NCBI GenBank assembly: GCA_012270675.1
Contig: JAAXHW010000063.1
Location: forward strand, 1 to 64,000
DNA: 64,000 bases
From: Candidatus Latescibacterota bacterium
Lineage (GTDB): Bacteria > Latescibacterota > UBA2968 > GCA-2709665
Direction of reading: 5' to 3'
Shown here: positions 1-64,000 of the stretch, in pieces
Layout of the letters: each line of letters begins with the position of its first letter
Numbering within the stretch: the stretch's first letter is position 1
Translations under genes and position numbers: made by a program
The notes under the pieces: model-generated
Databases searched by the model: none
Told to the model about the DNA's origin: nothing
Seen by the model: the letters and a program-made list of their open reading frames with translations, nothing else

Positions 1-2
1 AG

Positions 3-3000
3 CCGATCATCGGCTGCGAGGTCTACTGTGCGATTGAGGATCGGTTTTCCAGGCAGCCGGCCCGGGGGGTGCCCAGCGGGTGCAACCATCTGGTGCTCCT
101 GGCCAAAGACCTTGCCGGGTATAAGAATCTGATCAAGCTGGTTTCGGCGGGATACCTGGAGGGGTTTTATTACCATCCCAGGGTGGACAAGGCGCTGCTT
201 CGGCGCCATTCGGAGGGTCTGATCTGTCTGTCGGCCTGCGTGAGCGGTGAGATCCCGCATCTGATCGAGCGGGAGGGGTTGGTGGCCGCCCGGAAGGGCG
301 TGGAAGACTACCTGGATATTTTCGGCGAGAATTTTTATCTGGAGATCCAGCGTCAGGGCATCGACCGGGAGGGTAAGATCAACGAGGGGCTGTTGCGGCT
401 GCACAGGGAGATGGGTGTGGGGCTGGTGGCCACGAACGATTCGCACTTTTTGAGGGCGGAGGATCACGAAGCCCACGCGGTGCTTGTGGCCATCCAGACG
501 GGGAAGACCTTAAACGATCCGAACCGGATGTGTTATGAGAAGAGCGTCTATTTTAAATCGGCCGAGGAGATGTACGAATGCTTCAGCGATCTGCCCCAGG
601 CGCTGGAAGCGACGCTGGAGATTGCAGAGAAGTGCGACCTGGAAATTCCGCTGGATGAGGGTAAGGCGCCTGAGTTTCCCCTGCCAGCGGGCTACGAGAC
701 GGCGGACGCCTACCTGGCGGATCTGGCCCGGAAGGGGATGGAGCGGCACTGTAAGCAGGTGACGTTGGAGTATGAGGAGCGCCTGAAGTATGAGCTGGAC
801 ATCATCGGTCGGGCCGGCTATTCGAGCTATTTTCTGATTGTGAGCGATTTCGTGCGTTTTGCCAGCGAGACAAATATTCGTGCGTCTGCACGCGGGTCTG
901 TGTTGAGCAGCCTGGTGGCTTACGTATTGGGGATCACGGCTCTGGATCCGATCGAGTACGGGCTTTACTTTGAACGGTTCTTGAATCTGGAGCGGATTTC
1001 TCCTCCCGACATCGACATCGACATCGCGGACCGGGACAGGGAAAAGCTGATTGACTATGTGGTGGAGAAGTACGGGCGAGACAACGTCTGCCAGATTATT
1101 ACGTTTGGTACAATGGGTGCCAAAGGGGTGATCCGGGACGTGGGGCGTGTGCTGGACATGCCATTTGCGGAGGTGGACAGGATTTCCAAGCTGGTGCCTG
1201 CGGAACTGAAGGTGACGCTGGACAGGGCCCTGGACATGTCGCCGGAGCTGAAGCGGGTTTCCCAGGACAGCGGTGAGGGCCAGAGGCTGCTCTCGATCGC
1301 CCGACAGCTTGAGGGCCTGGCCCGGCACACGTCGATTCACGCAGCCGGCGTTGTGATTACGCCCAGACCCCTTACCGAATACCTCCCGCTCTACAAAGCG
1401 TCCAAGGGGGGTGAGGTTGTGACCCAGTATAACTGGCACCATGTGGAGGATCTGGGTTTTTTAAAGATGGACTTTTTGGGGTTGCGCAATCTGACGGTGC
1501 TGGATGATACCGTCGAAATGGTTGCGCAGAACCACGGGGTCAGGGTCGATATTGATGCTCTCCCCTTGGACGATCAGGAGGCTTTAAAGCTGTTCGGAAA
1601 GGCAGAGACGACCGGGGTCTTCCAGTTTGAAAGCAATGGGATGCGGGACTATCTCAAGCGGCTGCAGCCGGACCGAATTGAAGATATTATTGCGATGAAC
1701 GCCCTCTATCGGCCCGGGCCGATGAAGTATATCCCCAACTATATTGACAGAAAACACGGCAGAGAAGAGGTGACCTATCCCCATCCGGTTTTGGAGCCCG
1801 CCTTAAAAGAAACCTACGGAATCATCACCTACCAGGAACAGGTACAGCGGATCTGCCGGGATATGGCCGGGTTTTCGCTTGCCAAAGCCGACGGTGTGCG
1901 CCAGGCGATGGGCAAGAAGCTGGCGGATGTGATGGAGCAGTATAAAACCGATTTTATAGAGGGCGCGAAGAAGAACCAAGTGAAGGCGGAGACGGCAAGG
2001 AAGATCTGGGCGGATATGGAGGTCTTCTCCGGTTACGGTTTTAACAAGGCACACAGCTCCGGTTATGCGTTTGTGGCCTACCAGGCCGCCTATCTGAAGG
2101 CGCACTACCCGGCCGAATATATGGCGGCCAATCTGAACAGCGAGATCGGCGATATTGATCGGCTGGTGGTTTTGATTGACGAGTGTCGGCGGATGGGACT
2201 GGAAGTGTTGCCGCCGGACATCAACGAGAGCACCGTGGACTTTATGGTTTTGAAGGGACGCATCCGGATGGGGATGGCGGCGGTGCGCAACGTGGGGAAG
2301 GGCGCGGTGGAGGCGGTTGTGGCCGCGCGGGAGGCCGATGGTCCGTTTTCGTCTCTGTTCGACTTTTGTGAGCGGGTGGATTTGCGCGCCGTGAACCGGC
2401 GGGCGGTCGAAAGCCTGATTTGCGCCGGGGCGCTGGATTCTCTGGAGGGGCACCGCGCGCAGTTGCTGGCAGGCCTGGAGCGGGCGATGGATATGGCCCA
2501 GGCGGCGCAGGCCAATCGGCAGCGGGGACAGATCTCCCTCTTTGAATCCGAGGCGATGGCCGCCCAGGCGGCGGTGGTGAACAACCAGGTGCTTCCTGAG
2601 GTGCCGGAGTGGACGGTGCCGGAGCGGCTGGCCCGGGAGAAGGAGATGCTTGGGTTTTATCTGTCAGGCCACCCGCTGGAGAAGTACAGGTTCGATCTGG
2701 CCTCTATGGGCATCCGGTCGGTGAAAGAGATGGAAGGCCTGCCGGAGGGGGCGGAGATCAGGCTGGGGGGCGTGCTGACGGAGGTGAAACCCCATACCGA
2801 TAAAAATGGCCGGGCGATGGCCTTTGGCACGCTGGAGGACCTGGAGGGGGCGGTCGACCTGGTGGTCTTTCCGGATGTGTTTGAAAAGATCCGGGAGGAT
2901 CTGAGCGCTGATGCGATCGTTGTCTTGCAAGGGAGGCTTTCGGGGCGCAATGGACGGACGTCGGTACAGGTGGAGCAGGTGGTTCCAGTGGAGAAGGCGC

Positions 3001-3296
3001 GGAAGGAATTGGCCGATTCGGTGCATGTGCTGCTGTCCCCTGAGGATTTAAACACCGAACGCTTAGAGGCGCTCAAGGCGCTGCTTGAACGCTACAGGGG
3101 GGATTGCGCACTCTATCTGCACCTGCACCTGGAGGGGGACCGGCGGACGGTTATCCGGTCACGGCGGTTGAGCGTATCGCCTTCGGAGACGCTGGTCTCG
3201 GAGATTGCCGAGCTGACGGAAGGACGGGCCCGGACGAGGGTCTCGGCGGAGGATGTGCGGATGAGGCAGGCGGCAGGGCGGATTCAGGCGGTGTAG
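3..3296 (+). CDS. dnaE: DNA polymerase III subunit alpha, 5' truncated by window edge
   Basis: Reading frame is open to the left edge (PIIGCEVYCAIEDRF...). PHP-domain motif LVATNDSHFLRAEDHEAH, catalytic PDIDIDIADRDR and KMDFLGLRNL, FSGYGFNKAHSSGYA, C-terminal OB domain (IRLGGVLTEVKPHTDKNGRAMAFGTLED). Confidence 0.96.
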   Translation, partial: PIIGCEVYCAIEDRFSRQPARGVPSGCNHLVLLAKDLAGYKNLIKLVSAGYLEGFYYHPRVDKALLRRHSEGLICLSACVSGEIPHLIEREGLVAARKGVEDYLDIFGENFYLEIQRQGIDREGKINEGLLRLHREMGVGLVATNDSHFLRAEDHEAHAVLVAIQTGKTLNDPNRMCYEKSVYFKSAEEMYECFSDLPQALEATLEIAEKCDLEIPLDEGKAPEFPLPAGYETADAYLADLARKGMERHCKQVTLEYEERLKYELDIIGRAGYSSYFLIVSDFVRFASETNIRASARGSVLSSLVAYVLGITALDPIEYGLYFERFLNLERISPPDIDIDIADRDREKLIDYVVEKYGRDNVCQIITFGTMGAKGVIRDVGRVLDMPFAEVDRISKLVPAELKVTLDRALDMSPELKRVSQDSGEGQRLLSIARQLEGLARHTSIHAAGVVITPRPLTEYLPLYKASKGGEVVTQYNWHHVEDLGFLKMDFLGLRNLTVLDDTVEMVAQNHGVRVDIDALPLDDQEALKLFGKAETTGVFQFESNGMRDYLKRLQPDRIEDIIAMNALYRPGPMKYIPNYIDRKHGREEVTYPHPVLEPALKETYGIITYQEQVQRICRDMAGFSLAKADGVRQAMGKKLADVMEQYKTDFIEGAKKNQVKAETARKIWADMEVFSGYGFNKAHSSGYAFVAYQAAYLKAHYPAEYMAANLNSEIGDIDRLVVLIDECRRMGLEVLPPDINESTVDFMVLKGRIRMGMAAVRNVGKGAVEAVVAAREADGPFSSLFDFCERVDLRAVNRRAVESLICAGALDSLEGHRAQLLAGLERAMDMAQAAQANRQRGQISLFESEAMAAQAAVVNNQVLPEVPEWTVPERLAREKEMLGFYLSGHPLEKYRFDLASMGIRSVKEMEGLPEGAEIRLGGVLTEVKPHTDKNGRAMAFGTLEDLEGAVDLVVFPDVFEKIREDLSADAIVVLQGRLSGRNGRTSVQVEQVVPVEKARKELADSVHVLLSPEDLNTERLEALKALLERYRGDCALYLHLHLEGDRRTVIRSRRLSVSPSETLVSEIAELTEGRARTRVSAEDVRMRQAAGRIQAV

Positions 3297-3357
3297 GTAG
3301 ATTGTTCGCGGTGGTGGTTTGACCGGGGGGGGCGTTGATTTAAAGGGGAGAAAGGAT

Positions 3358-3398
3358 CAGGGCCTGATCTGCGACAGCAGGTCGGGCCCTGTTTTTTT
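3358..3398 (+). terminator. Rho-independent terminator after dnaE
   Basis: CAGGGCCTGATCTGC-gaca-GCAGGTCGGGCCCTG (15-bp stem with G-U pairs) followed by TTTTTTT. Confidence 0.88.
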
Positions 3399-3413
3399 GA
3401 ATTGAGGAGTCTG

Positions 3414-4634
3414 TCAGTAGTACTCGTGCCTGCGTCTGTGGATATGCAGGAGGAAGCCGATGAGGACCATGTTGACAACCAGGGGGGAGCCTCCGTAGCT
3501 GAGAAAGGGCAGGGGGAGGCCGGTGACTGGCATAACGCCGATGGTCATGCCGATATTGACAAAGATGTGAAAGATGAGGATGGAGACCAGCCCGATAGCG
3601 ACCAGGCTGGAAAAGCGGCTTTTGACCTGGGTGGCAATCTGGATGGCACGCCAGATGATGAAGAAGAAGAGGGCCAGCACGACCAATGCGCCGACAAATC
3701 CGAATTCTTCGCCGACGACCGAAAAGATGAAGTCGGTGTGCTGCTCGGGAAGAAAGGCGAATTTGGTCTGCGTGCCCTGCAGGAACCCTTTGCCGTTGAG
3801 GCCTCCAGAGCCGATGGCGATGCGGGATTGGATGACCTGGTAGCCTGCACCGAGTTTGTCCATATCGGGGTTTAGAAAGGTGAGGATTCGCCGCTGCTGG
3901 TAGGTGTGGAGCTTGTGGTAGAAGAGATAGGGCGCGCCCACGGCAACGGTGAGGTTGACCAGGACGACGGTGAGGACGCCCGCCAGGCGGGGACGCACCC
4001 AAAACAGGACGCCCGCCAGGAGGAGTGTAAAGGCGGTAAGAGCATAGCTGTTAAACGCGCAGATCAGGCTCAGGGCGGGTGAGATGATGAAAAAAAGGAC
4101 CACGGGGTGAAGCCCGGCCCAGAAGAGGATGGGCAGAAGGATCGCTCCGAAGACGAGCGCGGTGCCCAGGTCGGGCTGTTTATAGACCAGGAGTGTGGGT
4201 ACCAGGACCAGGAGGACGGGCGCGAGGAAGGTGCGCACCCGGCTCAGATTCAGGTTGCGCCTGGAGAGGTAGCGCGCCAAGGCCAGGACGGTGGCGATCT
4301 TGGCCAGTTCAGAGGGCTGAACGTAGATGGGGCCGAGGTTGAACCACCTCCGATCGCCGAATTCCAGGACCAGAACGAGGAGAAAGATGGCCATGCCGTA
4401 GAGGATATAGGCAAAGGCGTAGTAGAATTTGAGCGGAACGGCGATTGTCAGGAGGAGGCCCAGCAAGGCGATCAGGGCCCAGACAATCTGTTTTTTATAG
4501 ACTTCTCCCGCGGATCCCAGTTCCCAATTGTAGGTTGTACTGTAGATCATGGTGATCCCGAGCAGGGTAATCAGGCAGACGGCCATGAAGAGAGACAGGT
4601 CGAGTTCGCGTGAGATAAAACGGGAGAGGTTCAT
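3414..4634 (-). CDS. rodA: Rod shape-determining protein RodA (SEDS glycosyltransferase)
   Basis: Polytopic protein; GDRRWFNLGPIYVQPSELAKI and GLPLPFLSYGGSPLVVN SEDS motifs; directly follows mrdA. Confidence 0.95.
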   Translation of the reverse strand: MNLSRFISRELDLSLFMAVCLITLLGITMIYSTTYNWELGSAGEVYKKQIVWALIALLGLLLTIAVPLKFYYAFAYILYGMAIFLLVLVLEFGDRRWFNLGPIYVQPSELAKIATVLALARYLSRRNLNLSRVRTFLAPVLLVLVPTLLVYKQPDLGTALVFGAILLPILFWAGLHPVVLFFIISPALSLICAFNSYALTAFTLLLAGVLFWVRPRLAGVLTVVLVNLTVAVGAPYLFYHKLHTYQQRRILTFLNPDMDKLGAGYQVIQSRIAIGSGGLNGKGFLQGTQTKFAFLPEQHTDFIFSVVGEEFGFVGALVVLALFFFIIWRAIQIATQVKSRFSSLVAIGLVSILIFHIFVNIGMTIGVMPVTGLPLPFLSYGGSPLVVNMVLIGFLLHIHRRRHEYY

Positions 4635-4641
4635 CGGACCG

Positions 4642-6555
4642 TTACCTTGAGATGGGTTGAACCGGGGTATCCGGAGGCGGAGAGAGGTGCGCCGGGGGGG
4701 GCGGGGGCGATTTCTCTGAGCGCGGTGTATTGGAAGAGGCCAGGGCAGCGACGGTCACATCGGGGGCCTGTTCGGGCGCGATCACCTCGAAATAGGTCTT
4801 TAGAACCTTGTGGGAAATAGGCGCGGCAACCTTTCCCCCTTGACCGGCGTTCTCTGCCAGCACGACAACTGCGATTTGGGGGGCTTCCACGGGTGCGAAC
4901 GCCACGAACCAGGCGTGGTCCTCACCGTGCGAATTTTGTGCGGTTCCAGTTTTTCCTGCCACGGTAACCCCTTCGATACGGGACCGCCTGCCGGTACCGT
5001 ATGGGCTTTCCACCACCTGGAAGAGGATGCTGCGGATCTGTGCGAGGGTTTGAGCCGAGATCTGAACAGGGGTTGACCGGGCATGTGGGGCGCTGCTTTT
5101 CAGCACGTAGGGACGGGGCAGCGAACCCACCGCAAGGGCGCTGGTGTAGCGGGCGACCTGGATGGGGGTAACGCTGGTTTCTCCCTGGCCGATGGAGAGG
5201 TTGAGCATGTACCCCTCGGCCCAGCTGCCCCGGTGCACCTCGTAGTAGGCCCGGTCTGTGATCAGCCCCTTGGCCTCTCCCTCTCCCCCTTCTGCGATGT
5301 CAATGCCCGTGGCCTGGCCGAACCCCAGGAGTTTGGCGTAGTGGTTCCAGTTGGCAATACCGACCTTCCGGCCGAGTTGATAAAAGAAGGTGTCGCAGGA
5401 GTGAATGAGGGCCTCTCGGAGGTTCAATTTGCCGTGCCCGGCGGGCTTGTGGCACCGGAACACCCGGTCTCCAAAGGTCAGCTTGCCTCTACAGGGGGCA
5501 TAGCGGAGTTCGTCGGGCCCCAGCAGGCCCATTTCCAGTGCGGCGATGGCTGTTACCATTTTGAAAACCGACGCGGGCGGGTACTCTCCCTGGATGCTCC
5601 GGTTTAACAGCGGTTTTTGGGGATTGGACTGGAGGGCGTTCCACTCCAGGAGGTTGCGAATCGACCGGGGGTGGAAGCCGGGTTTGCTGACCATGGCCAG
5701 GATGGCGCCGTTGTTGGGGTCCATGGCCACAACGCTGCCTTTGAGGGTGTCGGAGAGGGCCTGTTCGGCCGCCAGCTGCAGCCGCCAGTCGAGGGTGAGG
5801 AAGACATCCTGTCCCGCCACGGGGGGTTCGGTCTTTTCGGGAAGAGACCCCACTTCCTGTCCCCAGACGTTGACTTCGATGTATTTGACGCCGTCCTGGC
5901 CTCGCAGCTGGGCCTCGCAGAGCCGTTCCACGCCCCGTTTGCCAATCTGGTCGTCGTAGCTGTAGCCCAGGGGGGCCATCTGGGCGTAGGCATTTGCATC
6001 AATCAGGCCCACATAGCCGAGGATGTGCGGGACCAGGGGAAAGGGGCCGTTAAAAGTGGGGTATCCCCGCCTGATTTCGATCTGGATCTCCACGCCGGGC
6101 AGGTCGTAGCGGTCTTCCTCGATCATGGAGACCATCTCAAACCCGACATCCTGCTTGAGTTTCACCGGTTCGTAGAAGTGACGCTTCCGGGAGGAGAGCT
6201 TTTCCTGGATGCGTGTTTTGGACAGTCCGATGGTCTGGCTGAGCTGGGAGACCACCCGTTTTCGGATGGATGGGTCGGTATTGCGCAGCAGCCGCGGGGG
6301 GATGATCGAGATGGTGTAGGACAGGCGGTTGTCGACCAAGATGGTCCCGTTGCGGTCCCGGACGAGGCCGCGGCTGGCCTCGATGGGTACAGGCTGCATG
6401 GTGTTCTTTTCAGACTGGATGCGGTACTGCTCCCAGTTTGCAATCTGCACCATGTAGAGCCTGACCGAGAGGATGCCGAACAGGATCAACACTGCACTCA
6501 GGAGACAGCGTTCCCGGCGTTCCCGTGTCCCGTTATCCATGAAGTCTTCGTGCAC
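4642..6555 (-). CDS. mrdA: Penicillin-binding protein 2
   Basis: N-terminal TM; SVFK, SCD and KTGTAQ transpeptidase motifs; PBP dimerisation domain. Confidence 0.95.
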   Translation of the reverse strand: MHEDFMDNGTRERRERCLLSAVLILFGILSVRLYMVQIANWEQYRIQSEKNTMQPVPIEASRGLVRDRNGTILVDNRLSYTISIIPPRLLRNTDPSIRKRVVSQLSQTIGLSKTRIQEKLSSRKRHFYEPVKLKQDVGFEMVSMIEEDRYDLPGVEIQIEIRRGYPTFNGPFPLVPHILGYVGLIDANAYAQMAPLGYSYDDQIGKRGVERLCEAQLRGQDGVKYIEVNVWGQEVGSLPEKTEPPVAGQDVFLTLDWRLQLAAEQALSDTLKGSVVAMDPNNGAILAMVSKPGFHPRSIRNLLEWNALQSNPQKPLLNRSIQGEYPPASVFKMVTAIAALEMGLLGPDELRYAPCRGKLTFGDRVFRCHKPAGHGKLNLREALIHSCDTFFYQLGRKVGIANWNHYAKLLGFGQATGIDIAEGGEGEAKGLITDRAYYEVHRGSWAEGYMLNLSIGQGETSVTPIQVARYTSALAVGSLPRPYVLKSSAPHARSTPVQISAQTLAQIRSILFQVVESPYGTGRRSRIEGVTVAGKTGTAQNSHGEDHAWFVAFAPVEAPQIAVVVLAENAGQGGKVAAPISHKVLKTYFEVIAPEQAPDVTVAALASSNTPRSEKSPPPPPAHLSPPPDTPVQPISR

Positions 6556-7039
6556 TTAGGCGGACCCTCTTATTGAGGCGGACTGACAGCAGCAGAGAAA
6601 AACCGGCGCCCACACAGGCGGTGTAGAACGCAGTACCCAGCCCGTAGCGCAGCACAGAGGAGAGGATGGGTTGGGGAGTCGCAATTGAATACAGGGTGAA
6701 ATAGATCAGGTCGTGCAGCATGCCGGCCAGAAACAGGAGCAGGGCCTGCACCCGGAGCTCTTCTGCAGCGACCCCGATGCGGCTGTATCCCACGGCAAAA
6801 CCGACGATGCTGTTGGTCAGGGTGTTGATGCCCATGGCTTCCGGGTCATAGACATCGAGCAAGAATCCGGAGATAAATCCAAAAGCGGTGCCCTCAATCT
6901 GACCGCCGGAGATGCCGATGTAGACCAGGACGAGCAAGACCAGATCGGGTGTTATGCCGAAAATGGCGATTTTATGCACCCAGGAGGTTTGGAGCAGCAA
7001 TGCCAGAGCGATCAACAGGATATTGCGAACGATGCCCAT
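6533..7039 (-). CDS. mreD: Rod shape-determining protein MreD
   Basis: 168 aa polytopic protein, MreD-like, overlapping mrdA start. Confidence 0.85.
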   Translation of the reverse strand: MGIVRNILLIALALLLQTSWVHKIAIFGITPDLVLLVLVYIGISGGQIEGTAFGFISGFLLDVYDPEAMGINTLTNSIVGFAVGYSRIGVAAEELRVQALLLFLAGMLHDLIYFTLYSIATPQPILSSVLRYGLGTAFYTACVGAGFSLLLSVRLNKRVRLSARRLHG

Positions 7040-7097
7040 CCCTTTATGGCCTCACCCTCCGTATGCTGGCCTGCAGGCGAGGGGAACTCGCCCCTGA

Positions 7098-8990
7098 TTA
7101 GTCTATGCGGGCTCCATCGGCTGGCTGCACGAGGAGTTTTGCGCCTGCGCGTATGCGGGAGGCATGCCGGATGCCGTTCCACTTTTTCAGGTCACTCACG
7201 CTGGTGTGGAAGGTCCGGGCGATGTTCCAGAGGGTGTCGCCCGGTTTGATGGTATAGAAGCCGTGGATGGCCGCCTGTTCTTTCCGGGCGTCCTGGACAG
7301 GGGATTCAACCGGCTTCCAGATGACAAGCCGGTTGCCGGGAAAGATGTTTTGAGACGCCAGCAGGCCGTTCCAGGCGCGGATCTGTTCGGGCTTTACCCC
7401 CTCTTGCCGGGCGATGTTCCAGAGGGTGTCGCCCCTGCGTACGCTGTAGGTGACCCGAACGCGTTGAGAAAGATCGGGCGGTGTCTCGATTTTGGGTTTT
7501 TCCAACTTCCGGGCCCGAGCGTAGCGTTGGGGAGGGATGGGGATGCTGAGCCGTTTGCCCGCACGCAGCCGCCGGGGATTGCGGATGCCGTTGGCATCCA
7601 GGATGGCCTGGGCGCTGGTGCGCATGCGCTTTGCGATGCCCGAGACGGTGTCGCCATACCGGACGAGGTAGTCCACCATCTGGACCTTCCGACTGTCGGG
7701 GATGCGGACGTAGTTGGCCCAGAAGAGGTCGGCAGAACCGACCGGGATGCGTAAGGGGTAGGCCTTGCGGACCGGCGGAGCCGGCGTGTATCCCATCCGG
7801 AGTTCCGGATTGAGCGCGCGCATGGACGCGTAAGAAGTGCCAGCGCATTCGGCGGCGAGTCGCAGGTCGACCCACTCGGAGACCTGGACGGTGTCGTAGG
7901 CGAGGGGCGGCTGGTAGACGACGTCGCTAAAACCGAACCATTCCGGGTCTTTGGATATGAGCAGCGCCGCCATGAAGCGGGGCAGGTGGTTGCGGGTTTC
8001 CCTGGGGAGATTCTTGAGCTTCCAGAAGTCCCGGGTACCGGCCTTGCGGATGGCTCGATCGAGCCTGCCCTGCCCGCAGTTGTAGGCGGCAATGACCAGT
8101 CGCCAGTCGCTGAAGAGGTCGTAGAGGTGCTGGATGTGACGCACCGCCGCGCGGGTGGCTTTTTGGGGATCCCGGCGTTCGTCGACCCAGGTGTTGCGTT
8201 TCAGCCCGTAGAGGGGGGCGGTATACCGGGCAAACTGCCAGATGCCGGCGGCACCCACCCGGGAATAGGCCCTGGGGTTGAATCCGCTTTCGATCATGGC
8301 TTTATAGGCGAGGTCCTGGGGAAGGCCCGCTTCCCTGAGGGCCTCCCGAATCATAGGCATATAGGCCCCAGACCGGTAGAGCCAGCGCCTGAATATCTTC
8401 TGTCCGCGGGTCTGGAAATAGCGAATACTGGCGATGACTTCCGGGGTGTAGTCGACGGGGACGTCGGCAGAGCCGGCCAGCGTACGGATATAGAGTTCCC
8501 GGTAGTGGGGATGGTCCCGAATATGGAAAACGACATCTTCGGGGAGGGCGTGTAGCAGCAGCACGAGGGCCGACCTGGGGTTGACCGGCGCGGTTGTCGG
8601 AAGCAGGCTCCGGTAGAGTTCCAGGTTTACCCGAACAAGACCGGCGAGCTGTTTGGGCAACAGGCTGTCCCGGTGTGTGGTGACAAGCCTGGACAGCACG
8701 ATGGATGCACCTTCGAGGGATCTGAGCGCATCCTCCCGGCGTTTGGTCTGAAGGTCCTGAAAGGCCTGGCTCAGCAGTGGGTATATCTGATGGTGAGGGA
8801 GGTCCTGGACCGTGTCGACGACGGTGCTGTCGGCGAGTGTATTCATTGTCTCCCGGGAGAGGGTCTGGACAGGCTCCTGCGGATGGGACGTTTGGAGACG
8901 GGATGCCGAACAACCCACCAAAAAGAGGGCAGGAAGGAGGCAGGGGATTGCAAAAGAGGACTGTCGTAAGCGCGTTTTCATGAATTTCAC
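7098..8990 (-). CDS. Lipoprotein lytic transglycosylase (MltD-like) with three LysM domains
   Basis: Lipobox LVGC; SLT core (AMIESGFNPRAYSRVGAAGIWQF...YNCGQGRLDRAI); three LysM repeats (VRYGDTVSGIA, VRRGDTLWNIA, IKPGDTLWNIA). Confidence 0.93.
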   Translation of the reverse strand: MKFMKTRLRQSSFAIPCLLPALFLVGCSASRLQTSHPQEPVQTLSRETMNTLADSTVVDTVQDLPHHQIYPLLSQAFQDLQTKRREDALRSLEGASIVLSRLVTTHRDSLLPKQLAGLVRVNLELYRSLLPTTAPVNPRSALVLLLHALPEDVVFHIRDHPHYRELYIRTLAGSADVPVDYTPEVIASIRYFQTRGQKIFRRWLYRSGAYMPMIREALREAGLPQDLAYKAMIESGFNPRAYSRVGAAGIWQFARYTAPLYGLKRNTWVDERRDPQKATRAAVRHIQHLYDLFSDWRLVIAAYNCGQGRLDRAIRKAGTRDFWKLKNLPRETRNHLPRFMAALLISKDPEWFGFSDVVYQPPLAYDTVQVSEWVDLRLAAECAGTSYASMRALNPELRMGYTPAPPVRKAYPLRIPVGSADLFWANYVRIPDSRKVQMVDYLVRYGDTVSGIAKRMRTSAQAILDANGIRNPRRLRAGKRLSIPIPPQRYARARKLEKPKIETPPDLSQRVRVTYSVRRGDTLWNIARQEGVKPEQIRAWNGLLASQNIFPGNRLVIWKPVESPVQDARKEQAAIHGFYTIKPGDTLWNIARTFHTSVSDLKKWNGIRHASRIRAGAKLLVQPADGARID

Positions 8991-9008
8991 CAGGTGATTT
9001 AGGGGAGC

Positions 9009-9776
9009 CTATTCCGGGGAAACAGAAATGTGCATCTGTACAGGGAATGGGGTATCGTAGCCTTGCTGCCTGGCAACCTTGATGAATGCTTCAGCTTCCT
9101 TGCGTTTTCTGAAGTTTCCGACCCGGACTGTAAAAAATGGCGGTCCAAATTCGATGTAGATATCCTCTCTGCCGAGCAGCTCCCGGGCCTTTGTCCGTGC
9201 CTGCTCGGCGGCCTGCTGGCTGGAGGCGGAGAAGACCTGGACGCGATAGCCGAGGACCGTGACCGGACGGCGAACCGGAGAGGCAGCCGCTTCGACCCGG
9301 GCGCGTACGACAAAGGCTTCCCGGTAGCCCCGGTCCTTGGCCTCCCTCTGGAGACGCTCGGCCTCTTTGGCCGTTCGACTGTTTCCGGCCTGGATTTTGT
9401 AGAGGTGCGTATCCTCGTCGTAGTAAATATAGACCGGTGTGTTGAGCTTTTCCCCGGCTTCGGCGCGAAACGCCTCGGCCCGGGTGCGGTCGAGCACGGC
9501 AGCGATCTGCACCCGGTAACCCTCGACCTGTTGTGAAGGGCCTGCGGGACGCCCTGTCGGCGATTGAGAAATGGTGGCAGGCCGAGAGGCCGGTGGCCGC
9601 AACAGGAAGTCTTCGTCATTGAGTGTTTGGGGATCAAACTCTTCCCTGGCTACCGTTGGGGGATAAAGGATTTCCTGACGGGAGCCGGCGCAGCCGACGG
9701 CACAGAAGAGCATCCCCCATAAAACAATGTGCCGGACTCTGGGTGTTTTCATCACATGCCTGACCGGGATGCCCAA
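9009..9776 (-). CDS. SPOR-domain lipoprotein (start may be 9752)
   Basis: Lipobox AVGC; two SPOR-like repeats (YRVQIAAVLDRTRAEAFRAEA..., YRVQVFSASSQQAAEQARTKA...). Confidence 0.85.
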   Translation of the reverse strand: MGIPVRHVMKTPRVRHIVLWGMLFCAVGCAGSRQEILYPPTVAREEFDPQTLNDEDFLLRPPASRPATISQSPTGRPAGPSQQVEGYRVQIAAVLDRTRAEAFRAEAGEKLNTPVYIYYDEDTHLYKIQAGNSRTAKEAERLQREAKDRGYREAFVVRARVEAAASPVRRPVTVLGYRVQVFSASSQQAAEQARTKARELLGREDIYIEFGPPFFTVRVGNFRKRKEAEAFIKVARQQGYDTPFPVQMHISVSPE

Positions 9777-9865
9777 CCCGTAGTGATCTTTTCTATCTCG
9801 TTGACGATCCGACGCACAGGACGTTCGTCCGGCTCCCCAGCGTGACCGGCCCGGGCAAAGGCCTG

Positions 9866-9889
9866 CCTGTCTGCTGTCAGGCAGACAGG
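9866..9889. repeat. Intergenic perfect inverted repeat
   Basis: CCTGTCTGC-tgtcag-GCAGACAGG, 9-bp stem, no U-tract. Confidence 0.6.
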
Positions 9890-9998
9890 GGCTTTGTACT
9901 GGGTTCTGGTGCCCGCACTGCGAATATAAGACTATTCTACCGAAGAATACAGCATTTATTTCACGACGACGCTATAGATAAGGAACAGGGAACAGTTT

Positions 9999-11036
9999 CT
10001 ACGCGTCGAACCAGGCTCGAAACGCGGCCTCGTAGGGGGGGGTTGCCACGCCCTTTTCGGTGACGATGGCCGTGACCAGACCGTTGGGTGTGATGTCAAA
10101 GGCGGGGTTGTAGACCTTGACACCCTGCGGTGCGGTCTGTTTGCCCAGGCCCCGGATAATTTCTTCGGACTTGCGCTCCTCGATGGGGATTTGGCCGCCG
10201 TTTGAGAGAGACAGGTCGACTGTGGAGAGGGGGGCGGCCACATAGAAGGGGACGTTGTGTTCCCGGGCGAGGATGGCCAGGCCGTAGGTGCCGATTTTGT
10301 TGGCCACATCTCCGTTGGCGGCGATGCGGTCGGCACCGACAATGACGCTATCGATGGGTTTCTCACGAAGGACCGCTCCGGCCATGTTGTCGCAGATGAC
10401 GGTGACGTCCACGCCGCTTTGCTGCAGTTCCCAGGCCGTCAGCCGGGAGCCCTGGAGAAGGGGACGGGTTTCATCGGCGAAGACCGCCACCTGTTTGCCT
10501 GCTTCTGAGGCAGCGTAGACCACGGCTAAGGCCGTACCGTAGTCGACGGTAGCCAGGCCGCCGGCGTTGCAGTGGGTCAGGACGGTGGTATTGGCCTTGA
10601 GGAGCTGCGCTCCGTTCTGGCCGATCTGTCGGCAGACCTTTCGGTCCTCCGCGAATATCGCGTGGGCCTCCCGCAGGAGGCATTCCCGGATCGCTTTGGG
10701 GAGACTTCCGGCAGAACCGTCCAGGACATTTTCCATCCGGGTGAGGGCCCAGAAGAGGTTGACGGCGGTGGGACGCGTGTGGGAGAGCCGGTTGATGGCT
10801 GCCCTTACCCCGGCGTCGGTATCCTCCCCTGCGGCGATGGCCTGCTGCGCGCCGATGACAACGCCGTAGGCGGCCGCAACGCCAATAGCAGGCGCGCCCC
10901 GCACCCTGAGGCTTTCAATAGCCTCGGCAACGGTTTCCACGTCTTTGCATTCGATGTAGACCAGCCTCTCCGGGAGCTGGGTCTGGTCGATGAGCCGGAG
11001 GGCGTTGTTTTCCCAGGTGAGGGTTGTAACGGGCAT
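9999..11036 (-). CDS. mtnA: S-methyl-5-thioribose-1-phosphate isomerase
   Basis: RVRGAPAIGVAAAYG, LTHCNAGGLAT, GADRIAANGDVANKIGTY motifs. Confidence 0.95.
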   Translation of the reverse strand: MPVTTLTWENNALRLIDQTQLPERLVYIECKDVETVAEAIESLRVRGAPAIGVAAAYGVVIGAQQAIAAGEDTDAGVRAAINRLSHTRPTAVNLFWALTRMENVLDGSAGSLPKAIRECLLREAHAIFAEDRKVCRQIGQNGAQLLKANTTVLTHCNAGGLATVDYGTALAVVYAASEAGKQVAVFADETRPLLQGSRLTAWELQQSGVDVTVICDNMAGAVLREKPIDSVIVGADRIAANGDVANKIGTYGLAILAREHNVPFYVAAPLSTVDLSLSNGGQIPIEERKSEEIIRGLGKQTAPQGVKVYNPAFDITPNGLVTAIVTEKGVATPPYEAAFRAWFDA

Positions 11037-11051
11037 GGGACCTCAACAGAG

Positions 11052-11426
11052 TCAGGGGGTTTCTAACAGAGGGGTGTTCTCTTCGATCTGTTCTGCAGGG
11101 GCGTCTCCCCAGAGGCGTTCGAGGCCATAAAAGACCCGTGCCTCGGGTTGGAAGATGTGTACGACCACGTCAATGAAGTCAAACAGAATCCACGACCGGG
11201 CCTCGTAGCCTTCGATGTGCCAGGGGCGATGGCCCACCTCTTTGGTCCCTTCCAGGACCGCATCGGCAAGGGCTTTGACATGGATATCGGAAGTTCCCGT
11301 ACAGACGAGGAAGTAGTCCGTGAAATCGGCGATATCGTGGAGGTCGAGCACCAGAATATCCTCGGCTTTTTTGGACTGGAGAAGCTCAATACAGCGGTCG
11401 AGGAGGTGGCGGGTCTGGTCGGACAC
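11052..11426 (-). CDS. rsfS: Ribosomal silencing factor RsfS
   Basis: DILVLDLHDIADFTDYFLVCTGTSDIHVKALADAV...GYEARSWILFDFIDVVVHIFQPEAR. Confidence 0.93.
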   Translation of the reverse strand: MSDQTRHLLDRCIELLQSKKAEDILVLDLHDIADFTDYFLVCTGTSDIHVKALADAVLEGTKEVGHRPWHIEGYEARSWILFDFIDVVVHIFQPEARVFYGLERLWGDAPAEQIEENTPLLETP

Positions 11427-11445
11427 CGGGAAACTCCTTCTGGGC

Positions 11446-11497
11446 GATTGTGGATTGCGGAATAGAAGATTTTAAATCCGAAATCTGAAATTGAAAC
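11446..11497. repeat. Degenerate heptad-periodic intergenic repeat (site A)
   Basis: GATTGTG GATTGCG ... AAATCCG AAATCTG AAATTGA. Confidence 0.6.
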
Positions 11498-11499
11498 GG

Positions 11500-11919
11500 T
11501 TACCGGGGTGATGGGAGGTCCAGGCGGGTGTGGTCACGGCCGATGATCACGGTGACTTCTTCGATGCGAAAGGGGTCGGGGGCAATCTGCTGAATCTGGT
11601 TTGGAGTGCCCAGGGCCCTGGCCACTTTTCGGGCATATTCGGGCTTGCCCACGCGGTCGATGATGATGGATTCGGGATAATTGAAGCTCCTGGCGTTGTC
11701 GAGGGTCATCACGTCGAACCCGAGGCTACGGAGGTGGCGGCCAGCACGACGTGCGATGCCGGGTGTGCCACACCCATTGAGGATCTCCACACGGATTTCT
11801 TTGAATGTTTCGGTTTTCGGGAGAGAGGACGCAGGGTTTTGGCGCCAGCGACCCGCCAGCCCGATAAACAATATCAGGGCGATGAGTGGGCCGAGCAGCC
11901 ACCAGATCCATCGAGTCAT
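11500..11919 (-). CDS. LytR C-terminal-domain membrane protein
   Basis: N-terminal TM then VEILNGCGTPGIARRAGRHLRSLGFDVMTLDNA, typical LytR_C. Confidence 0.75.
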   Translation of the reverse strand: MTRWIWWLLGPLIALILFIGLAGRWRQNPASSLPKTETFKEIRVEILNGCGTPGIARRAGRHLRSLGFDVMTLDNARSFNYPESIIIDRVGKPEYARKVARALGTPNQIQQIAPDPFRIEEVTVIIGRDHTRLDLPSPR

Positions 11920-11930
11920 TGAGGGTACCG

Positions 11931-11978
11931 AAAAAACAGAACGGGACACCGCACGGTTGAACCGCGTACGTGTCCCGT
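11931..11978 (-). terminator. Probable Rho-independent terminator
   Basis: ACGGGACAC...GTGTCCCGT stem with inner CGGTTgAACCG; T-rich tract (tctgtttttt) on the minus-strand side, downstream of the 12013..12489 gene. Confidence 0.65.
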
Positions 11979-12012
11979 TTTATTTAAAGCGTTTGTCGAT
12001 CGGACACCAGGA

Positions 12013-12489
12013 TCAATACGGGTAGCCTCCCCAATAGCCGTAATAAGACGGGGTGTTGCTGAACTGGATTTCAATCTGGATATTGGACTTGGGCCGGTAG
12101 AGCGCCCTCAGGTAGGGTACAACGATTTTCACGTTGCCTCCTCCGGATGGTCCGATGGCCGTAGAGCCGTAGAGGGTATGCTGAAGCCCGACCTGAGCCT
12201 GGATGATCAGGGGGTTGGCGGCCTTGTAGGTGATGGTGTTGAGGTAGTACTGATTGAGGCCTCCACGGGCACCGGACGTAAAACTGACGCCCACCCTGTT
12301 TTGGAAGGAGAACCGGCCGGGATCGAGCAGGCCCTTGAACCTGGACATTGGCTTCAGGCCCAGGGGGTTCTCTTTTACGGACATCAAGCTCCTGGAGTCC
12401 ACCATTTTGGGGGTAATGCCTACGCCTGCTTCTGCCAGCGCAACCGACAGAAAAACCGCTGTCAGCGCAAACATGGAGGATTTGAACAT
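12013..12489 (-). CDS. Secreted protein of unknown function
   Basis: Start at 12489 preceded by GAAAGG; signal peptide MFKSSMFALTAVFLSVALAEA; aromatic/Gly C-terminus NTPSYYGYWGGYPY. Confidence 0.65.
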   Translation of the reverse strand: MFKSSMFALTAVFLSVALAEAGVGITPKMVDSRSLMSVKENPLGLKPMSRFKGLLDPGRFSFQNRVGVSFTSGARGGLNQYYLNTITYKAANPLIIQAQVGLQHTLYGSTAIGPSGGGNVKIVVPYLRALYRPKSNIQIEIQFSNTPSYYGYWGGYPY

Positions 12490-12538
12490 GGTTGAACCCT
12501 TTCTTCCGGCTGAGAAGTTCGAATAGGTACTATAATAT

Positions 12539-12567
12539 AGAATACAACAATTTGGATGCGTTGTCAA
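12539..12567 (-). promoter_or_regulatory. Sigma70-type promoter
   Basis: Minus strand TTGACA-N17-TATTCT upstream of 12489. Confidence 0.65.
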
Positions 12568-12716
12568 GAGGCTTCACGCTTTAATATGATGCCAGAGTAA
12601 GGCCTCATACTTTGACAACCCGAACTTTCATAAGGTATGGACGCTTGAAGGGGGGCGGGAGTTCCAGGCGGAGAAATGAAACATGGGAAAAAACCGGAAT
12701 CCCTGTGATCGCCCGA

Positions 12717-13844
12717 CTACCCCGCATTTTCCATCATGTCGATGAATGTCTCAAAGAGGTACTCCGCATCGTGGGGACCGGCAGAGGCTTCGGGGTGGTA
12801 CTGTACACCGAAGGCGGGGAGTTCCCGGTGGCGCAGGCCCTCAAGGGTGTTGTCGTTCAGGTTGATGTGGGTTGTTTCCACGATATCCGGGTCGAGCGTC
12901 TCCAGGTCCAGGGCGAACCCGTGGTTCTGGGTCGTGATCTCCACTTTCCCGGTTGAAAGCTGCTTCACGGGCTGGTTGGCGCCCCGGTGGCCGAATTTCA
13001 GCTTGTAGATCTGGCCCCCCAGGGCCAGGCCAAGGAACTCGTAGCCCAGGCAGATGCCGAAGGTGGGGCGCTGCTGGATCAGTGTGCGGGTATTCTGGAT
13101 TGCATAGGTCACAGGGTCTGGGTCGCCGGGGCCGTTGGAGAGGAAGATGCCGTGGGGGTCGATTTCCAGGAGCTGTTCGGGGGGCGCATCGGCCGGGAAG
13201 ACGGTAACGTCACACCCCTGCTGGACGAGGTGGCGCAGGATGTTCTGTTTGATGCCGAAATCGTATGCGGCCACCCGAAACCGGGCCTTTCCCTGGAGGC
13301 GGTAGGGCTCCCCTTTCGCCAGGTCGTAAAGCCCTTCCGTCCAGTGGTAGGGTTCCTGGCAGGTGACTTCACGGACGAGGTCCAGGCCGACGAGACCGGG
13401 CGAGGCCTGGGCCTTTTTCACCAGGCTGCCAGGGTCGAGGTCTTCGGTGGAGAGGACGCTTTTCATCGCGCCCCGGGTGCGGATATGCCGGGTGAGCGCC
13501 CGGGTGTCCACGCCTTCGATACCGGGGATATTGTGCCGCTTGAGATAGTCTCCGAGGGATTCGTCGGAGCGCCAGTTGTTGGGCAGCGGGCAGTACTCTT
13601 TGACGACGAAGCCCTCGACCTGAGGGCCTTTGGATTCCACATCGGCGGGGTTGATGCCGTAGTTGCCGATGAGGGGGTAGGTCATGGTGACGATCTGGCC
13701 TTTGTAGGAAGGGTCGGTGAGGATTTCCTGGTAGCCGGTGATGCTGGTGTTGAAGACGATTTCACCGGTGCGTTCTCCGGGGGCACCGAAAGACTCGCCT
13801 GCGAAGATGGTACCGTCTTCCAGAGCGAGCAGGGCTTTCATCAT
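12717..13844 (-). CDS. carA: Carbamoyl-phosphate synthase small subunit
   Basis: [23 protein letters not shown]-terminal class I GATase with GICLGYE nucleophile region and YHPEA. Confidence 0.94.
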
Positions 13845-15145
13845 GCGAGTGACTCCAATCGGTGAGTGATCCGTCCTTCCAGGACCGTGAGATCCGCCCT
13901 GCCCTTCAGGGTCCAGCCGTGAAAGGGGGTATTTCGGGACCTGGAGTGGAAGGCCTGCGCGTTTACCGTCCAGGCCTGCGACGGGTTGATGACGGTGACG
14001 TCCGCACGGGTGCCGGGGGAGAGGGTGCCGCCCTTGATGCCCAGGATGCGGGCCGGGACGGTTGTGAGTTTGGCAATCGCGTCGGAAACGGAGAGGACGC
14101 CGGGTTCGACCAGGCGCGTGAAGATGAGTCCGACGGCGGTTTCGAGGCCCAGAATGCCGTTGGGGGCCTCGGTAAAGGTCCGGAGCTTTTCCTGCGTGGT
14201 GTGGGGCGCATGGTCGGTGGCCAGGGCGTCGATTGTGCCATCGGCCAGACCCTCCAGCACGGCTTCCCGGTCGTTGTCCGAGCGCAGAGGAGGGCTCATT
14301 TTGCCGGCGGTGCCGTAGACGGATACGTCCTCGTCGGTGAGGGTAAAGTGGTGGGGAGAGGCCTCGCAGGTGACGGCGAGACCCTCGGCCTTGGCCTTCC
14401 GGACGAGGTCGATTGTGCGGCGGACGCTGGTGTGGAGGATGTGGAGGCGGCCGCCGACTTCGCGGACGAGATTGATGTCCCGTTCGACCATGGCCGCTTC
14501 GCCTTCGGCGGGCATGCCTTTGATGCCCAGTTTTCGAGAGATGGCGCCCTCGTGCATGTGACCACCGCGGGTGAGGTTGAAGACTTCAGAATGGGGGCAG
14601 ACGGGGAATCCGTGTTTTTCCGACCGCCGGAGGAGTTCGCGCATGATGTCTTCGGACGCGATGGGGAGGCCATCGTCTGAGAAACCCACGGCACCGGCGT
14701 TGAGGAGGGCCTGGGTGTCGGTCACCTCCCGGCCTGCCATCTTTACGGTGGCGCAGGCGATGGGGTAGACCCGGGCGTCGGCGCCGGCAGCTCTGTCCAG
14801 GATGTACCGGACAACCTCGGGCGCGTCGGTGGGTGGATCGGTGTTGGGCAGACAGGCCACGGCGGTGAACCCGCCGGCTGCGGCGGCCTGACAGCCGGTT
14901 TGAACGGTTTCTTTCTCGGGGAACCCCGGGTCCCGGAAGTGGACGTGCATATCGATGAGGCCAGGGACGACGAGGTTGCCCGCGACGTGGACGATCTCTG
15001 TACCCGGAGGTGGATCAATTCGGCTTGCGATTTGGGCGATACGGCCGTCCCGGATCAACAGATCGGCCGGTCTGTCCAGGGCATTGGCCGGGTCGATGAC
15101 GCGGCCGTTCTGGAGGAGGAGTATGGAGGTGGAGGGCGCGCTCAT
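13841..15145 (-). CDS. pyrC: Dihydroorotase
   Basis: ATG at 15145 ([19 protein letters not shown]); [27 protein letters not shown]; 4-nt overlap with carA start. Confidence 0.93.
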
Positions 15146-15242
15146 TGAGATCGTTGAGGTGAAAAGGTCGGGGAGAAAGTTACCGGTGGAGGGGCGTTCT
15201 GTCAAGGGGATTCCATTGGAAAAGGCAGGATCTCTAAGCGAC

Positions 15243-15271
15243 TTGCTCTTTTGTTGGATCGGCTGTATCTT
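15243..15271 (+). promoter_or_regulatory. Possible sigma70-type promoter
   Basis: TTGCTC-N17-TATCTT upstream of 15314. Confidence 0.4.
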
Positions 15272-15313
15272 TGCAGAGACTGTGCGCCCAAAGCCAGATA
15301 CAGGAGGGTTGTC

Positions 15314-16444
15314 ATGTTGGAATTTCCGATGATGCTGGTTCTTGTTGCGGGTTTGCTCTGCTCCTCCGGTTGGGCTGTTGCATCGGAGAGGGCCGATGCA
15401 AACGCGTTTTATCGCCAGCTGCCCGGAGCGGAGGAGCTGGAAGTGTCTGTCGAGGAGGATGAGGTGTTTCTGGAGGAGGTGCTGCGGAGCATTTTTCCTG
15501 ACGGAACCGGGGGGTTGACGGATGAGCAGAAGGGGATAGCGATTTTGCGGTATGCGTCCACGGCGATGAAGCTGAAGAATAACGGGGGGACCGCAACAAA
15601 GATTATCAAGGAGGGGTATGCGATCTGCGGCGGGCTCTCGCATGTGCATCGGACGCTTTGCCGGAAGGTCGGGCTGCCCGCCCGGTATATCGGCGCGTTT
15701 AACCTGCGCCCGCTGATGGGCAGCCATGCGATCAGCGAGGTGTATTACGATGGAAAGTGGCATTTGCTGGATCCGACGTTTGGTCTCTTTTTTTATTCCA
15801 AGGGACAATACGATGGCACAGGAGAGATCGCGTCTTTTCACGATCTGGTACTGGCGCCGGAGAAATGGACGGCGTTCAAGGTGGTGGAGAAGCCCTGGAT
15901 TGGCCGGTACGACGATGCGGTGCGAGCGCTGGGAGTACAGGTGGTGGAGGCGGATTATTTGAAGGATGTGTACGGCACGTCAATTTTGGATCTGTATCGG
16001 AAGTATGCGGCGGAGACATTTCCGATTGCTTTTGGACACCGGGATCCGGTCTCATATCCGGTGGATGCGGATCTGAGGGAACAGGTAGAGATGCGGGTTG
16101 GTGAGGTGGATGAGCATTCAAGAGATGTGTTGACGAAGGTGTCGAACGGGTCGGTTTATGTGGGAAGCCACTATCTGGGCGGGTCGTATCCACCGGGATT
16201 CCATACGTGGTCGATCAAGACGCCAGGGCCGTGTCGTTTGCAGATTGTCTATCACAGTACGACGAACGATCCGCCCGGGCTGACGCCGACCCCGTTGAAG
16301 GCGGTGCGAATCGTGGCGGTCCGCAGCGAGGGCAGGCAGGTCGTTCTCGACCTTCAGGCGATCGGGCCGGAGGCGATTGTGTCCGTGTATTGCCCGGAGG
16401 GCACGTTTGCTGTGGATGCGGTTCGGGCGGTGCGGTTGCCATAA
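15314..16444 (+). CDS. Secreted transglutaminase-like protein
   Basis: AGGAGG upstream of ATG 15314; signal peptide; Cys-His-Asp core YAICGGLSHVHRTL...GSHAISEVYYDGKWHLLDPTFG. Confidence 0.8.
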   Translation: MLEFPMMLVLVAGLLCSSGWAVASERADANAFYRQLPGAEELEVSVEEDEVFLEEVLRSIFPDGTGGLTDEQKGIAILRYASTAMKLKNNGGTATKIIKEGYAICGGLSHVHRTLCRKVGLPARYIGAFNLRPLMGSHAISEVYYDGKWHLLDPTFGLFFYSKGQYDGTGEIASFHDLVLAPEKWTAFKVVEKPWIGRYDDAVRALGVQVVEADYLKDVYGTSILDLYRKYAAETFPIAFGHRDPVSYPVDADLREQVEMRVGEVDEHSRDVLTKVSNGSVYVGSHYLGGSYPPGFHTWSIKTPGPCRLQIVYHSTTNDPPGLTPTPLKAVRIVAVRSEGRQVVLDLQAIGPEAIVSVYCPEGTFAVDAVRAVRLP

Positions 16445-16470
16445 ATGGATTTAACCGGAGAGGTGCGAGT

Positions 16471-16512
16471 ATGAACCTGAATTGGCAATTCCCAACGATT
16501 GGGGTTCGATGA
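16471..16512 (+). other. Short leader ORF MNLNWQFPTIGVR* or the frameshifted start of the next gene
   Basis: GGAGAGG 7 nt before ATG 16471; stop overlaps in-frame ATG of downstream CDS (ATGATG at 16509). Confidence 0.5.
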
Positions 16513-19037
16513 TGTTTCACATCTTACGGGAAGCACATCCCCGGCTGTATCATCCGGCCGACGATCCGGACTACCGGTTTGCGCCGTCGAAGGATGCGGT
16601 GCGTCAACGAATTTTGAAGAATGTGCTCGCGGATTGCGAGATTTTTTATTCCCAGCGACCATGGAAACGGATTCCTGAGCGGTCGGACAGCCCGCACCCG
16701 TACCACCAGTTGTATCTGACGTTTTATACGGGGATGCATGCAACGGCGTTGATCGAGCACTATGCGTTTGCCTGGCGGTTGACGGGCGATGATCGCTGGT
16801 TGAAACGGGCGAAATCCTGGATGCTGGCCGCGGCGAAATGGGAGCATAGCGACCGGGTGGAGGAGCATTTTTACACGGCGAACCGGTACATGCAGGCGTT
16901 CGCCCTGGGGCTGGACCTGCTGGGGGGAGAGCTTTCTGCGTCTGAAGAGGACTGTGTAACGGATTGCTTGATCGGGCTGATGAAGCGATGGTGGCCCGAT
17001 GTGGAGGCGAACCGGCACTCCCCGGACGGACGCCACCACGCGGTGGTGGACAACGGGCACTTCGGGGTGGCGGCGCTCCACCTGCTGGGCAAGTGTTCGG
17101 ACGCACCGGCCTGGGTCGAGGCGGTGATCGACCGGTTTCGGAGCGGAATTATGCCCCACGGGTGCGGGCGGGACGGAGAACCGGGGGACGGGCCGACGTT
17201 CTGGCCCTGGGAGAATTTGTGGATGCTTCATTTTGCGGATGCGCTGCGGAATGTGACGGGAGTGGATCTCTATCAGGAATTCCCGAAACGGCTGGAGCGG
17301 CCGCTGAAGTGGTTCCGCTACCACCTCGCGGCTCCAGAGGTGATCGAGGATTGCCTGTATTATCCCGCCAACGCGAACCTGCTTTCCGGCAGCCAGCTGG
17401 ATGCGTGTTCGCCAGCGCTGCTGAGGCTGGCGCAGGAGGCTGGCGACGGAGACCTGCGGGACACGGCATTGAAAGACCCCAGGCTGGGCCGGCTCTACCG
17501 GTTCGGGATGGGTGTAAAGGGTTCGACCGCGGAGTGCATGATCGCTTACGGGCCGTATGTTTACTGCTATTATGACCTGGATTTTGAACCGTCCCGCTGC
17601 CGGGGTTCGCTGCCGCTGTCCCGGAAGTTCACGAAGGCGTATTACGGGGAAACGGCGTTTCTGCGCAGTTCCTGGGATGCCCGCTCGGTGATTGCCTGTA
17701 TCAGCGGGTATAAAGGGGGAGGCGCGCACGGGTTCAGCAATTTACACGTGCAGTGGGAGGGACAGCCGGTGCTGAAGACCATTTCGGCGGAAGAGGCGCA
17801 GCCGGTGGCGTGCGGCAGCCTGCCGTGCGTGGGGGGACAGAACGAGGTCGTGGCGTTGATGGGACGGCTGGAGGCGGGGGACGGGTTCGACCGGCTGGAT
17901 GTGCGTTCGGTCCGTACCGAGCATGAGTACTGGCTGTTGCACGGGGAGCCATCGGTGCTGCTGGTGGCGCTGAGGCGAAGGCCCCGGGGTGTGAAGGCGC
18001 TGCGGGAGGACGGAACGCCGTTTGTCCGGCTGAACGGGCGGGATTGTTTGCAGTACGAGCGGAAGCCGTATTTCGACCCGCGTGCGGGCGAGCTTCGGAT
18101 GCGTTTCCGGTTGAATGCGGAGATCGACGGGAGCCGCCCCCAGGTGCTATTTAATACGGGAATCGGGGGCGTGGGGGAGATGGGTACCCGGGTGAACACG
18201 TTCAATCTGGGGTTGCTGAAGGACGGCGTGCTGGCGTTTTGTGTACACAGCCAGCGCGACACGGCGGTTCAGGTGGAGGCGCCGCCGGTGGTGATCAGGC
18301 CGGGAACGTGGCACGATGTGGCGGTGCGGTGGGGCGGGTTCAATCGGCCCGGAGACCGGCCGTTTATCGAAATTGCGCTGGACGGGCGCCGGGAACGGTG
18401 TGACGACCGGGCAGCTTTTGGCGAACTGGGCCTGGACTCCCAGAAGCTGAAATCGCGTACGACACCCCGGACGTTTTATATCAAATCGAATACCCTGCTG
18501 GCGTTTGGGGGCGGGATTCAGATGGTGGACACGGGGACGAGGTGCGATATTTCCCACATCGACCTGAAATGCCCGGGGCGCAGGCGGCTGGCGCTTGATT
18601 TTGAAGACGGCCTGGGGGGCGAAACGGGAAACGGGCCGCTGGCCTGGAAGCTCAATCCGGTTGATCTGAAGGAAATGAAACGCACACGCGCGGTGTTCGG
18701 CGCAGGGTACCGGAGGGTGGAGGTGTTGTCCGTCTACCCGGACGACATCCGATTTGAGACCGAGGTCGTCCCGTTTGCCCCTTCAGGACTGGCCGCTGCC
18801 AGCCTGAAAAGCTTTATACCGGATGCCGGTAAACCTTCGCTCCGGGTGTTGGCGTCCACCGAAGGGGACATGCTCATACTGGCCTTTTCGGACCGGCGGG
18901 CAAAGGCGAAGGTTGTTCGCAATGCAGAAGGTTTTTGCGTCCAAACCGCAGGTTGCCGGTATGTGTTCGGGATAAAGACAAGGTCGAAATCCATTCTCAC
19001 CTTGCTCCGGAGGGAGGCACCGACCTGTGTGGCATAG
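16509..19037 (+). CDS. Alginate-lyase/heparinase II/III-like alpha/alpha-toroid protein with LamG-like (concanavalin-type) insertion
   Basis: Helical-toroid pattern (FYTANRYMQAFALGLDLLGG, DGRHHAVVDNGHFGVAALHLLG, GDGPTFWPWENLWMLHFADAL); beta-rich LamG-like stretch around FRLNAEIDGSRPQVLFNTGIGG...TWHDVAVRWGG. Confidence 0.6.
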   Translation: MMFHILREAHPRLYHPADDPDYRFAPSKDAVRQRILKNVLADCEIFYSQRPWKRIPERSDSPHPYHQLYLTFYTGMHATALIEHYAFAWRLTGDDRWLKRAKSWMLAAAKWEHSDRVEEHFYTANRYMQAFALGLDLLGGELSASEEDCVTDCLIGLMKRWWPDVEANRHSPDGRHHAVVDNGHFGVAALHLLGKCSDAPAWVEAVIDRFRSGIMPHGCGRDGEPGDGPTFWPWENLWMLHFADALRNVTGVDLYQEFPKRLERPLKWFRYHLAAPEVIEDCLYYPANANLLSGSQLDACSPALLRLAQEAGDGDLRDTALKDPRLGRLYRFGMGVKGSTAECMIAYGPYVYCYYDLDFEPSRCRGSLPLSRKFTKAYYGETAFLRSSWDARSVIACISGYKGGGAHGFSNLHVQWEGQPVLKTISAEEAQPVACGSLPCVGGQNEVVALMGRLEAGDGFDRLDVRSVRTEHEYWLLHGEPSVLLVALRRRPRGVKALREDGTPFVRLNGRDCLQYERKPYFDPRAGELRMRFRLNAEIDGSRPQVLFNTGIGGVGEMGTRVNTFNLGLLKDGVLAFCVHSQRDTAVQVEAPPVVIRPGTWHDVAVRWGGFNRPGDRPFIEIALDGRRERCDDRAAFGELGLDSQKLKSRTTPRTFYIKSNTLLAFGGGIQMVDTGTRCDISHIDLKCPGRRRLALDFEDGLGGETGNGPLAWKLNPVDLKEMKRTRAVFGAGYRRVEVLSVYPDDIRFETEVVPFAPSGLAAASLKSFIPDAGKPSLRVLASTEGDMLILAFSDRRAKAKVVRNAEGFCVQTAGCRYVFGIKTRSKSILTLLRREAPTCVA

Positions 19038-19057
19038 AAGCATAAGAAGCTGTGAAA

Positions 19058-20377
19058 TCAGGCGGTCAGATCCCACTTCACGCCAGCAGCGACCCGTTTC
19101 CCGGACGCTTTGCCCAAGACCTGGAACGGGGGGAGATTGCCGTCGGTTTCGACCCTCAGGGGACGGAGGTCGGTGAGGACCTCCAGATCATCCCGCATCT
19201 CGGCCATGTCCAGGTAGGCGGCGGAGGCTTCGACTTCGCCCAGGTCGAGGGTGTTTGGAATCCAGATTACTCTGGCATCGGGCATCTGGATGAGGCCGAT
19301 GGACTCAAGGGCGATGTCGAGCACCTCCCGGTCGGTGGGGAAGTGCATGGGCACGGCGGCTACCGAGACGTGTTGGCCAGTAATGCCGTTGATGTACGTG
19401 GCGTGGTAGTCGATCTTTTCGACGAGGCGGTCGGTGGTGAATTCGGCAAAGCCGATGCCGATGGCATTGCCGTGGGTCTTTTCGGTGAGGTCACGTACGA
19501 AGATGCGCAGCACCCGGGGGGTCTCACCGTCCATAGCCCGCCGGTCATTTCGCTTGCGGCCGATGACGTTGGTGTCCAGGCCCGATCCGCTGATGTCTTT
19601 GCCCATTTCGTCCACGATGAGGAGGTCAACGTCGTCGAAGGGAAGTCTGGGACACCATGCTTTGGCTTTTATGAGGAGTTCTTTTTCGACCGATTCGAAG
19701 TCGGACGCGGGAATCGCCGCGATCTGAGCGGTTTCTTCATAGCCGTTTTCCAGGGTGGCCACGCCAAAAGCGACCGGCATTTTTTCGCGGACCATTTTGC
19801 CCACAACCCGCACGATTTTGTCGAAGGAGTGGTGGATGATGGCCCGGTGGTAGATGGACGCACCTTTGTGTTTGCCCAGGCCGATGAGCATCATTTTCAT
19901 CAGGCCGCTTTCGATTTCCCCGGTGAAGCCGGTGTGGGGCTTGATCCGGTTGACGACGATGACGTGGTCGGCCCGGGAGGCGAGCTTGTCGAAGTAGACA
20001 GGCATGCCAAAGTCGGTGACGCCGATCTGCACCACCTCCATGGAAGCGCGCACCGGGGCGCCCATGCGCGCCTGGGTGATGCCGTAACCGGCCAGGATGG
20101 CCACCTGTCCCTCGGCGGTGCCCCCCCCGTGGCTGCCCATGGCAGGGACGATGTAGGGCACAGCACCGAGGGCCTGCATTTCCTCCACGACGGTTTTGAC
20201 GATGCGGTCCAGGTTGGCCACACCCCGGCTGCCGACCGAAATGGCCACGGTGTGGCCGGGTTTGATGGTTTCGCCGGGATTGAGTTTTCCGATTTCGCTG
20301 CGTACGGCGGCGGGGATGTCATCTATGCGGGGCGCATCGAAGTGCTGGCGGATGCGGAACATGGTCGGGTATTCCAT
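19058..20377 (-). CDS. LarA-like (DUF2088) lactate racemase-family protein
   Basis: VAISVGSRGVANLDRIVKTVVEEM, PAMGSHGGGTAEGQ, VNRIKPHTGFTGEIESGLMKMMLIGLGKHKGA. Confidence 0.82.
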   Translation of the reverse strand: MEYPTMFRIRQHFDAPRIDDIPAAVRSEIGKLNPGETIKPGHTVAISVGSRGVANLDRIVKTVVEEMQALGAVPYIVPAMGSHGGGTAEGQVAILAGYGITQARMGAPVRASMEVVQIGVTDFGMPVYFDKLASRADHVIVVNRIKPHTGFTGEIESGLMKMMLIGLGKHKGASIYHRAIIHHSFDKIVRVVGKMVREKMPVAFGVATLENGYEETAQIAAIPASDFESVEKELLIKAKAWCPRLPFDDVDLLIVDEMGKDISGSGLDTNVIGRKRNDRRAMDGETPRVLRIFVRDLTEKTHGNAIGIGFAEFTTDRLVEKIDYHATYINGITGQHVSVAAVPMHFPTDREVLDIALESIGLIQMPDARVIWIPNTLDLGEVEASAAYLDMAEMRDDLEVLTDLRPLRVETDGNLPPFQVLGKASGKRVAAGVKWDLTA

Positions 20378-20428
20378 GGGAGCCTCCAGAGGCGTGTGAT
20401 CTGTTTACGGCGGACCGGAGGTCCAACC

Positions 20429-21586
20429 CTATATGGACGCTTCGTAAAGGGCGGTGACGTCTTTTAAGGTGGTTTTACGCGGGTTGACCTGGATATTTCC
20501 GCTTTTCATCGCGTCTTCGGCCATCACCGGGATGCCTTCGGGCTTTGCTCCGGCCTCGGTGAGGGTTTTGGGGATGCCCAGGTCGCGACTCAGGTCCTCC
20601 ACCGCCTCTACGGCGCAGGTTGCGGCTTCCATGTCGTCCAGTCCTGCCACGTCGGTGCCCAGGGCTGCGGCAATGTCGGCGAATTTTTCCGGACAGGCGA
20701 TCCGGTTGAAGTCCATAATGTGGGGGAGGAGAATCGCGTTGGCCACGCCGTGGGCCGTGCCGTAGTGTCCACTGACGGGATGCGACATGGCATGGATGTT
20801 GCCCAGGCGGGACTGTGAGAAGGCCATGCCGGCCATGTTGCTGGCGATCAACATCTGCCCGGTGGCGTCGTGGTTGTGATCGCTGGCAGCGGCCTGCCGC
20901 AGGTTTTCCGAGGCGAGACGGATGGCGTGAAGGGCCAGGCCCTCAGAAATCGGGCTGGCGGCCAGCGAGGTGTAAGACTCGATTGCGTGCGTGAGCGCAT
21001 CCATGCCGGTGGCCCCTGCGATGGGGAGGGGCAGCGCAACGGCCATGTCGGCGTCCAGGATGCCGATGTCGGAGATGATTTCGGGGCCGATGACGGCGGC
21101 CTTGTAAGCGTTGTTGTCGGTGACGACCGCAAAGGGGGTGACTTCGCTGGCGGTGCCGTACGTGGTGGGCACGCAGAGGAGAAAGGGGATACGGGTTTTG
21201 ACTTTTCCCGGGCCGAAGTAGTCCTCGATTTTTCCACCGTTTGTCACGAGCACGCCCGCGGTTTTGGCCACGTCCATCGAACTGCCGCCGCCCACGGCGA
21301 GCAGCCAGTCACAGTCGTTTTCCCGGTAACAGTCCGCACAGGCGTGGACCCCATGGACAGGAGGGTTGGGTTGCACACCGTCGTAGACCGCGCAGGCCAG
21401 GCCCGCCCCGTCCAGTACGGAGGTGACCCGGTCGACCAGGCCGGCCCGGACCAGGCCGGCGTCGGTGACGACCAGGGCCTTTTTTTTATTTCGTGCGGCG
21501 ACCAGGTCCGGGATTTCGCTTATTGCGCCCCGGCCCACAACCAGCCGGGTGGGCGAGAAATAGGTGAATCGATCCTGAAATGCCAC
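20429..21586 (-). CDS. Iron-containing alcohol dehydrogenase
   Basis: GGGSSMDVAKTAGVL, PTTYGTASEVTPFAV, GMDALTHAIESYTS, HAMSHPVSGHYGTAHGVANAILLPHIMDFN. Confidence 0.93.
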   Translation of the reverse strand: MAFQDRFTYFSPTRLVVGRGAISEIPDLVAARNKKKALVVTDAGLVRAGLVDRVTSVLDGAGLACAVYDGVQPNPPVHGVHACADCYRENDCDWLLAVGGGSSMDVAKTAGVLVTNGGKIEDYFGPGKVKTRIPFLLCVPTTYGTASEVTPFAVVTDNNAYKAAVIGPEIISDIGILDADMAVALPLPIAGATGMDALTHAIESYTSLAASPISEGLALHAIRLASENLRQAAASDHNHDATGQMLIASNMAGMAFSQSRLGNIHAMSHPVSGHYGTAHGVANAILLPHIMDFNRIACPEKFADIAAALGTDVAGLDDMEAATCAVEAVEDLSRDLGIPKTLTEAGAKPEGIPVMAEDAMKSGNIQVNPRKTTLKDVTALYEASI

Positions 21587-21622
21587 GTCTGGGTCTCCTT
21601 ATGGCATTTGATGAAACACTCC

Positions 21623-22246
21623 TTATGGATTCAGAAAATTGTCAGACGCGACCAGCGCTGCGACCTCTTTCAGCGTCTCCACCGAGGGGGTGTGTTCAAA
21701 GGCAGGTTGGCCGTGGGTGAGGTAGATGCAGCGGATGCCGACGCGGCGGGAGGCCTGGATGTCGTAGCGGCCGTCTCCAATGACGACGGCCTCATCTGCG
21801 GATAGTCCCAGTCTGTCCAACGCCTTTTCGATCAGGTCGCCGGAGGGTTTGATGTCGCCGTCTTCCCGGCTGAGGGTGACGTCGAAGCGGAGGCCGTAGC
21901 GCTTCAGGACGGTCTGCATCGCTTCCCGGTGGTTGTTGGTCACAACCGCCAGCCGTATGCTTTTCGACCGGAGGTGATCGACCAGGTCCACGATGCCGTC
22001 GTTCGCATCGGCATTTTCCGCTGCTGCCATTTCCGCCCGAAGCAACTCATCGTTGGCCCAGGCAGAGCGGTCGGGCGGCAGGCTGTCGATGTATTCCAAG
22101 AGGGTCTGTCCCGGTGTGGCCCCGATCTTTTCCCGGAGCGTTTTCCAGTCGATGTAGGGGACGGTGATGGTGCCGTCCATGTCGAAGATGACGCCTTTGA
22201 GCATGCGGGCTTTTGTGCCCATATGCTCTGTTTTTACGGGCTTCAC
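21623..22246 (-). CDS. HAD-family hydrolase
   Basis: GVIFDMDGTITVPYIDW, VVTNNHR, VIGDGRYDIQASRRVGI. Confidence 0.88.
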   Translation of the reverse strand: MKPVKTEHMGTKARMLKGVIFDMDGTITVPYIDWKTLREKIGATPGQTLLEYIDSLPPDRSAWANDELLRAEMAAAENADANDGIVDLVDHLRSKSIRLAVVTNNHREAMQTVLKRYGLRFDVTLSREDGDIKPSGDLIEKALDRLGLSADEAVVIGDGRYDIQASRRVGIRCIYLTHGQPAFEHTPSVETLKEVAALVASDNFLNP

Positions 22247-23280
22247 GATTCAAATATCTTTCCGATTTCATCCCGGTCGAAGGTGGGGAGGTCGGTCCAA
22301 ACGTCGTTTTTACGGAGTTTGAGGCCGAAGCTCCGGTCTTCTACGCGGCCGATGATTTCGCACCGGGTGCCGGTTTCCCGAATGGCATCCCGCACGCGCC
22401 CTGCATCGCTTGCTGCGACGCCGATGAGGAGCGCGCCGGAAGAGATGATGCCGAGGGGATCGAGGTTAAAGGCAGCACAGAGCCGGCGCGTTTCATCGGA
22501 AGCGAAGAGGGCTTCCCCTTCCAGGGCGAGGCCGGTGTCGGCGGCTATGGCGAGTTCTCTGAGGGCCGTGGCCACGCCGCCTTCGGTGGGATCGTGCATG
22601 GCGTGCACGCGGGCGGTACGGCAGGCGATCCGGGCCTCTTTGAGGATGCTGATGCCGGGGTTATGAAGGTAGTTTTGGGCACTGGAGAGAAGGTCGGGCG
22701 TGAAGCCCCGGCCGGCCAGTTCGGTCTGCTTTTCCCGGGCGAGGATGGCGGTGGCTTCCACGCCTAAGCCTTTGGTCATCAAGAGGGCGTCGCCCACCTG
22801 GAGGTCGGCGGATTGCACGAGGTCTTCGCGCTGTACTTCCCCCAGCATCTGGCCGACCACGATGGGGCGGTCCAGGCCAACGGTGATTTCGGTATGCCCG
22901 CCACAGAGGGAGACATCAATTTCCTGTGCAGCCTGGTGGATGGACGCAAAAATCGCTTCAACGAGGGCGGCATCGGTGCGACCCTCGGGCAGCAGGAGGG
23001 TGGCCAGAAACCATCGGGGCAGGGCACCCATGGTGGCGATGTCGTTGGCGTTGACGTGGACCGCGTAGTGGCCGATTTCGTCGGTGGCGAAGGTGATGGG
23101 ATCGGTTTTGACAACCAGGCAGGTTCTTTCAAACTCAATGACGGTGGCGTCTTCGCCCACGCGGGGACCGACCAGGACGCGCTTGTTCGGACCGGTATAA
23201 CCGTCCAGGAGACGGGAGAGGAGGTCGAAGGGGAGTTTGCCGGGAGGGAAGACAGCGCTGTTTACGTCAGATGTGTTCAT
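22243..23280 (-). CDS. AIR synthase-related (HypE/ThiL-like) protein
   Basis: GEDATVIEF, HVNANDIATMGALPRWFLATLLLP, MHDPTEGGVATALRELA, SSGALLI. Confidence 0.82.
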   Translation of the reverse strand: MNTSDVNSAVFPPGKLPFDLLSRLLDGYTGPNKRVLVGPRVGEDATVIEFERTCLVVKTDPITFATDEIGHYAVHVNANDIATMGALPRWFLATLLLPEGRTDAALVEAIFASIHQAAQEIDVSLCGGHTEITVGLDRPIVVGQMLGEVQREDLVQSADLQVGDALLMTKGLGVEATAILAREKQTELAGRGFTPDLLSSAQNYLHNPGISILKEARIACRTARVHAMHDPTEGGVATALRELAIAADTGLALEGEALFASDETRRLCAAFNLDPLGIISSGALLIGVAASDAGRVRDAIRETGTRCEIIGRVEDRSFGLKLRKNDVWTDLPTFDRDEIGKIFES

Positions 23281-23334
23281 GCTTTTCCGCGTCTATAAAT
23301 ACGGTCTGTCGATCGGCCGATGAACAGGAAATTT

Positions 23335-23363
23335 ACAATAGCTTATTTCGAGGAATCTGTCAA
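23335..23363 (-). promoter_or_regulatory. Sigma70-type promoter
   Basis: Minus strand TTGACA-N17-TATTGT upstream of 23280. Confidence 0.6.
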
Positions 23364-23375
23364 TACGTATTTTAA

Positions 23376-23810
<435 letters not shown>

Positions 23811-23812
23811 CG

Positions 23813-26800
23813 ATGGTATTATTCGATTTGAACCGTCCTGCTTTGTTTTTCGCACAGGATCTTCTGTCGAAGCCAGAGGTGGCCCGGGGGGAGTTGCGCC
23901 GGCTCGGGTTTCGAGATCCCGACCGCACATTGCGCAACCTTCAGGGACTGGTTGAGCCGGGGGGAGCGCCGCCCCTTCCGGCTGATCTTTTTCGGGAAAT
24001 GGTGGCGGCACCGGATCCGGACAGGGCGCTGAATAATTTCGAACGCCTGACGCAAGCGGTGTTCAGCCGGTCCGTGTTTTACCGTACGCTCGAAGATTGT
24101 CCGGATACCTTCCGGTTGCTCGTCCATCTCTTGGGCAGCAGCCAGTTTCTTTCGGATACGCTGGTGCGGGATCCGGAGTATTTCTACTGGCTGGTCGAGA
24201 CGCCGGAGAGGCTGTCACAGCCGCGTACAAAGGCGGACCTCTCGGCGGAGTTTGCCGCAGAGTCGGCGGTATTTCAAACGTCCGAAGCCCGCCTGAACGC
24301 CCTGCGCCGTCTGGTGCGGCGGGAGCAGCTGCGCATTGGTGCGGGGGATCTGATGGGGCGGCCCATGCAGGATCTGGCGGCCGAGCTTTCGGATCTGGCG
24401 GACGTGTGTTTGCAGCAGCTTCTGGATCTGCTGGTTCCGGAGTTGGACGCGCGTCACGGCCCTCCGCAAAACAGGGACGGCAGCCGGGCCGAATTCGCAA
24501 TTATCGGTCTGGGCAAGCTGGGCGGGCGGGAGCTCAACTTCAGTTCGGATATCGATCTGATGTTTGTCTATTCTGACGAGGGGCACACAAGGGGGGGCGG
24601 GTCCGAGGGCGGTCCGATTTCAAATCAGGTTTATTTCTCCCGGCTGGCCGAGCGAATTTTGAAGGCGGCGACCGAACCGACTGAGGAAGGGTTTCTCTAT
24701 CGGATCGATATGCGCCTTCGGCCCGACGGGGCTTCGGGCGCACTGACGATGCCGCTGTCGGCTTACGAGAGTTACTACGTGCAGCGGGGGGAACTCTGGG
24801 AACGGCAGATGTTGATCAAGGCGCGTCCGTGCGCCGGATCGGACCGTTTGGGCATGCGGTTTTTAGAGACGGTGCTGCCGTTTGTTTATCCGCGGCATTT
24901 CGAGGTCAGTCCAGTGGAAGAGATCCACCGGATCAAGCGCCGGATCGAAGACCATATCGGCGAGAAGGGAGAGGCAGAAACCCACCTGAAGTTCCGGTCC
25001 GGGGGCATTCGGGATATCGAATTTGCCGTTCAGTGCCTGCAGCTGCTCGTGGGACGTGTGCACGTCGAGGCCCGTTCGGGCAACACGCTGGAGGCGATTG
25101 GCCAGCTGCAGCGGGCTTCCGCGCTGGCCGAGGCGGAGGCACAGGCGCTTCGGGCGGCCTATCTCTTTTTCAGGCGGGTGGAGCACCGGCTGCAGATGAT
25201 GCACGGGCTGAGCGATTACACGCTGCCCGAATCCGAGGAGGCGCAGAGGCCTCTGGCGCTGGGTCTGGGTTTTTCCTCACCAGACGCATATCGAAGGGCA
25301 ATTGTCCGTCACGTGGGCGCGGTTCAGGCGATCTATCGGGACGTTTTTTCGGAAGAAAGCGAGGGGGAAGGGCGGTCTATCGGTGCGCTGTGTAAGATGG
25401 AGGTGGGGGATGCCGAAGCGACTGCGCTGCTGCGTGAACTGGGGTTTGCCCGGCCGGAAGAGGCCCACCGCAACCTGATTTACTTAGCCTATGGCCACGT
25501 GCCCAGAATCCGGGGAACACGGGTGCGCCAGAGCTTTATGGCGTTGACGCCGACGTTGATGCCCGCCTTACAGGCCTCTGCCGATGCGGACCGGGCGTTG
25601 AGCAATCTGGAGCGCTTGATTTCCGCCTACGGTGCAATGGATACGCTGTTCCAGATGCTCAGTACGCATGCAGGCCTTCGGGACCTGCTCCTTTCGCTGT
25701 GCGCCGGCAGCCAGTACCTCGTCAATCTGATTGTGCGAAACCCGGCGCTGCTGGACTGGCTGGTCCTGCCCGATGTGCTTTACCCCGACCGGAGCAGGGA
25801 GGAACTGGAGGCCGAGGTCGATTCGGTGGTTGGACAAGCAGCGTCAGACGATGCGGTGGCCGCTGCTTTGAATGCTTTCAAGAATCGGGAACTGCTCCGG
25901 ATCGGCACCCGGGATCTGGTGGCGCTGACCGATACGTTTGAGACGTTTGAAGCGCTTACTCTGCTGGCGGAGACAATTCTGAAGGTGGTTTACAGGGCCG
26001 CTTACGGCCGCCTGGCCGCCCGTCGGGGCGTGCCGAGAGGGGATGGTGGAGAACCGGCTGCGTTTGCGATTCTGGGGCTGGGCAAGCTGGGAGGAAGAGA
26101 GCTCAATTTCGGTTCGGACCTGGACCTGGTGTTTGTGTACTCGGATGATGGGTTGACCGACGGCCCGGAACCGGTAGGCAACCTCCAGTTTTACATCGAT
26201 CTGGCCCAGCGGATTCTGAACATGCTGGGGCAGTCCACGCCCTATGGGATGCTCTACCCGGTGGACGCCCGGCTGCGTCCCGAGGGTGGCAGCGCCCTGC
26301 TGGCGCTTTCCTACGAGGCCTACGACACCTACTTGCGGGTGCGGGCCTCGACGTGGGAACGGCTGGCGCTTTCACGGGGCCGGGTGGTGGCAGGGGATGT
26401 GGGGTTCGGACAGAGGCTGCTGGATCGGATCGAGCGGTTTGTCCTGGACGACGGCCTTTCCGAATCTGAGGTTGGGGCGCTTGTTGATATCCGGCGGCGG
26501 ATGGAAGCGCCGGGGGGCCGGGGGGCGACAAAAAGTATCAAGACCGGGCCGGGGGGGATTGTGGATGTCGAGTTTTTGGTGCAGGCCCTGCAAATCCGGT
26601 ATGCCCATCGTGTCCCTCACCTGCGGAGTCCCAATACCCTGAAGGGGCTGGACCGCCTGGTGAAAGGGGGATATCTCCCGGAGGATGACGCGGCGCACCT
26701 GAGGTCGGCCTTCTATTTCCTGCGCACGGTTGAAAAGGTGCTGCGCCGACAGGAAGAACAGGCCAGGACCCGCCTGCCGACCGACGCACGGGCTCTGACC

Positions 26801-26911
26801 GCGCTTGCCCGTGCGGTGGGGTATGCCGACAGCCCGGCCTTTCTGGCCGCGCTTGAGGAAAAGATGGGGACCACACGGCGGATTTTCCAGGCGTATCTGG
26901 GGGAAGTCTAA
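23813..26911 (+). CDS. glnE: Bifunctional glutamine synthetase adenylyltransferase/deadenylase
   Basis: Two nucleotidyltransferase cores: GKLGGRELNFSSDIDLMFVYSD and GKLGGRELNFGSDLDLVFVYSD, each followed by the RLRP(D/E)G motif. Confidence 0.96.
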   Translation: MVLFDLNRPALFFAQDLLSKPEVARGELRRLGFRDPDRTLRNLQGLVEPGGAPPLPADLFREMVAAPDPDRALNNFERLTQAVFSRSVFYRTLEDCPDTFRLLVHLLGSSQFLSDTLVRDPEYFYWLVETPERLSQPRTKADLSAEFAAESAVFQTSEARLNALRRLVRREQLRIGAGDLMGRPMQDLAAELSDLADVCLQQLLDLLVPELDARHGPPQNRDGSRAEFAIIGLGKLGGRELNFSSDIDLMFVYSDEGHTRGGGSEGGPISNQVYFSRLAERILKAATEPTEEGFLYRIDMRLRPDGASGALTMPLSAYESYYVQRGELWERQMLIKARPCAGSDRLGMRFLETVLPFVYPRHFEVSPVEEIHRIKRRIEDHIGEKGEAETHLKFRSGGIRDIEFAVQCLQLLVGRVHVEARSGNTLEAIGQLQRASALAEAEAQALRAAYLFFRRVEHRLQMMHGLSDYTLPESEEAQRPLALGLGFSSPDAYRRAIVRHVGAVQAIYRDVFSEESEGEGRSIGALCKMEVGDAEATALLRELGFARPEEAHRNLIYLAYGHVPRIRGTRVRQSFMALTPTLMPALQASADADRALSNLERLISAYGAMDTLFQMLSTHAGLRDLLLSLCAGSQYLVNLIVRNPALLDWLVLPDVLYPDRSREELEAEVDSVVGQAASDDAVAAALNAFKNRELLRIGTRDLVALTDTFETFEALTLLAETILKVVYRAAYGRLAARRGVPRGDGGEPAAFAILGLGKLGGRELNFGSDLDLVFVYSDDGLTDGPEPVGNLQFYIDLAQRILNMLGQSTPYGMLYPVDARLRPEGGSALLALSYEAYDTYLRVRASTWERLALSRGRVVAGDVGFGQRLLDRIERFVLDDGLSESEVGALVDIRRRMEAPGGRGATKSIKTGPGGIVDVEFLVQALQIRYAHRVPHLRSPNTLKGLDRLVKGGYLPEDDAAHLRSAFYFLRTVEKVLRRQEEQARTRLPTDARALTALARAVGYADSPAFLAALEEKMGTTRRIFQAYLGEV

Positions 26912-26917
26912 AATGTG

Positions 26918-27958
26918 CTATCCGGGTGTGAAGAAGCTTCTCAGTTCACTTGTGAGCGGGTGCTCGCTGAGGGGGGATGCGAGGATGGACCGGAGCTGGT
27001 GGAGGCGGGCTGTGGGATTTTGCCAGGCTTGCCGGAGGGGGAGGTTGTGTGAGGGGGTTGCGTGGGCGTTTCGCAGGAAGGATGCGGCGAGCAGGTGGAA
27101 GACGAGGTGGTGGCCGTCCAGGCGGTGGGCGGCCTGCTGGGGGTCGGGTGTACGGGCGGCGTAGCGGGCGGTTGTGTGTTTATCGAGCAGGGTGTGGAAT
27201 CCGCCGTCGGGACGGCCGGCGCCCAGGGCCGTGGTATACTGTACCAGGCGGCGTTCGGGCCAGTCCCAGCCGAGTTTGGAGAATTCGATGAAGTGGAGGG
27301 TTTGCGCTTCGGGGTTGATGACGATGTTTCGGGCGTTGTAGTCGGTGGGTCCAAACAGGGGGGGGGCAGCGCCGAGGGTGTTGAGGAGGTCTGAGAGGAG
27401 TTGGTCGGCGCGGGCGGCGGTCCGGGTTGCAAGGGCGGGCAGGTGTGTGTGGAGGGTGGCGGTGGCCTGTTGCCAGGAGGCCCGGAGGCCGGTGGGGTCG
27501 CAGCCGGGGAAGGTCCGACGGGAGAGCGCGGGTGCGTGTTCGTGGAGGGTGGTCTGGATCTCGGAAAACCCCTCAATGGTCCGTTGGGCATAAAACGACC
27601 GGGTCGAGGGGTCTGCGTTCTGGCAGATGTCGTCCAGGGTGTGATCGCCACACCACTCGGTGAAGATGAGGGATTGGGCGGCGTCGACGCCGTAGACTTT
27701 GGGGACCGGGCATTTGGCTGTGCGCAGGAGCCGGATGGCGGTTTTTTCGACGTTCAGGAGGTCGTAGGGTTTTCCACGGGTGAGGGGACCGAACATCTGA
27801 TGTTTGGCAACAAGCTTGCAGCCGTCCCGGGCTGTGACCCGCCAGACGCCGGGGTGATTCGAGACCGGATCGATGCGTGCGACCGCGGGGCGGCCCGTCA
27901 GGAGGGTGGGGACGGCGCGGTGGATGGCGGCGACGGTCGGAGAAAGGGAGGGAGGCAA
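26918..27958 (-). CDS. Aminoglycoside phosphotransferase/choline kinase-fold protein, atypical catalytic loop
   Basis: FGPTDYNARNIVINPEAQTLHFIEF in place of HGD..xxN..(I/V)DF(D/E). Confidence 0.6.
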   Translation of the reverse strand: MPPSLSPTVAAIHRAVPTLLTGRPAVARIDPVSNHPGVWRVTARDGCKLVAKHQMFGPLTRGKPYDLLNVEKTAIRLLRTAKCPVPKVYGVDAAQSLIFTEWCGDHTLDDICQNADPSTRSFYAQRTIEGFSEIQTTLHEHAPALSRRTFPGCDPTGLRASWQQATATLHTHLPALATRTAARADQLLSDLLNTLGAAPPLFGPTDYNARNIVINPEAQTLHFIEFSKLGWDWPERRLVQYTTALGAGRPDGGFHTLLDKHTTARYAARTPDPQQAAHRLDGHHLVFHLLAASFLRNAHATPSHNLPLRQAWQNPTARLHQLRSILASPLSEHPLTSELRSFFTPG

Positions 27959-27965
27959 AGCGGCC

Positions 27966-29246
27966 CTATGCCTGGTGGACGATCTGCCGCTTCCGCAGGG
28001 TGAGGAATTCGGGGGCTTCTCGGATGCAGGTGCCCAGGATGCCCAGGGAGCGCCAGAATGCCCTCAGGCCGGTTTGTCGGATTCCGGACGTGTTCTCGCC
28101 CACGGCTGCAAAGCCCTGGCCGTGGGGGGTAAGGGCTTCCCAGTTTTGGAAGAGGCGGCCCCAGTTGCTTTCCAGGGCGTCCTGCATTTTCTTCCTGGCA
28201 AGGAAGGGGTACCAGAAGCTGTCGTGGTAGATTACGCTGGCCATGTAGGCCCAGGGCGCGAGGACGGTTTTGAGCGACCATTCGATCGGTTTTTTGAGCG
28301 GCCCCCAGTAGATTTTGTGCTGCATGCGGGAGGCAAAGGTCATTTTTTTGAAGGGGCCGACGAAGTTCCAGTTTTCAGCGGCGGCCTCCGGGTCTCCCAC
28401 GATTTCGATCCGGCGGGGGTCGCCGCATCCCAACCCCCGGTCGTGGGCGAGCCGGATATACTCGATGGAGAGGGGATCAAAGCCCATCATTTTGGCCGCA
28501 ACCGCGTCGATGGCGACCTGATCCGTGCTGGCGAGGAGGACGTTTTTGAGGTGGGGCACCATGCAGCGGGGGCCGGGGCCGTCGCCGGCGAAGGTGCCGT
28601 CCATGACGGCAAAAACGCCCGGGTGGATCTTTTTCTGGATCATCAGGAGGTCCACCAGAGTTTCGTGAATGACCGGGTGGGTCCAGTGGCGGTGTTCGTT
28701 GAGCAGCCCCCCGAAGGCGTTTTTCATGGCGCCGGTGGTGGTGGTAAAGACGTGGGTTTTGACCGTGGGAAGGTGAATGATGTTCTTCCCGATAAATCGT
28801 CTGGGGATGTGGAATCCGTCGGGGTAGACCTGGTTGAGGCAGAGAAATCCGTCGACGAGGTCGCCCACGGCGTCACGGATGTGGATCCACTCCTCCCCAC
28901 CGTCGTAGAGGTGGATGTTGCGCAGGCCGTGGGCTTCCACGACGTTGATCTGCTTGTTCTCCCGCTCGCCCAGGCGAGCGTCGATGACGACCGTGCGGTT
29001 GTGACAGGCGTACATCAGGTCGGGATCGTAGCCATCCTTTCGCATGGCGCGGATGACGCCTTCCAGCTGCCAGGGCGTGGTGGAACTGCCGGGGTAAAAG
29101 AAGTGCCAGGAGACGTTGACCTTCAAGGCCGTATCCGCATCCCTGGCGATGACATCCCGGTAGCCGGCCAGGTTCATGAGGCGGTGGTAATCCGCCAGGA
29201 TGGTTTGCGGATGGGTGCGTAAGACCGCGACTTTGCTCTGGCTCAT
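27966..29246 (-). CDS. DUF362 domain-containing protein
   Basis: IIHLPTVKTHVFTTTTGAMKNAFGGLL, IHPGVFAVMDGTFAGDGPGPR, LLASTDQVAIDAVAAKMMGFDPLSIEYIRLA. Confidence 0.8.
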   Translation of the reverse strand: MSQSKVAVLRTHPQTILADYHRLMNLAGYRDVIARDADTALKVNVSWHFFYPGSSTTPWQLEGVIRAMRKDGYDPDLMYACHNRTVVIDARLGERENKQINVVEAHGLRNIHLYDGGEEWIHIRDAVGDLVDGFLCLNQVYPDGFHIPRRFIGKNIIHLPTVKTHVFTTTTGAMKNAFGGLLNEHRHWTHPVIHETLVDLLMIQKKIHPGVFAVMDGTFAGDGPGPRCMVPHLKNVLLASTDQVAIDAVAAKMMGFDPLSIEYIRLAHDRGLGCGDPRRIEIVGDPEAAAENWNFVGPFKKMTFASRMQHKIYWGPLKKPIEWSLKTVLAPWAYMASVIYHDSFWYPFLARKKMQDALESNWGRLFQNWEALTPHGQGFAAVGENTSGIRQTGLRAFWRSLGILGTCIREAPEFLTLRKRQIVHQA

Positions 29247-29255
29247 GGGGTGTCC

Positions 29256-30125
29256 TTAGAACAGGTAGAGCACAGCGACCAGGGTCAGCAGCCAGAGGCC
29301 TCCGTTGATCACAAGCGAGGGATCGCCAAGGATCGTGGAGGAGGGGTTGCCGCCCTGGCCTTTTTTGTAGACCAGGTAGAGGTAGCGCAACAGTCCGTAA
29401 ATAACGAAAGGGACGGTGAGGTTGAGGTACTCCGTTCCCAGTTTCTGCATGACATCCGGGGACATGGTGTAGAGGGCATAGGAGACCAGGGCGCCTGAGG
29501 TAACAATGGCGATCATCTGGTCGAGAAACTGGGGACTGTACTCTTTGAGAATGCAGCGGTGGTTGGCGGCGCCATCCTCTAAGAGGAGGAGTTCCTGCCG
29601 GCGTTTGACAAATCCGAGAAAGAGCGCAAGCAGCATGGTACACAGAATAAACCAGGACGAGATTTCCACGTTGATGACGAACGCTCCGCCGATGGCACGG
29701 AGGAGGAACCCGGCTGCGATGATCATCACGTCCAGGATCACAACGTGTTTCAGGGAGGTGGAGTATACGAGGTTCAGCAGGGCGTAGGTCAGCGCGACCC
29801 AGCCGAACCGGGTGTCCAGCCAGAAGGCCCCCCCCAATGCGGCCAGGCCAACGATGCAGGCGGCTGCGGCTGCGCCGGGAATGCGCAACTGCCCCGACGC
29901 GATCGGACGGTGGCGCTTTTCCGGGTGCTGGCGGTCGTTTTCCAGGTCCTGGATGTCGTTGAAAATGTAAACTGCGCCCGACAGGAAGCAGAAGAGGCCA
30001 AAGGCGATGCTGCTTTGGAAGACGTAGGCCGGATCGAAGAGATGCCTGGAAAAGATCAGTGCGGCCACCACAAAGAGGTTTTTGGCCCACTGGTGGGGCC
30101 GCATCGCCAGAAGAAGCTGAAACAC
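29256..30125 (-). CDS. UbiA-family prenyltransferase, decaprenyl-phosphate phosphoribosyltransferase-like
   Basis: MRPHQWAKNLFV, NDIQDLENDRQHPEKRHRPIASGQL, polytopic; GTG start. Confidence 0.85.
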   Translation of the reverse strand: MFQLLLAMRPHQWAKNLFVVAALIFSRHLFDPAYVFQSSIAFGLFCFLSGAVYIFNDIQDLENDRQHPEKRHRPIASGQLRIPGAAAAACIVGLAALGGAFWLDTRFGWVALTYALLNLVYSTSLKHVVILDVMIIAAGFLLRAIGGAFVINVEISSWFILCTMLLALFLGFVKRRQELLLLEDGAANHRCILKEYSPQFLDQMIAIVTSGALVSYALYTMSPDVMQKLGTEYLNLTVPFVIYGLLRYLYLVYKKGQGGNPSSTILGDPSLVINGGLWLLTLVAVLYLF

Positions 30126-30130
30126 CGGGG

Positions 30131-30188
30131 AAATCCCCCCTGGGCCCCCCTTTGGAAGGGGGACTCAGGGTTCTCTTTTAAAGGGGGG
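30131..30188. repeat. Intergenic G/C-tract palindromic element
   Basis: aaatCCCCCCtgggCCCCCCTTtggAAGGGGGactcagggttctCTTTTAAAGggggg. Confidence 0.6.
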
Positions 30189-33100
30189 CTAAATGGAGAA
30201 TCCGAAGTAGATCCGCCGGTCGTCTACGGGTATCGAGAGGGTGGGGTTGATCCGATCCGGGATCTCCTTGCGGGTGGGAAATGCGATTTGGAAATATCCA
30301 AATATGGGGAAAGCATAGTTGGAGAACATCTGCATCCGCAGTTCGAGCCCCCAGTCGGTGAGAAAAGCGGACCGCCTGAACCTGTTGTCGGAATCCAGGA
30401 GCGTTCGCAGGTTTTCAAAGTCTCCGGCCGCCCCGGTCTCGACGAAGAGGGCGCCGTAGATTTTGTCGAAGAAAAGGGGAGGCAGTTCCTTGTCGACCTT
30501 CTGAAAGATGGGGAACGTGAAGCTTGCCCGGCCGAAGAAGGCCTTGCCGCCCGCAATCGAGAAGTAGGGATAGCCCCTGAGCGTTCCGAACCCGCCCAGA
30601 TAGTAGCGCAGGGGATAATAGAACGCCCCTTCGAATGTGCCGCCGTCCAGCTGCACTCTTTTGATGGGTTTGTCTTTGTATCCCATAAACGCCTGGAGAG
30701 CGAGGGTGGTACGCCCGGGGAGGGCGATGAACTCGTTCCAGGAGGCGATGTATTCATTGATTCCCAGTTTCGCATTGTCTGCACGGTAGATGGTGGGGGA
30801 CGGATCGGTATCGGTGGGATCGGGGATGTTGTCCTGGTTCAGGTCCTGAGAGAGCGCCAGGGAGTCGGTGATCGTGGCGTTAATCCGGCGGTACCTGAAC
30901 GTAATGGCGCGCCCGCCTGTGGGGTTGAGATAGTTGTCCTTTGTCGGTTTGAAGTTGTAGTAACGCCAGCCGATGCCCAGATCGTTGCTCTTGAAGAAGG
31001 TGAGGTCCCGGTAGAGGAAATCGTCCATCACAACCTGGTCCTCTCCGGTGCCGGGGATCTGATCGGTGATGTCCTTCAGGGCTCCGGTTCCCGCATCTGC
31101 CTGGAGGTAGCGGGTGCTGTCCTGGAGCACCCGCGTGAGGCGAAGGTTCTCCGAATAGCGGCGGTGACCGAAGAAGAGGGTAACGGACTGGTTTCGGCCC
31201 ACGCCGATATTGGCTCCAACGTTGAAATCGGTGAATAGATGTTTGTAATCGTCTTCCTGGGTCAGGGAGAGATTGGTGTACTGCGTGATACGCGGGATAA
31301 TGACCTGCTGGGAGTCGATCACGGTGATGAGGGTGCCACTGGTGGTATCCCGCTGGGTGGCGATCACGTCCCGGTCGATCAGGCTGTTGATGGTCTGCCG
31401 GCTGGTGCCGATAAAGAGCTGCGGGCGGTAGGATTTCAGTTCGGTATTGACGGCCCCCAGACTTTTCTGGTAGGAGACAAACAGGTCGGAGTTGAGGTCG
31501 GTCCTCCGTTTGAGGTTTTTGCCCAGGGTAAGACCGGTTACAAAGGTATCGCTTCCCAGCAGATCCCCCCAGGCCATCTGCGCGCCGAAGCTGGCCTGAT
31601 TCAGGCCGAATCGGTTGCCGACGAAGGTGGGCCCCAGGACCAGAATGGGCAGAACGCCGTAGGAGGTCAGGCGGGTGGAGTAGCGCCCCGTGTTGTAGAG
31701 TTTGCTCAGGTCCTCTCCGGTGTAGATGCTCCCGTAGTCCCGCGACAGGGTGTCCACGGCAGCCACGGTGACGGCTGCGGACCGTCCGATGCGGTAGATG
31801 CTGTAGTTGGCATTGTGGTACCCGGCGTAGAGGATGTCCTTCCCGTCGGAGGAGATCGAGGGCGCAAAGGCCCCGCCGATTACGTTTGTGATCTGCTCCT
31901 GTCTGCCGGTTGTCAGGTCGTAGGTATAAAGGTTGAAGATGCCCGTCTGGTTGGAGCTGAAGAGGATACCACTGCCGTCGGGCAGCCAGACCGGGTCCCG
32001 TTCGTCGGCCCCGGAACGGATGAGGGCTTCAAACCCGGCGTTGTTGGCATAGGCCAGGCTGTCGGGGAACGCTTTGAGGCTGTCTTCCAGGGCTTTCTGC
32101 CTTTGGGCGATGCGGATGCTGTCGGAGACGGCACCCGTGCTGTCGGCGGCGGTCCTGGCGCTGTCCGCCGCCGATTGTTTGGATTTCTTTGGTTTGTCCG
32201 ATTTTGGTCTGATGTTTTTGATCGCTTTTGCCTTCAGGGTGGCGGCGTCGGCGTTGATGACCGCGATGTCCCGATCTTCTCCGCGGAAGACGCTGAAGAG
32301 AATCTTCTTCCCGTCTGGAGACCACTGGGGGCCATAGTACTGGGTGCCGTCATTGTGATGGGTCAAAAAGCGTCTGTTCGTTCCGTCGATGTTGACGAGG
32401 CCCAGGCTGTTGGTGCCGTCGCTGTTGTAGACGTACGCGATCTGTTTCCCATCGGGAGATACGGCCGGGTCTCTGCCCCTCAGCCCGACGGTGAGGCGCT
32501 GCTCTTTTTTCGTGTTCAGGTCGTAGGTAAAGATGTCCCACCGCCCCCCGGGCGTTTTGTTGTAGACCAATTTGCTTCCGTCGGGCGTCCAGCAAAAGCG
32601 GTTGTCCGCATATTTGCCGTACTTTCTCCCCTGTGCGACCTTCTCCACCTTCCGCGTGGCCAGGTCCATGACCATCAGCTTGGTCAGCGAGTTGTAGTCG
32701 CTGCCGTCGTTGCTGAGGAAGGCCATTTTCGTGCCATCGGGGGAGTAAACCGGGTAGTATTCCATGGAGCCCCCGTCGTAGATGTGTTCTCCTTCCCGTT
32801 CGCCCGCCGCGCGGATCGAATCGGCCAGGGCACCGTAGGTCGCGTTGAGGTGTTCGGACCACTCCCGGTAGAGCTGGTTAGCCGAAATGCCGAGGCTCTT
32901 TTTGACGGCCGATTTGAAATTGATGATCGGCCGCTGTTCGACCATGGCCCGCACGGCCGCTTCTCCATACGTTTCTTCTACATAGTTTAGAAGGGCGAAC
33001 CCCTGGTTGTAGACCATCTCGGCGCGGAAGCTGTCTTTGCCGCGCAAGTAGCCCATGTTGGTATAAGAGTGCACATCGTCTTCCAGCGTTGCCATACGCA

Positions 33101-33821
33101 GCAGCATGTCCCGGTGGGTATCCCAGAAGTCGCCCCCATTTTTTTGGGACTCGTACTGCGCGATGCCTTCCGAGAACCAGTTTGGGACGGCCATGTGGTA
33201 GATGGGAAACGAGAAAATGAAGTCGGGGTTCTGGTTGGACCGGCTGGTACTGATAATTCCGAACATAAAAGGCAGGCTGGTATGGGCCGCCTTAAGCGTG
33301 ATATGGTGCGTCAGTTCGTGGGTAAACACGTCCCGGATCCAGTCTTTTGTTCCCCGCGTATCGAAGGCCGCCGGCGTGGACCAGAATGCGATAAAGTTAT
33401 ACCAGTATGCCGAGTAGGCATTGCCCAGGTAATCGACGCTGTCGTCTACATAGACCTGAACGGGGGCAAAGCGATCAATTGAGGTGGGATAATGTTTGGA
33501 AATCTCTTCGAAGATCTCATCACAGATTTCGGCGATCCGCCGGGCGGTGTGTTCGGCGCTTGTGAAGTAGATCGCGAAGTACTTGGTGCGGATGGCCCGG
33601 GCGTACGGGCCTGTCAACCCGAGCAGGGTGGGAAAGAAGGTGTTTTTCTCCGGTTCCCATTTGTATTTGGGCTCGGGGCGGTTGAAGGGGATATCGGCCA
33701 GGTCGGTGACGGGCTTGATTTTGTTGACGAGGAACTGGGCTGCGGCCCGGTCCGGCCGTCCGGCCGTATGGAGCGTGCTGAGGAGCAACGCCAACACTGC
33801 AAAAAATTTTAGACGGTTCAC
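30189..33821 (-). CDS. Secreted gluzincin protease + PD40 beta-propeller + Omp85/BamA-like beta-barrel fusion (1210 aa)
   Basis: Signal peptide; HELTHH with WFSEGIAQYES; at least six PD40-type repeats (YSPDGTKMAF, WTPDGSKLVY, VSPDGKQIAY, WSPDGKKILF, WLPDGSGILF, ISSDGKDILY); C-terminal GGFGTLRGYPYFSIAGGKAFFGRASFTFPIF. Confidence 0.82.
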   Translation of the reverse strand: MNRLKFFAVLALLLSTLHTAGRPDRAAAQFLVNKIKPVTDLADIPFNRPEPKYKWEPEKNTFFPTLLGLTGPYARAIRTKYFAIYFTSAEHTARRIAEICDEIFEEISKHYPTSIDRFAPVQVYVDDSVDYLGNAYSAYWYNFIAFWSTPAAFDTRGTKDWIRDVFTHELTHHITLKAAHTSLPFMFGIISTSRSNQNPDFIFSFPIYHMAVPNWFSEGIAQYESQKNGGDFWDTHRDMLLRMATLEDDVHSYTNMGYLRGKDSFRAEMVYNQGFALLNYVEETYGEAAVRAMVEQRPIINFKSAVKKSLGISANQLYREWSEHLNATYGALADSIRAAGEREGEHIYDGGSMEYYPVYSPDGTKMAFLSNDGSDYNSLTKLMVMDLATRKVEKVAQGRKYGKYADNRFCWTPDGSKLVYNKTPGGRWDIFTYDLNTKKEQRLTVGLRGRDPAVSPDGKQIAYVYNSDGTNSLGLVNIDGTNRRFLTHHNDGTQYYGPQWSPDGKKILFSVFRGEDRDIAVINADAATLKAKAIKNIRPKSDKPKKSKQSAADSARTAADSTGAVSDSIRIAQRQKALEDSLKAFPDSLAYANNAGFEALIRSGADERDPVWLPDGSGILFSSNQTGIFNLYTYDLTTGRQEQITNVIGGAFAPSISSDGKDILYAGYHNANYSIYRIGRSAAVTVAAVDTLSRDYGSIYTGEDLSKLYNTGRYSTRLTSYGVLPILVLGPTFVGNRFGLNQASFGAQMAWGDLLGSDTFVTGLTLGKNLKRRTDLNSDLFVSYQKSLGAVNTELKSYRPQLFIGTSRQTINSLIDRDVIATQRDTTSGTLITVIDSQQVIIPRITQYTNLSLTQEDDYKHLFTDFNVGANIGVGRNQSVTLFFGHRRYSENLRLTRVLQDSTRYLQADAGTGALKDITDQIPGTGEDQVVMDDFLYRDLTFFKSNDLGIGWRYYNFKPTKDNYLNPTGGRAITFRYRRINATITDSLALSQDLNQDNIPDPTDTDPSPTIYRADNAKLGINEYIASWNEFIALPGRTTLALQAFMGYKDKPIKRVQLDGGTFEGAFYYPLRYYLGGFGTLRGYPYFSIAGGKAFFGRASFTFPIFQKVDKELPPLFFDKIYGALFVETGAAGDFENLRTLLDSDNRFRRSAFLTDWGLELRMQMFSNYAFPIFGYFQIAFPTRKEIPDRINPTLSIPVDDRRIYFGFSI

Positions 33822-33871
33822 TGCGCTTCCCTCATGTTGTGGGTTTCACGTTTCCGGCTTCTACGATTAAA

Positions 33872-33900
33872 AATATACCATAGGTTCACCAAAAATTCAA
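33872..33900 (-). promoter_or_regulatory. Sigma70-type promoter
   Basis: Minus strand TTGAAT-N17-TATATT upstream of 33821. Confidence 0.55.
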
Positions 33901-33922
33901 GTTCGGGTGAACGGTCTATCCC

Positions 33923-34909
33923 TCAAATCGGCTCTTTCTGCCTCGTTCTGAGGATGCAGGCAACGCTGTGTCTTCTACCGATTTCGAGGAGGTCGGGGAC
34001 AATGCGGGTGCAGGCCTCCTCCCGTTCGGGACAGCGGGGATGAAAGGGGCATCCGGGCGGTACGTTGGCGGGACTGGGGACATCGCCCGGGAGCACGGTG
34101 CGCTGCCTTTTGACCCGGGGATCGGGAATGGGCACCGCAGAGAGCAGCGCCCGGGTGTAGGGGTGCTGGGGGTTTGCGTACAGGGTCTGGCTGTCTGCGA
34201 TTTCGACAATACGCCCCAGGTACATGACGGCCACCCGGTTGGAGATGTGTTTCACCACGCTCAGGTCGTGGGCCACGAAGAGGTAGGTGAGCCCGAACCG
34301 GGCCTGGAGGTCCTGAAGCAGGTTGATGATCTGGGCCTGGATGGAGACATCAAGCGCCGAGACGGGTTCATCGGCTACGATAAACCGGGGGTTGACCGCC
34401 AGCGCCCGGGCGATGCCGATGCGCTGGCGCTGTCCGCCGGAAAATTCGTGCGGGTAGCGGCGGGCGTAGTCCGGTCTGAGGCCCACGGTTTCCAGGAGAT
34501 CGGCCACGCGGTTGTGGCGGTCGTTCCCGTTTGCCAGCTTGTGGATTTTTAACGCTTCTGTAAGCATCCCTCCTATGGTCATCCGGGGGTTGAGAGAACC
34601 GTAGGGGTCCTGAAAAATGATCTGTATCTGGTGCCGCATGGCCCGGAGGCCCTTCCGTTTGAGCGTAAGCACATCAACGCCGTTAAAGCGGACCTGGCCT
34701 TCCGTGGGTTCGATCAGGCGGAGGATGGTTCTGCCCGCGGTGGTTTTCCCACACCCGGACTCGCCCACCAGGCCGAGGGTTTCCCCCTTCTGGATGGTCA
34801 GGGAGACGCCGTCTACGGCTTTGACCTGCCCCACGGTCCGGGAAAAAATGCCCCGGGTGATGGGGAAGTATTTCTTGAGGTTGCGGACTTCCAGAAGCGG
34901 TTGGGACAT
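33923..34909 (-). CDS. oppF: Oligopeptide ABC transporter ATP-binding protein OppF
   Basis: Walker [25 protein letters not shown] signature, C-terminal [14 protein letters not shown]. Confidence 0.93.
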
Positions 34910-34911
34910 GT

Positions 34912-35913
34912 TCAGGTCGATTCGGCAACGGGTGAAGCGGGATATCCCTGCGCCATCCAGCATGCCACGGCGTGTCCCCCGTCGATTTGCAATAAGGCGG
35001 GTTGCTGTTCCCGACAGATGGCCTCGGCATCTGGGCAGCGGGGGGAAAAGCGACAGGCCTGGGGGAAGTGGACGGCATCGGGCACGGTGCCGGGAATGAC
35101 CGAAAGGCGTTCTTTCTGTTCGTTCAGTTTGGGCACTGAGGCCAGAAGCCCCCGGGTGTAAGGGTGCCTGGGATCGGTAAAGATCTCCTCCACGCGTCCG
35201 GTTTCCACGATTTTTCCGGCGTACATGACCGCCACCCGGTCTGCGACTTCGGCGATGATGCCCAGGTCGTGGGTGATCATCAGGACGGCCATCCCGAAAT
35301 CCTGCTGGAGCTGTGTCAGGAGTTCCAGGATCTGGGCCTGGATGGTTACGTCCAGGGCGGTGGTCGGCTCGTCGGCGATGAGGATGTCGGGGGTGCAGGA
35401 GAGGGCCATGGCGATCATGACCCGCTGGCGCATGCCGCCCGAGAGATGGTGGGGGTACTCATTCGCCCGCCGGGCCGGGTCGGGAATGCCTACCTTCTGG
35501 AGCATGTCCACGGTTTTTTTCCGGGCGGCCGCCCTGCCGAGGCCCTGGTGGCGCACGACAGCCTCGTCAATCTGGCTTCCGCAGGTGAAAACCGGGTTGA
35601 GGCTGGTCATAGGCTCCTGGAAGATCATGGCGATGTCGTTGCCCCGCACATCGCGCATGTCGTGCTCGCTCAGGCTTAAGAGATCGCGCCCTTCAAAGCG
35701 GATTGCGCCCGATACGATTTTGCCCGGGGGCTGGGGGACGAGGCGCATCATGGAGAGGGAGGTGACGCTTTTTCCGCATCCCGACTCTCCCACCAACCCC
35801 AGGGTTTCCCCTTTTTGAAGGGTGAACGACACGCCGTCCACCGCCTGCGCCACGCCGCCGTGAATATAGAAGTACGTTTTTAATTTTTCGACTTGTAGAA
35901 GGGATTCCGACAT
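34912..35913 (-). CDS. oppD: Oligopeptide ABC transporter ATP-binding protein OppD
   Basis: [46 protein letters not shown]. Confidence 0.93.
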
Positions 35914-36022
35914 AGATCTCCGTCGAATTTTCACCGGATGCTACGACATTGTTGGGTTGGACTCCCGGGGGCCCTGTTGCGTTCCCATTTTAATCCTTCA
36001 AACGCGTTTTCGCTTCCCGGGT

Positions 36023-36751
36023 TTAGAAGAGGGGCAGGTTGAGGTTCAGCCAGTCTTCCAGGAGAAAGCCGACCCGGCCGATGAGGAGGGAGAGACGGGC
36101 CATAATCGTATATCCGAACGATGCGCCGAAGGAGACCATCAGGAACCAGATGCCGACTCTGGAGGCGGTCCCGATGGCACCGGTGTGTTCGACTGAGAAG
36201 AAGAAGTAGATCAGGACGGTTACCACACCGATGAGGATGATCAGCAGGTTCAGGCCCTCCAGGCTCCAGCTCAAGGGCTTGAGGGTCGGCTCGATCTGGG
36301 CCAGGAGGGCGGCGGAGATGGTCCTGGGAATGCTGAAGCCGGCCCCCAGCCCCACGAAGAAGGCGAACGCGATCCGGCTGGGCCACCCGAACCTCCGGGA
36401 GAATCGGGTCAGCATCAGGAGGCCCAGCAGGGTAGGGACGATCAGCCACCAATCGATTGTTCCGGAGGCATCAAGGCCGAAAAACGTGATGATAATTTCG
36501 CCGTACAGCGTCGGGTACCATACCTGACCGAAGGTGTAGCCCGCTGCAATGCCCACGTAGACGTGTTCGGCAAATTTGAACAGCGGGTTGTCCCGGTACA
36601 GGAAGCTGTACAGGGCCAGCGTAAGTCCTGCAGCCACAATGACGCCGAGGCCCTCCCAGTTCGCCGTGAGGGCGCCGGTGATCAGCAGGAAGCCGTTGAC
36701 GAGGACCAGAAAGAGGATAAAGCCCAGAAAGAGGACGGTGTCGCGGTTCAT
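36023..36751 (-). CDS. Polytopic membrane protein of unknown function (unit A)
   Basis: 242 aa with several hydrophobic segments; 4-nt overlap with upstream gene. Confidence 0.75.
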   Translation of the reverse strand: MNRDTVLFLGFILFLVLVNGFLLITGALTANWEGLGVIVAAGLTLALYSFLYRDNPLFKFAEHVYVGIAAGYTFGQVWYPTLYGEIIITFFGLDASGTIDWWLIVPTLLGLLMLTRFSRRFGWPSRIAFAFFVGLGAGFSIPRTISAALLAQIEPTLKPLSWSLEGLNLLIILIGVVTVLIYFFFSVEHTGAIGTASRVGIWFLMVSFGASFGYTIMARLSLLIGRVGFLLEDWLNLNLPLF

Positions 36752-37599
36752 GGCCGGGCCCTCCCTGTTGAATTGTCGGACCTGGAGGACCGGCGCTGGA
36801 GAAAGTACATGAGATTCCCCAGTACAATGAAGAGAATGATGACAAGGTGGGTGACCGACTGCGGGCGCATCCCGGTGGTGGCCGTTCCGGTCCGTTTGAC
36901 CAGCGCTTCATACTCGGCCGCGCCGGCCAGGCCGCCGATGAGGCCCACAAGCTGCTTTGACTGGAGGTAGGGGAAGAGGTCGGGTGCGATGACTGCGGTG
37001 CATCCGGCGCCCAGCGGGAATTTGTACTTTTCCTGGCCATAGGGAATCCAGATGCCGTCAACCGTGTCTCCGGCCCCGAAGTCGAACACAAAGCCGAAGT
37101 CCTTCAACGTGCGCAGGTTGCGGGTGACCGCCAGGCTGTCCGTGCGGGCGCCTGTGAAATCCCGGGGGAAGGCGCTGTGGAGGTCCTGGCCCATATTGAT
37201 CACGACGCTGGCTCCTCCCGGTTTGTATCCCATAAACGCGTAGTCGACGCCGGAGGTCTTGCCGAACTCTGCTGCGGCCGTTTCCAGGGCCTTCTGCGCC
37301 AGGCCGGGGGCGTCGGGCCAGAGGCAGACGGCCACGATTTTGACGTTGCGGCTGAAGCAGTGGCGCAGCAACGCGAGGGCCATCGGCTGGAGTTCGGGTT
37401 CGGACCCCGGGCCGTAGTCGAAGGCGAGGAGCACCGTGCCGCCCTCATCGGCCGTTCGCTCGATTTCCCGGTAGACCGCCCGGACGGTGGAGGTCGGCTT
37501 GATGGGGAAGGTGAATTCGGCCAGCAGGGGGATGAGAACCCCCAGAAAGACGAAGACGAAGATGGTGCGACGGTCCAGGTTCATCAGACGTTCGGTCAT
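36748..37599 (-). CDS. Bitopic protein of unknown function with large globular domain (unit B)
   Basis: N-terminal TM and C-terminal TM flank a ~210 aa domain; 4-nt overlaps at both ends. Confidence 0.75.
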   Translation of the reverse strand: MTERLMNLDRRTIFVFVFLGVLIPLLAEFTFPIKPTSTVRAVYREIERTADEGGTVLLAFDYGPGSEPELQPMALALLRHCFSRNVKIVAVCLWPDAPGLAQKALETAAAEFGKTSGVDYAFMGYKPGGASVVINMGQDLHSAFPRDFTGARTDSLAVTRNLRTLKDFGFVFDFGAGDTVDGIWIPYGQEKYKFPLGAGCTAVIAPDLFPYLQSKQLVGLIGGLAGAAEYEALVKRTGTATTGMRPQSVTHLVIILFIVLGNLMYFLQRRSSRSDNSTGRARP

Positions 37600-38252
37600 T
37601 CCTCACCTCCTCCGATATAGGCACGCTCGATGCCGAAGATGATCCGCAGGGATGTGGCGATGGCCCCCAGGCTCACGCCCAGGAGAATGCCCCGCTTGGC
37701 GGCCAGGTTAGGAACAGCCATCAGCCACTGGGATGCCTGGGGGATGAGATCGGAGATAAAGGCCCCGATGGGTACGCGCCCCAGCATCACCACCACGGCC
37801 GCGACCAGCAGGATGGCCGCCTCGGGGGTCCGCGCCCGGAAGGTCCGGTAGGCTGCCGAGGCGATGAAAAAGGCCAGGATGGAGAACATGGTGGCGCCGG
37901 CGGGCACCTGCACGTGGAGGAAGAGCCACTGGTAGCCCCCTGTTTTCGCCTGGGCACTGAAGGGGCCTTGTCCGTCGTTGTAGAGGACAAAGAAGCACAT
38001 CAGGGCGAAGCTGATGTAGACGATGAGGCTGTAGCCCCACCCGGCCTGACGGCGGCGGATACGCCCCCAGTGGAGGTTGAGCAGGCTGAAGAGGCCCAGA
38101 AAAAAGGCGAAGGCATATACGATGCGCAGCCAGAGGGAGAGTGTTTTCTCCAGATCCTGGGCATCGGCGTGGGGGATGTAGTAGATGGCAATGCCGATGA
38201 TTCCAAAAACAAAGGCGACGATCAGCGGAAGGGTGCGTCTTAAGAAGAGCAT
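37596..38252 (-). CDS. Polytopic membrane protein of unknown function (unit C)
   Basis: 218 aa, about six hydrophobic segments. Confidence 0.75.
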   Translation of the reverse strand: MLFLRRTLPLIVAFVFGIIGIAIYYIPHADAQDLEKTLSLWLRIVYAFAFFLGLFSLLNLHWGRIRRRQAGWGYSLIVYISFALMCFFVLYNDGQGPFSAQAKTGGYQWLFLHVQVPAGATMFSILAFFIASAAYRTFRARTPEAAILLVAAVVVMLGRVPIGAFISDLIPQASQWLMAVPNLAAKRGILLGVSLGAIATSLRIIFGIERAYIGGGEE

Positions 38253-38262
38253 AGGCCCCTCC

Positions 38263-39474
38263 TTATGATGGTGTGAACATATGGGTTAGAATGGGGTATC
38301 CAAACGTGGCCGCCAGCGTGCCCACGATCAAGACAAAAAGCAGAATGGCCTTGCCGACATCCTGCCCTTTGAGGCTTCCCAGCAGCCTGGGTTCGCGCGC
38401 TAGGTAGGCGCTGGCCGCGTAGAGTTCCTCTCCCATCAGGGTGTAGTCGCAGGTGGTGACAAAGAAGGGAAGCTGGGTGTAGGCATCGGTGCCGGCGATC
38501 TGGATGGCCCCGGTGGAGGCTCCGGTTTCGGCCAGGAGCAGGGCCTCGGCGTAGAAGTAGCCCATCATGATGTTCGTCGCGGGACGCTCACGGACCATCA
38601 TGCCATCCACGGCGGCCGCGTAGCTGAACTGGTCCGTGGCGGCCAGGAAGACGCTGTCGGGGTTGAAAGCGTCCGGTCGGCCCGCATCCAGATAGGCCTC
38701 TTTGACCACCTCCTGGCTGACGGCCATCACCACAGGGTCGAAGTTGGCCACCCGCAGGACGGTGTCGTATTCGGCGGTTCTGTGGGCGACCCGTGCCAGG
38801 ATGTTGACGGCCGCGATGGTGGAGACCCTGTCCATGCCGGCCAGGCCGTGTGCAAAGAGCACGGGTTTGCCCATTTCGGTGGCCCGGCCCAGGGCCTCGT
38901 CCAGGGCTTCCAGGCCGGCGATACGACGGATGTAGAGGTCTCTGCGCCTGGCCAGGGCGATATAGACCAGGATGATAATGGAGAAGACAGTACCCAGGAT
39001 AAAGTTGTTCAGTTTCGCCCAGTTGAAGAGGTTGCCGTAGGCCTGGGCCTGGACGACCGTTGTGCCTTCGACGATCGATTCGCCCATTTGCACGTCAATT
39101 CGGGCGTAGTAGGACTTTTTGTCTTCAAGGGAGACCTTCCGGGGTGCTTCTCCCGGAATCGTATACCCACCCAGGTGTACAAAGTGATGGTTGCTGTTTT
39201 CCGCCTTATGGCCGAAGGTGGCCGGATCGTCGGACATCAGGTTGCCCGCTGCATCGACCTCGGCCGCGGGATAGAACGGGCCTTCCCGGGACTCGGCGAC
39301 CAGAATCCGGTAGACCGTCCCCGGAGGTGCCGAGCTGGACCGGGGCCAGGTGAGGGTGATGCTTTTGCCCGCGTCGTTGGGGGTGTCGATGGCCCTGACT
39401 TCAGCGGGGGGAGACACCTGCTGGGCGGTGGCGGTTCCCACAAGGAGCGCCAGGGAGAGGATGAGGTATTTCAT
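38263..39474 (-). CDS. Secreted/membrane protein: signal peptide, FN3-like domain, TM, conserved cytosolic-type domain, C-terminal TM (unit D)
   Basis: MKYLILSLALLVGTATAQQ; ITLTWPRSSSAPPGTVYRILVAES FN3-like; TM before LARRRDLYIRRIAGLEALDEALGRATEMGKPVLFAHGLAGMDRV. Confidence 0.7.
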   Translation of the reverse strand: MKYLILSLALLVGTATAQQVSPPAEVRAIDTPNDAGKSITLTWPRSSSAPPGTVYRILVAESREGPFYPAAEVDAAGNLMSDDPATFGHKAENSNHHFVHLGGYTIPGEAPRKVSLEDKKSYYARIDVQMGESIVEGTTVVQAQAYGNLFNWAKLNNFILGTVFSIIILVYIALARRRDLYIRRIAGLEALDEALGRATEMGKPVLFAHGLAGMDRVSTIAAVNILARVAHRTAEYDTVLRVANFDPVVMAVSQEVVKEAYLDAGRPDAFNPDSVFLAATDQFSYAAAVDGMMVRERPATNIMMGYFYAEALLLAETGASTGAIQIAGTDAYTQLPFFVTTCDYTLMGEELYAASAYLAREPRLLGSLKGQDVGKAILLFVLIVGTLAATFGYPILTHMFTPS

Positions 39475-39490
39475 TTTATGCCTCCAGAGG

Positions 39491-40618
39491 TCATCCTTCG
39501 ATGAGTTCCACATTCGCCCGGGGGACGACCGCCCGGACGCCGTCTTCGAACTCGACTTCCAGCACGCGTACCAGGGTTTCCGAGTCTACTTTCCGAAGCT
39601 CGGCAGGCAGCGCGGTGACCCGGCCGATTTTTCCGAAATAGGGGGCCCGAATCGCCCGGAGCAGCGCACCTGAGGAGAGTCCTTCCCGGGTTGCTGCGAG
39701 GTCTGCGGGAGGGCGTGCCGATGCGTCCGGGTGCGGGATGATGATTTCGGGGCGCAAGACGCCCGCCCGGATCTGGGTGGCGCCCGAGATCGAGGCCTCC
39801 TGCCCGGCGCGCTCTTTGAGGATCTCGAAGGTTTTGCGGGCGATGGCGATTTCGCCGAATCCTTCGGTTACGATAAGGGTGAGTCCGACTTCCTCCGTGC
39901 CTGTGATTGCGACCCCCAGGTCGTAGCCGAGCAGGTCGCACAGGTCCCGGTCGCGTATGCCGCCGCCGATGAGGCCGATGGCGCCTGCTTCCTGTGCCCG
40001 GCGAACGGCTTCGAGGGTGAGCAGGCTCCCTCCGACGACGATTTTTCCCTCACAGGCGTCGTCGATCTGTTGTGCGCTCAGGATCTGGTCGGGCGCATCC
40101 ACCACGGGGTGAAGTGTGCCCCAGCGCTCGCCTCCCACCCCGAAGATGCCCTGGAGAAACGCGCCGTTTGTTTCTATGACCACACCTTCGCCGGGGATGA
40201 TTTCCACAACGGTTCCGTCCACATAGGCCCGGACCTGAACCGGGCGGGGCGATTCGCGGAGCAGGACCTGGCCAGTGACGGGCGAGATGCTTTCCACGGT
40301 CCCGGTGACGGGGGACGCGACCGTTGTTTTGAACCATTTGATGAAGGGGCGGGTCTGGGCAAGGGGTTGCCCGGCCTCCACCGGTTCGCCCTCTTTTTTG
40401 AGCATATAGGCCGGGAGTTCGTCGGGGGTGACGCCGAGCCGGTTGACCAGATTCAGGGTGGTCACGTTTCCGGGCAGGTCGGTCCGGGCCACGACCTGGT
40501 CCCGCCGGACGGTTTCCCCCCGGGCAACCAGCACGTCGCCCGCAAGGGGAAGCTGTCGGCGTTTTCGGAGGGTGGCCTGCCGGGTTACGCGCAGGCCGGG
40601 GGTGTATGCGTGGGCCAT
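39491..40618 (-). CDS. Soluble protein with lipoyl/biotinyl-like (barrel-sandwich) N-terminus and KOW/SH3-like C-terminus (unit E)
   Basis: LPLAGDVLVARGETVRRDQVVARTDLPG, VASPVTGTVESISPVTGQVLLRESPRPVQV; C-terminal YFGKIGRVTALPAELRKVDSETLVRVLEVEFEDGVRAVVPRANVELIE. Confidence 0.65.
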   Translation of the reverse strand: MAHAYTPGLRVTRQATLRKRRQLPLAGDVLVARGETVRRDQVVARTDLPGNVTTLNLVNRLGVTPDELPAYMLKKEGEPVEAGQPLAQTRPFIKWFKTTVASPVTGTVESISPVTGQVLLRESPRPVQVRAYVDGTVVEIIPGEGVVIETNGAFLQGIFGVGGERWGTLHPVVDAPDQILSAQQIDDACEGKIVVGGSLLTLEAVRRAQEAGAIGLIGGGIRDRDLCDLLGYDLGVAITGTEEVGLTLIVTEGFGEIAIARKTFEILKERAGQEASISGATQIRAGVLRPEIIIPHPDASARPPADLAATREGLSSGALLRAIRAPYFGKIGRVTALPAELRKVDSETLVRVLEVEFEDGVRAVVPRANVELIEG

Positions 40619-40626
40619 AGTAGAAA

Positions 40627-40707
40627 CCGTGAACTGTGAAACCGTAGACGTGAAGGTTTATTTTTGCAGGGGGGACGATTTGCCGTTTGTCGTTTCACTT
40701 TTCACAT
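40627..40707. repeat. Degenerate heptad-periodic intergenic repeat (site B)
   Basis: CCGTGAA CTGTGAA ACCGTAG ACGTGAA ... TTGCCGT TTGTCGT TTCACTT TTCACAT. Confidence 0.6.
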
Positions 40708-42746
40708 CCAGTATGTCGGTAGAGGTAACACCGGCAGGCGTGGGTATCCGCAAAGGCGTATTCGGGCGGATATTGCCGGTCGCATTCGTCCATGCGGTCC
40801 GGACAGCGGGGGTGAAAATGGCAGCCGACCGGAGGGTGGACCGGGGAGGGTACATCGCCGGTGAGCCGAATTTTTTCCACGCCTGTGTCGGGATCAATCT
40901 GAGGGACGGCGGAGAGCAGGGCGCGCGTATAGGGATGTTTGGGGTTGTTGAAGATTTCGTCTTTGGCACCCCATTCCACGATGCGTCCCAGGTACATTAC
41001 GGCGACCTCATCCGCAAGGTAGGCCACCACTGAGAGGTCGTGCGTGATGAGCAGGTAGGTCAGGTTCCGCTCCGCCTGGAGTTTTTCCAGGAGGTTGATG
41101 ATCTGCGCCTGTACCGACACGTCCAGGGCGCTGGTGAGTTCGTCGCAGACGATGAACTCGGGATCAACGGCCAGGCACCGGGCGATGCCGATGCGCTGCC
41201 GCTGCCCCCCGGAGAATTCGTGAGGATAGCGGTGGACCATTTCGGGCGACAGTCCGACCTGTTCCATTAAGGCCCGGGCCCTGTCCAGCCGGTCCTTCCG
41301 GTTTTCACCGATGCCATGCGCTTCCATGCCTTCCGTGAGGGCCTCGCCGACCATCATACGGGGGTTCAGGGAGCTGAAGGGGTCTTGAAAGACGATCTGG
41401 AGTTTCCGGCGGTAGGGTTTGAGGGCCGCGTGGGACAGGGTGGTGAGGTCCACGCCCCCGTATTCGACCGTGCCTCCGGTGGGCCTGAGGAGCTGGATGA
41501 GCGCTTTTCCCAGGGTGGTTTTGCCGCACCCGGATTCTCCTACCAGCGCCAGGGTGCGGCCTCTGCGAACCGTGAGGTCTACGCTGTCTACCGCGCGGAC
41601 ATATCCGACAGTGCGCTTAAACAGCCCGCGTTTGATGGGGAACCAGAGCCTGATCCCGTGCGCGGCAACGAGGGGAGATGTTTCAGCATTCTGCTGTGCC
41701 CGCGCCCTTTTGGGGGGGGCTTCGCGGACTTCAGCCGGAGATACCGGCCGGCCCATGATCTGTTCGTCGTACAACAGGCAGGCCGCGCGGTGGCCGTTTT
41801 CCCGGGAGATGAGCCGGGGTTGCTGTATTTTGCAGATGTCCATCGTCCGGTGACACCGGTCCGCAAACCGGCAGCCGGGGGGGAACCGGGTGGCCCCGGG
41901 CACACGGCCCTCGATGGTCTGGAGGGCTTCGCCCTGTTTCCGGCGCGTGGGCAGCGATTGGAGCAGTTTGATGGTGTAGGGATGGGCGGGGTCGCGGAAA
42001 AGGGTTTTCCGGTCCGCTTCTTCCACGATTTTGCCGCCGTACATGACCGCGACGCGGTCCGCGTTTTCGGCCACGACGCCCAGGTCGTGGGTGATGAGCA
42101 GAACGGCGGTTCCGAATTCACTCCGGAGGTCTCTGATCAGGGCCAGGATCTGTTCCTGGATGGTTACGTCTAGGGCGGTTGTGGGTTCGTCCGCAATGAG
42201 GAGGCCCGGGCGGCAGGCGAGGGCCATGGCGATCAGGACGCGCTGTTTCATGCCACCGGAGAGCTGGTGGGGATATTCTCTGAACCGGAGGGCGGGTTCG
42301 GGGATTTTGACCATGTCCAGCATCCGAATGGCTCTGGCGTGCGCTTCGGCGCTGTCCACGTCCTGGTGCCGTTTGATGACTTCGACGATCTGGTTGCCCA
42401 CGGTGAATACCGGGTTGAGGCTGGTCATAGGCTCCTGGAAGATCATGGAGATTTCGTTGCCGCGCAACTTGCGCTTCTCGACTTCGGGGATGCGGACGAT
42501 GTCTTTGCTTTTGTATTCGATGGCGCCCCCTGCGATGAAGCCCGCGGGTTTCTGGATGAGCTGGATGACGGAGAGCGCGGTGACGGTTTTGCCGCATCCG
42601 GACTCTCCCACCAGCGCAAGGATTTCGCCCCGGTGGATGTCAAACGACACGCCGTCCACCGCTTTTGCGATGCCCTCGGCCGTACGGAAATAGGTCTTGA
42701 GGTCTCGCACCCTGAGGAGCACGCCATTGGAGGTTGTTTGCGCCAT
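40695..42746 (-). CDS. Fused OppD-OppF type peptide ABC transporter ATPase (two ABC domains)
   Basis: Two Walker A ([24 protein letters not shown]) and two signatures ([22 protein letters not shown]). Confidence 0.93.
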   Translation of the reverse strand: MAQTTSNGVLLRVRDLKTYFRTAEGIAKAVDGVSFDIHRGEILALVGESGCGKTVTALSVIQLIQKPAGFIAGGAIEYKSKDIVRIPEVEKRKLRGNEISMIFQEPMTSLNPVFTVGNQIVEVIKRHQDVDSAEAHARAIRMLDMVKIPEPALRFREYPHQLSGGMKQRVLIAMALACRPGLLIADEPTTALDVTIQEQILALIRDLRSEFGTAVLLITHDLGVVAENADRVAVMYGGKIVEEADRKTLFRDPAHPYTIKLLQSLPTRRKQGEALQTIEGRVPGATRFPPGCRFADRCHRTMDICKIQQPRLISRENGHRAACLLYDEQIMGRPVSPAEVREAPPKRARAQQNAETSPLVAAHGIRLWFPIKRGLFKRTVGYVRAVDSVDLTVRRGRTLALVGESGCGKTTLGKALIQLLRPTGGTVEYGGVDLTTLSHAALKPYRRKLQIVFQDPFSSLNPRMMVGEALTEGMEAHGIGENRKDRLDRARALMEQVGLSPEMVHRYPHEFSGGQRQRIGIARCLAVDPEFIVCDELTSALDVSVQAQIINLLEKLQAERNLTYLLITHDLSVVAYLADEVAVMYLGRIVEWGAKDEIFNNPKHPYTRALLSAVPQIDPDTGVEKIRLTGDVPSPVHPPVGCHFHPRCPDRMDECDRQYPPEYAFADTHACRCYLYRHTGCEK

Positions 42747-42753
42747 ATGCCGA

Positions 42754-44175
42754 CTATTCCGTTCGCAGTCTGGGGTCCAGGGCATCCCGGACCGCGTCGC
42801 CGAAGATGTTGGCAGGCAGGACCAGCCCGAACATGAACACAAAGGCCGCAAGCAGGTTCCACCAGACGATCGGATCTCGCGATATTTCCAGGCGGGCAGC
42901 GTTGATCATGTTCCCCCAGCTTTCCATGGAGGGGTCCACGCCGATGCCGACATAGGCCAGGACCGCTTCGGCCAGGACCAGCCCGCTAAAACGCAGGATC
43001 ACCGAGATCAGTACGATGTGCATGACATTGGGGAGGATGTGCCGGAACATGATTTTAAGGTGGCCCACGCCGAAGGCTTCCGAGGCCTGAATGTATTCGT
43101 TCTCCCGCACCCTGAGCGTTTCGCCCCGGATCAGGCGGCACAGCCCGGTCCAGCTTCCGATGCCGAGTACGGCACAAAGCCAGGCCAGCCGGATGTCGGA
43201 GGCATAGACTGTGTGCATCTGCTGGATTTTTGTGGTGACGATCAACATGGCCGCTGCGATGAGCAGGATGCCTGGAATCGAACTCAGGGTGGTGTAGATG
43301 TACTGGATCAGATCGTCCACCCGGCCTCCGAAATAGCCTGCCATGATCCCGAAGAGGATGGCCACCGGCGTGGCGATAAGCGTTGTCAGTGTGCCCACAA
43401 TCAGGCCGACCCGACAGCCTTTGATCGCTCGAAAGAGGACGTCCCGTCCGACCTGGTCTGTACCCAGGAAGTGGTATTTGGCGGAGAGCACTGCCATGAC
43501 CGAGACGATCAGCGCAGCAGCCCCCAGAAAGGCACCTGCCTTAAGGCCGGTCCGGAGGGCGGAAGCGGGGGATGGGCTTCCCTCCGGCGCAACCGATCCG
43601 AAGTGAACATATCCTGCGTATACACCTGCGGTCAGACCGGCCAGCAGAATGCCGATTCCCAGGCCGGCCAGCATCCCTCTGAGGACCAGCTCCAGGATGT
43701 CCCCGGCCTTTTCGTCCGGGTTTTGCAGGTGGCTGCCGCCATAGACCAGGGGCGGGTAATCTCTTATCCGGGAGCCGTCTTTCCGCTCGATCAGTTCTTT
43801 GGTAAACTGCCGGGTTGCGAACGGAGCGGAGAAGGTTTTTTCCGTGCGACCTCTCAGGCCGGTGCAGAAGAGGTCGAGGAGGGAGAGGATTTCCGCCCGG
43901 TAAGCCGGGCGCCCGTCCGCCGTTGTCTGCGCCTCACCGCCTTCCGCATAGGCCCGTTGCTGAAAATGGACGGAGTCGAGCAGTGCGACCAGGGTATAAA
44001 GCAGCACGATTCCCATGCAGACCATAGGCAGCCGCCTGGCTCTGATCTGTCGCCAGGCCGTTTTGTAGTACTCCCGCCTGCGGGCAAAGAACAGAAATCC
44101 GATTCCGCTTAGGACGAGCAGAAAGACCAGAACATCTGTGGTGAGAAAGACGAGTTTGAATTTGCCGAAGGTCAT
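42754..44175 (-). CDS. Peptide ABC transporter permease (OppC-type), expanded
   Basis: LGTDQVGRDVLFRAIKGCRVGLIVG...; about 473 aa with long extra region between first TMs. Confidence 0.88.
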   Translation of the reverse strand: MTFGKFKLVFLTTDVLVFLLVLSGIGFLFFARRREYYKTAWRQIRARRLPMVCMGIVLLYTLVALLDSVHFQQRAYAEGGEAQTTADGRPAYRAEILSLLDLFCTGLRGRTEKTFSAPFATRQFTKELIERKDGSRIRDYPPLVYGGSHLQNPDEKAGDILELVLRGMLAGLGIGILLAGLTAGVYAGYVHFGSVAPEGSPSPASALRTGLKAGAFLGAAALIVSVMAVLSAKYHFLGTDQVGRDVLFRAIKGCRVGLIVGTLTTLIATPVAILFGIMAGYFGGRVDDLIQYIYTTLSSIPGILLIAAAMLIVTTKIQQMHTVYASDIRLAWLCAVLGIGSWTGLCRLIRGETLRVRENEYIQASEAFGVGHLKIMFRHILPNVMHIVLISVILRFSGLVLAEAVLAYVGIGVDPSMESWGNMINAARLEISRDPIVWWNLLAAFVFMFGLVLPANIFGDAVRDALDPRLRTE

Positions 44176-44184
44176 GTCGCGTTT

Positions 44185-45504
44185 TCACTCGAATCGAATC
44201 CTGGGATCGACCAGGGTGTAGGAGATGTCCGTCAGGATCAGGCCCAGGATGTAGAGGCCGGAGCCGAGAAAGACCATGGCCTGGACAATAGCGAAATCCT
44301 GCCGCTGGATCGCCTCCAGGGTAAAACTACCCATGCCGGGAATGGAGAAGAACGATTCCAGGACGAGGCTGCCGATGAAGAGGAACGGGATCGTCACGAC
44401 GACGCCCGTCAGGACGGGAATCATCGCGTTTTTGAGCGCGTGCTTGAACAGGACCAGGGATTCGGGCAGTCCTTTGGCGCGGGCGGTACGGATGTAGTCC
44501 CGGCCGATCTCTTCCAGGAAGATGGTGCGATACCACCGCACGCCCCCTCCTATGCCGCCAAGGATGCCGATGACCACGGGCAGGGCAACGAATTTGGCCG
44601 CGTAGATGCCGGTATCGTAGCCGGACACCGGGACGAGGCGCAGCATTTTGCCAAATAGCCACTGGCCGCCGATGACGTAGAACAGAACGGAAATCGACAT
44701 CATGATCACGCACGCGAATACGCCCCAGAAGTCGAGGTACGTGCCCCGATAGAAGGCGATGATCATGGCAGCGGTGATGTTGACCAGGATACCGATGAGA
44801 AAGGTGGGCGTCGTGATGGCCAGGCTGGGTCCGATGCGTTTGAGAATTTCGTCTCCGATGTTGCGGCCATCGTCGGACTTGCCAAACTGGAATGTAAGAA
44901 ATTTGATCGATTTTTTCCAGAAGACGGTTTCCGTAATCCGGGAGATCAGCGAGAGATGCTCTTTGTAGAAGATGCGCACCACGGCCATCGGCGCACCTTC
45001 CGAGGGGGTTGCGGTGAGGCTCAGGCGGTGGTATTGCCGGTCTGCGTGGAGGCGCTCCAGCTGGAATTGCCACTCACCGCGTGTGGTGCTGTGCAGATCG
45101 AGCCGCAGGGTTTTCCTATCCCCGAACGACGGAGGGAGCGTCAGGGCGGCGGTCGCGTCCGTGGCGATGGCCAGGTCCAGGGCGCCGTCGGCGGGTTTGG
45201 GGACGTCGATTCGGACCGTATAAGCGCCCGCCAGCTGCGCGGGGAGGCTCAGTTCGACGGGCGTACCGCTGACCTGACGAACGGCGACTTCCGACCAGCC
45301 GGTGTTGTAGAAATAGGGCAGATGGTAATCGCGCTCACGTTTCCATTTTGCGATCTGCTCTTCGGTCACCCGTTTGACGCCCAGGTGGATGCGGGCCATG
45401 TCGTCGGGGGTATTGACGAAGAAGAAGAGGACAAAGGTGATGAGGTTGACACCGATCAGGATCGGAATCGCGTAGAGCACCCGGCGCAGGATGTAGGTCG
45501 TCAT
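44185..45504 (-). CDS. Peptide ABC transporter permease (OppB-type) with inserted beta-rich periplasmic domain
   Basis: IRRVLYAIPILIGVNLITFVLFFF; EEIGRDYIRTARAKGLPESLVLFKHALKNAMIPV. Confidence 0.88.
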   Translation of the reverse strand: MTTYILRRVLYAIPILIGVNLITFVLFFFVNTPDDMARIHLGVKRVTEEQIAKWKRERDYHLPYFYNTGWSEVAVRQVSGTPVELSLPAQLAGAYTVRIDVPKPADGALDLAIATDATAALTLPPSFGDRKTLRLDLHSTTRGEWQFQLERLHADRQYHRLSLTATPSEGAPMAVVRIFYKEHLSLISRITETVFWKKSIKFLTFQFGKSDDGRNIGDEILKRIGPSLAITTPTFLIGILVNITAAMIIAFYRGTYLDFWGVFACVIMMSISVLFYVIGGQWLFGKMLRLVPVSGYDTGIYAAKFVALPVVIGILGGIGGGVRWYRTIFLEEIGRDYIRTARAKGLPESLVLFKHALKNAMIPVLTGVVVTIPFLFIGSLVLESFFSIPGMGSFTLEAIQRQDFAIVQAMVFLGSGLYILGLILTDISYTLVDPRIRFE

Positions 45505-47708
45505 GGGCCTTCGACGCCTCTTTCACGCTTCCAGACCGCGACGACGGCGGGGACCGCTCCCACGGTCAGAAGGGCGAAGACCAGGACGACCGGCCACCAG
45601 ATGGGTTTGTTCCACTCCCGGCGCCGCTTTTCCCTCAGTTCAGGATGCAGCTTTTTGTATTTGAGGGTGTTCATGCCAATCGTCATCGGTTTGGTATTGG
45701 TATACCATTCGTGGTAGAGGCCGAAGGAGACGGGGTGGTAGCCCCACAGCCAGGGCGCATCCTGCCGCGCGATCTCCAGCATCCGGTCGATAAGCGCCAT
45801 CCGCTCCGGACCGTTTTGCATCGACTCTACCTGTTCGAAGAGGCGGTTGAACTCCGGGTTGTCGTAGTTGTTGTGGTTTGCGCCTCCGTGTTTTACCTGT
45901 CCGTTGGGACCGTAGAGCAGAAAGAGGAAGTTTTCCGGATCGGGATAGTCCGCGTGCCAGCCCCAGAAAATGATCTGAAAGTTTCCTTTTTTGACTTTGT
46001 CCCGGAAACGGTTGTAATCCGTTTGGCGGATTTGAAGGTCCACGTTCAGCTTGTTGAATTGCTTGCGCAGCCAGTCCAGCCTGGGTTTTGCCGCAGCCCC
46101 GGTCCAGGCGGTGTCAAAATAGAGCACCAGGGCGTTGGCGTTCCTGTCCTTTCCGTCCGGATAACCCGCTTCCGCCAGCAATTTCCTGGCAAATTCAATC
46201 GATTTGCGAGACGGCCTGTTCTTGATCTCGTCCCATTCATAGACGAATCGGTTGATCCCATCCTTGCCGGTCCGGTAGCCGAATATCCCCGGCGGCAGCA
46301 GGTCCTGGGCCGGAAGACCCCGGCCGTTGAGGAAAATCTGGATCCATTCTTCTATGTCTACGGCGATGGAGAGGGCCTGCCGGAGTTTTTGCCTGTCTTC
46401 CGTATACCCGCCGACAACATCGTCCAGCATATTGAAAGCGAAGTAAAGTGTGGTAGGGTACACGGCCCTTGCCAGACGCACGCCCTGCGCCTGCAGCCTG
46501 TCGGACAGTTCCAGTCCTGCCTCATCCATTTGGACCGCCTGGTCGAACACTTCTGTCATGATTCCGGAGGATTCATAATAGCCCTGGAGGAATTTGCTCC
46601 AACGGGGAATCGCCTCTTTCTCCAGTTTGTAGATTGCCTTTTCAATAAATGGGAGCGGCTGGCCGGCGTCTGACAGGAGGCCGAGTTCGCGGTCTTCGGG
46701 TGCTCCATCGTCGGGATAGTATTCCCGGCGGAAGTTGGCGTTTTTGACCATAACGATCTCTTTATTGGGAAGAAATCGGTCCATTCTGTAGGGGCCGGTT
46801 CCCAGCGGACGGTTGTCGAGGCTCAGGTTTCGCTTGACGAGGGGTGCCTGGGTGAAAAAGCGGTCCGCCTCTCTGGGCAGGGGTGAAAAGAAGGGCATGG
46901 CCATCCATAAGATAAACTGCGGGTACTTTCGCTTGAGCGTGACCTGATAGGCGTATCTGTCAATGGTGCGCACCCCCTTCAGATCGAAACGATCCAGGTC
47001 CAGCCAGATGGGGTTTTCCCGCTCGTCGTTCTCCTGGTTGTAGAGCGCGCCTCTGGCTTTTTTCCGTTCGGAGCGGATGCGAGACAGTTCGCCTCCCAAC
47101 TCCTGGGCGAGTTCATCCAGGCCCAGGATGTACTTGGCCATTGTGCTGAAGATAGGGGATTGAACCCTGGGGTGAGCCAGACGCTTGATCTGGTAGACAT
47201 AATCGGCCGCTGTCAGTTCCTGCGTTCCCTTTAAAGGGAAGTCGCCGATGTCCGTGATTCCCAGCATCTCCCCCTCGGTCAGGTTGTGGTAAGCAACCTG
47301 TCCGTCTTCGGTTCTGGCAAAGCAGGGATGGTCCTGGTAGAAGATGGACGGCCTGATGCGCACCGTGTATACCGTCCGGTCGACCTTTTCCGGAAGGGGG
47401 TCGCCGGGAAGCGTTTTCCCCTCCTTATCGTAGTAGGTCGGACGAGGAATCTCTGCTGCTGTTAGAGGGATCAGTTCATACGGCCGTTTTAAGTAGTGGT
47501 ACTGGAGCGGCGGTTCATAGATTTGCTGGATGAAGTGGTATTCGCCGGATGAATACGATACGGCCGGATCCAGGTGTTTGGGCGGCTCGGAGAATGTGCT
47601 GTAAAGGTAGTTCCTGTCGGCCTCTTCCCGGCGGTAGGGGTTGTTGGTACACGACGGAGACGACAGCAGCAGAACCAATGGCCAGATGAGATAAGCGGTC
47701 GATTTCAC
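45501..47708 (-). CDS. Peptide-binding protein (SBP_bac_5-like) with lipoprotein-type N-terminus and C-terminal TM anchor
   Basis: LLLSSPSC lipobox-like; LYSTFSEPPKHLDPAVSYSSGEYHFIQQIYEPPLQY; RPLGTGPYRMDRFLPNKEIVMVKN; C-terminal WWPVVLVFALLTVGAVPAVVAVWKRER. Confidence 0.85.
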   Translation of the reverse strand: MKSTAYLIWPLVLLLSSPSCTNNPYRREEADRNYLYSTFSEPPKHLDPAVSYSSGEYHFIQQIYEPPLQYHYLKRPYELIPLTAAEIPRPTYYDKEGKTLPGDPLPEKVDRTVYTVRIRPSIFYQDHPCFARTEDGQVAYHNLTEGEMLGITDIGDFPLKGTQELTAADYVYQIKRLAHPRVQSPIFSTMAKYILGLDELAQELGGELSRIRSERKKARGALYNQENDERENPIWLDLDRFDLKGVRTIDRYAYQVTLKRKYPQFILWMAMPFFSPLPREADRFFTQAPLVKRNLSLDNRPLGTGPYRMDRFLPNKEIVMVKNANFRREYYPDDGAPEDRELGLLSDAGQPLPFIEKAIYKLEKEAIPRWSKFLQGYYESSGIMTEVFDQAVQMDEAGLELSDRLQAQGVRLARAVYPTTLYFAFNMLDDVVGGYTEDRQKLRQALSIAVDIEEWIQIFLNGRGLPAQDLLPPGIFGYRTGKDGINRFVYEWDEIKNRPSRKSIEFARKLLAEAGYPDGKDRNANALVLYFDTAWTGAAAKPRLDWLRKQFNKLNVDLQIRQTDYNRFRDKVKKGNFQIIFWGWHADYPDPENFLFLLYGPNGQVKHGGANHNNYDNPEFNRLFEQVESMQNGPERMALIDRMLEIARQDAPWLWGYHPVSFGLYHEWYTNTKPMTIGMNTLKYKKLHPELREKRRREWNKPIWWPVVLVFALLTVGAVPAVVAVWKRERGVEGP

Positions 47709-47710
47709 GG

Positions 47711-49504
47711 TTATGCTCCGTACGGGTACAGTTCCAGCGCTCTGTTCCACGCCATAATTCGCTCCACCCGCTCCTCTGTGTCTTCAGGAAAGGCGATGGG
47801 CCGGCCCCGGCCGTCCAGAATCAGGCCCGCCACGCCGCCTTTCACAGTTGTACGCAGTTCCTGTCCCTGTCCTGCGCCCGCATCCCACCGCCGGGCAGGC
47901 TGGAGACGGATCTCGGCATCGGCGTTGTCGGGCAGGGGGAAGAGGCGCAGGTCGCCTACGTTCAGGTCTCCCGATCGGGTGCCGTCGGGCAGGATGATTT
48001 CGTAGGTTGTACAGACTTCTCCCGGTTTTCCCTGGCCGACCGGGGCGACGCAGGTCCCCAGGGTGATGAGGCAGTCCCGGTCGAAGACCTCAGCGGCGGC
48101 CTGTTCGTTTACGGTGGAGAGCACGCCGAGGTGGGGCATCATGAAGATGCTGTCCACGACCAGGCGGGTGACGCCTTCGGGCTGGAAGGCGTCGACGAGC
48201 ATGGCGGCGGCCTGCACCCGGCGGGGGGCGTGGGAGAGCACGCCGCCGCTGCCGATGAGCACGTCGAGGTCGCGCATTTGAATGAGGCTCTCGCCGGTTT
48301 CGGTCTGGTCGAAGACGTCGGAGAGGGTGCGTTCGGTCTGCACGCCTTTCAATCCGACGGCCAGGGCGCAGTGCTGGGCGAAGGCAAGGCGGAGGGCCTC
48401 CCGGGCGATGGCCTGTTCCATCTGGAGTTCCTCCAGCGTCTGGGGGACCGTGGTGGGGCGGATCATTTTGTTTTTGATGCGGTCCCTCAGATCTGCCTCG
48501 TCGATGCGGAAGGGCACCCAGCGCATGATGGCTTCCAGTTCGGCTTCGGCCAGGACGTTGGAGATGCTGTAGGACATGCCCAGATTGGCGCTGACGGTCC
48601 GGTTGAAGACCTGGTCGAAGACGCTGAAGACATCGGTGGTGGCCCCGCCGATGTCAACGCCGATGAGGTTGATGTTCCGCTGCCGGGCGGCGGTTTGCAT
48701 GATCAGCCCGACCGCGCCGGGAGTGGGCATGATGGGAGCGCCGGCCCATTCCATGAGCTTTCGATAGCCGGGTGCCTGCGCCATGACGTGTTCGAGAAAG
48801 AGGTCGTGGATGACCTGCCGCGCCGGGCCCAGCGTTTCCTGTTCGAGCCGGGGGCGGATGTTATCGGTGAGGGTAAGCGCGGTTTTACTTCCCAATACCT
48901 TTTGAATGCTTTCACGGGCGTCTCTGTTCCCTGCGTAGATCACGGGGAGTTGAAATCCGGTCCCGAACCTGGGCCTGGGGTCGGCGGCGGCGATGAATTC
49001 GGCGAGTTCGACGACGTGGCTGACCGTTCCCCCGTCGGTTCCACCCGAGAGGAGGACCATGTCGGGCCTCAGGTGGCGGATGCGCTCGATTTTCTGGTGG
49101 GGCTGGCGGCCGTCGTTGGAGGCCAGCACGTCCATGACAATGGCTCCGGCACCCAGGGCCGCGCGCTGTGCGCTTTCTCCGGTCATGGACTGGACCACAC
49201 CGGCGACCATCATCTGGAGCCCACCCCCGGCGCTGCTGGTGGAAATGTAGATATCGACGCCGCGGTCGCCCCCGGCGGGGGTGAGGATACGCTCGCCGTC
49301 CAGGATCTTGCGACCCGAGAGTTCCTCTACTTCCTGGATAGCGTTGAGCACGCCCCGGGTGACGTCCTCGAAGGGGGCTTCCACGGTGGTAGGGGCCTCC
49401 CCCCGGCAGGTCTGGCGGTAGACGTCTCCGACTTTCTCGATGAGGATGGCCTTGGTGGTGGTGCTGCCGCAGTCGGTAGCGATAACGACGTTCAGGTTAT
49501 CCAT
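47711..49504 (-). CDS. glmL: GlmL/MutL-family protein (glutamate mutase accessory/reactivase family, ASKHA-like)
   Basis: VVIATDCGSTTTKAILIE, TPAGGDRGVDIYISTSSAGGGLQMMVAG, LIGVDIGGATTDVFSVF, LIGSGGVLSHAPR. Confidence 0.82.
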   Translation of the reverse strand: MDNLNVVIATDCGSTTTKAILIEKVGDVYRQTCRGEAPTTVEAPFEDVTRGVLNAIQEVEELSGRKILDGERILTPAGGDRGVDIYISTSSAGGGLQMMVAGVVQSMTGESAQRAALGAGAIVMDVLASNDGRQPHQKIERIRHLRPDMVLLSGGTDGGTVSHVVELAEFIAAADPRPRFGTGFQLPVIYAGNRDARESIQKVLGSKTALTLTDNIRPRLEQETLGPARQVIHDLFLEHVMAQAPGYRKLMEWAGAPIMPTPGAVGLIMQTAARQRNINLIGVDIGGATTDVFSVFDQVFNRTVSANLGMSYSISNVLAEAELEAIMRWVPFRIDEADLRDRIKNKMIRPTTVPQTLEELQMEQAIAREALRLAFAQHCALAVGLKGVQTERTLSDVFDQTETGESLIQMRDLDVLIGSGGVLSHAPRRVQAAAMLVDAFQPEGVTRLVVDSIFMMPHLGVLSTVNEQAAAEVFDRDCLITLGTCVAPVGQGKPGEVCTTYEIILPDGTRSGDLNVGDLRLFPLPDNADAEIRLQPARRWDAGAGQGQELRTTVKGGVAGLILDGRGRPIAFPEDTEERVERIMAWNRALELYPYGA

Positions 49505-49943
49505 TCCGTTCGTTTTCCAGTTCCAGGATTTTGTCGATCATCACCTCGATGCTCCGGCGTTTTTCCAGGAACCGGACAAAGCGCTCGTATTCTGCAGGTG
49601 AAAAGACCAGGGTTAAAAAGGGCGAGAGAAAGGTGAGAAACTGGCTGCCGATGAAGTTGAACGGGCGGCTCGTTTCCAGGACCATCAGTGCGGGCGCGGC
49701 CATGCGCCGTCCGACCACAAATTTCGCCATTTTCGCGGCCATCGCCTCTTCTTCCGCGTCGAACCGGTCTTCCGGAGAATCGACGGCAAAGGTGTGGGCG
49801 CACCAGGCTTTAAGGCGATGGATGAGGGGTGTGGGACTGGACAAACTGTATGACCTCGTCACGGTTTTCTGCGAACCGAAGGAAGCATCCCCGGAACGAA
49901 TCGAGCCGGTTGGGCCGATTGAAGGGGCTGAGGAAGATTCCAT
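49497..49943 (-). CDS. Hypothetical protein; true start probably downstream of 49943
   Basis: Overlaps glmL start by 8 nt; first ~45 codons overlap the neighbouring CDS, so start uncertain. Confidence 0.5.
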   Translation of the reverse strand: MESSSAPSIGPTGSIRSGDASFGSQKTVTRSYSLSSPTPLIHRLKAWCAHTFAVDSPEDRFDAEEEAMAAKMAKFVVGRRMAAPALMVLETSRPFNFIGSQFLTFLSPFLTLVFSPAEYERFVRFLEKRRSIEVMIDKILELENERNG

Positions 49944-50280
49944 CGGGATAGATGCGACGCCTGCGGATCCGTGTCCAGGGGATTTTCCGCCGCATACTCA
50001 AATGGGAAATCTGCACGCCTGACGCATTCAGTGCATAGCGGGTGGAAAAAAAGTAGCGCGACAGGGAGGCGGTAAGCAGGCCAAAGGTTAGAAAGCCGTA
50101 GACCCCGCTTTCAAAGCTGAGGGTGACGGCAGCCGAGAGCCCCAGAATGGTGGTGCAAAGCAGGGTTGATTTTGCCGGTGATTCATCCAGGAGGGGGTGG
50201 ACAGACCAGCGGATTTCCGATGGACATTTCGCCTGGATATCGTTTTTGGAGAACCTGTCTGATTCGATTTCGATGGCCAC
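49810..50280 (-). CDS. Small membrane protein, possible PH-like domain
   Basis: Two hydrophobic segments then FFSTRYALNASGVQISHLSMRRKIPWTRIRRRRIYPDGIFLSPF. Confidence 0.55.
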   Translation of the reverse strand: MAIEIESDRFSKNDIQAKCPSEIRWSVHPLLDESPAKSTLLCTTILGLSAAVTLSFESGVYGFLTFGLLTASLSRYFFSTRYALNASGVQISHLSMRRKIPWTRIRRRRIYPDGIFLSPFNRPNRLDSFRGCFLRFAENRDEVIQFVQSHTPHPSP

Positions 50281-50321
50281 TCGTTTTTAACCCCTGGGAC
50301 CCGGTTCGGTGTACGCCAGGG

Positions 50322-51200
50322 TTATGAAATAATCCTGCGGGTAACCCGCAGGTCTTTTTCCCGATCTTTGAAGTTCCAGGCGTCTGTACCGTATTTCTCG
50401 CAGACCAGGCGTTCGGCTTCTGATGCTTCACCCGACGACAGAGGCGCTTCGATGAGGGGGACGCCGAGCGTTTCCTGGAATCCGAGGCGGAGCGCATCGG
50501 CGACCTCTTCAAAAGAGATGGGACAATTCAGGACCTCCTGCAGGGAGATGGTGTGCCGGTCGAGTTCCCGGCGGAAGCGGGCCTGCAGGGCTTCCTGGTG
50601 TTCGGGCAGCAGGTCGACGATGCGTTTGTGATCCGGGCCGATGAGGAGGGAGCCGTGCTGGAGCAGCATGTCGCCCAGACGCCGCTGGGCGCTGCCGATC
50701 AGCTTTTTTCCCTGAAGGGTGACCTCGTATTGCGTGGTGCTCGAAAAACAGGGGGAGGTAAGGTGTTCGCTTCTGGGAGACGGGACGGGTTGCCGGCGGG
50801 ACTCCAGCGCAGCCTCGGCGCCCAGGCGCTGTATGGCCGCCACGAGGCAGGCGCTGATTTTTCGGTAGGCCTCCAGGATCGTGCCCCCCAGCAGGGGATC
50901 CTTGCCGGGGCAGACTACGCTGTAGGTCAGCTCGTTCCAGTGGAGGACGGCCCGTCCCCCACTGGGGCGGCGCACGATATCGATGCCCTGCGCCCGGCAT
51001 CGGTCGAGGTCGACTTCGCGAGCGACCCGCTGGGCGTAGCCGAAGGAGACGGCAGGGGGCGTCCAACCAAACACCCGGACGGTCGGAAGGGCAACACCCT
51101 CCTCAACGGCCCGAACCAAGGCTTCGTCTACGGCCATATTAAAAAAGGCGTTTCCGAAGTGGGTATTCAGAAAACGCCACTGATTCGGCTTCTGTTCCAT
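50322..51200 (-). CDS. lplA: Lipoate-protein ligase A family
   Basis: NMAVDEALVRA, WTPPAVSFGYAQ, IDIVRRPSGGRAVLHWNELTYSVV, KLIGSAQRR. Confidence 0.9.
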   Translation of the reverse strand: MEQKPNQWRFLNTHFGNAFFNMAVDEALVRAVEEGVALPTVRVFGWTPPAVSFGYAQRVAREVDLDRCRAQGIDIVRRPSGGRAVLHWNELTYSVVCPGKDPLLGGTILEAYRKISACLVAAIQRLGAEAALESRRQPVPSPRSEHLTSPCFSSTTQYEVTLQGKKLIGSAQRRLGDMLLQHGSLLIGPDHKRIVDLLPEHQEALQARFRRELDRHTISLQEVLNCPISFEEVADALRLGFQETLGVPLIEAPLSSGEASEAERLVCEKYGTDAWNFKDREKDLRVTRRIIS

Positions 51201-51207
51201 ATGCCGT

Positions 51208-51954
51208 CTACGAGATCCCCAACGCTTTCAAAGCTTCTTTGGCCGCCATCTGCTGGGCCTCTTTCTTGCTGCGTCCTCGCCCCATCCCCATCCGATTTCC
51301 TCCGATGACCACCTCGACGGTGAAGACCTTGCGGTGGTCCGGCCCTTCCTCCGAATTCACCAGATACCGGGGGTGACCCTGCCCCTCGCTCTGGGTGTGT
51401 TCCAAAAGGAGGCTTTTAAAGTTCAGATATTCTCCATTGGAGATGATTTCTCCGGCATTGAAGAGGAGGGTGCGCTGTATAAACCTTTCCGCGGCCTTCA
51501 GCCCTCCGTCCATATAAATCGCCCCCAGCAAGGCTTCGAATGCATCTCCAACAATGGAGGTCCGGTCCCGGCCTCCGGCAAGGTCCTCTTCGTTGCTTAA
51601 GTAGAGGTAGTCTCCCAGCCCGAGGTCGCGACCCTTCTGGGCCAATATCACTTTGCTGACCAGCAGCGATTTGATCTGGGTGAGGTCTCCTTCTCGCTTC
51701 TTCTGGAATCTCCGGTAGAGGTTTTCCGTCACGATCAGGTCGAGGACGGCGTCTCCCAGGAACTCCAGGCGCTCGTTGGATTCGATGCTTTCTTCATCGA
51801 CGGTGTAGACATAGGAACGGTGCTTGAGCGCCTGGGTCAACAGCGCCGGGTCGGAAAAGGTGTATCCCAGCTTCTTGTGAAGTCCATCCAGCGGTTTTTC
51901 GCCTTCGTCTGTAAGCCAATGCCCGAGCTTATGGCATGCTTTTCTTAACCAGAT
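51208..51954 (-). CDS. rnc: Ribonuclease III; N-terminus extends upstream of the TTG at 51840
   Basis: NERLEFLGDAVLDLIV, GDAFEALLGAIYMDGG, C-terminal dsRBD; frame extends upstream as WLRKACHKLGHWLTDEGEKPLDGLHKKLGYTFSDPALLTQALKHRSY. Confidence 0.9.
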   Translation of the reverse strand: MWLRKACHKLGHWLTDEGEKPLDGLHKKLGYTFSDPALLTQALKHRSYVYTVDEESIESNERLEFLGDAVLDLIVTENLYRRFQKKREGDLTQIKSLLVSKVILAQKGRDLGLGDYLYLSNEEDLAGGRDRTSIVGDAFEALLGAIYMDGGLKAAERFIQRTLLFNAGEIISNGEYLNFKSLLLEHTQSEGQGHPRYLVNSEEGPDHRKVFTVEVVIGGNRMGMGRGRSKKEAQQMAAKEALKALGIS

Positions 51955-51975
51955 GCTTGACTCCTCCTGTCATTT

Positions 51976-53229
51976 CTACGCCCGGTACTTGCGCATGACA
52001 AGGACGGCGTTGTGGCCCCCAAAACCGAAGGAGTTGTTCACGGCCACCTCAACGGGCATTTCCCGGGCCTTGTTGGGCACATAGTCGAGGTCGCATTCGG
52101 GATCGGGGGTTTCGTAATTGATGGTAGGGGGCACCCGGTCCTGGTGGATGGCGAGGATGCTGGCGATGGTCTCGACCGCACCCGAGGCTCCCAGCAGGTG
52201 GCCGGTCATCGACTTGGTGGAACTGACGGCCAGTTTTACCGCATGCTCCCCAAATACGGTTTTGATGGCTGCGGTTTCGCTTTTGTCCCCAATTGGGGTT
52301 GAGGTGCCGTGGGCATTGATGTAGTCGACATCTTCAGGCTGGAGTCCGGCCTGTTTCAAAGCCCTGTGCGTGGCCCGCACCCCCCCCTCGCCGCCGGGGG
52401 CCATGTCGGCCATGTGATAGGCGTCTCCCGTGTATCCTGCGCCGACGATTTCCGCATAGATGCGAGCGCCCCGACCCCGTGCGTGTTCCAGTTCTTCCAG
52501 GATCAGCCCCCCCGCGCCCTCACCCAGCACGAAGCCGTCCCGATGGGCATCGAACGGCCTGCTGGCGCGTTGGGGCTCGTCGTTCAGGGTGGAGAGCGCC
52601 TTCATGGACGCGAAGCCTCCCAGGGACATCGGGCTGACGGCCGCCTCGGCGCCGCCAGCGACCATGATGTCGGCCTCATCGTCCCGAATTTCTCGAAAGG
52701 CGTTTCCAATGGCGTGGGCAGCCGAGGAACACGCAGATACGGTCGTATAGTTGGGGCCTTTTGCGCCCAGTTCGATGGAGACCTGCCCCGAGGTCATATC
52801 GGCGATCATCATTGGAATGAAAAAGGGACTGATCCGGCGCGGCCCTTTCCGTATCAGGGCGGTATGCTGGTCCTCAAAAGTCTGCACCCCCCCAATGCCC
52901 GAGCCGTAGATCACTCCGACCCGCTCCGGGTCTTCGGCGGAGAGGTCCAGGTTGGCGTCTTCTGCGGCCATTTTGGCCGTCACAACGGCGTACTGCGTAC
53001 AGAGGTCGGTTCGACGTGCTTCCTTACGGTCTATCCCGAACCGCTCCGGGTCGAAGTCCTTCAATTCCCCGCCGATTTTGACCCGAAAGTCCGTTGTGTC
53101 GAAGCCCTTGATATAGTCGATGCCGCTCTCTCCATTGAGGAGCGCATTCCAACAGGTTTCTATGGACAGGCCGTTGGGGGCCAGTATGCCCAGACCTGTG
53201 ACTGCCACCCGTCGTTTTGTGTTGTCCAC
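51976..53229 (-). CDS. fabF: Beta-ketoacyl-ACP synthase II
   Basis: VSACSSAAHAIG, INAHGTSTPIGD, KSMTGHLLGASGAVE. Confidence 0.96.
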   Translation of the reverse strand: MDNTKRRVAVTGLGILAPNGLSIETCWNALLNGESGIDYIKGFDTTDFRVKIGGELKDFDPERFGIDRKEARRTDLCTQYAVVTAKMAAEDANLDLSAEDPERVGVIYGSGIGGVQTFEDQHTALIRKGPRRISPFFIPMMIADMTSGQVSIELGAKGPNYTTVSACSSAAHAIGNAFREIRDDEADIMVAGGAEAAVSPMSLGGFASMKALSTLNDEPQRASRPFDAHRDGFVLGEGAGGLILEELEHARGRGARIYAEIVGAGYTGDAYHMADMAPGGEGGVRATHRALKQAGLQPEDVDYINAHGTSTPIGDKSETAAIKTVFGEHAVKLAVSSTKSMTGHLLGASGAVETIASILAIHQDRVPPTINYETPDPECDLDYVPNKAREMPVEVAVNNSFGFGGHNAVLVMRKYRA

Positions 53230-53263
53230 CGGAGGTGCCCTCTTATTGGGGGCTCCAGTCCCC

Positions 53264-53506
53264 CTATTCGCCCAGCCGTTTCTTCAAGTAGCCGATGGCG
53301 TCGTTGACGGTTTCGAGCTTCTCGGCGTCTTCGTCGGGAATCTCAATATCGAATTCCTCTTCAAACGCCATCACCAGTTCAACAGTGTCTAAAGAATCGG
53401 CACCCAGATCGTCGATAAAGTAGGCATCCGGGGTTACGCTATCTGCATCTACACCGAGCTGATCCACAATCAGATCGCTCACTTTTTGCTGAAGATCCTC
53501 GACCAT
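53264..53506 (-). CDS. acpP: Acyl carrier protein
   Basis: [29 protein letters not shown]. Confidence 0.97.
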
Positions 53507-53524
53507 GTTTTCCTCCTTTGACTG

Positions 53525-53679
53525 CGGTCAAACGGCAAACAACACACGGCCCTTCTCCACCCCACGCACGGCAAACGTCAAACGGGAAACCGACCCATCC
53601 GCCCTGCCCTGAACCCTGGCTCTGGCTTTTGGGAGGTGATGTGGGGGGACGTTGCACATTTCACGGTTCACCTGGTTAC
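53525..53679. repeat. Degenerate heptad-periodic intergenic repeat (site C)
   Basis: CGGTCAA ACGGCAA ACAACAC ...; ACGGCAA ACGTCAA ACGGGAA; TTGCACA TTTCACG GTTCACC. Confidence 0.6.
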
Positions 53680-54422
53680 ATGACCAGGCCACCGTCCACC
53701 ACCAGAACCTGTCCGGTGATATAGGCCGCATCGTCCGATACCAGAAACGCTACTGCCGCTGCGATGTCCTCCGGCTTGCCCGGAGTACCCAGCGGAATCT
53801 GTTCGAGGAGTTTGTCTTTGACGTCTTGAGAGATGTCCCGGGTCATTTCCGTGGGAATGAATCCGGGGGCAACCACATTGGCCGTGATGCCACGGCCCGC
53901 CAGTTCGCGGGCAACGGTTTTGGTGAGCCCGATGAGTCCGGACTTCGATGCCGTATAGTTGACCTGGCCGGGATTGCCCGTCAGTCCGGTTATCGACGAG
54001 ATGTTGACGATGCGTCCGGTGCGTGCACGCACCATAGCGCGCGTGGCTGCTTTGATGCAGAGAAACGCGCCCTTGAGGTTGATATCCAGGACCGCGTCCC
54101 AGTCTTCCTCTTTCATCCGCATCAACAGACCATCCCGGACGACCCCGGCGTTATTGACCAGGATGTCGATCTTCCCCCAGGCGTCCAGGACCGTTTTGAA
54201 GAGGGCCTCCACATCGGTGGGGGTCGAGACATCGGCCTGAAGCCCGAGCGCGCGGCACCCCATCCTCTCGATCTGCTCGGCCACCGACCTGGCGGCGTCC
54301 AGGCTGCGGCTGGCGCATACGGCCACATCGGCCCCCTCGGCGGCCAGCCGGAGCGCTATGGCCTTGCCGATGCCCCGGGAACCACCGGTGACAACGGCTG
54401 TTCTGTCTTTTAATATGCCCAT
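53676..54422 (-). CDS. fabG: 3-oxoacyl-ACP reductase
   Basis: VVTGGSRGIGKAIAL, NNAGVVRDGLLMRM, NYTASKSGLIGLTK. Confidence 0.95.
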   Translation of the reverse strand: MGILKDRTAVVTGGSRGIGKAIALRLAAEGADVAVCASRSLDAARSVAEQIERMGCRALGLQADVSTPTDVEALFKTVLDAWGKIDILVNNAGVVRDGLLMRMKEEDWDAVLDINLKGAFLCIKAATRAMVRARTGRIVNISSITGLTGNPGQVNYTASKSGLIGLTKTVARELAGRGITANVVAPGFIPTEMTRDISQDVKDKLLEQIPLGTPGKPEDIAAAVAFLVSDDAAYITGQVLVVDGGLVM

Positions 54423-55405
54423 TTCAGAAGAATGCTGCCCCAGGTATATCCGCCTCCTACGCTCGCCAGGAGAATGTTATCTCCGGGTTTGATCCGCCCC
54501 TGCTCAACGGCCTCGGAAAGCCCGATGGGGATGGTGCCGGACGTGGTGTTGGCGTATCGGTCAATGTTGATCAGCACCCTGTCCGTGGACAGTTTGAGCC
54601 GGTTGACACTGGCGTCGATAATCCGCTTGTTGGCCTGATGGGGCACAAAGAGGGCGATGTCTTCTCCCGTAAGCCCGTTGCGTTCCAGGAGCCTGGCGGA
54701 TACACCTGCCAGGCTGGGGACGGCAAACCTGAAGACCTCCCGCCCCTCCTGATAGATATAGTGCATCTTTTTATCGACGGTTTCGTGGCTGGCAGGGTGG
54801 AGGCTTCCCCCTCCGGGTTGGCAGAGATGTTTGCCGCCCGAGCCGTCGATGTGGAAGATAAAATCCCGGATGCCCGCTCCGTCTTCGGCCGGTTCCAGGA
54901 GCACCGCGCCCGCTCCATCTCCAAACAGGACGCAGGTTTCCCGGTCGGTATAGTCGACGACGGCGCTCATCTTATCCGCGCCGATGACGGCAACTCTTTT
55001 ATGGGCTCCTGTCTCTACAAATTGACTGCCGACCACCAGGGCGTAGAGAAACCCGCAGCAGGCTGCTGAGAGGTCGAATCCCCAGGCATTTTGGGCACCT
55101 ACGCTGTCCTGTACCAGACACGCCGTGGCCGGATACATCATATCGGGCGTTATGGTGGCCACAATAATCAGGTCGATGTCTTTGGCGTTCATCCCCTTCT
55201 GTTCAAGCAGGCTTTCCAGGGCCTGGGCGGCCATATAGGAGGTCCCCAGGTCCTTATCCAGGATGCGCCGTTCCCGGATACCGGTTCGGGTCTGGATCCA
55301 TTCGTCTGAGGTATCGACCATTTTTTCCAGGTCTGCATTGGTCAGCCGTTGCTCGGGAAGGTAGCGGGATACTCCGGTAATTGAGACGGAACCTTTTTTT
55401 TGCAT
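54410..55405 (-). CDS. fabH: Beta-ketoacyl-ACP synthase III
   Basis: DLSAACCGFLYAL, FVPHQANKRIIDA, YANTTSGTIPIGL. Confidence 0.95.
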   Translation of the reverse strand: MQKKGSVSITGVSRYLPEQRLTNADLEKMVDTSDEWIQTRTGIRERRILDKDLGTSYMAAQALESLLEQKGMNAKDIDLIIVATITPDMMYPATACLVQDSVGAQNAWGFDLSAACCGFLYALVVGSQFVETGAHKRVAVIGADKMSAVVDYTDRETCVLFGDGAGAVLLEPAEDGAGIRDFIFHIDGSGGKHLCQPGGGSLHPASHETVDKKMHYIYQEGREVFRFAVPSLAGVSARLLERNGLTGEDIALFVPHQANKRIIDASVNRLKLSTDRVLINIDRYANTTSGTIPIGLSEAVEQGRIKPGDNILLASVGGGYTWGSILLKWAY

Positions 55406-55527
55406 ACATTACCTGGCGTTTGAAAGGCGCTCCGGGACGCCCACCCTGGTTTGGGCACAAGCCCGTGTTGGAGCAGGCAGAATCGATGTTCCACAGATAG
55501 GCTCGTGGTCATTCTCGCAAGTTCATA

Positions 55528-55710
55528 CTAAACGGCTTCGCCTTCCATGACCTCCCGGCGGTTGTAATGGCCGCAGCTGGTACAGACCCGATGCGGCCGA
55601 CGCGGTTGCCCGCAGTTGGGACACTCGGCAAAAGCAGGCGTCGAGAGTTTCCAGTGCGCTCGCCGTTTACCGGTCCTGGAATTGGAGCTTCTTCGTTTCG
55701 GGTTTGCCAT
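55528..55710 (-). CDS. rpmF: 50S ribosomal protein L32
   Basis: MANPKRRSSNSRTGKRRAHWKL, Cys-rich CPNCGQPRRPHRVCTSCGHYNRREV. Confidence 0.95.
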   Translation of the reverse strand: MANPKRRSSNSRTGKRRAHWKLSTPAFAECPNCGQPRRPHRVCTSCGHYNRREVMEGEAV

Positions 55711-55762
55711 TTTGTTCTCCGAATAAGATGGCGCATAGCGTGAAAGATTTGAGGTCTTAGTC

Positions 55763-56269
55763 TTACGCTTTCAACGCCCGCAGCGCTTCCCACCGCAGGT
55801 CGATGGTTTCGGCTTTACACGTGCACTGTTTGAAGTTCAGGTTTTCTCCGCAGGAGGGACAGAGCCCCGCGCACGATTCTTTACAGACGGGGTTGATCGG
55901 GACCTCAAGGAGAATATAGTCTTTGACCTCTTTTCCCAGATCGATTTTCCCGGGTTCGTCATCCAGCCAGATGAGCGTCTCGTCCTCATCGCCTCTCAGG
56001 GAGGGGGGGCGCCCCTTCTGGAAGATAAAGTGGAAGTGAGACGTCAGGCGCAGGTCGAACGGTTCCAGGCAGCGGACACAGTCCAGGCGGAGGCGGAAGT
56101 TTGTCTCTCCACTGGCCGAGAGCGAATCGCTCAGCTTAAAGACCGTCATCCGGGTGCTGATGGGGTGCACGAACCGCAGGTCTGGATCACGGATATGCAG
56201 GTCTTCGGGGGCCTCGGCCCATTCGTATTCATTGGCCCCTTCTCGCAGTTCACGCAGATCGATTTCCAC
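55763..56269 (-). CDS. DUF177 (YceD) family protein
   Basis: RLRLDCVRCLEPFDL, DLGKEVKDYILLEVPINPVCKESCAGLCPSCGENLN; adjacent to rpmF. Confidence 0.88.
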   Translation of the reverse strand: MEIDLRELREGANEYEWAEAPEDLHIRDPDLRFVHPISTRMTVFKLSDSLSASGETNFRLRLDCVRCLEPFDLRLTSHFHFIFQKGRPPSLRGDEDETLIWLDDEPGKIDLGKEVKDYILLEVPINPVCKESCAGLCPSCGENLNFKQCTCKAETIDLRWEALRALKA

Positions 56270-56283
56270 TGTATTCGCACTCC

Positions 56284-56691
56284 TTAGGATTCGCCGAAGA
56301 AAAAGGCGGTTTCCACTGCTCCATTCTCCGGCGAGTCGGAGGCGTGTACCGCATTTTCCCGTACGTTGCTTCCAAACGCCTTTCGGATGGTCTTCTCGGC
56401 AGCTTCAGCCGGATTGGTGGTGCCTACGACTTCCCGGAGAATGCGGACGGCGTCTTCCCGTTCGAGTACCACAGGCACCGCCGGGCCGGATGTCATAAAA
56501 TCGAGCAGACCGTTGTAAAAAGGCTGTTCCCGGTGGACCGCATAAAACGCTGCGGCCTGCGCCCGGGTGAGCCTCATCATTTGTATCTCGACGACTTTAA
56601 ACCCTTTGCTTTCAACCTGTTTAATGATTTCACCGATAACGTTTTGAGCAACGGCATCCGGTTTGATCATCATTAACGTACGTTCTGCCAT
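56284..56691 (-). CDS. ndk: Nucleoside diphosphate kinase
   Basis: RTLMMIKPDAVAQNVIGEI, RENAVHASDSPENG. Confidence 0.95.
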   Translation of the reverse strand: MAERTLMMIKPDAVAQNVIGEIIKQVESKGFKVVEIQMMRLTRAQAAAFYAVHREQPFYNGLLDFMTSGPAVPVVLEREDAVRILREVVGTTNPAEAAEKTIRKAFGSNVRENAVHASDSPENGAVETAFFFGES

Positions 56692-56758
56692 CTATCGGTC
56701 CGGGAAGCAAAAGATGCAAATGATTAACAGGATGCTGGCTGTCAGCCTGAGAATGGGA

Positions 56759-56787
56759 AAAATAGAATTTCTCAGGGAATTTGTCAA
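56759..56787 (-). promoter_or_regulatory. Sigma70-type promoter for ndk-DUF177-rpmF-fab cluster
   Basis: Minus strand TTGACA-N17-TATTTT. Confidence 0.65.
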
Positions 56788-56821
56788 TACCATTTTTCGA
56801 CGTCCGTCACCCCGGGGGAGC

Positions 56822-56838
56822 CCGTTTTAAGAAAACGG
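56822..56838. promoter_or_regulatory. Palindrome abutting the ether-lipid operon promoter, putative operator
   Basis: CCGTTTT-aag-AAAACGG immediately followed by TTGACA. Confidence 0.5.
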
Positions 56839-56867
56839 TTGACAGGAAGGCGGCCTCAGCATTTAAT
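56839..56867 (+). promoter_or_regulatory. Sigma70-type promoter for the ether-lipid operon
   Basis: TTGACA-N17-TTTAAT. Confidence 0.65.
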
Positions 56868-56990
56868 TTATACAGGCTTCGGCTTTGAAAATGTCAACAA
56901 AATACGGAAAAGCAGGCAACGGGTCAGCAAGAGTCAAAAAGCCGACGGCCGGTTGCTTGATTAAACGTCTCTTTCTTTTTTCAGATTCCA

Positions 56991-58589
56991 ATGAATTCCA
57001 TTTCCCATTTCTTAGACGGCAAGGTTCTGCTTGTCACGGGATCGACCGGATTTGTGGCGAAGGGACTGGTGGAGAAGCTTCTGCGGTGTGTCCCTGATAT
57101 ACAACGGATTTATCTGCTGGTCCGGCCCAGACGTCAGTCGAGCGGGGCACCTGTTTCGGCGGAGCAGCGGTTGGCACGGGAGGTGTTCCACAGCCGTGCT
57201 TTTGAGAAGCTGCGGAATGAGCAGGGACCGGCGTTCGACAGCGTCATCCGGCAGAAGGTTGTGGCTGTGTCCTATGATCTGGCAGCGGATCGGCTGGGCA
57301 TCGATCCGGAGGTCTATGCGCGGCTTACCCAGGAGGTAGACATTGTAATCAGCGTTGCGGGCACTGTGGTTTTCGACGAGCGCCTCGACCTCGCCCTGGA
57401 AGTGAATACCCTCGGCCCCCAACGGCTGCTTGAGTTTGCAAAGGCCTGTCCAGATGCCATTTTCCTGCATGTGTCAACCGCGTACGTCAACGGGCAGCTG
57501 ACAGGGCGGATTCCCGAAGTGGCGCTCCGGCCGGATTGTACTGTTGCAGAACTGATGGGCAATGGTCGGACATGCGGGTACGATCTGGATGCTGAGATTG
57601 CGTCAATCCGGCAGCTCACCCGGCAGGTGGAGGAGGCGTCACAGCGCTCGGAACTCCAGGACCGGTTCCACCGAATGCTGGAGAAGCAGGACAGGGGCAA
57701 ACGGGTTACGGCGTACAGGCGGACGCACCAGCTTGAGGCCCTGCGTATCCGGTGGATTGGGAAGCGGCTGGTGGAGGAGGGTATGGCCAGGGCGCGGCAG
57801 CTGGGCTGGCACGACTGTTACACTCTGACGAAGGCTATGGGCGAACAGGTGATCGTCAAGACCCGGGGGGATTTGCCCACGGCCATTGTCCGGCCTTCGA
57901 TTATCGAAAGCAGCCTGCTGGATCCCGAACCGGGGTGGCTGGAGGATTTGAAGGTGGCCGATCCGCTGATCGCCTACTATGGCAAGGGGCGGCTGCCCGA
58001 TTTTCCCGCGGATCCCGATGTTGTGATCGATGTGATTCCGGTGGACTTTGTGGTCAATGCGATTATTGCGGCCCTTCCGAGGGTGCGGGAGGAAAAGGAG
58101 GTCAAAGTTTACCAGGTGGCCACCGGGTCTGAAAACCCGATGCGACTGGGGGAGATGTTTGAGCTGGTTTACGACTATTTTAAGCGTAACCCCATGCAGG
58201 ATAAAGCGGGACGGCCCATTGAAGTGCACCGATGGAATTTCCCCAGCCCGAAGGCGTTTCAACGGAACTGCCGCTTGAAATACAAGCTTCCCCTACATAC
58301 GCTGGGCTGGTTGATGGACCACATCCCGCTGTCTTCTCGATGGAGGCGAAAGGTCTCAATGCTGGAAGCGACATTTGACCGGATATTCGCTCTGAGCGAG
58401 ATTTACAGTTGTTATACCAATCTGAATTGCGAGTTCCAGACGGAGAATACCCGTCGGCTTTATGAAGAACTCACTTCTGAAGACCAGGAGACCTTTAACT
58501 TCGACGTGAGCCGAATCGAATGGCAGGACTACATCCAGAACATCCACATCCCGGGGTTACAGCGCCACGTGTTGAAAACCCACACTTGA
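56991..58589 (+). CDS. Fatty acyl-CoA/ACP reductase (FAR-type, extended SDR)
   Basis: HFLDGKVLLVTGSTGFVAKGLVEKLLRCVPDIQRIYLLVRP, FLHVSTAYVNG, CYTLTKAMGEQVI (YxxxK), AIVRPSIIESS, DVIPVDFVVNAIIAA; resembles eukaryotic FAR1/2 and bacterial FARs. Confidence 0.88.
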   Translation: MNSISHFLDGKVLLVTGSTGFVAKGLVEKLLRCVPDIQRIYLLVRPRRQSSGAPVSAEQRLAREVFHSRAFEKLRNEQGPAFDSVIRQKVVAVSYDLAADRLGIDPEVYARLTQEVDIVISVAGTVVFDERLDLALEVNTLGPQRLLEFAKACPDAIFLHVSTAYVNGQLTGRIPEVALRPDCTVAELMGNGRTCGYDLDAEIASIRQLTRQVEEASQRSELQDRFHRMLEKQDRGKRVTAYRRTHQLEALRIRWIGKRLVEEGMARARQLGWHDCYTLTKAMGEQVIVKTRGDLPTAIVRPSIIESSLLDPEPGWLEDLKVADPLIAYYGKGRLPDFPADPDVVIDVIPVDFVVNAIIAALPRVREEKEVKVYQVATGSENPMRLGEMFELVYDYFKRNPMQDKAGRPIEVHRWNFPSPKAFQRNCRLKYKLPLHTLGWLMDHIPLSSRWRRKVSMLEATFDRIFALSEIYSCYTNLNCEFQTENTRRLYEELTSEDQETFNFDVSRIEWQDYIQNIHIPGLQRHVLKTHT

Positions 58590-58638
58590 AACCGAAGCGT
58601 GGAAGATGTGGATTTTTTTGTTTTTCAGGAGCGTTTTG

Positions 58639-60627
58639 ATGGACCGTCGCTATTCTGGCTCCACACCGCTGCTTGAACAGTATATCAACGAACTGATCGA
58701 CGATTCGGATCAGATGTTGGCCACCTACGACCGGATGGCGCAGGAGATTGTTGAGTTAGGACGCCTGGAGGGATATTTTGAGGGCTGGGACACCGGGGCG
58801 TTGAGGTGGCCGCAAAGCCGGACCGAGGCCGGACCGATCGACCTGGAGGGTCTGCAGGCACGGGTGAGGTTGGTGGATGCCTTTTACCAGGGGGTTCCCA
58901 GGCTGCGGGACGGGCGGTTGACCGAGGCATACGAGCAGTTCAGCCGTCTGGCAACCGCCTACCAGAAAGGCAACCGGATCTACCTGCAGGTCAAGGCGCA
59001 GTTCACCGCGCGGGGTGTCGGGACAGAGCAAGATTTTCTGCAGCTTTATCAGACCCTCTACGTCGAGGCGCTGGCGAAGGGGGACCTCTTTGCCCCGGAT
59101 GTGGGGGAGGCGGCCCTGGCACAGGCGAGGGTCTCCCGGGTACCTCTTTCGCACGCACAGGCCGTGGCCGAGGCCCTCTCGACGGTTGCTTTGGGCGACG
59201 ATCGCAGGTGGGAGGATCTCTATTCCTGTACGGTAGACGGGGTCACGACCGAGGCCTCCCTGCGCGATCTGCTTCGAGATGTGGCCCAGCGGACGTTAGA
59301 CCACATTGCGGCCGGGGAACTTTTGGCGACCCGTTACAATACGTACAACAACCTGGGCTGGTTCGGCAGTTCGGTCTGGAAGGTCGTTGTGGGTGCCGAG
59401 TTGTTGTTGTATCGGCTCGCCGCCCGGCTCAATGGAGATGCGGGGGAACAGGAGGCCGTCCGGTCGGATATCTGGCTTGCGCAGGGCATGCTGATCGCGT
59501 TTTTCCAGGCCCACCGCGAAGACCCTGTTCGGTTGAAGCCAGAGAGGTACTGGTACGGACAGGATTACAGCTATTTGACCCGGGATATGATCGACCTGGG
59601 GGTTCGGCTGGTGGGCCGCGTCAACCGGCTGGTTCGGGATGCGAACCGCCCGGGTGGGGAGGATGAATTGAAGGCGCTTGTGCTGCCCCCCCTCCTGGCC
59701 GGGGAGGCCCGCGGGCGGTTTTTGGAATATCCCCAGGTTGGGAGACGGGCAGAACGCTCTCCCTGGCAGCGGGCGTTCAGGCTCGGACGCTGGGCGCTGG
59801 CTTCCTGGAAGACAGGCCGGCGCAGGGTGCGGTTGGCCAGATCGACGCTGGAAGAGGACCGTCGGTTGGAGCGGGCGTGGCAGGAGTGGGTGAGGTGGGC
59901 CGGGGCCACGCTTCGAATTTTTGACATTCAGGTCAAAATCCGTATCGATCCCCAGTTTCTCCCGGTTGCCAGAGCGCTGGGTCTGGACAGTGGAAAGCGG
60001 AAGGTCCTTTTTTTGCCGGCCCACCAGAGTCTGCTGGACCATCCGATTATGTATCACGTGCTGGGCTCCTCCGAACTGATGGCTGCGATGGGCTGGGAAA
60101 AGCCGAGGCCCTGCGTGCTTCTGGGTCGCACCGGGCTGTCCAGGGCGGGCGTGAGGATCGGCTCCTGGAACCTGACGATGTTTGGCGTCTCTTCGGAGAC
60201 CTTCGACTGGATGCTGGAAGAGCTGGATGGTTATGTGACGCGCGAACGCGTCGGTGGGACAGGCTCTACGGCCATGAGGGTTGTGGCGGCGCTGGGAAAA
60301 CGTCCGGGCATCATCTATCCTATGGGGACAACGCCCGCTTTCGACATCCAGCTCTTTCCACTCCAGCATGGGATGTTCGCTCAGCTGCCCCACGATGTGG
60401 TCATTGTACCCATCGTTTTCCGAGGCGCCCACTCCCTCTGGCCCAAGTGTCCCAGGGGCAACCTGAACATCAGTCCGGGCGTGGTCGAGGCCGTGGTTGC
60501 TCCTCCGATGCTGGGTGAGACCACGCTACTGCCCAAGCGGCGGCGGCTGCGGATTCAGCTGGAGGCCGCAAATCTTTTTCAGGCGGTCCACATTTCTACG
60601 CTGTTGAATCCCGAGCCTTCGGGGTAA
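58639..60627 (+). CDS. Large divergent glycerolipid acyltransferase (PlsB/GNPAT/PlsC-like)
   Basis: VLFLPAHQSLLDHPIMYHVL (HX4D), IIYPMGTTPAF in the position of FPEGT, VVIVPIVFRGAH; ~660 aa; RBS before ATG 58639. Confidence 0.7.
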   Translation: MDRRYSGSTPLLEQYINELIDDSDQMLATYDRMAQEIVELGRLEGYFEGWDTGALRWPQSRTEAGPIDLEGLQARVRLVDAFYQGVPRLRDGRLTEAYEQFSRLATAYQKGNRIYLQVKAQFTARGVGTEQDFLQLYQTLYVEALAKGDLFAPDVGEAALAQARVSRVPLSHAQAVAEALSTVALGDDRRWEDLYSCTVDGVTTEASLRDLLRDVAQRTLDHIAAGELLATRYNTYNNLGWFGSSVWKVVVGAELLLYRLAARLNGDAGEQEAVRSDIWLAQGMLIAFFQAHREDPVRLKPERYWYGQDYSYLTRDMIDLGVRLVGRVNRLVRDANRPGGEDELKALVLPPLLAGEARGRFLEYPQVGRRAERSPWQRAFRLGRWALASWKTGRRRVRLARSTLEEDRRLERAWQEWVRWAGATLRIFDIQVKIRIDPQFLPVARALGLDSGKRKVLFLPAHQSLLDHPIMYHVLGSSELMAAMGWEKPRPCVLLGRTGLSRAGVRIGSWNLTMFGVSSETFDWMLEELDGYVTRERVGGTGSTAMRVVAALGKRPGIIYPMGTTPAFDIQLFPLQHGMFAQLPHDVVIVPIVFRGAHSLWPKCPRGNLNISPGVVEAVVAPPMLGETTLLPKRRRLRIQLEAANLFQAVHISTLLNPEPSG

Positions 60628-60650
60628 AACAGGGATCGGGGAATGGATCT

Positions 60651-62501
60651 ATGGTAGAAGCAGTGACATTGGCGATTGTCGTGGGAGCAGTTTTTGCAAT
60701 CTACCTGGTGAAGCGGCGGCGTTCCTATCGGGATCTGGACGCTTTTTACGACCTTTCCGAAGGAGAGCGATTTGCCCACAGATGGGGGTATACGGATACC
60801 CGGTTTGAGTTTGAGGACCCCAGGACCGTTAAGGTCACCGGGAGCAGATATCCGATATCGGGTTACCGGATGCCGTATCTGGTTTCCTTCCTGGAAGATA
60901 CGCTTGATATCTCTATCCATCCGGACGATATGAATGTGGAGGTGGAAGACCAGGAGGTACCCGAACCGAATATCAACGGTGGGTTTCTGGCTTCTGTTCA
61001 GGCCAGATTCAAAGCGGACCAGTACTCACGCGATGCAAAGGAGCGCCTGATTCACAGCCACGGACAGCTGAGTGTAGACGAAATTTATCGGGTGCTGTAT
61101 TCGTCATCGCTGAAACGGACAGTCGATCTGGTCTTTTATCCTGAGGGAGAAGATGAGGTCAGGGCGGTTATCGAACTGGCGAACGAGCACAATGTGTGTC
61201 TGGTGCCCTATGGAGGCGGGACGAACGTAAGCGGCGCGCTGGCCTGTCCGGTTGAAGAACAGCGGATGATTGTGTCGGTGGATTTAAGGCGCATGAACCG
61301 AATTCTGTGGATTGATCAGGAGAATTATCTGGCCTGCGCCGAAGCGGGCATCCTGGGCAAGCAGCTGGAGGTGGAGCTTGAGAGAAAGGGGTACACGTCG
61401 GGGCACGATCCGGACAGTGTTGAGCTTTCGACCCTGGGGGGATGGATTGCGACCAATGCCAGCGGGATGAAAAAGAACAGATACGGCAATATCGAAGAGA
61501 TCGTGCTTGAGGCCACGCTGGTTACGCCTACGGGGGAGATTGAAACAAAGCATGTAACGCCGAGGAATTCAACCGGCATCCAGCCCAGGTCTTTTCTGTT
61601 CGGCAGCGAGGGCAATTTTGGCATTATTACCAAGGCGGTGATCAAGGTCCATCACCTGCCTGAGGCGCGCAAATACGGGTCGCTTGTGTTTCCCTCTTTT
61701 GAGAAGGGCGTCGGCTTCTTAAAGGCATTGCGTCAGACGGGCGGGTTGCCCGCAAGTATCCGTCTGGGGAGCAATAAGGAGCTTCGATTCGCACAGGCTT
61801 TAAAACATGAACCGACATTTTTGAAGGGGATTAAAGAGAAGGTGCAGGCATTCTTTATGCAGAAAATCCTGGGGTTCGATCCGATGCAGATGGTCGTCTG
61901 CACCATTGTGATGGAGGGGTCAAAAGGGGAGGTGCGCCAGCAGGATAAGACGATCTTCAGTCTGGCTAAAAAGCACGGCGGCATGAGCGCCGGCGCGAGC
62001 ATCGGCAAACGGGGGTATGCGCTGACGTTCGGGATTGCTTATATCCGGGATTTCGTCAACGAGCTTCAGATCCTGGGGGAGACGTTTGAGACGTCGGTGC
62101 CGTGGGATAAGATCCACCAGGTGTGCCAGGCCGTGCAGAAGGAACTGGACGAACAGGCGGTGAGGCATCACATACCGGGCAAGCCCTATCTCCAGTACCG
62201 TGTTCCGCAGACGTACCACACAGGGGTTTGTATTTATTTTACGATGGGTTTTTGTGCAAAAGGGCTGGAAAGGCCGGATGAGGTTTTTCACGTTATCGAG
62301 CGGCGCCTGCGGCAGGTTATTCTCGACAACGGCGGCTCTTTGTCCCACCACCACGGCGTGGGCAAGATCCGGCAGGGTTTCCTGCCCCAGGTTCAGACTG
62401 AAAACACCATCCATGTTTTGCGTCAGACCAAAAAGGCGATGGATCCCAACAATATCTTTGGCATCAGAAACGGCGTTTTTCATGCGTTCCCGGAAGATTG
62501 A
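60651..62501 (+). CDS. Alkyldihydroxyacetonephosphate synthase (AGPS)-family FAD enzyme with N-terminal TM
   Basis: PYGGGTNVSGA, MNRILWIDQEN, GHDPDSVELSTLGGWIATNASGMKKNRYGNIEEIV, TPRNSTGIQPRSFLFGSEGNFGIITKA, PASIRLGSNKELRFAQALK, RGYALTFGIAYIRDF, GETFETSVPWDKI, NGGSLSHHHGVGKIR, MDPNNIFGIRN. Confidence 0.93.
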   Translation: MVEAVTLAIVVGAVFAIYLVKRRRSYRDLDAFYDLSEGERFAHRWGYTDTRFEFEDPRTVKVTGSRYPISGYRMPYLVSFLEDTLDISIHPDDMNVEVEDQEVPEPNINGGFLASVQARFKADQYSRDAKERLIHSHGQLSVDEIYRVLYSSSLKRTVDLVFYPEGEDEVRAVIELANEHNVCLVPYGGGTNVSGALACPVEEQRMIVSVDLRRMNRILWIDQENYLACAEAGILGKQLEVELERKGYTSGHDPDSVELSTLGGWIATNASGMKKNRYGNIEEIVLEATLVTPTGEIETKHVTPRNSTGIQPRSFLFGSEGNFGIITKAVIKVHHLPEARKYGSLVFPSFEKGVGFLKALRQTGGLPASIRLGSNKELRFAQALKHEPTFLKGIKEKVQAFFMQKILGFDPMQMVVCTIVMEGSKGEVRQQDKTIFSLAKKHGGMSAGASIGKRGYALTFGIAYIRDFVNELQILGETFETSVPWDKIHQVCQAVQKELDEQAVRHHIPGKPYLQYRVPQTYHTGVCIYFTMGFCAKGLERPDEVFHVIERRLRQVILDNGGSLSHHHGVGKIRQGFLPQVQTENTIHVLRQTKKAMDPNNIFGIRNGVFHAFPED

Positions 62502-62523
62502 TGCATGCTAAGCAGGCCATAAA

Positions 62524-63330
62524 ATGCCTCAAGAAAAGACAGTGATCATCACAGGGGCTTCTTCGGGGCTTGGTGCATCGCTGGCCCTGGAATTCGCCAA
62601 GGCCGGAGCGAATCTCGGGCTGTTTGCACTGGACGAGGAAGGGCTGGTGGAAACCGCGGCCAAGTGTCGGGAGCGCGGGGCCCGCGTGCTTACGGTTGCC
62701 GGAGACGTGGGAAGGCCGGAAGACTGTGAACAACTGGTTGAAGATACGGTTTCCCAGTTTGGGGGGGTGGACTACCTGATTGCCTGTGCCGGTGTGAGTA
62801 TGTGGGCGAAATTCGAAGAGATTGAGGACGTGTCCATATTCCGCAAGCTTATGGAGACAAATTATCTTGGTATTGTCAACTGCGTCTATTATGCCCTTCC
62901 GCATTTGAAGGTGCGCAGCGGGATGATTGTGGCCATCTCCTCGATCCAGGGCAAGATAGGCGTTCCGTTCCATACGGGTTATGTCGCCTCCAAGCACGCT
63001 GTGCAGGGTTTTTTCGAGTCTCTGCGAGCCGAGCTCAGCGGGAGCGGCGTGGATGTTCTGACCGTATTGCCCCACTGGTTGAGGGGGACCAATTTGCGGA
63101 AGAGCGCGTTTGGGAAAGATGGGAGCGCCATGGGCGCGTCGAAAAAAAAACACAGCAAGGAGTCCATCTCCCTTGAGGCATGCTGTCAGGCCATCCTCAA
63201 AGCAATGGAAAAGAGGAAAAGGGAGCTGGTCATTCCTTCAAAGCTCAAGCTCCTTCCGTGGTTAAATCTGATCAATCCCGGGATCGTGGCGTTTTTCGTC
63301 AAGGGGGCGATGGAACAGCAGGACAGGTAA
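62524..63330 (+). CDS. Short-chain dehydrogenase, DHRS7B (acyl/alkyl-DHAP reductase)-like
   Basis: VIITGASSGLGASLALEFAKAGA, METNYLGIVN, VAISSIQGKIGVPFHTGYVASKHAVQGFFESLRAEL, LRKSAFGKDGSAMG, hydrophobic C-terminal tail. Confidence 0.85.
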   Translation: MPQEKTVIITGASSGLGASLALEFAKAGANLGLFALDEEGLVETAAKCRERGARVLTVAGDVGRPEDCEQLVEDTVSQFGGVDYLIACAGVSMWAKFEEIEDVSIFRKLMETNYLGIVNCVYYALPHLKVRSGMIVAISSIQGKIGVPFHTGYVASKHAVQGFFESLRAELSGSGVDVLTVLPHWLRGTNLRKSAFGKDGSAMGASKKKHSKESISLEACCQAILKAMEKRKRELVIPSKLKLLPWLNLINPGIVAFFVKGAMEQQDR

Positions 63331-63341
63331 TTGTTCGCGGT

Positions 63342-63998
63342 TCAGGCGAGCAGGCGTTCCATGTCGAGGAGCTGTTCGACGCGTTCGGGCATCCGGCCCA
63401 GACGGCCTGCGTTGACGTCCAGTTCCGGATCGAAAGGGAGGGTGCCAAGAGAAGGGATGCCGGTGAGGCGGGTGACGACGTCGGGGCTGGTCAATGCGGC
63501 GGTGTCGAGGGGGCCTGGCTGTGGGGAGTTGTAGACGACGCCCCGGACCTTCAGGTTGCGGGCAGCGGCGGCTTCGAGGGTGAGCAGGGTGTGGTTGATT
63601 GTGCCCAGCGCGGCCCGGGCGACAACGAGGAGGGGGAGGCCGAGCCGGCCGGCGAGGTCGGCCACGGAAAGGTCGTCCCGGATGGGGACGAGGAGGCCGC
63701 CGATGCCTTCGACGACCATCCAGGCGTGGGCCGCCGAGAGTCTGGCAAAGGCGTCGAGGATGGGGTCAAGGTCGATGGTGCGTGCTTCGATTTGGGCGGC
63801 CACGTTGGGTGAGAGGGGAGCGGTGAGGCAAACGGGGTTGACCTCGTGGATCGGATCGGAGACCCCGGCGGCCTTCTGGAGGAGGAGGGCGTCGGCGGAG
63901 ACCGGGCCGCCCGATGCGACGGGTTTCATGACGCCCGGGTCGAGTCCCCGGGCACGGAGGCCTGCGGCGAGGCCTGCGGCTACGGCGGTTTTGCCGAC
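63342..63998 (-). CDS. bioD: Dethiobiotin synthetase, 5' truncated by window edge
   Basis: VGKTAVAAGLAAGLRARGLDPGVMKPVASGG ... MVVEGIGGLLVPI; frame runs off the right edge. Confidence 0.9.
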   Translation of the reverse strand, partial: VGKTAVAAGLAAGLRARGLDPGVMKPVASGGPVSADALLLQKAAGVSDPIHEVNPVCLTAPLSPNVAAQIEARTIDLDPILDAFARLSAAHAWMVVEGIGGLLVPIRDDLSVADLAGRLGLPLLVVARAALGTINHTLLTLEAAAARNLKVRGVVYNSPQPGPLDTAALTSPDVVTRLTGIPSLGTLPFDPELDVNAGRLGRMPERVEQLLDMERLLA

Positions 63999-64000
63999 GC

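Follow-up and report, generated by a model that had tools for sequence, protein, structure and literature searches.

The stretch of DNA analysed here, hereafter the window, comprises 64,000 nucleotides of an 81 kb contig from a Latescibacterota-type metagenome-assembled genome (3.99 Mb, 94% complete). Its minus strand carries a block of five genes, E, D, C, B and A in the direction of reading, of which E (39491-40618) encodes a soluble protein of 375 residues and D (38263-39474), C (37596-38252), B (36748-37599) and A (36023-36751) encode membrane proteins, the last three of 218, 283 and 242 residues respectively. An initial annotation of the sequence had recognized these five open reading frames and all were recovered at the same positions and on the same strand, together with the 4-nt ATGA overlaps it had described between C and B (37596-37599) and between B and A (36748-36751). 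The open frame of D extends over 38263-39513, with the likely start provided by the ATG at 39474 which lies behind CTGGAGG; moving the start to this position removes the overlap between E and D and gives a protein of 403 residues.

Clustering of neighbouring genes identified two additional components on the same strand, a GlmL/MutL-related ASKHA ATPase of 597 residues (47711-49504) and a small conserved protein of ~115 residues, s120 (49497-49844, with an inferred TTG start), the 3′ end of which overlaps the ATPase start in the window. Both are preceded by a gene for a small membrane protein of 156 residues (49810-50280, minus strand). In the window lineage a complete opp/dpp set for a peptide ABC transporter (40695-47750, minus strand) lies between E and the ATPase and s120; it consists of a binding protein (45501-47750), two permeases (44185-45504 and 42754-44175) and fused ATPases (40695-42851). 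Following A on the same strand are an OppD-like (34912-35934) and an OppF-like (33923-34963) ATPase, together spanning 33923-35934, without permeases. The opp-type gene sets that had been noted on both sides of the block are real, as is the E-D-C-B-A block itself; the proposal of a five-gene unit, however, missed the ATPase, s120 and the small membrane protein, which belong to it too in relatives of the window. After the OppD/OppF-like pair, positions 30189-33821 encode a protein of 1210 residues that contains WD40-like (PD40) repeats and weakly matches peptidase-MA; members of its family often lie near the block in the window's relatives (16 loci, from the best 80 of the 245 stretches introduced below).

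Protein E combines a barrel-sandwich hybrid domain, a conserved middle domain and a KOW/SH3-like end. The barrel-sandwich assignment, made originally from the sequence alone, is borne out by matches to RnfC_N in 40 of 47 relatives (best E 1.4e-6) and to Biotin_lipoyl in 39, with NQRA_N matched in 16 of the 47, while the KOW-like end receives only weak support (KOW and KOW4_SPT5 in three of 47 each). No lysine within residues 66-121 of E is invariant among the 47 members, the most relevant positions being K94 (25/47) and K97 (30/47), and the absence of a conserved lysine from the barrel-sandwich domain makes lipoylation or biotinylation, which had been raised as something to look for, unlikely and unsupported. 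An LplA-type lipoate ligase (50322-51200) lies directly upstream of the block and is kept in several Latescibacterota loci; it is a tempting partner given the fold of E, but the conserved lysine is lacking. An RraA-like swivelling domain in E was also considered and rejected, the local alignment being weak (P 0.016) and based on a poor six-sequence profile. E contains a dense invariant motif, GATQIRAG, and a comparable one in D, QxPFFxxxCDYTxMGEE, reads CDYTLMGEE at its core; judged from sequence conservation, these motifs suggest ligand or catalytic sites.

The signal peptide, FN3-like domain and transmembrane (TM) segments originally attributed to D were all found, in the order FN3-like domain, TM, soluble domain, TM. 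What had been overlooked is that the soluble domain and last TM constitute DUF6754 (PF20539; E 1.5e-113, 378.7 bits against a Pfam gathering score of 27), which D matches across the whole domain. PF20539 is a domain of unknown function that is not named in any paper of the literature searched, and searches for DUF6754, PF20539, IPR046642 and PF13941, which covered no preprints and few subscription papers, found no literature. The AlphaFold model of D is confident (pLDDT 92.6) and presents a Rossmann-like soluble domain, yet a fold search with this model returned no match at E ≤ 0.001. The nearest solved folds, without significance, are Moco carrier proteins: a portion of the D model superposes on 6y01 and 2iz7 with probabilities of 0.99-1.0 and TM-scores by target of 0.52-0.54, but with E values of 3e-3 to 8e-3 and rmsd of 7.5-8.8, and D is membrane-anchored, so the resemblance is at the level of the fold only.

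The topologies first ascribed to the remaining proteins agree with prediction, C having six TMs, A being polytopic with about seven, and B presenting a Rossmann-like alpha/beta domain between two TMs. From the positive-inside distribution of charge around the TMs, the soluble domain of D is predicted to be cytosolic and that of B to lie outside. None of C, B and A matches a known family, family searches giving nothing above cut-off, and neither A nor C matches a permease in Pfam or NCBIfam. B likewise yields a confident AlphaFold model (pLDDT 95.2), with which a fold search found no match at E ≤ 0.001 and none that was convincing. PDB sequence searches with profiles of A-E gave no match below E 0.1. 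Homology to a characterized complex, which would have refuted the idea of an uncharacterized one, was looked for and no confident match emerged; no PADLOC model for anti-phage defence was matched either. The predicted order of secondary structure elements is alike in the soluble domains of B and D, but profile comparison gave no support for their homology and it is not claimed; none was detected between A and C.

The ATPase matches Pfam MutL (PF13941) over its full length (E 8e-131; 437 bits against a cut-off of 27) and in this shares with the GlmL/Or-4 ASKHA family its conserved ATP-binding motifs, the ASKHA phosphate motifs being intact in 48/51 and 51/51 of the operon ATPase sequences. It differs in carrying a C-terminal extension of ~115 residues and in scoring below the curated GlmL cut-offs, at 232.1 bits against 475 for the NCBIfam equivalog NF040745 and at 164 bits against 204 for the GlmL-family model; three more operon ATPases (L033, L065 and L099) reach 223-236 bits against the GlmL model. 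GlmL is the accessory protein of methylaspartate mutase, and the glutamate mutase E subunit (PF06368) is absent from the window genome and from 62 of 63 other genomes of the phylum. With scores below the cut-offs and the mutase present in just one of 64 Latescibacterota genomes, identification of the ATPase as the glutamate-mutase accessory GlmL was rejected. The sole genome of the phylum with PF06368 (G057) has a second MutL which adjoins the mutase E subunit, and another (G021) encodes a true GlmL (560 bits) beside a MutS-like subunit, plus a separate operon ATPase. A true GlmL also adjoins a MutS-like subunit at L110:1025-2937, in a genome without PF06368, where it possibly serves another B12 mutase.

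With D as query, a single scan of 84,980 species genomes gave 245 encoding stretches, the best 80 of which were resolved into 79 loci; the breadth across phyla described here is based on this one scan only. Many of the 79 loci are incomplete at contig ends, and counts given for testable cases required enough flanking DNA. Neighbour families f16, f18 and f36 were left out because they had the appearance of antisense ORFs. Within this set, taken from the best 80 of 245, E-D-C-B-A is complete and colinear on one strand in 52 of the 79 loci, and C, B and A follow D for 64 of 67 testable D genes. E was found in 61 loci, s120 (about 115-120 residues) in 49 and the small membrane protein in 22, the latter restricted to the window's relatives and Zipacnadia, while the ATPase lies upstream of E in 48 and s120 in 46 of 53 testable loci. 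Record titles of these same loci name Latescibacterota, Gemmatimonadota, Planctomycetota (including Brocadiaceae and Scalindua), Nitrospirota, Armatimonadota/Zipacnadia, Zixibacteria, Coatesbacteria, Edwardsbacteria, WOR-3, Elusimicrobia, Poribacteria, Oligoflexia and Deltaproteobacteria; several of the Gemmatimonadota-titled loci are probably Latescibacterota. E-D-C-B-A is a widely conserved block across about a dozen phyla, far beyond chance. Two Armatimonadota loci (L091 and L105) present E-D without recognizable C, B and A nearby.

Co-occurrence of the genes in other genomes, on which the initial annotation had made its case depend, is found both in loci across phyla and within Latescibacterota, where, of 64 genomes, 54 encode D, 54 the ATPase (E < 1e-20) and 56 E. 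D occurs together with the ATPase in 51 of the 64, seven have neither, and six, mostly incomplete genomes, have one alone. Six genomes lack D, the ATPase and E together, among them a whole family (f7) of four genomes that are 80-97% complete. In a tree of D the sequences cluster by phylum far above shuffled labels and show old duplications, so that the block is not a recent mobile element, with transfer between phyla not ruled out.

Two or three D-C-B-A sets are found in L060, L071, L093, L098, L099, L102 and L103, some of the extra sets being cut short (no A is recognized in the second set of L102, for example), whereas E, the ATPase and s120 are single in such loci wherever they are present. 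The exception is L094, where a second set, in convergent orientation, comes with an s120 of its own and a piece of the ATPase. The two copies of D found in Zixibacteria and Coatesbacteria fall into separate clades, each of which contains members of both phyla. That the extra copies come as D-C-B-A quartets indicates that the membrane quartet behaves as a unit of its own, apart from the soluble components, and suggests a division into a membrane module and a cytosolic energizing module. By inference alone, D-C-B-A might function as a dimer, made of identical quartets in Latescibacterota and of different ones in lineages where it is duplicated. In L093, L100 and L103, D-C-B-A occurs without E or the ATPase within the stretch examined.

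Several explanations have to be weighed for a block of this kind. The reading we consider most likely is an ATP-driven machine of the inner membrane, and its main rival is a membrane-bound enzyme comprising E, D and B that is activated or repaired by the GlmL-related ATPase. GlmL, Or-4 and BadF-type activators are thought to activate or repair their enzymes, and the nearest relatives of the ATPase are GlmL and Or-4; the density of the invariant motifs in E and D is typical of active sites. Such an enzyme nevertheless seems somewhat unlikely, as A-E match no known enzyme family and their alignments show no conserved pattern for haem, Fe-S, B12 or covalent flavin, a finding that argues against a B12 enzyme and equally against an Rnf- or Nqr-related ion pump driven by redox chemistry. 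The latter idea derives from the RnfC/NqrA-like barrel-sandwich domain of E and the frequency with which its family matches RnfC_N and NQRA_N. This likeness is confined, however, to the N-terminal region, E lacking SLBB and Fe-S domains and being otherwise unrelated by profile searches, and with neither A nor C matching an Rnf or Nqr family the pump, already disfavoured, is scarcely credible.

Two other readings take the surroundings or the architecture of the block as their starting point. D-C-B-A could be an accessory part of Opp/Dpp peptide import, driven by the OppD/OppF-like ATPases, pairs of which follow A without neighbouring permeases in Latescibacterota as well as at three loci of Planctomycetota (L076-L078) and may represent a functional link to the block; most other phyla lack them, however, opp genes are not beside the block in most loci of those phyla, and neither A nor C fits an Opp permease model. 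The opp set between the ATPase and E is absent in L033-L035, L039 and L048 and present in L045 and L069. We regard the opp sets as mostly neighbours specific to a lineage, and a part in peptide import as decidedly improbable. In two Anammoxibacter loci (L076:13023-15635 and L078:13731-16299) a response-regulator gene lies between the OppD-like and OppF-like genes after A. The block could also encode a scaffold or a sensing complex of the envelope that moves nothing and whose ASKHA protein is structural like PilM or FtsA; this reading would be in keeping with the sharing of one gene block by ASKHA, small and membrane proteins and with the FN3-like outer domain of D. It is rather improbable given that the ASKHA ATP-binding motifs are intact and that no Pfam match to PilM or FtsA appeared, albeit without a dedicated comparison.

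We therefore return to the ATP-driven machine, which we put forward tentatively: E, D, C, B and A would, with the ATPase and s120, form a two-module machine of the inner membrane whose substrate is unknown. Its computed basis is the gene set, its order and co-occurrence, module-wise duplication, intact ATP-binding motifs and the predicted folds and topology; formation of a complex, energy coupling, direction and substrate are inferred and a biochemical function has not been shown. The membrane module would be D-C-B-A, with about 17 TMs and with the Rossmann-like domains of D and B predicted to lie inside and outside respectively, and E, acting as a barrel-sandwich adaptor, would make up the cytosolic module together with s120 and the GlmL-related ASKHA ATPase. 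As it binds and hydrolyses ATP, the ATPase may change the shape of the E/s120/ATPase assembly, which would dock on D, C and A, the movement being relayed across the membrane to B and resulting in transport or remodelling of a ligand held by the Rossmann-like domains. Counting against such a machine are the lack of direct evidence for complex formation and transport, the failure of A and C to match any transporter family, and loci with partial gene sets; furthermore, GlmL-family ATPases are, to our knowledge, accessory proteins of B12 enzymes and not motors. The broader proposal of a new class of primary active machine, combining a GlmL-related ATPase of ASKHA fold, a barrel-sandwich adaptor and a four-subunit core with Rossmann-like domains on both faces, D-C-B-A acting as a homo- or heterodimer, is unlikely on present evidence.

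The suggestion of a multi-subunit, previously uncharacterized membrane complex is supported, on genomic grounds, by the conserved order, the co-occurrence, the duplication of D-C-B-A and the lack of a homologue in the literature or among solved structures, although that the proteins physically form a complex remains an inference. No described system has this composition within the literature and databases searched, which included no preprints and few subscription papers. Nearly all Latescibacterota carry the block, which turns up across about a dozen phyla, most of them uncultured and among them anammox Planctomycetota and Nitrospirota; keeping four membrane subunits together over such a range is a usual mark of a core envelope function. 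Learning what the block does would provide a role for DUF6754, a divergent GlmL-like ATPase family and several unnamed families, and would also show whether ASKHA ATPases can power membrane machines. A variant of the gene arrangement is seen at L032:11436-13459, where two B genes stand side by side within one block.

Follow-up and report, generated by a model that had tools for sequence, protein, structure and literature searches.

The locus and its genomic setting

The window (i.e. the whole stretch of DNA that was analysed, 64,000 nucleotides of contig C262) belongs to a genome of Candidatus Latescibacterota (318 contigs, 94% complete, 7% contaminated). Its ORF list contains four plus-strand open reading frames at 56991-63330, precisely where the original prediction had placed four same-strand genes. 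These genes (hereafter FAR, AT, AGPS and SDR) and the features that adjoin them are:

55406..55527, minus strand: 122 nt separating rpmF from fabH in the fab cluster, a junction that lacks plsX (ORF lists)
56692..56990, plus strand: presumed promoter region (299 nt), a divergent intergenic stretch between ndk (minus) and FAR (plus), assigned from layout
56991..58589, plus strand: FAR (532 aa), two-domain fatty acyl-CoA reductase (NAD_binding_4 and Sterile), predicted source of fatty alcohol
58606..60627, plus strand: AT (673 aa), divergent large acyltransferase, predicted to act on DHAP (or G3P)
60651..62501, plus strand: AGPS (616 aa), predicted alkylglycerone-phosphate (alkyl-DHAP) synthase; hydrophobic anchor at the N-terminus (residues ~2-20)
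62524..63330, plus strand: SDR (268 aa), short-chain dehydrogenase, predicted acyl/alkyl-DHAP reductase

The intergenic gaps measure 16 (FAR/AT), 23 (AT/AGPS) and 22 nt (AGPS/SDR), and thus the spacing of roughly 20-50 nt claimed at the outset holds for the last two but not for the annotated FAR-AT gap. Judged from its orthologues, AT likely starts at an internal ATG (position 58639), in which case the first gap would extend to 49 nt. Upstream of the operon lie, in divergent orientation, ndk and a fab cluster (yceD-rpmF-fabH-fabG-acpP-fabF-rnc), while bioD is found downstream and convergent; the genes fab, rpmF, yceD, rnc and bioD were named from sequences and layout, domain matches being confined to NDK and AAA_26. 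The promoter-like matches within the 299-nt region are consensus only (the promoter/terminator scan being uninformative), and the Rfam and tRNA scans gave no matches. Contamination or a chimeric contig was ruled out, as orthologous loci with the same ndk/fab flanks were recovered throughout the order.

Identity of the encoded proteins

FAR displays both domains of the eukaryotic-type, alcohol-forming fatty acyl-CoA reductases above the Pfam cut-offs (PF07993, E=3.7e-65; PF03015 'Sterile', E=7e-18), together with a Rossmann motif (TGSTGFVAKG) and a YxxxK motif (YTLTK), which place it within this enzyme group and confirm its initial description as a FAR-type reductase. Its best solved match is the fatty acyl-CoA reductase 7eoz (E=5.8e-94), and the orthologues that occupy the same position (in the order and in family f3) are 54-62% identical.

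The third protein finds its best solved match in guinea-pig AGPS (4bby), to which it aligns over residues 44-607 with 42% identity (E=1.3e-147); the identity between guinea-pig and Dictyostelium AGPS is 34%. At the level of the active site, T261, R371, R466, Y529 and HHH566-568 align to guinea-pig T309, R419, R515, Y578 and H615-617. Within this set, R419, R515, Y578 and H615-617 (guinea-pig numbering), which we take to be catalytic or disease-linked, are kept in 39/39 Latescibacterota AGPS; the nine D-LDH/GlcD-type outgroup sequences carry E at 419, a variable residue at 515, H at 578 and A/G-E-H at 615-617. Chain 4bca has Phe at 578 and chain 4bc7 has His at 419, and therefore these residues must have been mutated by structural workers. 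In the maximum-likelihood tree, guinea-pig AGPS groups with the Latescibacterota AGPS clade (100/100), the Dictyostelium, Streptomyces and Desulfobacterota homologues fall outside it, and the D-lactate/glycolate outgroup is split off at 100/100; since this tree contains several long branches and no myxobacterial sequences, we name no AGPS donor. An N-terminal hydrophobic helix is present in most AGPS orthologues.

The full-length match to the VAO-type FAD and FAD-oxidase_C architecture, the catalytic residues and the phylogenetic placement mark the window protein, on sequence grounds, as a genuine AGPS for which alkyl-DHAP synthase activity is predicted, and they back the homology originally put forward. 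The opposite reading, in which this FAD protein would be an oxidase of the D-lactate/glycolate type in a cluster without connection to ether lipids, could appeal to PF01565 and PF02913, which are generic domains shared with those enzymes. However, D-lactate/glycolate enzymes trail the AGPS match by ~120 orders of magnitude (1e-22 to 1e-16, with D-LDH at 1e-22 as against 1e-147, and the next non-AGPS family over the full-length match at 7e-22), and both the tree and the catalytic residues separate the protein from them. We thus hold this reading, which had been named as one of the outcomes that would refute the original prediction, to be extremely improbable, and regard such an identity as ruled out at the sequence level.

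The fourth gene encodes an SDR, as had been stated: its product matches PF00106 (E=6e-48, Pfam), exhibits the classical motifs TGASSGLG (TGxxxGxG) and YVASK (YxxxK), and belongs to NCBIfam PRK06181 (297.7 bits, cut-off 215; four orthologues also exceed it), an SDR family of unspecified substrate. Its nearest solved structures are those of 11-beta-HSD1, and its likeness to DHRS7B, read from motifs, is putative. We infer that SDR reduces the acyl/alkyl-DHAP intermediate. Human DHRS7/DHRS7B reduce acyl- and alkyl-glycerone phosphate alike (PMC13200781), and by analogy this dual activity would be what the operon needs from SDR.

AT is the weakest call of the operon, its substrate (putatively DHAP) being a prediction. 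The protein consists of a helical, unmatched N-terminal part (~430 aa) and a C-terminal PlsC/LPLAT-like domain. Nothing in Pfam or NCBIfam exceeds the cut-off, PF01553 staying sub-threshold (E=0.011; 0.0027-0.012 in orthologues); the PDB profile search yielded chance matches only, and no match to AT was present among 72,556 plasmid records. The AlphaFold model, generated from 17 orthologues (pLDDT 79.7, pTM 0.83), was matched best by PlsC 5kym in Foldseek (E=4e-4, prob 1.00, TMt 0.55), the match being confined to the C-terminal part; PlsC was the only significant PDB match (with PatA next), which assigns the C-terminal part of AT to the LPLAT/PlsC-type fold. The HX4D motif that had been described reads HQSLLD in the window; its histidine (His473) is invariant among the 17 orthologues, and its aspartate is Glu in 5/17. 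The block corresponding to EGTRS reads YPMGTT in the window and YGEGTT or YGAGTT in family f4, its arginine being lost. Moreover, PF19277 (GPAT_C, the PlsB/GNPAT C-terminal domain) is absent from the own genome and its relatives (0/59, the E. coli control being matched). With PF19277 missing, PF01553 below cut-off and the glycerol-phosphate acyltransferase motifs altered, AT is not a recognisable GNPAT by domain definition, and its modelled fold identifies it as a predicted acyltransferase. By computation, the identities of the four genes (the AT substrate excepted) and the active site of AGPS are established.

Conservation of the operon

AGPS is present in 19/20 order-level relatives, and FAR, AT, AGPS and SDR are co-linear on one strand in 18 of these 19 genomes (some of the 18 loci having a short insert, and one a FAR cut by a contig end); in the 19th, the locus is broken by a contig end. 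In the relatives, as in the window, FAR and the acyltransferase are separate ORFs. We consider that this gene order is not the product of chance, because it is conserved across genera in which the orthologues share 47-60% (AT) and 62-71% (AGPS) identity; incidental adjacency, against which the original prediction was to be measured, fails to account for an arrangement kept in 18/19 loci. Family f3 has the same gene order (here preceded, ahead of FAR, by an acyl-CoA synthetase gene) but its AGPS comes from a different clade (47% identity) and its SDR, at 28% identity, is a different one as well; such a replacement of two parts with retention of the order constitutes strong evidence of function. 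In family f4, AGPS and SDR are still paired, AT is located elsewhere, and FAR is mostly found inside an ElbD-type FAR-ACS-ACP-PlsC protein (~1400 aa). Four genomes of one f4 genus (g14) have kept AT (three of them together with FAR/ElbD) with no detectable AGPS, from which it follows that AT can occur independently of AGPS. In several relatives, SDR is followed by a gene for a lipid kinase of the YegS/DAGK type.

Initiation of glycerolipid synthesis in the class

PlsY was found in 0/47 sampled genomes of the class (single-contig, 99%-complete relatives included), and PlsX above cut-off likewise in 0/47 (with one sub-cut-off match). All 12/12 relatives from other classes carry PlsX and PlsY, and are devoid of AT, FAR and AGPS. 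AT is present in 46/47 class genomes, some of which lack AGPS. That PlsX, PlsY and the PlsB/GNPAT C-terminal domain are missing throughout the class suggests initiation by an acyltransferase not yet described; given the same absences and its occurrence in 46/47 genomes, AT is a candidate initiator of all glycerolipids, and may start all glycerolipid synthesis in the class. The Bacteroides ihuae control genome also gave no PlsX or PlsY match, and thus other initiating enzymes exist. The own genome encodes two further PF01553 proteins besides an ElbD-like one, and of these a 445-aa protein (G000:C101), whose composition fits the window, is a live rival initiator. A separate PlsC-like protein, C259, is also encoded in this genome.

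Proposed pathway and alternative readings

Taken together, we consider it likely that the operon encodes a DHAP-based pathway for ether glycerolipids. FAR would convert acyl-CoA (or acyl-ACP) into a fatty alcohol, AT would acylate DHAP to 1-acyl-DHAP, AGPS (a flavoenzyme held by its N-terminal helix anchor) would exchange the acyl group for the alcohol to give 1-alkyl-DHAP, and SDR would reduce the ketone to 1-alkyl-glycerol-3-phosphate, with the second chain then being added by a PlsC-type enzyme encoded elsewhere in the genome. This proposed chemistry is that of the established animal pathway, and the ether-linked membrane lipids that the operon seems to produce would thus arise by the chemistry of animal peroxisomes. 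Steps 1 (FAR) and 3 (AGPS) are well supported by family membership, and steps 2 (AT) and 4 (SDR) are predicted from fold, operon position and pathway logic; the substrates and products named above are accordingly to be understood as putative throughout. Since no CarF/PEDS1 was found (PF10520 in 0/59 genomes, the control genomes giving no match either), an alkyl (plasmanyl) lipid, as opposed to a vinyl-ether one, is the probable product. Of the self-contained four-step pathway that had been envisaged, an AGPS-type alkyl-DHAP operon with FAR, acyltransferase and SDR stands, and a recognisable GNPAT does not.

The observations that sit least comfortably with the DHAP-based ether pathway are centred on AT (no Pfam family over cut-off, aspartate-to-glutamate replacement, altered EGTRS block, persistence without detectable AGPS in g14), to which it may be added that disruption of the AGPS gene in M. 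xanthus lowered ether lipids only slightly (PMC9131029). The same weak family membership, motif changes and loss of the arginine would favour an AT that is not a DHAP acyltransferase and performs another acyl transfer (e.g. at the sn-2 position of alkyl-LPA), acyl-DHAP being supplied by, for instance, the C101 protein; such a role would also suit the position of AT away from AGPS-SDR in f4, its retention in g14 and the PlsC-type nature of the acyltransferase in a comparable Streptomyces cluster (see below). However, AT lies between FAR and AGPS in both the order and f3, and the genome already possesses C259 as a separate PlsC-like protein, so that we judge this reassignment to be rather unlikely. 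Less likely still, in our estimation, is a specialised ether product (a wax-like, storage or signalling lipid, or the alkylglycerol head of a natural product) in place of a bulk membrane lipid: FARs also feed wax esters, the ether lipids of M. xanthus serve development and light signalling (PMC9131029), and the lipid kinase gene that follows SDR in several relatives could be accommodated, but the conservation of the locus across the order beside fatty-acid synthesis and ndk genes has a housekeeping-like character.

A broader role is conceivable if the operon were the main gateway to all glycerolipids of the class, with AT replacing PlsB and PlsX/PlsY and producing acyl-DHAP, which SDR would reduce to ester-type LPA unless AGPS had swapped in the alkyl chain. 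This would explain the complementary distribution of PlsX/PlsY and AT between the class and its 12 outside relatives, the absence of PF19277 and the presence of AT in AGPS-less genomes, and would fit the fact that DHRS7-type reductases also accept acyl-DHAP (PMC13200781). On the other hand, the contrast of one class with the rest amounts effectively to a single evolutionary event, the C101 protein could itself acylate G3P or DHAP, the Bacteroides ihuae control demonstrates that initiators of another kind exist, and ester lipids would require no SDR if the substrate of AT were G3P; we therefore give the gateway role appreciable, though less than even, credence. The more far-reaching proposition, in which the whole class gave up PlsB and PlsX/PlsY, a new family of large acyltransferases (AT) acting on DHAP starts all glycerolipids, and SDR and AGPS choose between ester and ether along this sole route, strikes us as somewhat more doubtful.

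The operon speaks to the question of whether ether lipids are made in bacteria by the DHAP route of animals: its four predicted steps, gathered in one conserved locus as separate proteins, are ready for reconstitution. The tree position of animal AGPS, closer to the Latescibacterota clade than to the Dictyostelium enzyme, is relevant to how the peroxisomal pathway arose, and the operon product would help to link bacterial non-isoprenoid ether-lipid biomarkers to their producers.

Comparison with known systems

In animals, the same four logical steps are carried out, in peroxisomes, by FAR1, GNPAT, AGPS and DHRS7B/PexRAP. The checked AGPS catalytic residues are identical, and the two Pfam domains of FAR are those of the animal enzyme; the bacterial system differs by an AT without PF19277, a membrane anchor on AGPS, the placement of all steps in one operon and compartment, and no PEDS1/CarF having been found. 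Among bacterial systems, elb of myxobacteria (ElbB, ElbD, ElbE) likewise makes ether lipids with the help of a FAR domain and an acyltransferase, and ElbD-type proteins occur in f4, whereas the order of the window has a stand-alone FAR beside AGPS; in the own genome, the ElbD-like protein is an ACS-ACP-PlsC one in which no FAR domain was found, and the only FAR match is that of the operon. PlsA-PlsR and Ger of anaerobes also lead to ether lipids, but they act on a completed diacyl lipid, whose ester they reduce, whereas the genes described here are of the DHAP/AGPS type.

AGPS-like genes were detected in 8/297 Desulfobacterota genomes (31-34% identity), and were rejected as representatives of the same pathway (no FAR, AT or SDR nearby; middle His replaced by Gln in 6/9). 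A plasmid of Streptomyces sp. NBC_01450 (NZ_CP109481.1, ~1075.5-1082.7 kb) carries, within less than 8 kb, a FAR-HAD protein (the sole FAR match among the 72,556 plasmid records), an SDR, a PlsC-type acyltransferase and an AGPS. In comparison with the window, its FAR is divergent and fused to a HAD phosphatase, its acyltransferase is PlsC-type, and its AGPS is nearer to that of Dictyostelium (39%); AT has no similarity to the FAR-HAD protein. We regard this set as a second, independent build of the same four activities from different enzyme families.

The closest precedent, compared by description, is the M. xanthus operon MXAN_1676-1674, which is implicated in alkyl-ether lipids and in which AGPS (~42% identity with the human enzyme) is accompanied by a FAR1-like/GNPAT-like fusion and by a gene of the dehydrogenase family; the route to alkyl ether lipid in M. 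xanthus was described as unknown (PMC9131029). AGPS homologues and ElbD were moreover reported in 67/92 and 50/92 Latescibacterota MAGs, respectively, from the Black Sea (PMC11868695). The suggestion that the locus was potentially undescribed is thus superseded by these two reports, although we found no description of the four-gene arrangement, or of the lack of PlsX/PlsY in the class, in the open-access papers searched. MXAN_1676-1674 resembles the locus in the window in that a single bacterial operon unites AGPS and a dehydrogenase with the functions of FAR and acyltransferase; it differs, according to its description, by the fusion of FAR and acyltransferase, by AGPS being listed first and by a third gene of epimerase/dehydratase type, as against four separate genes (FAR-AT-AGPS-SDR) here, the last of which encodes an SDR of the PRK06181 type. 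The concept is therefore known, and what is new here are the four separate genes, an acyltransferase outside the filed families and a different SDR.

Initiation of glycerolipid synthesis

Neither PlsX nor PlsY, the usual bacterial enzymes starting glycerolipid synthesis, scored over the cut-off anywhere in the host's class, whereas the phylum's other classes have both; no plsX lies between rpmF and fabH, be it at the junction in the window (55406-55527) or in the fab clusters of relatives. Elsewhere in the host genome, contig C101 (locus L155/L186) encodes a PF01553 acyltransferase of 445 aa, a possible alternative starter of glycerolipid synthesis. Another contig, C282 (L156), encodes an ElbD-like (myxobacterial elb-system type) acyl-CoA synthetase-ACP-PlsC protein, in which no FAR domain was found, and the gene that follows it belongs to the epimerase family. 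Downstream of the operon's SDR gene, 13 relatives (among them L082, L083, L100, L106 and L108) carry a gene for a YegS/DAGK-type lipid kinase, which is not present at this position in the window.

Sister family and distant loci

The sister family f4 is devoid of the stand-alone FAR operon, and its genomes harbor intact ElbD-type FAR-ACS-ACP-PlsC genes (e.g. L137, L138 and L139; ACS, acyl-CoA synthetase). Within its genus g14, four genomes (G030, G031, G036 and G039) possess the divergent large acyltransferase (AT) of the operon with no detectable AGPS, and three of these four encode FAR/ElbD.

The AGPS-like genes of Desulfobacterota (L190-L197) mostly display HQH where AGPS has HHH, and no operon partners were found in their vicinity. 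In the Streptomyces plasmid NZ_CP109481.1 (L173), at a site where the gene table used lists zero genes, AGPS is clustered with a FAR-HAD fusion, an SDR and a PlsC-type acyltransferase.
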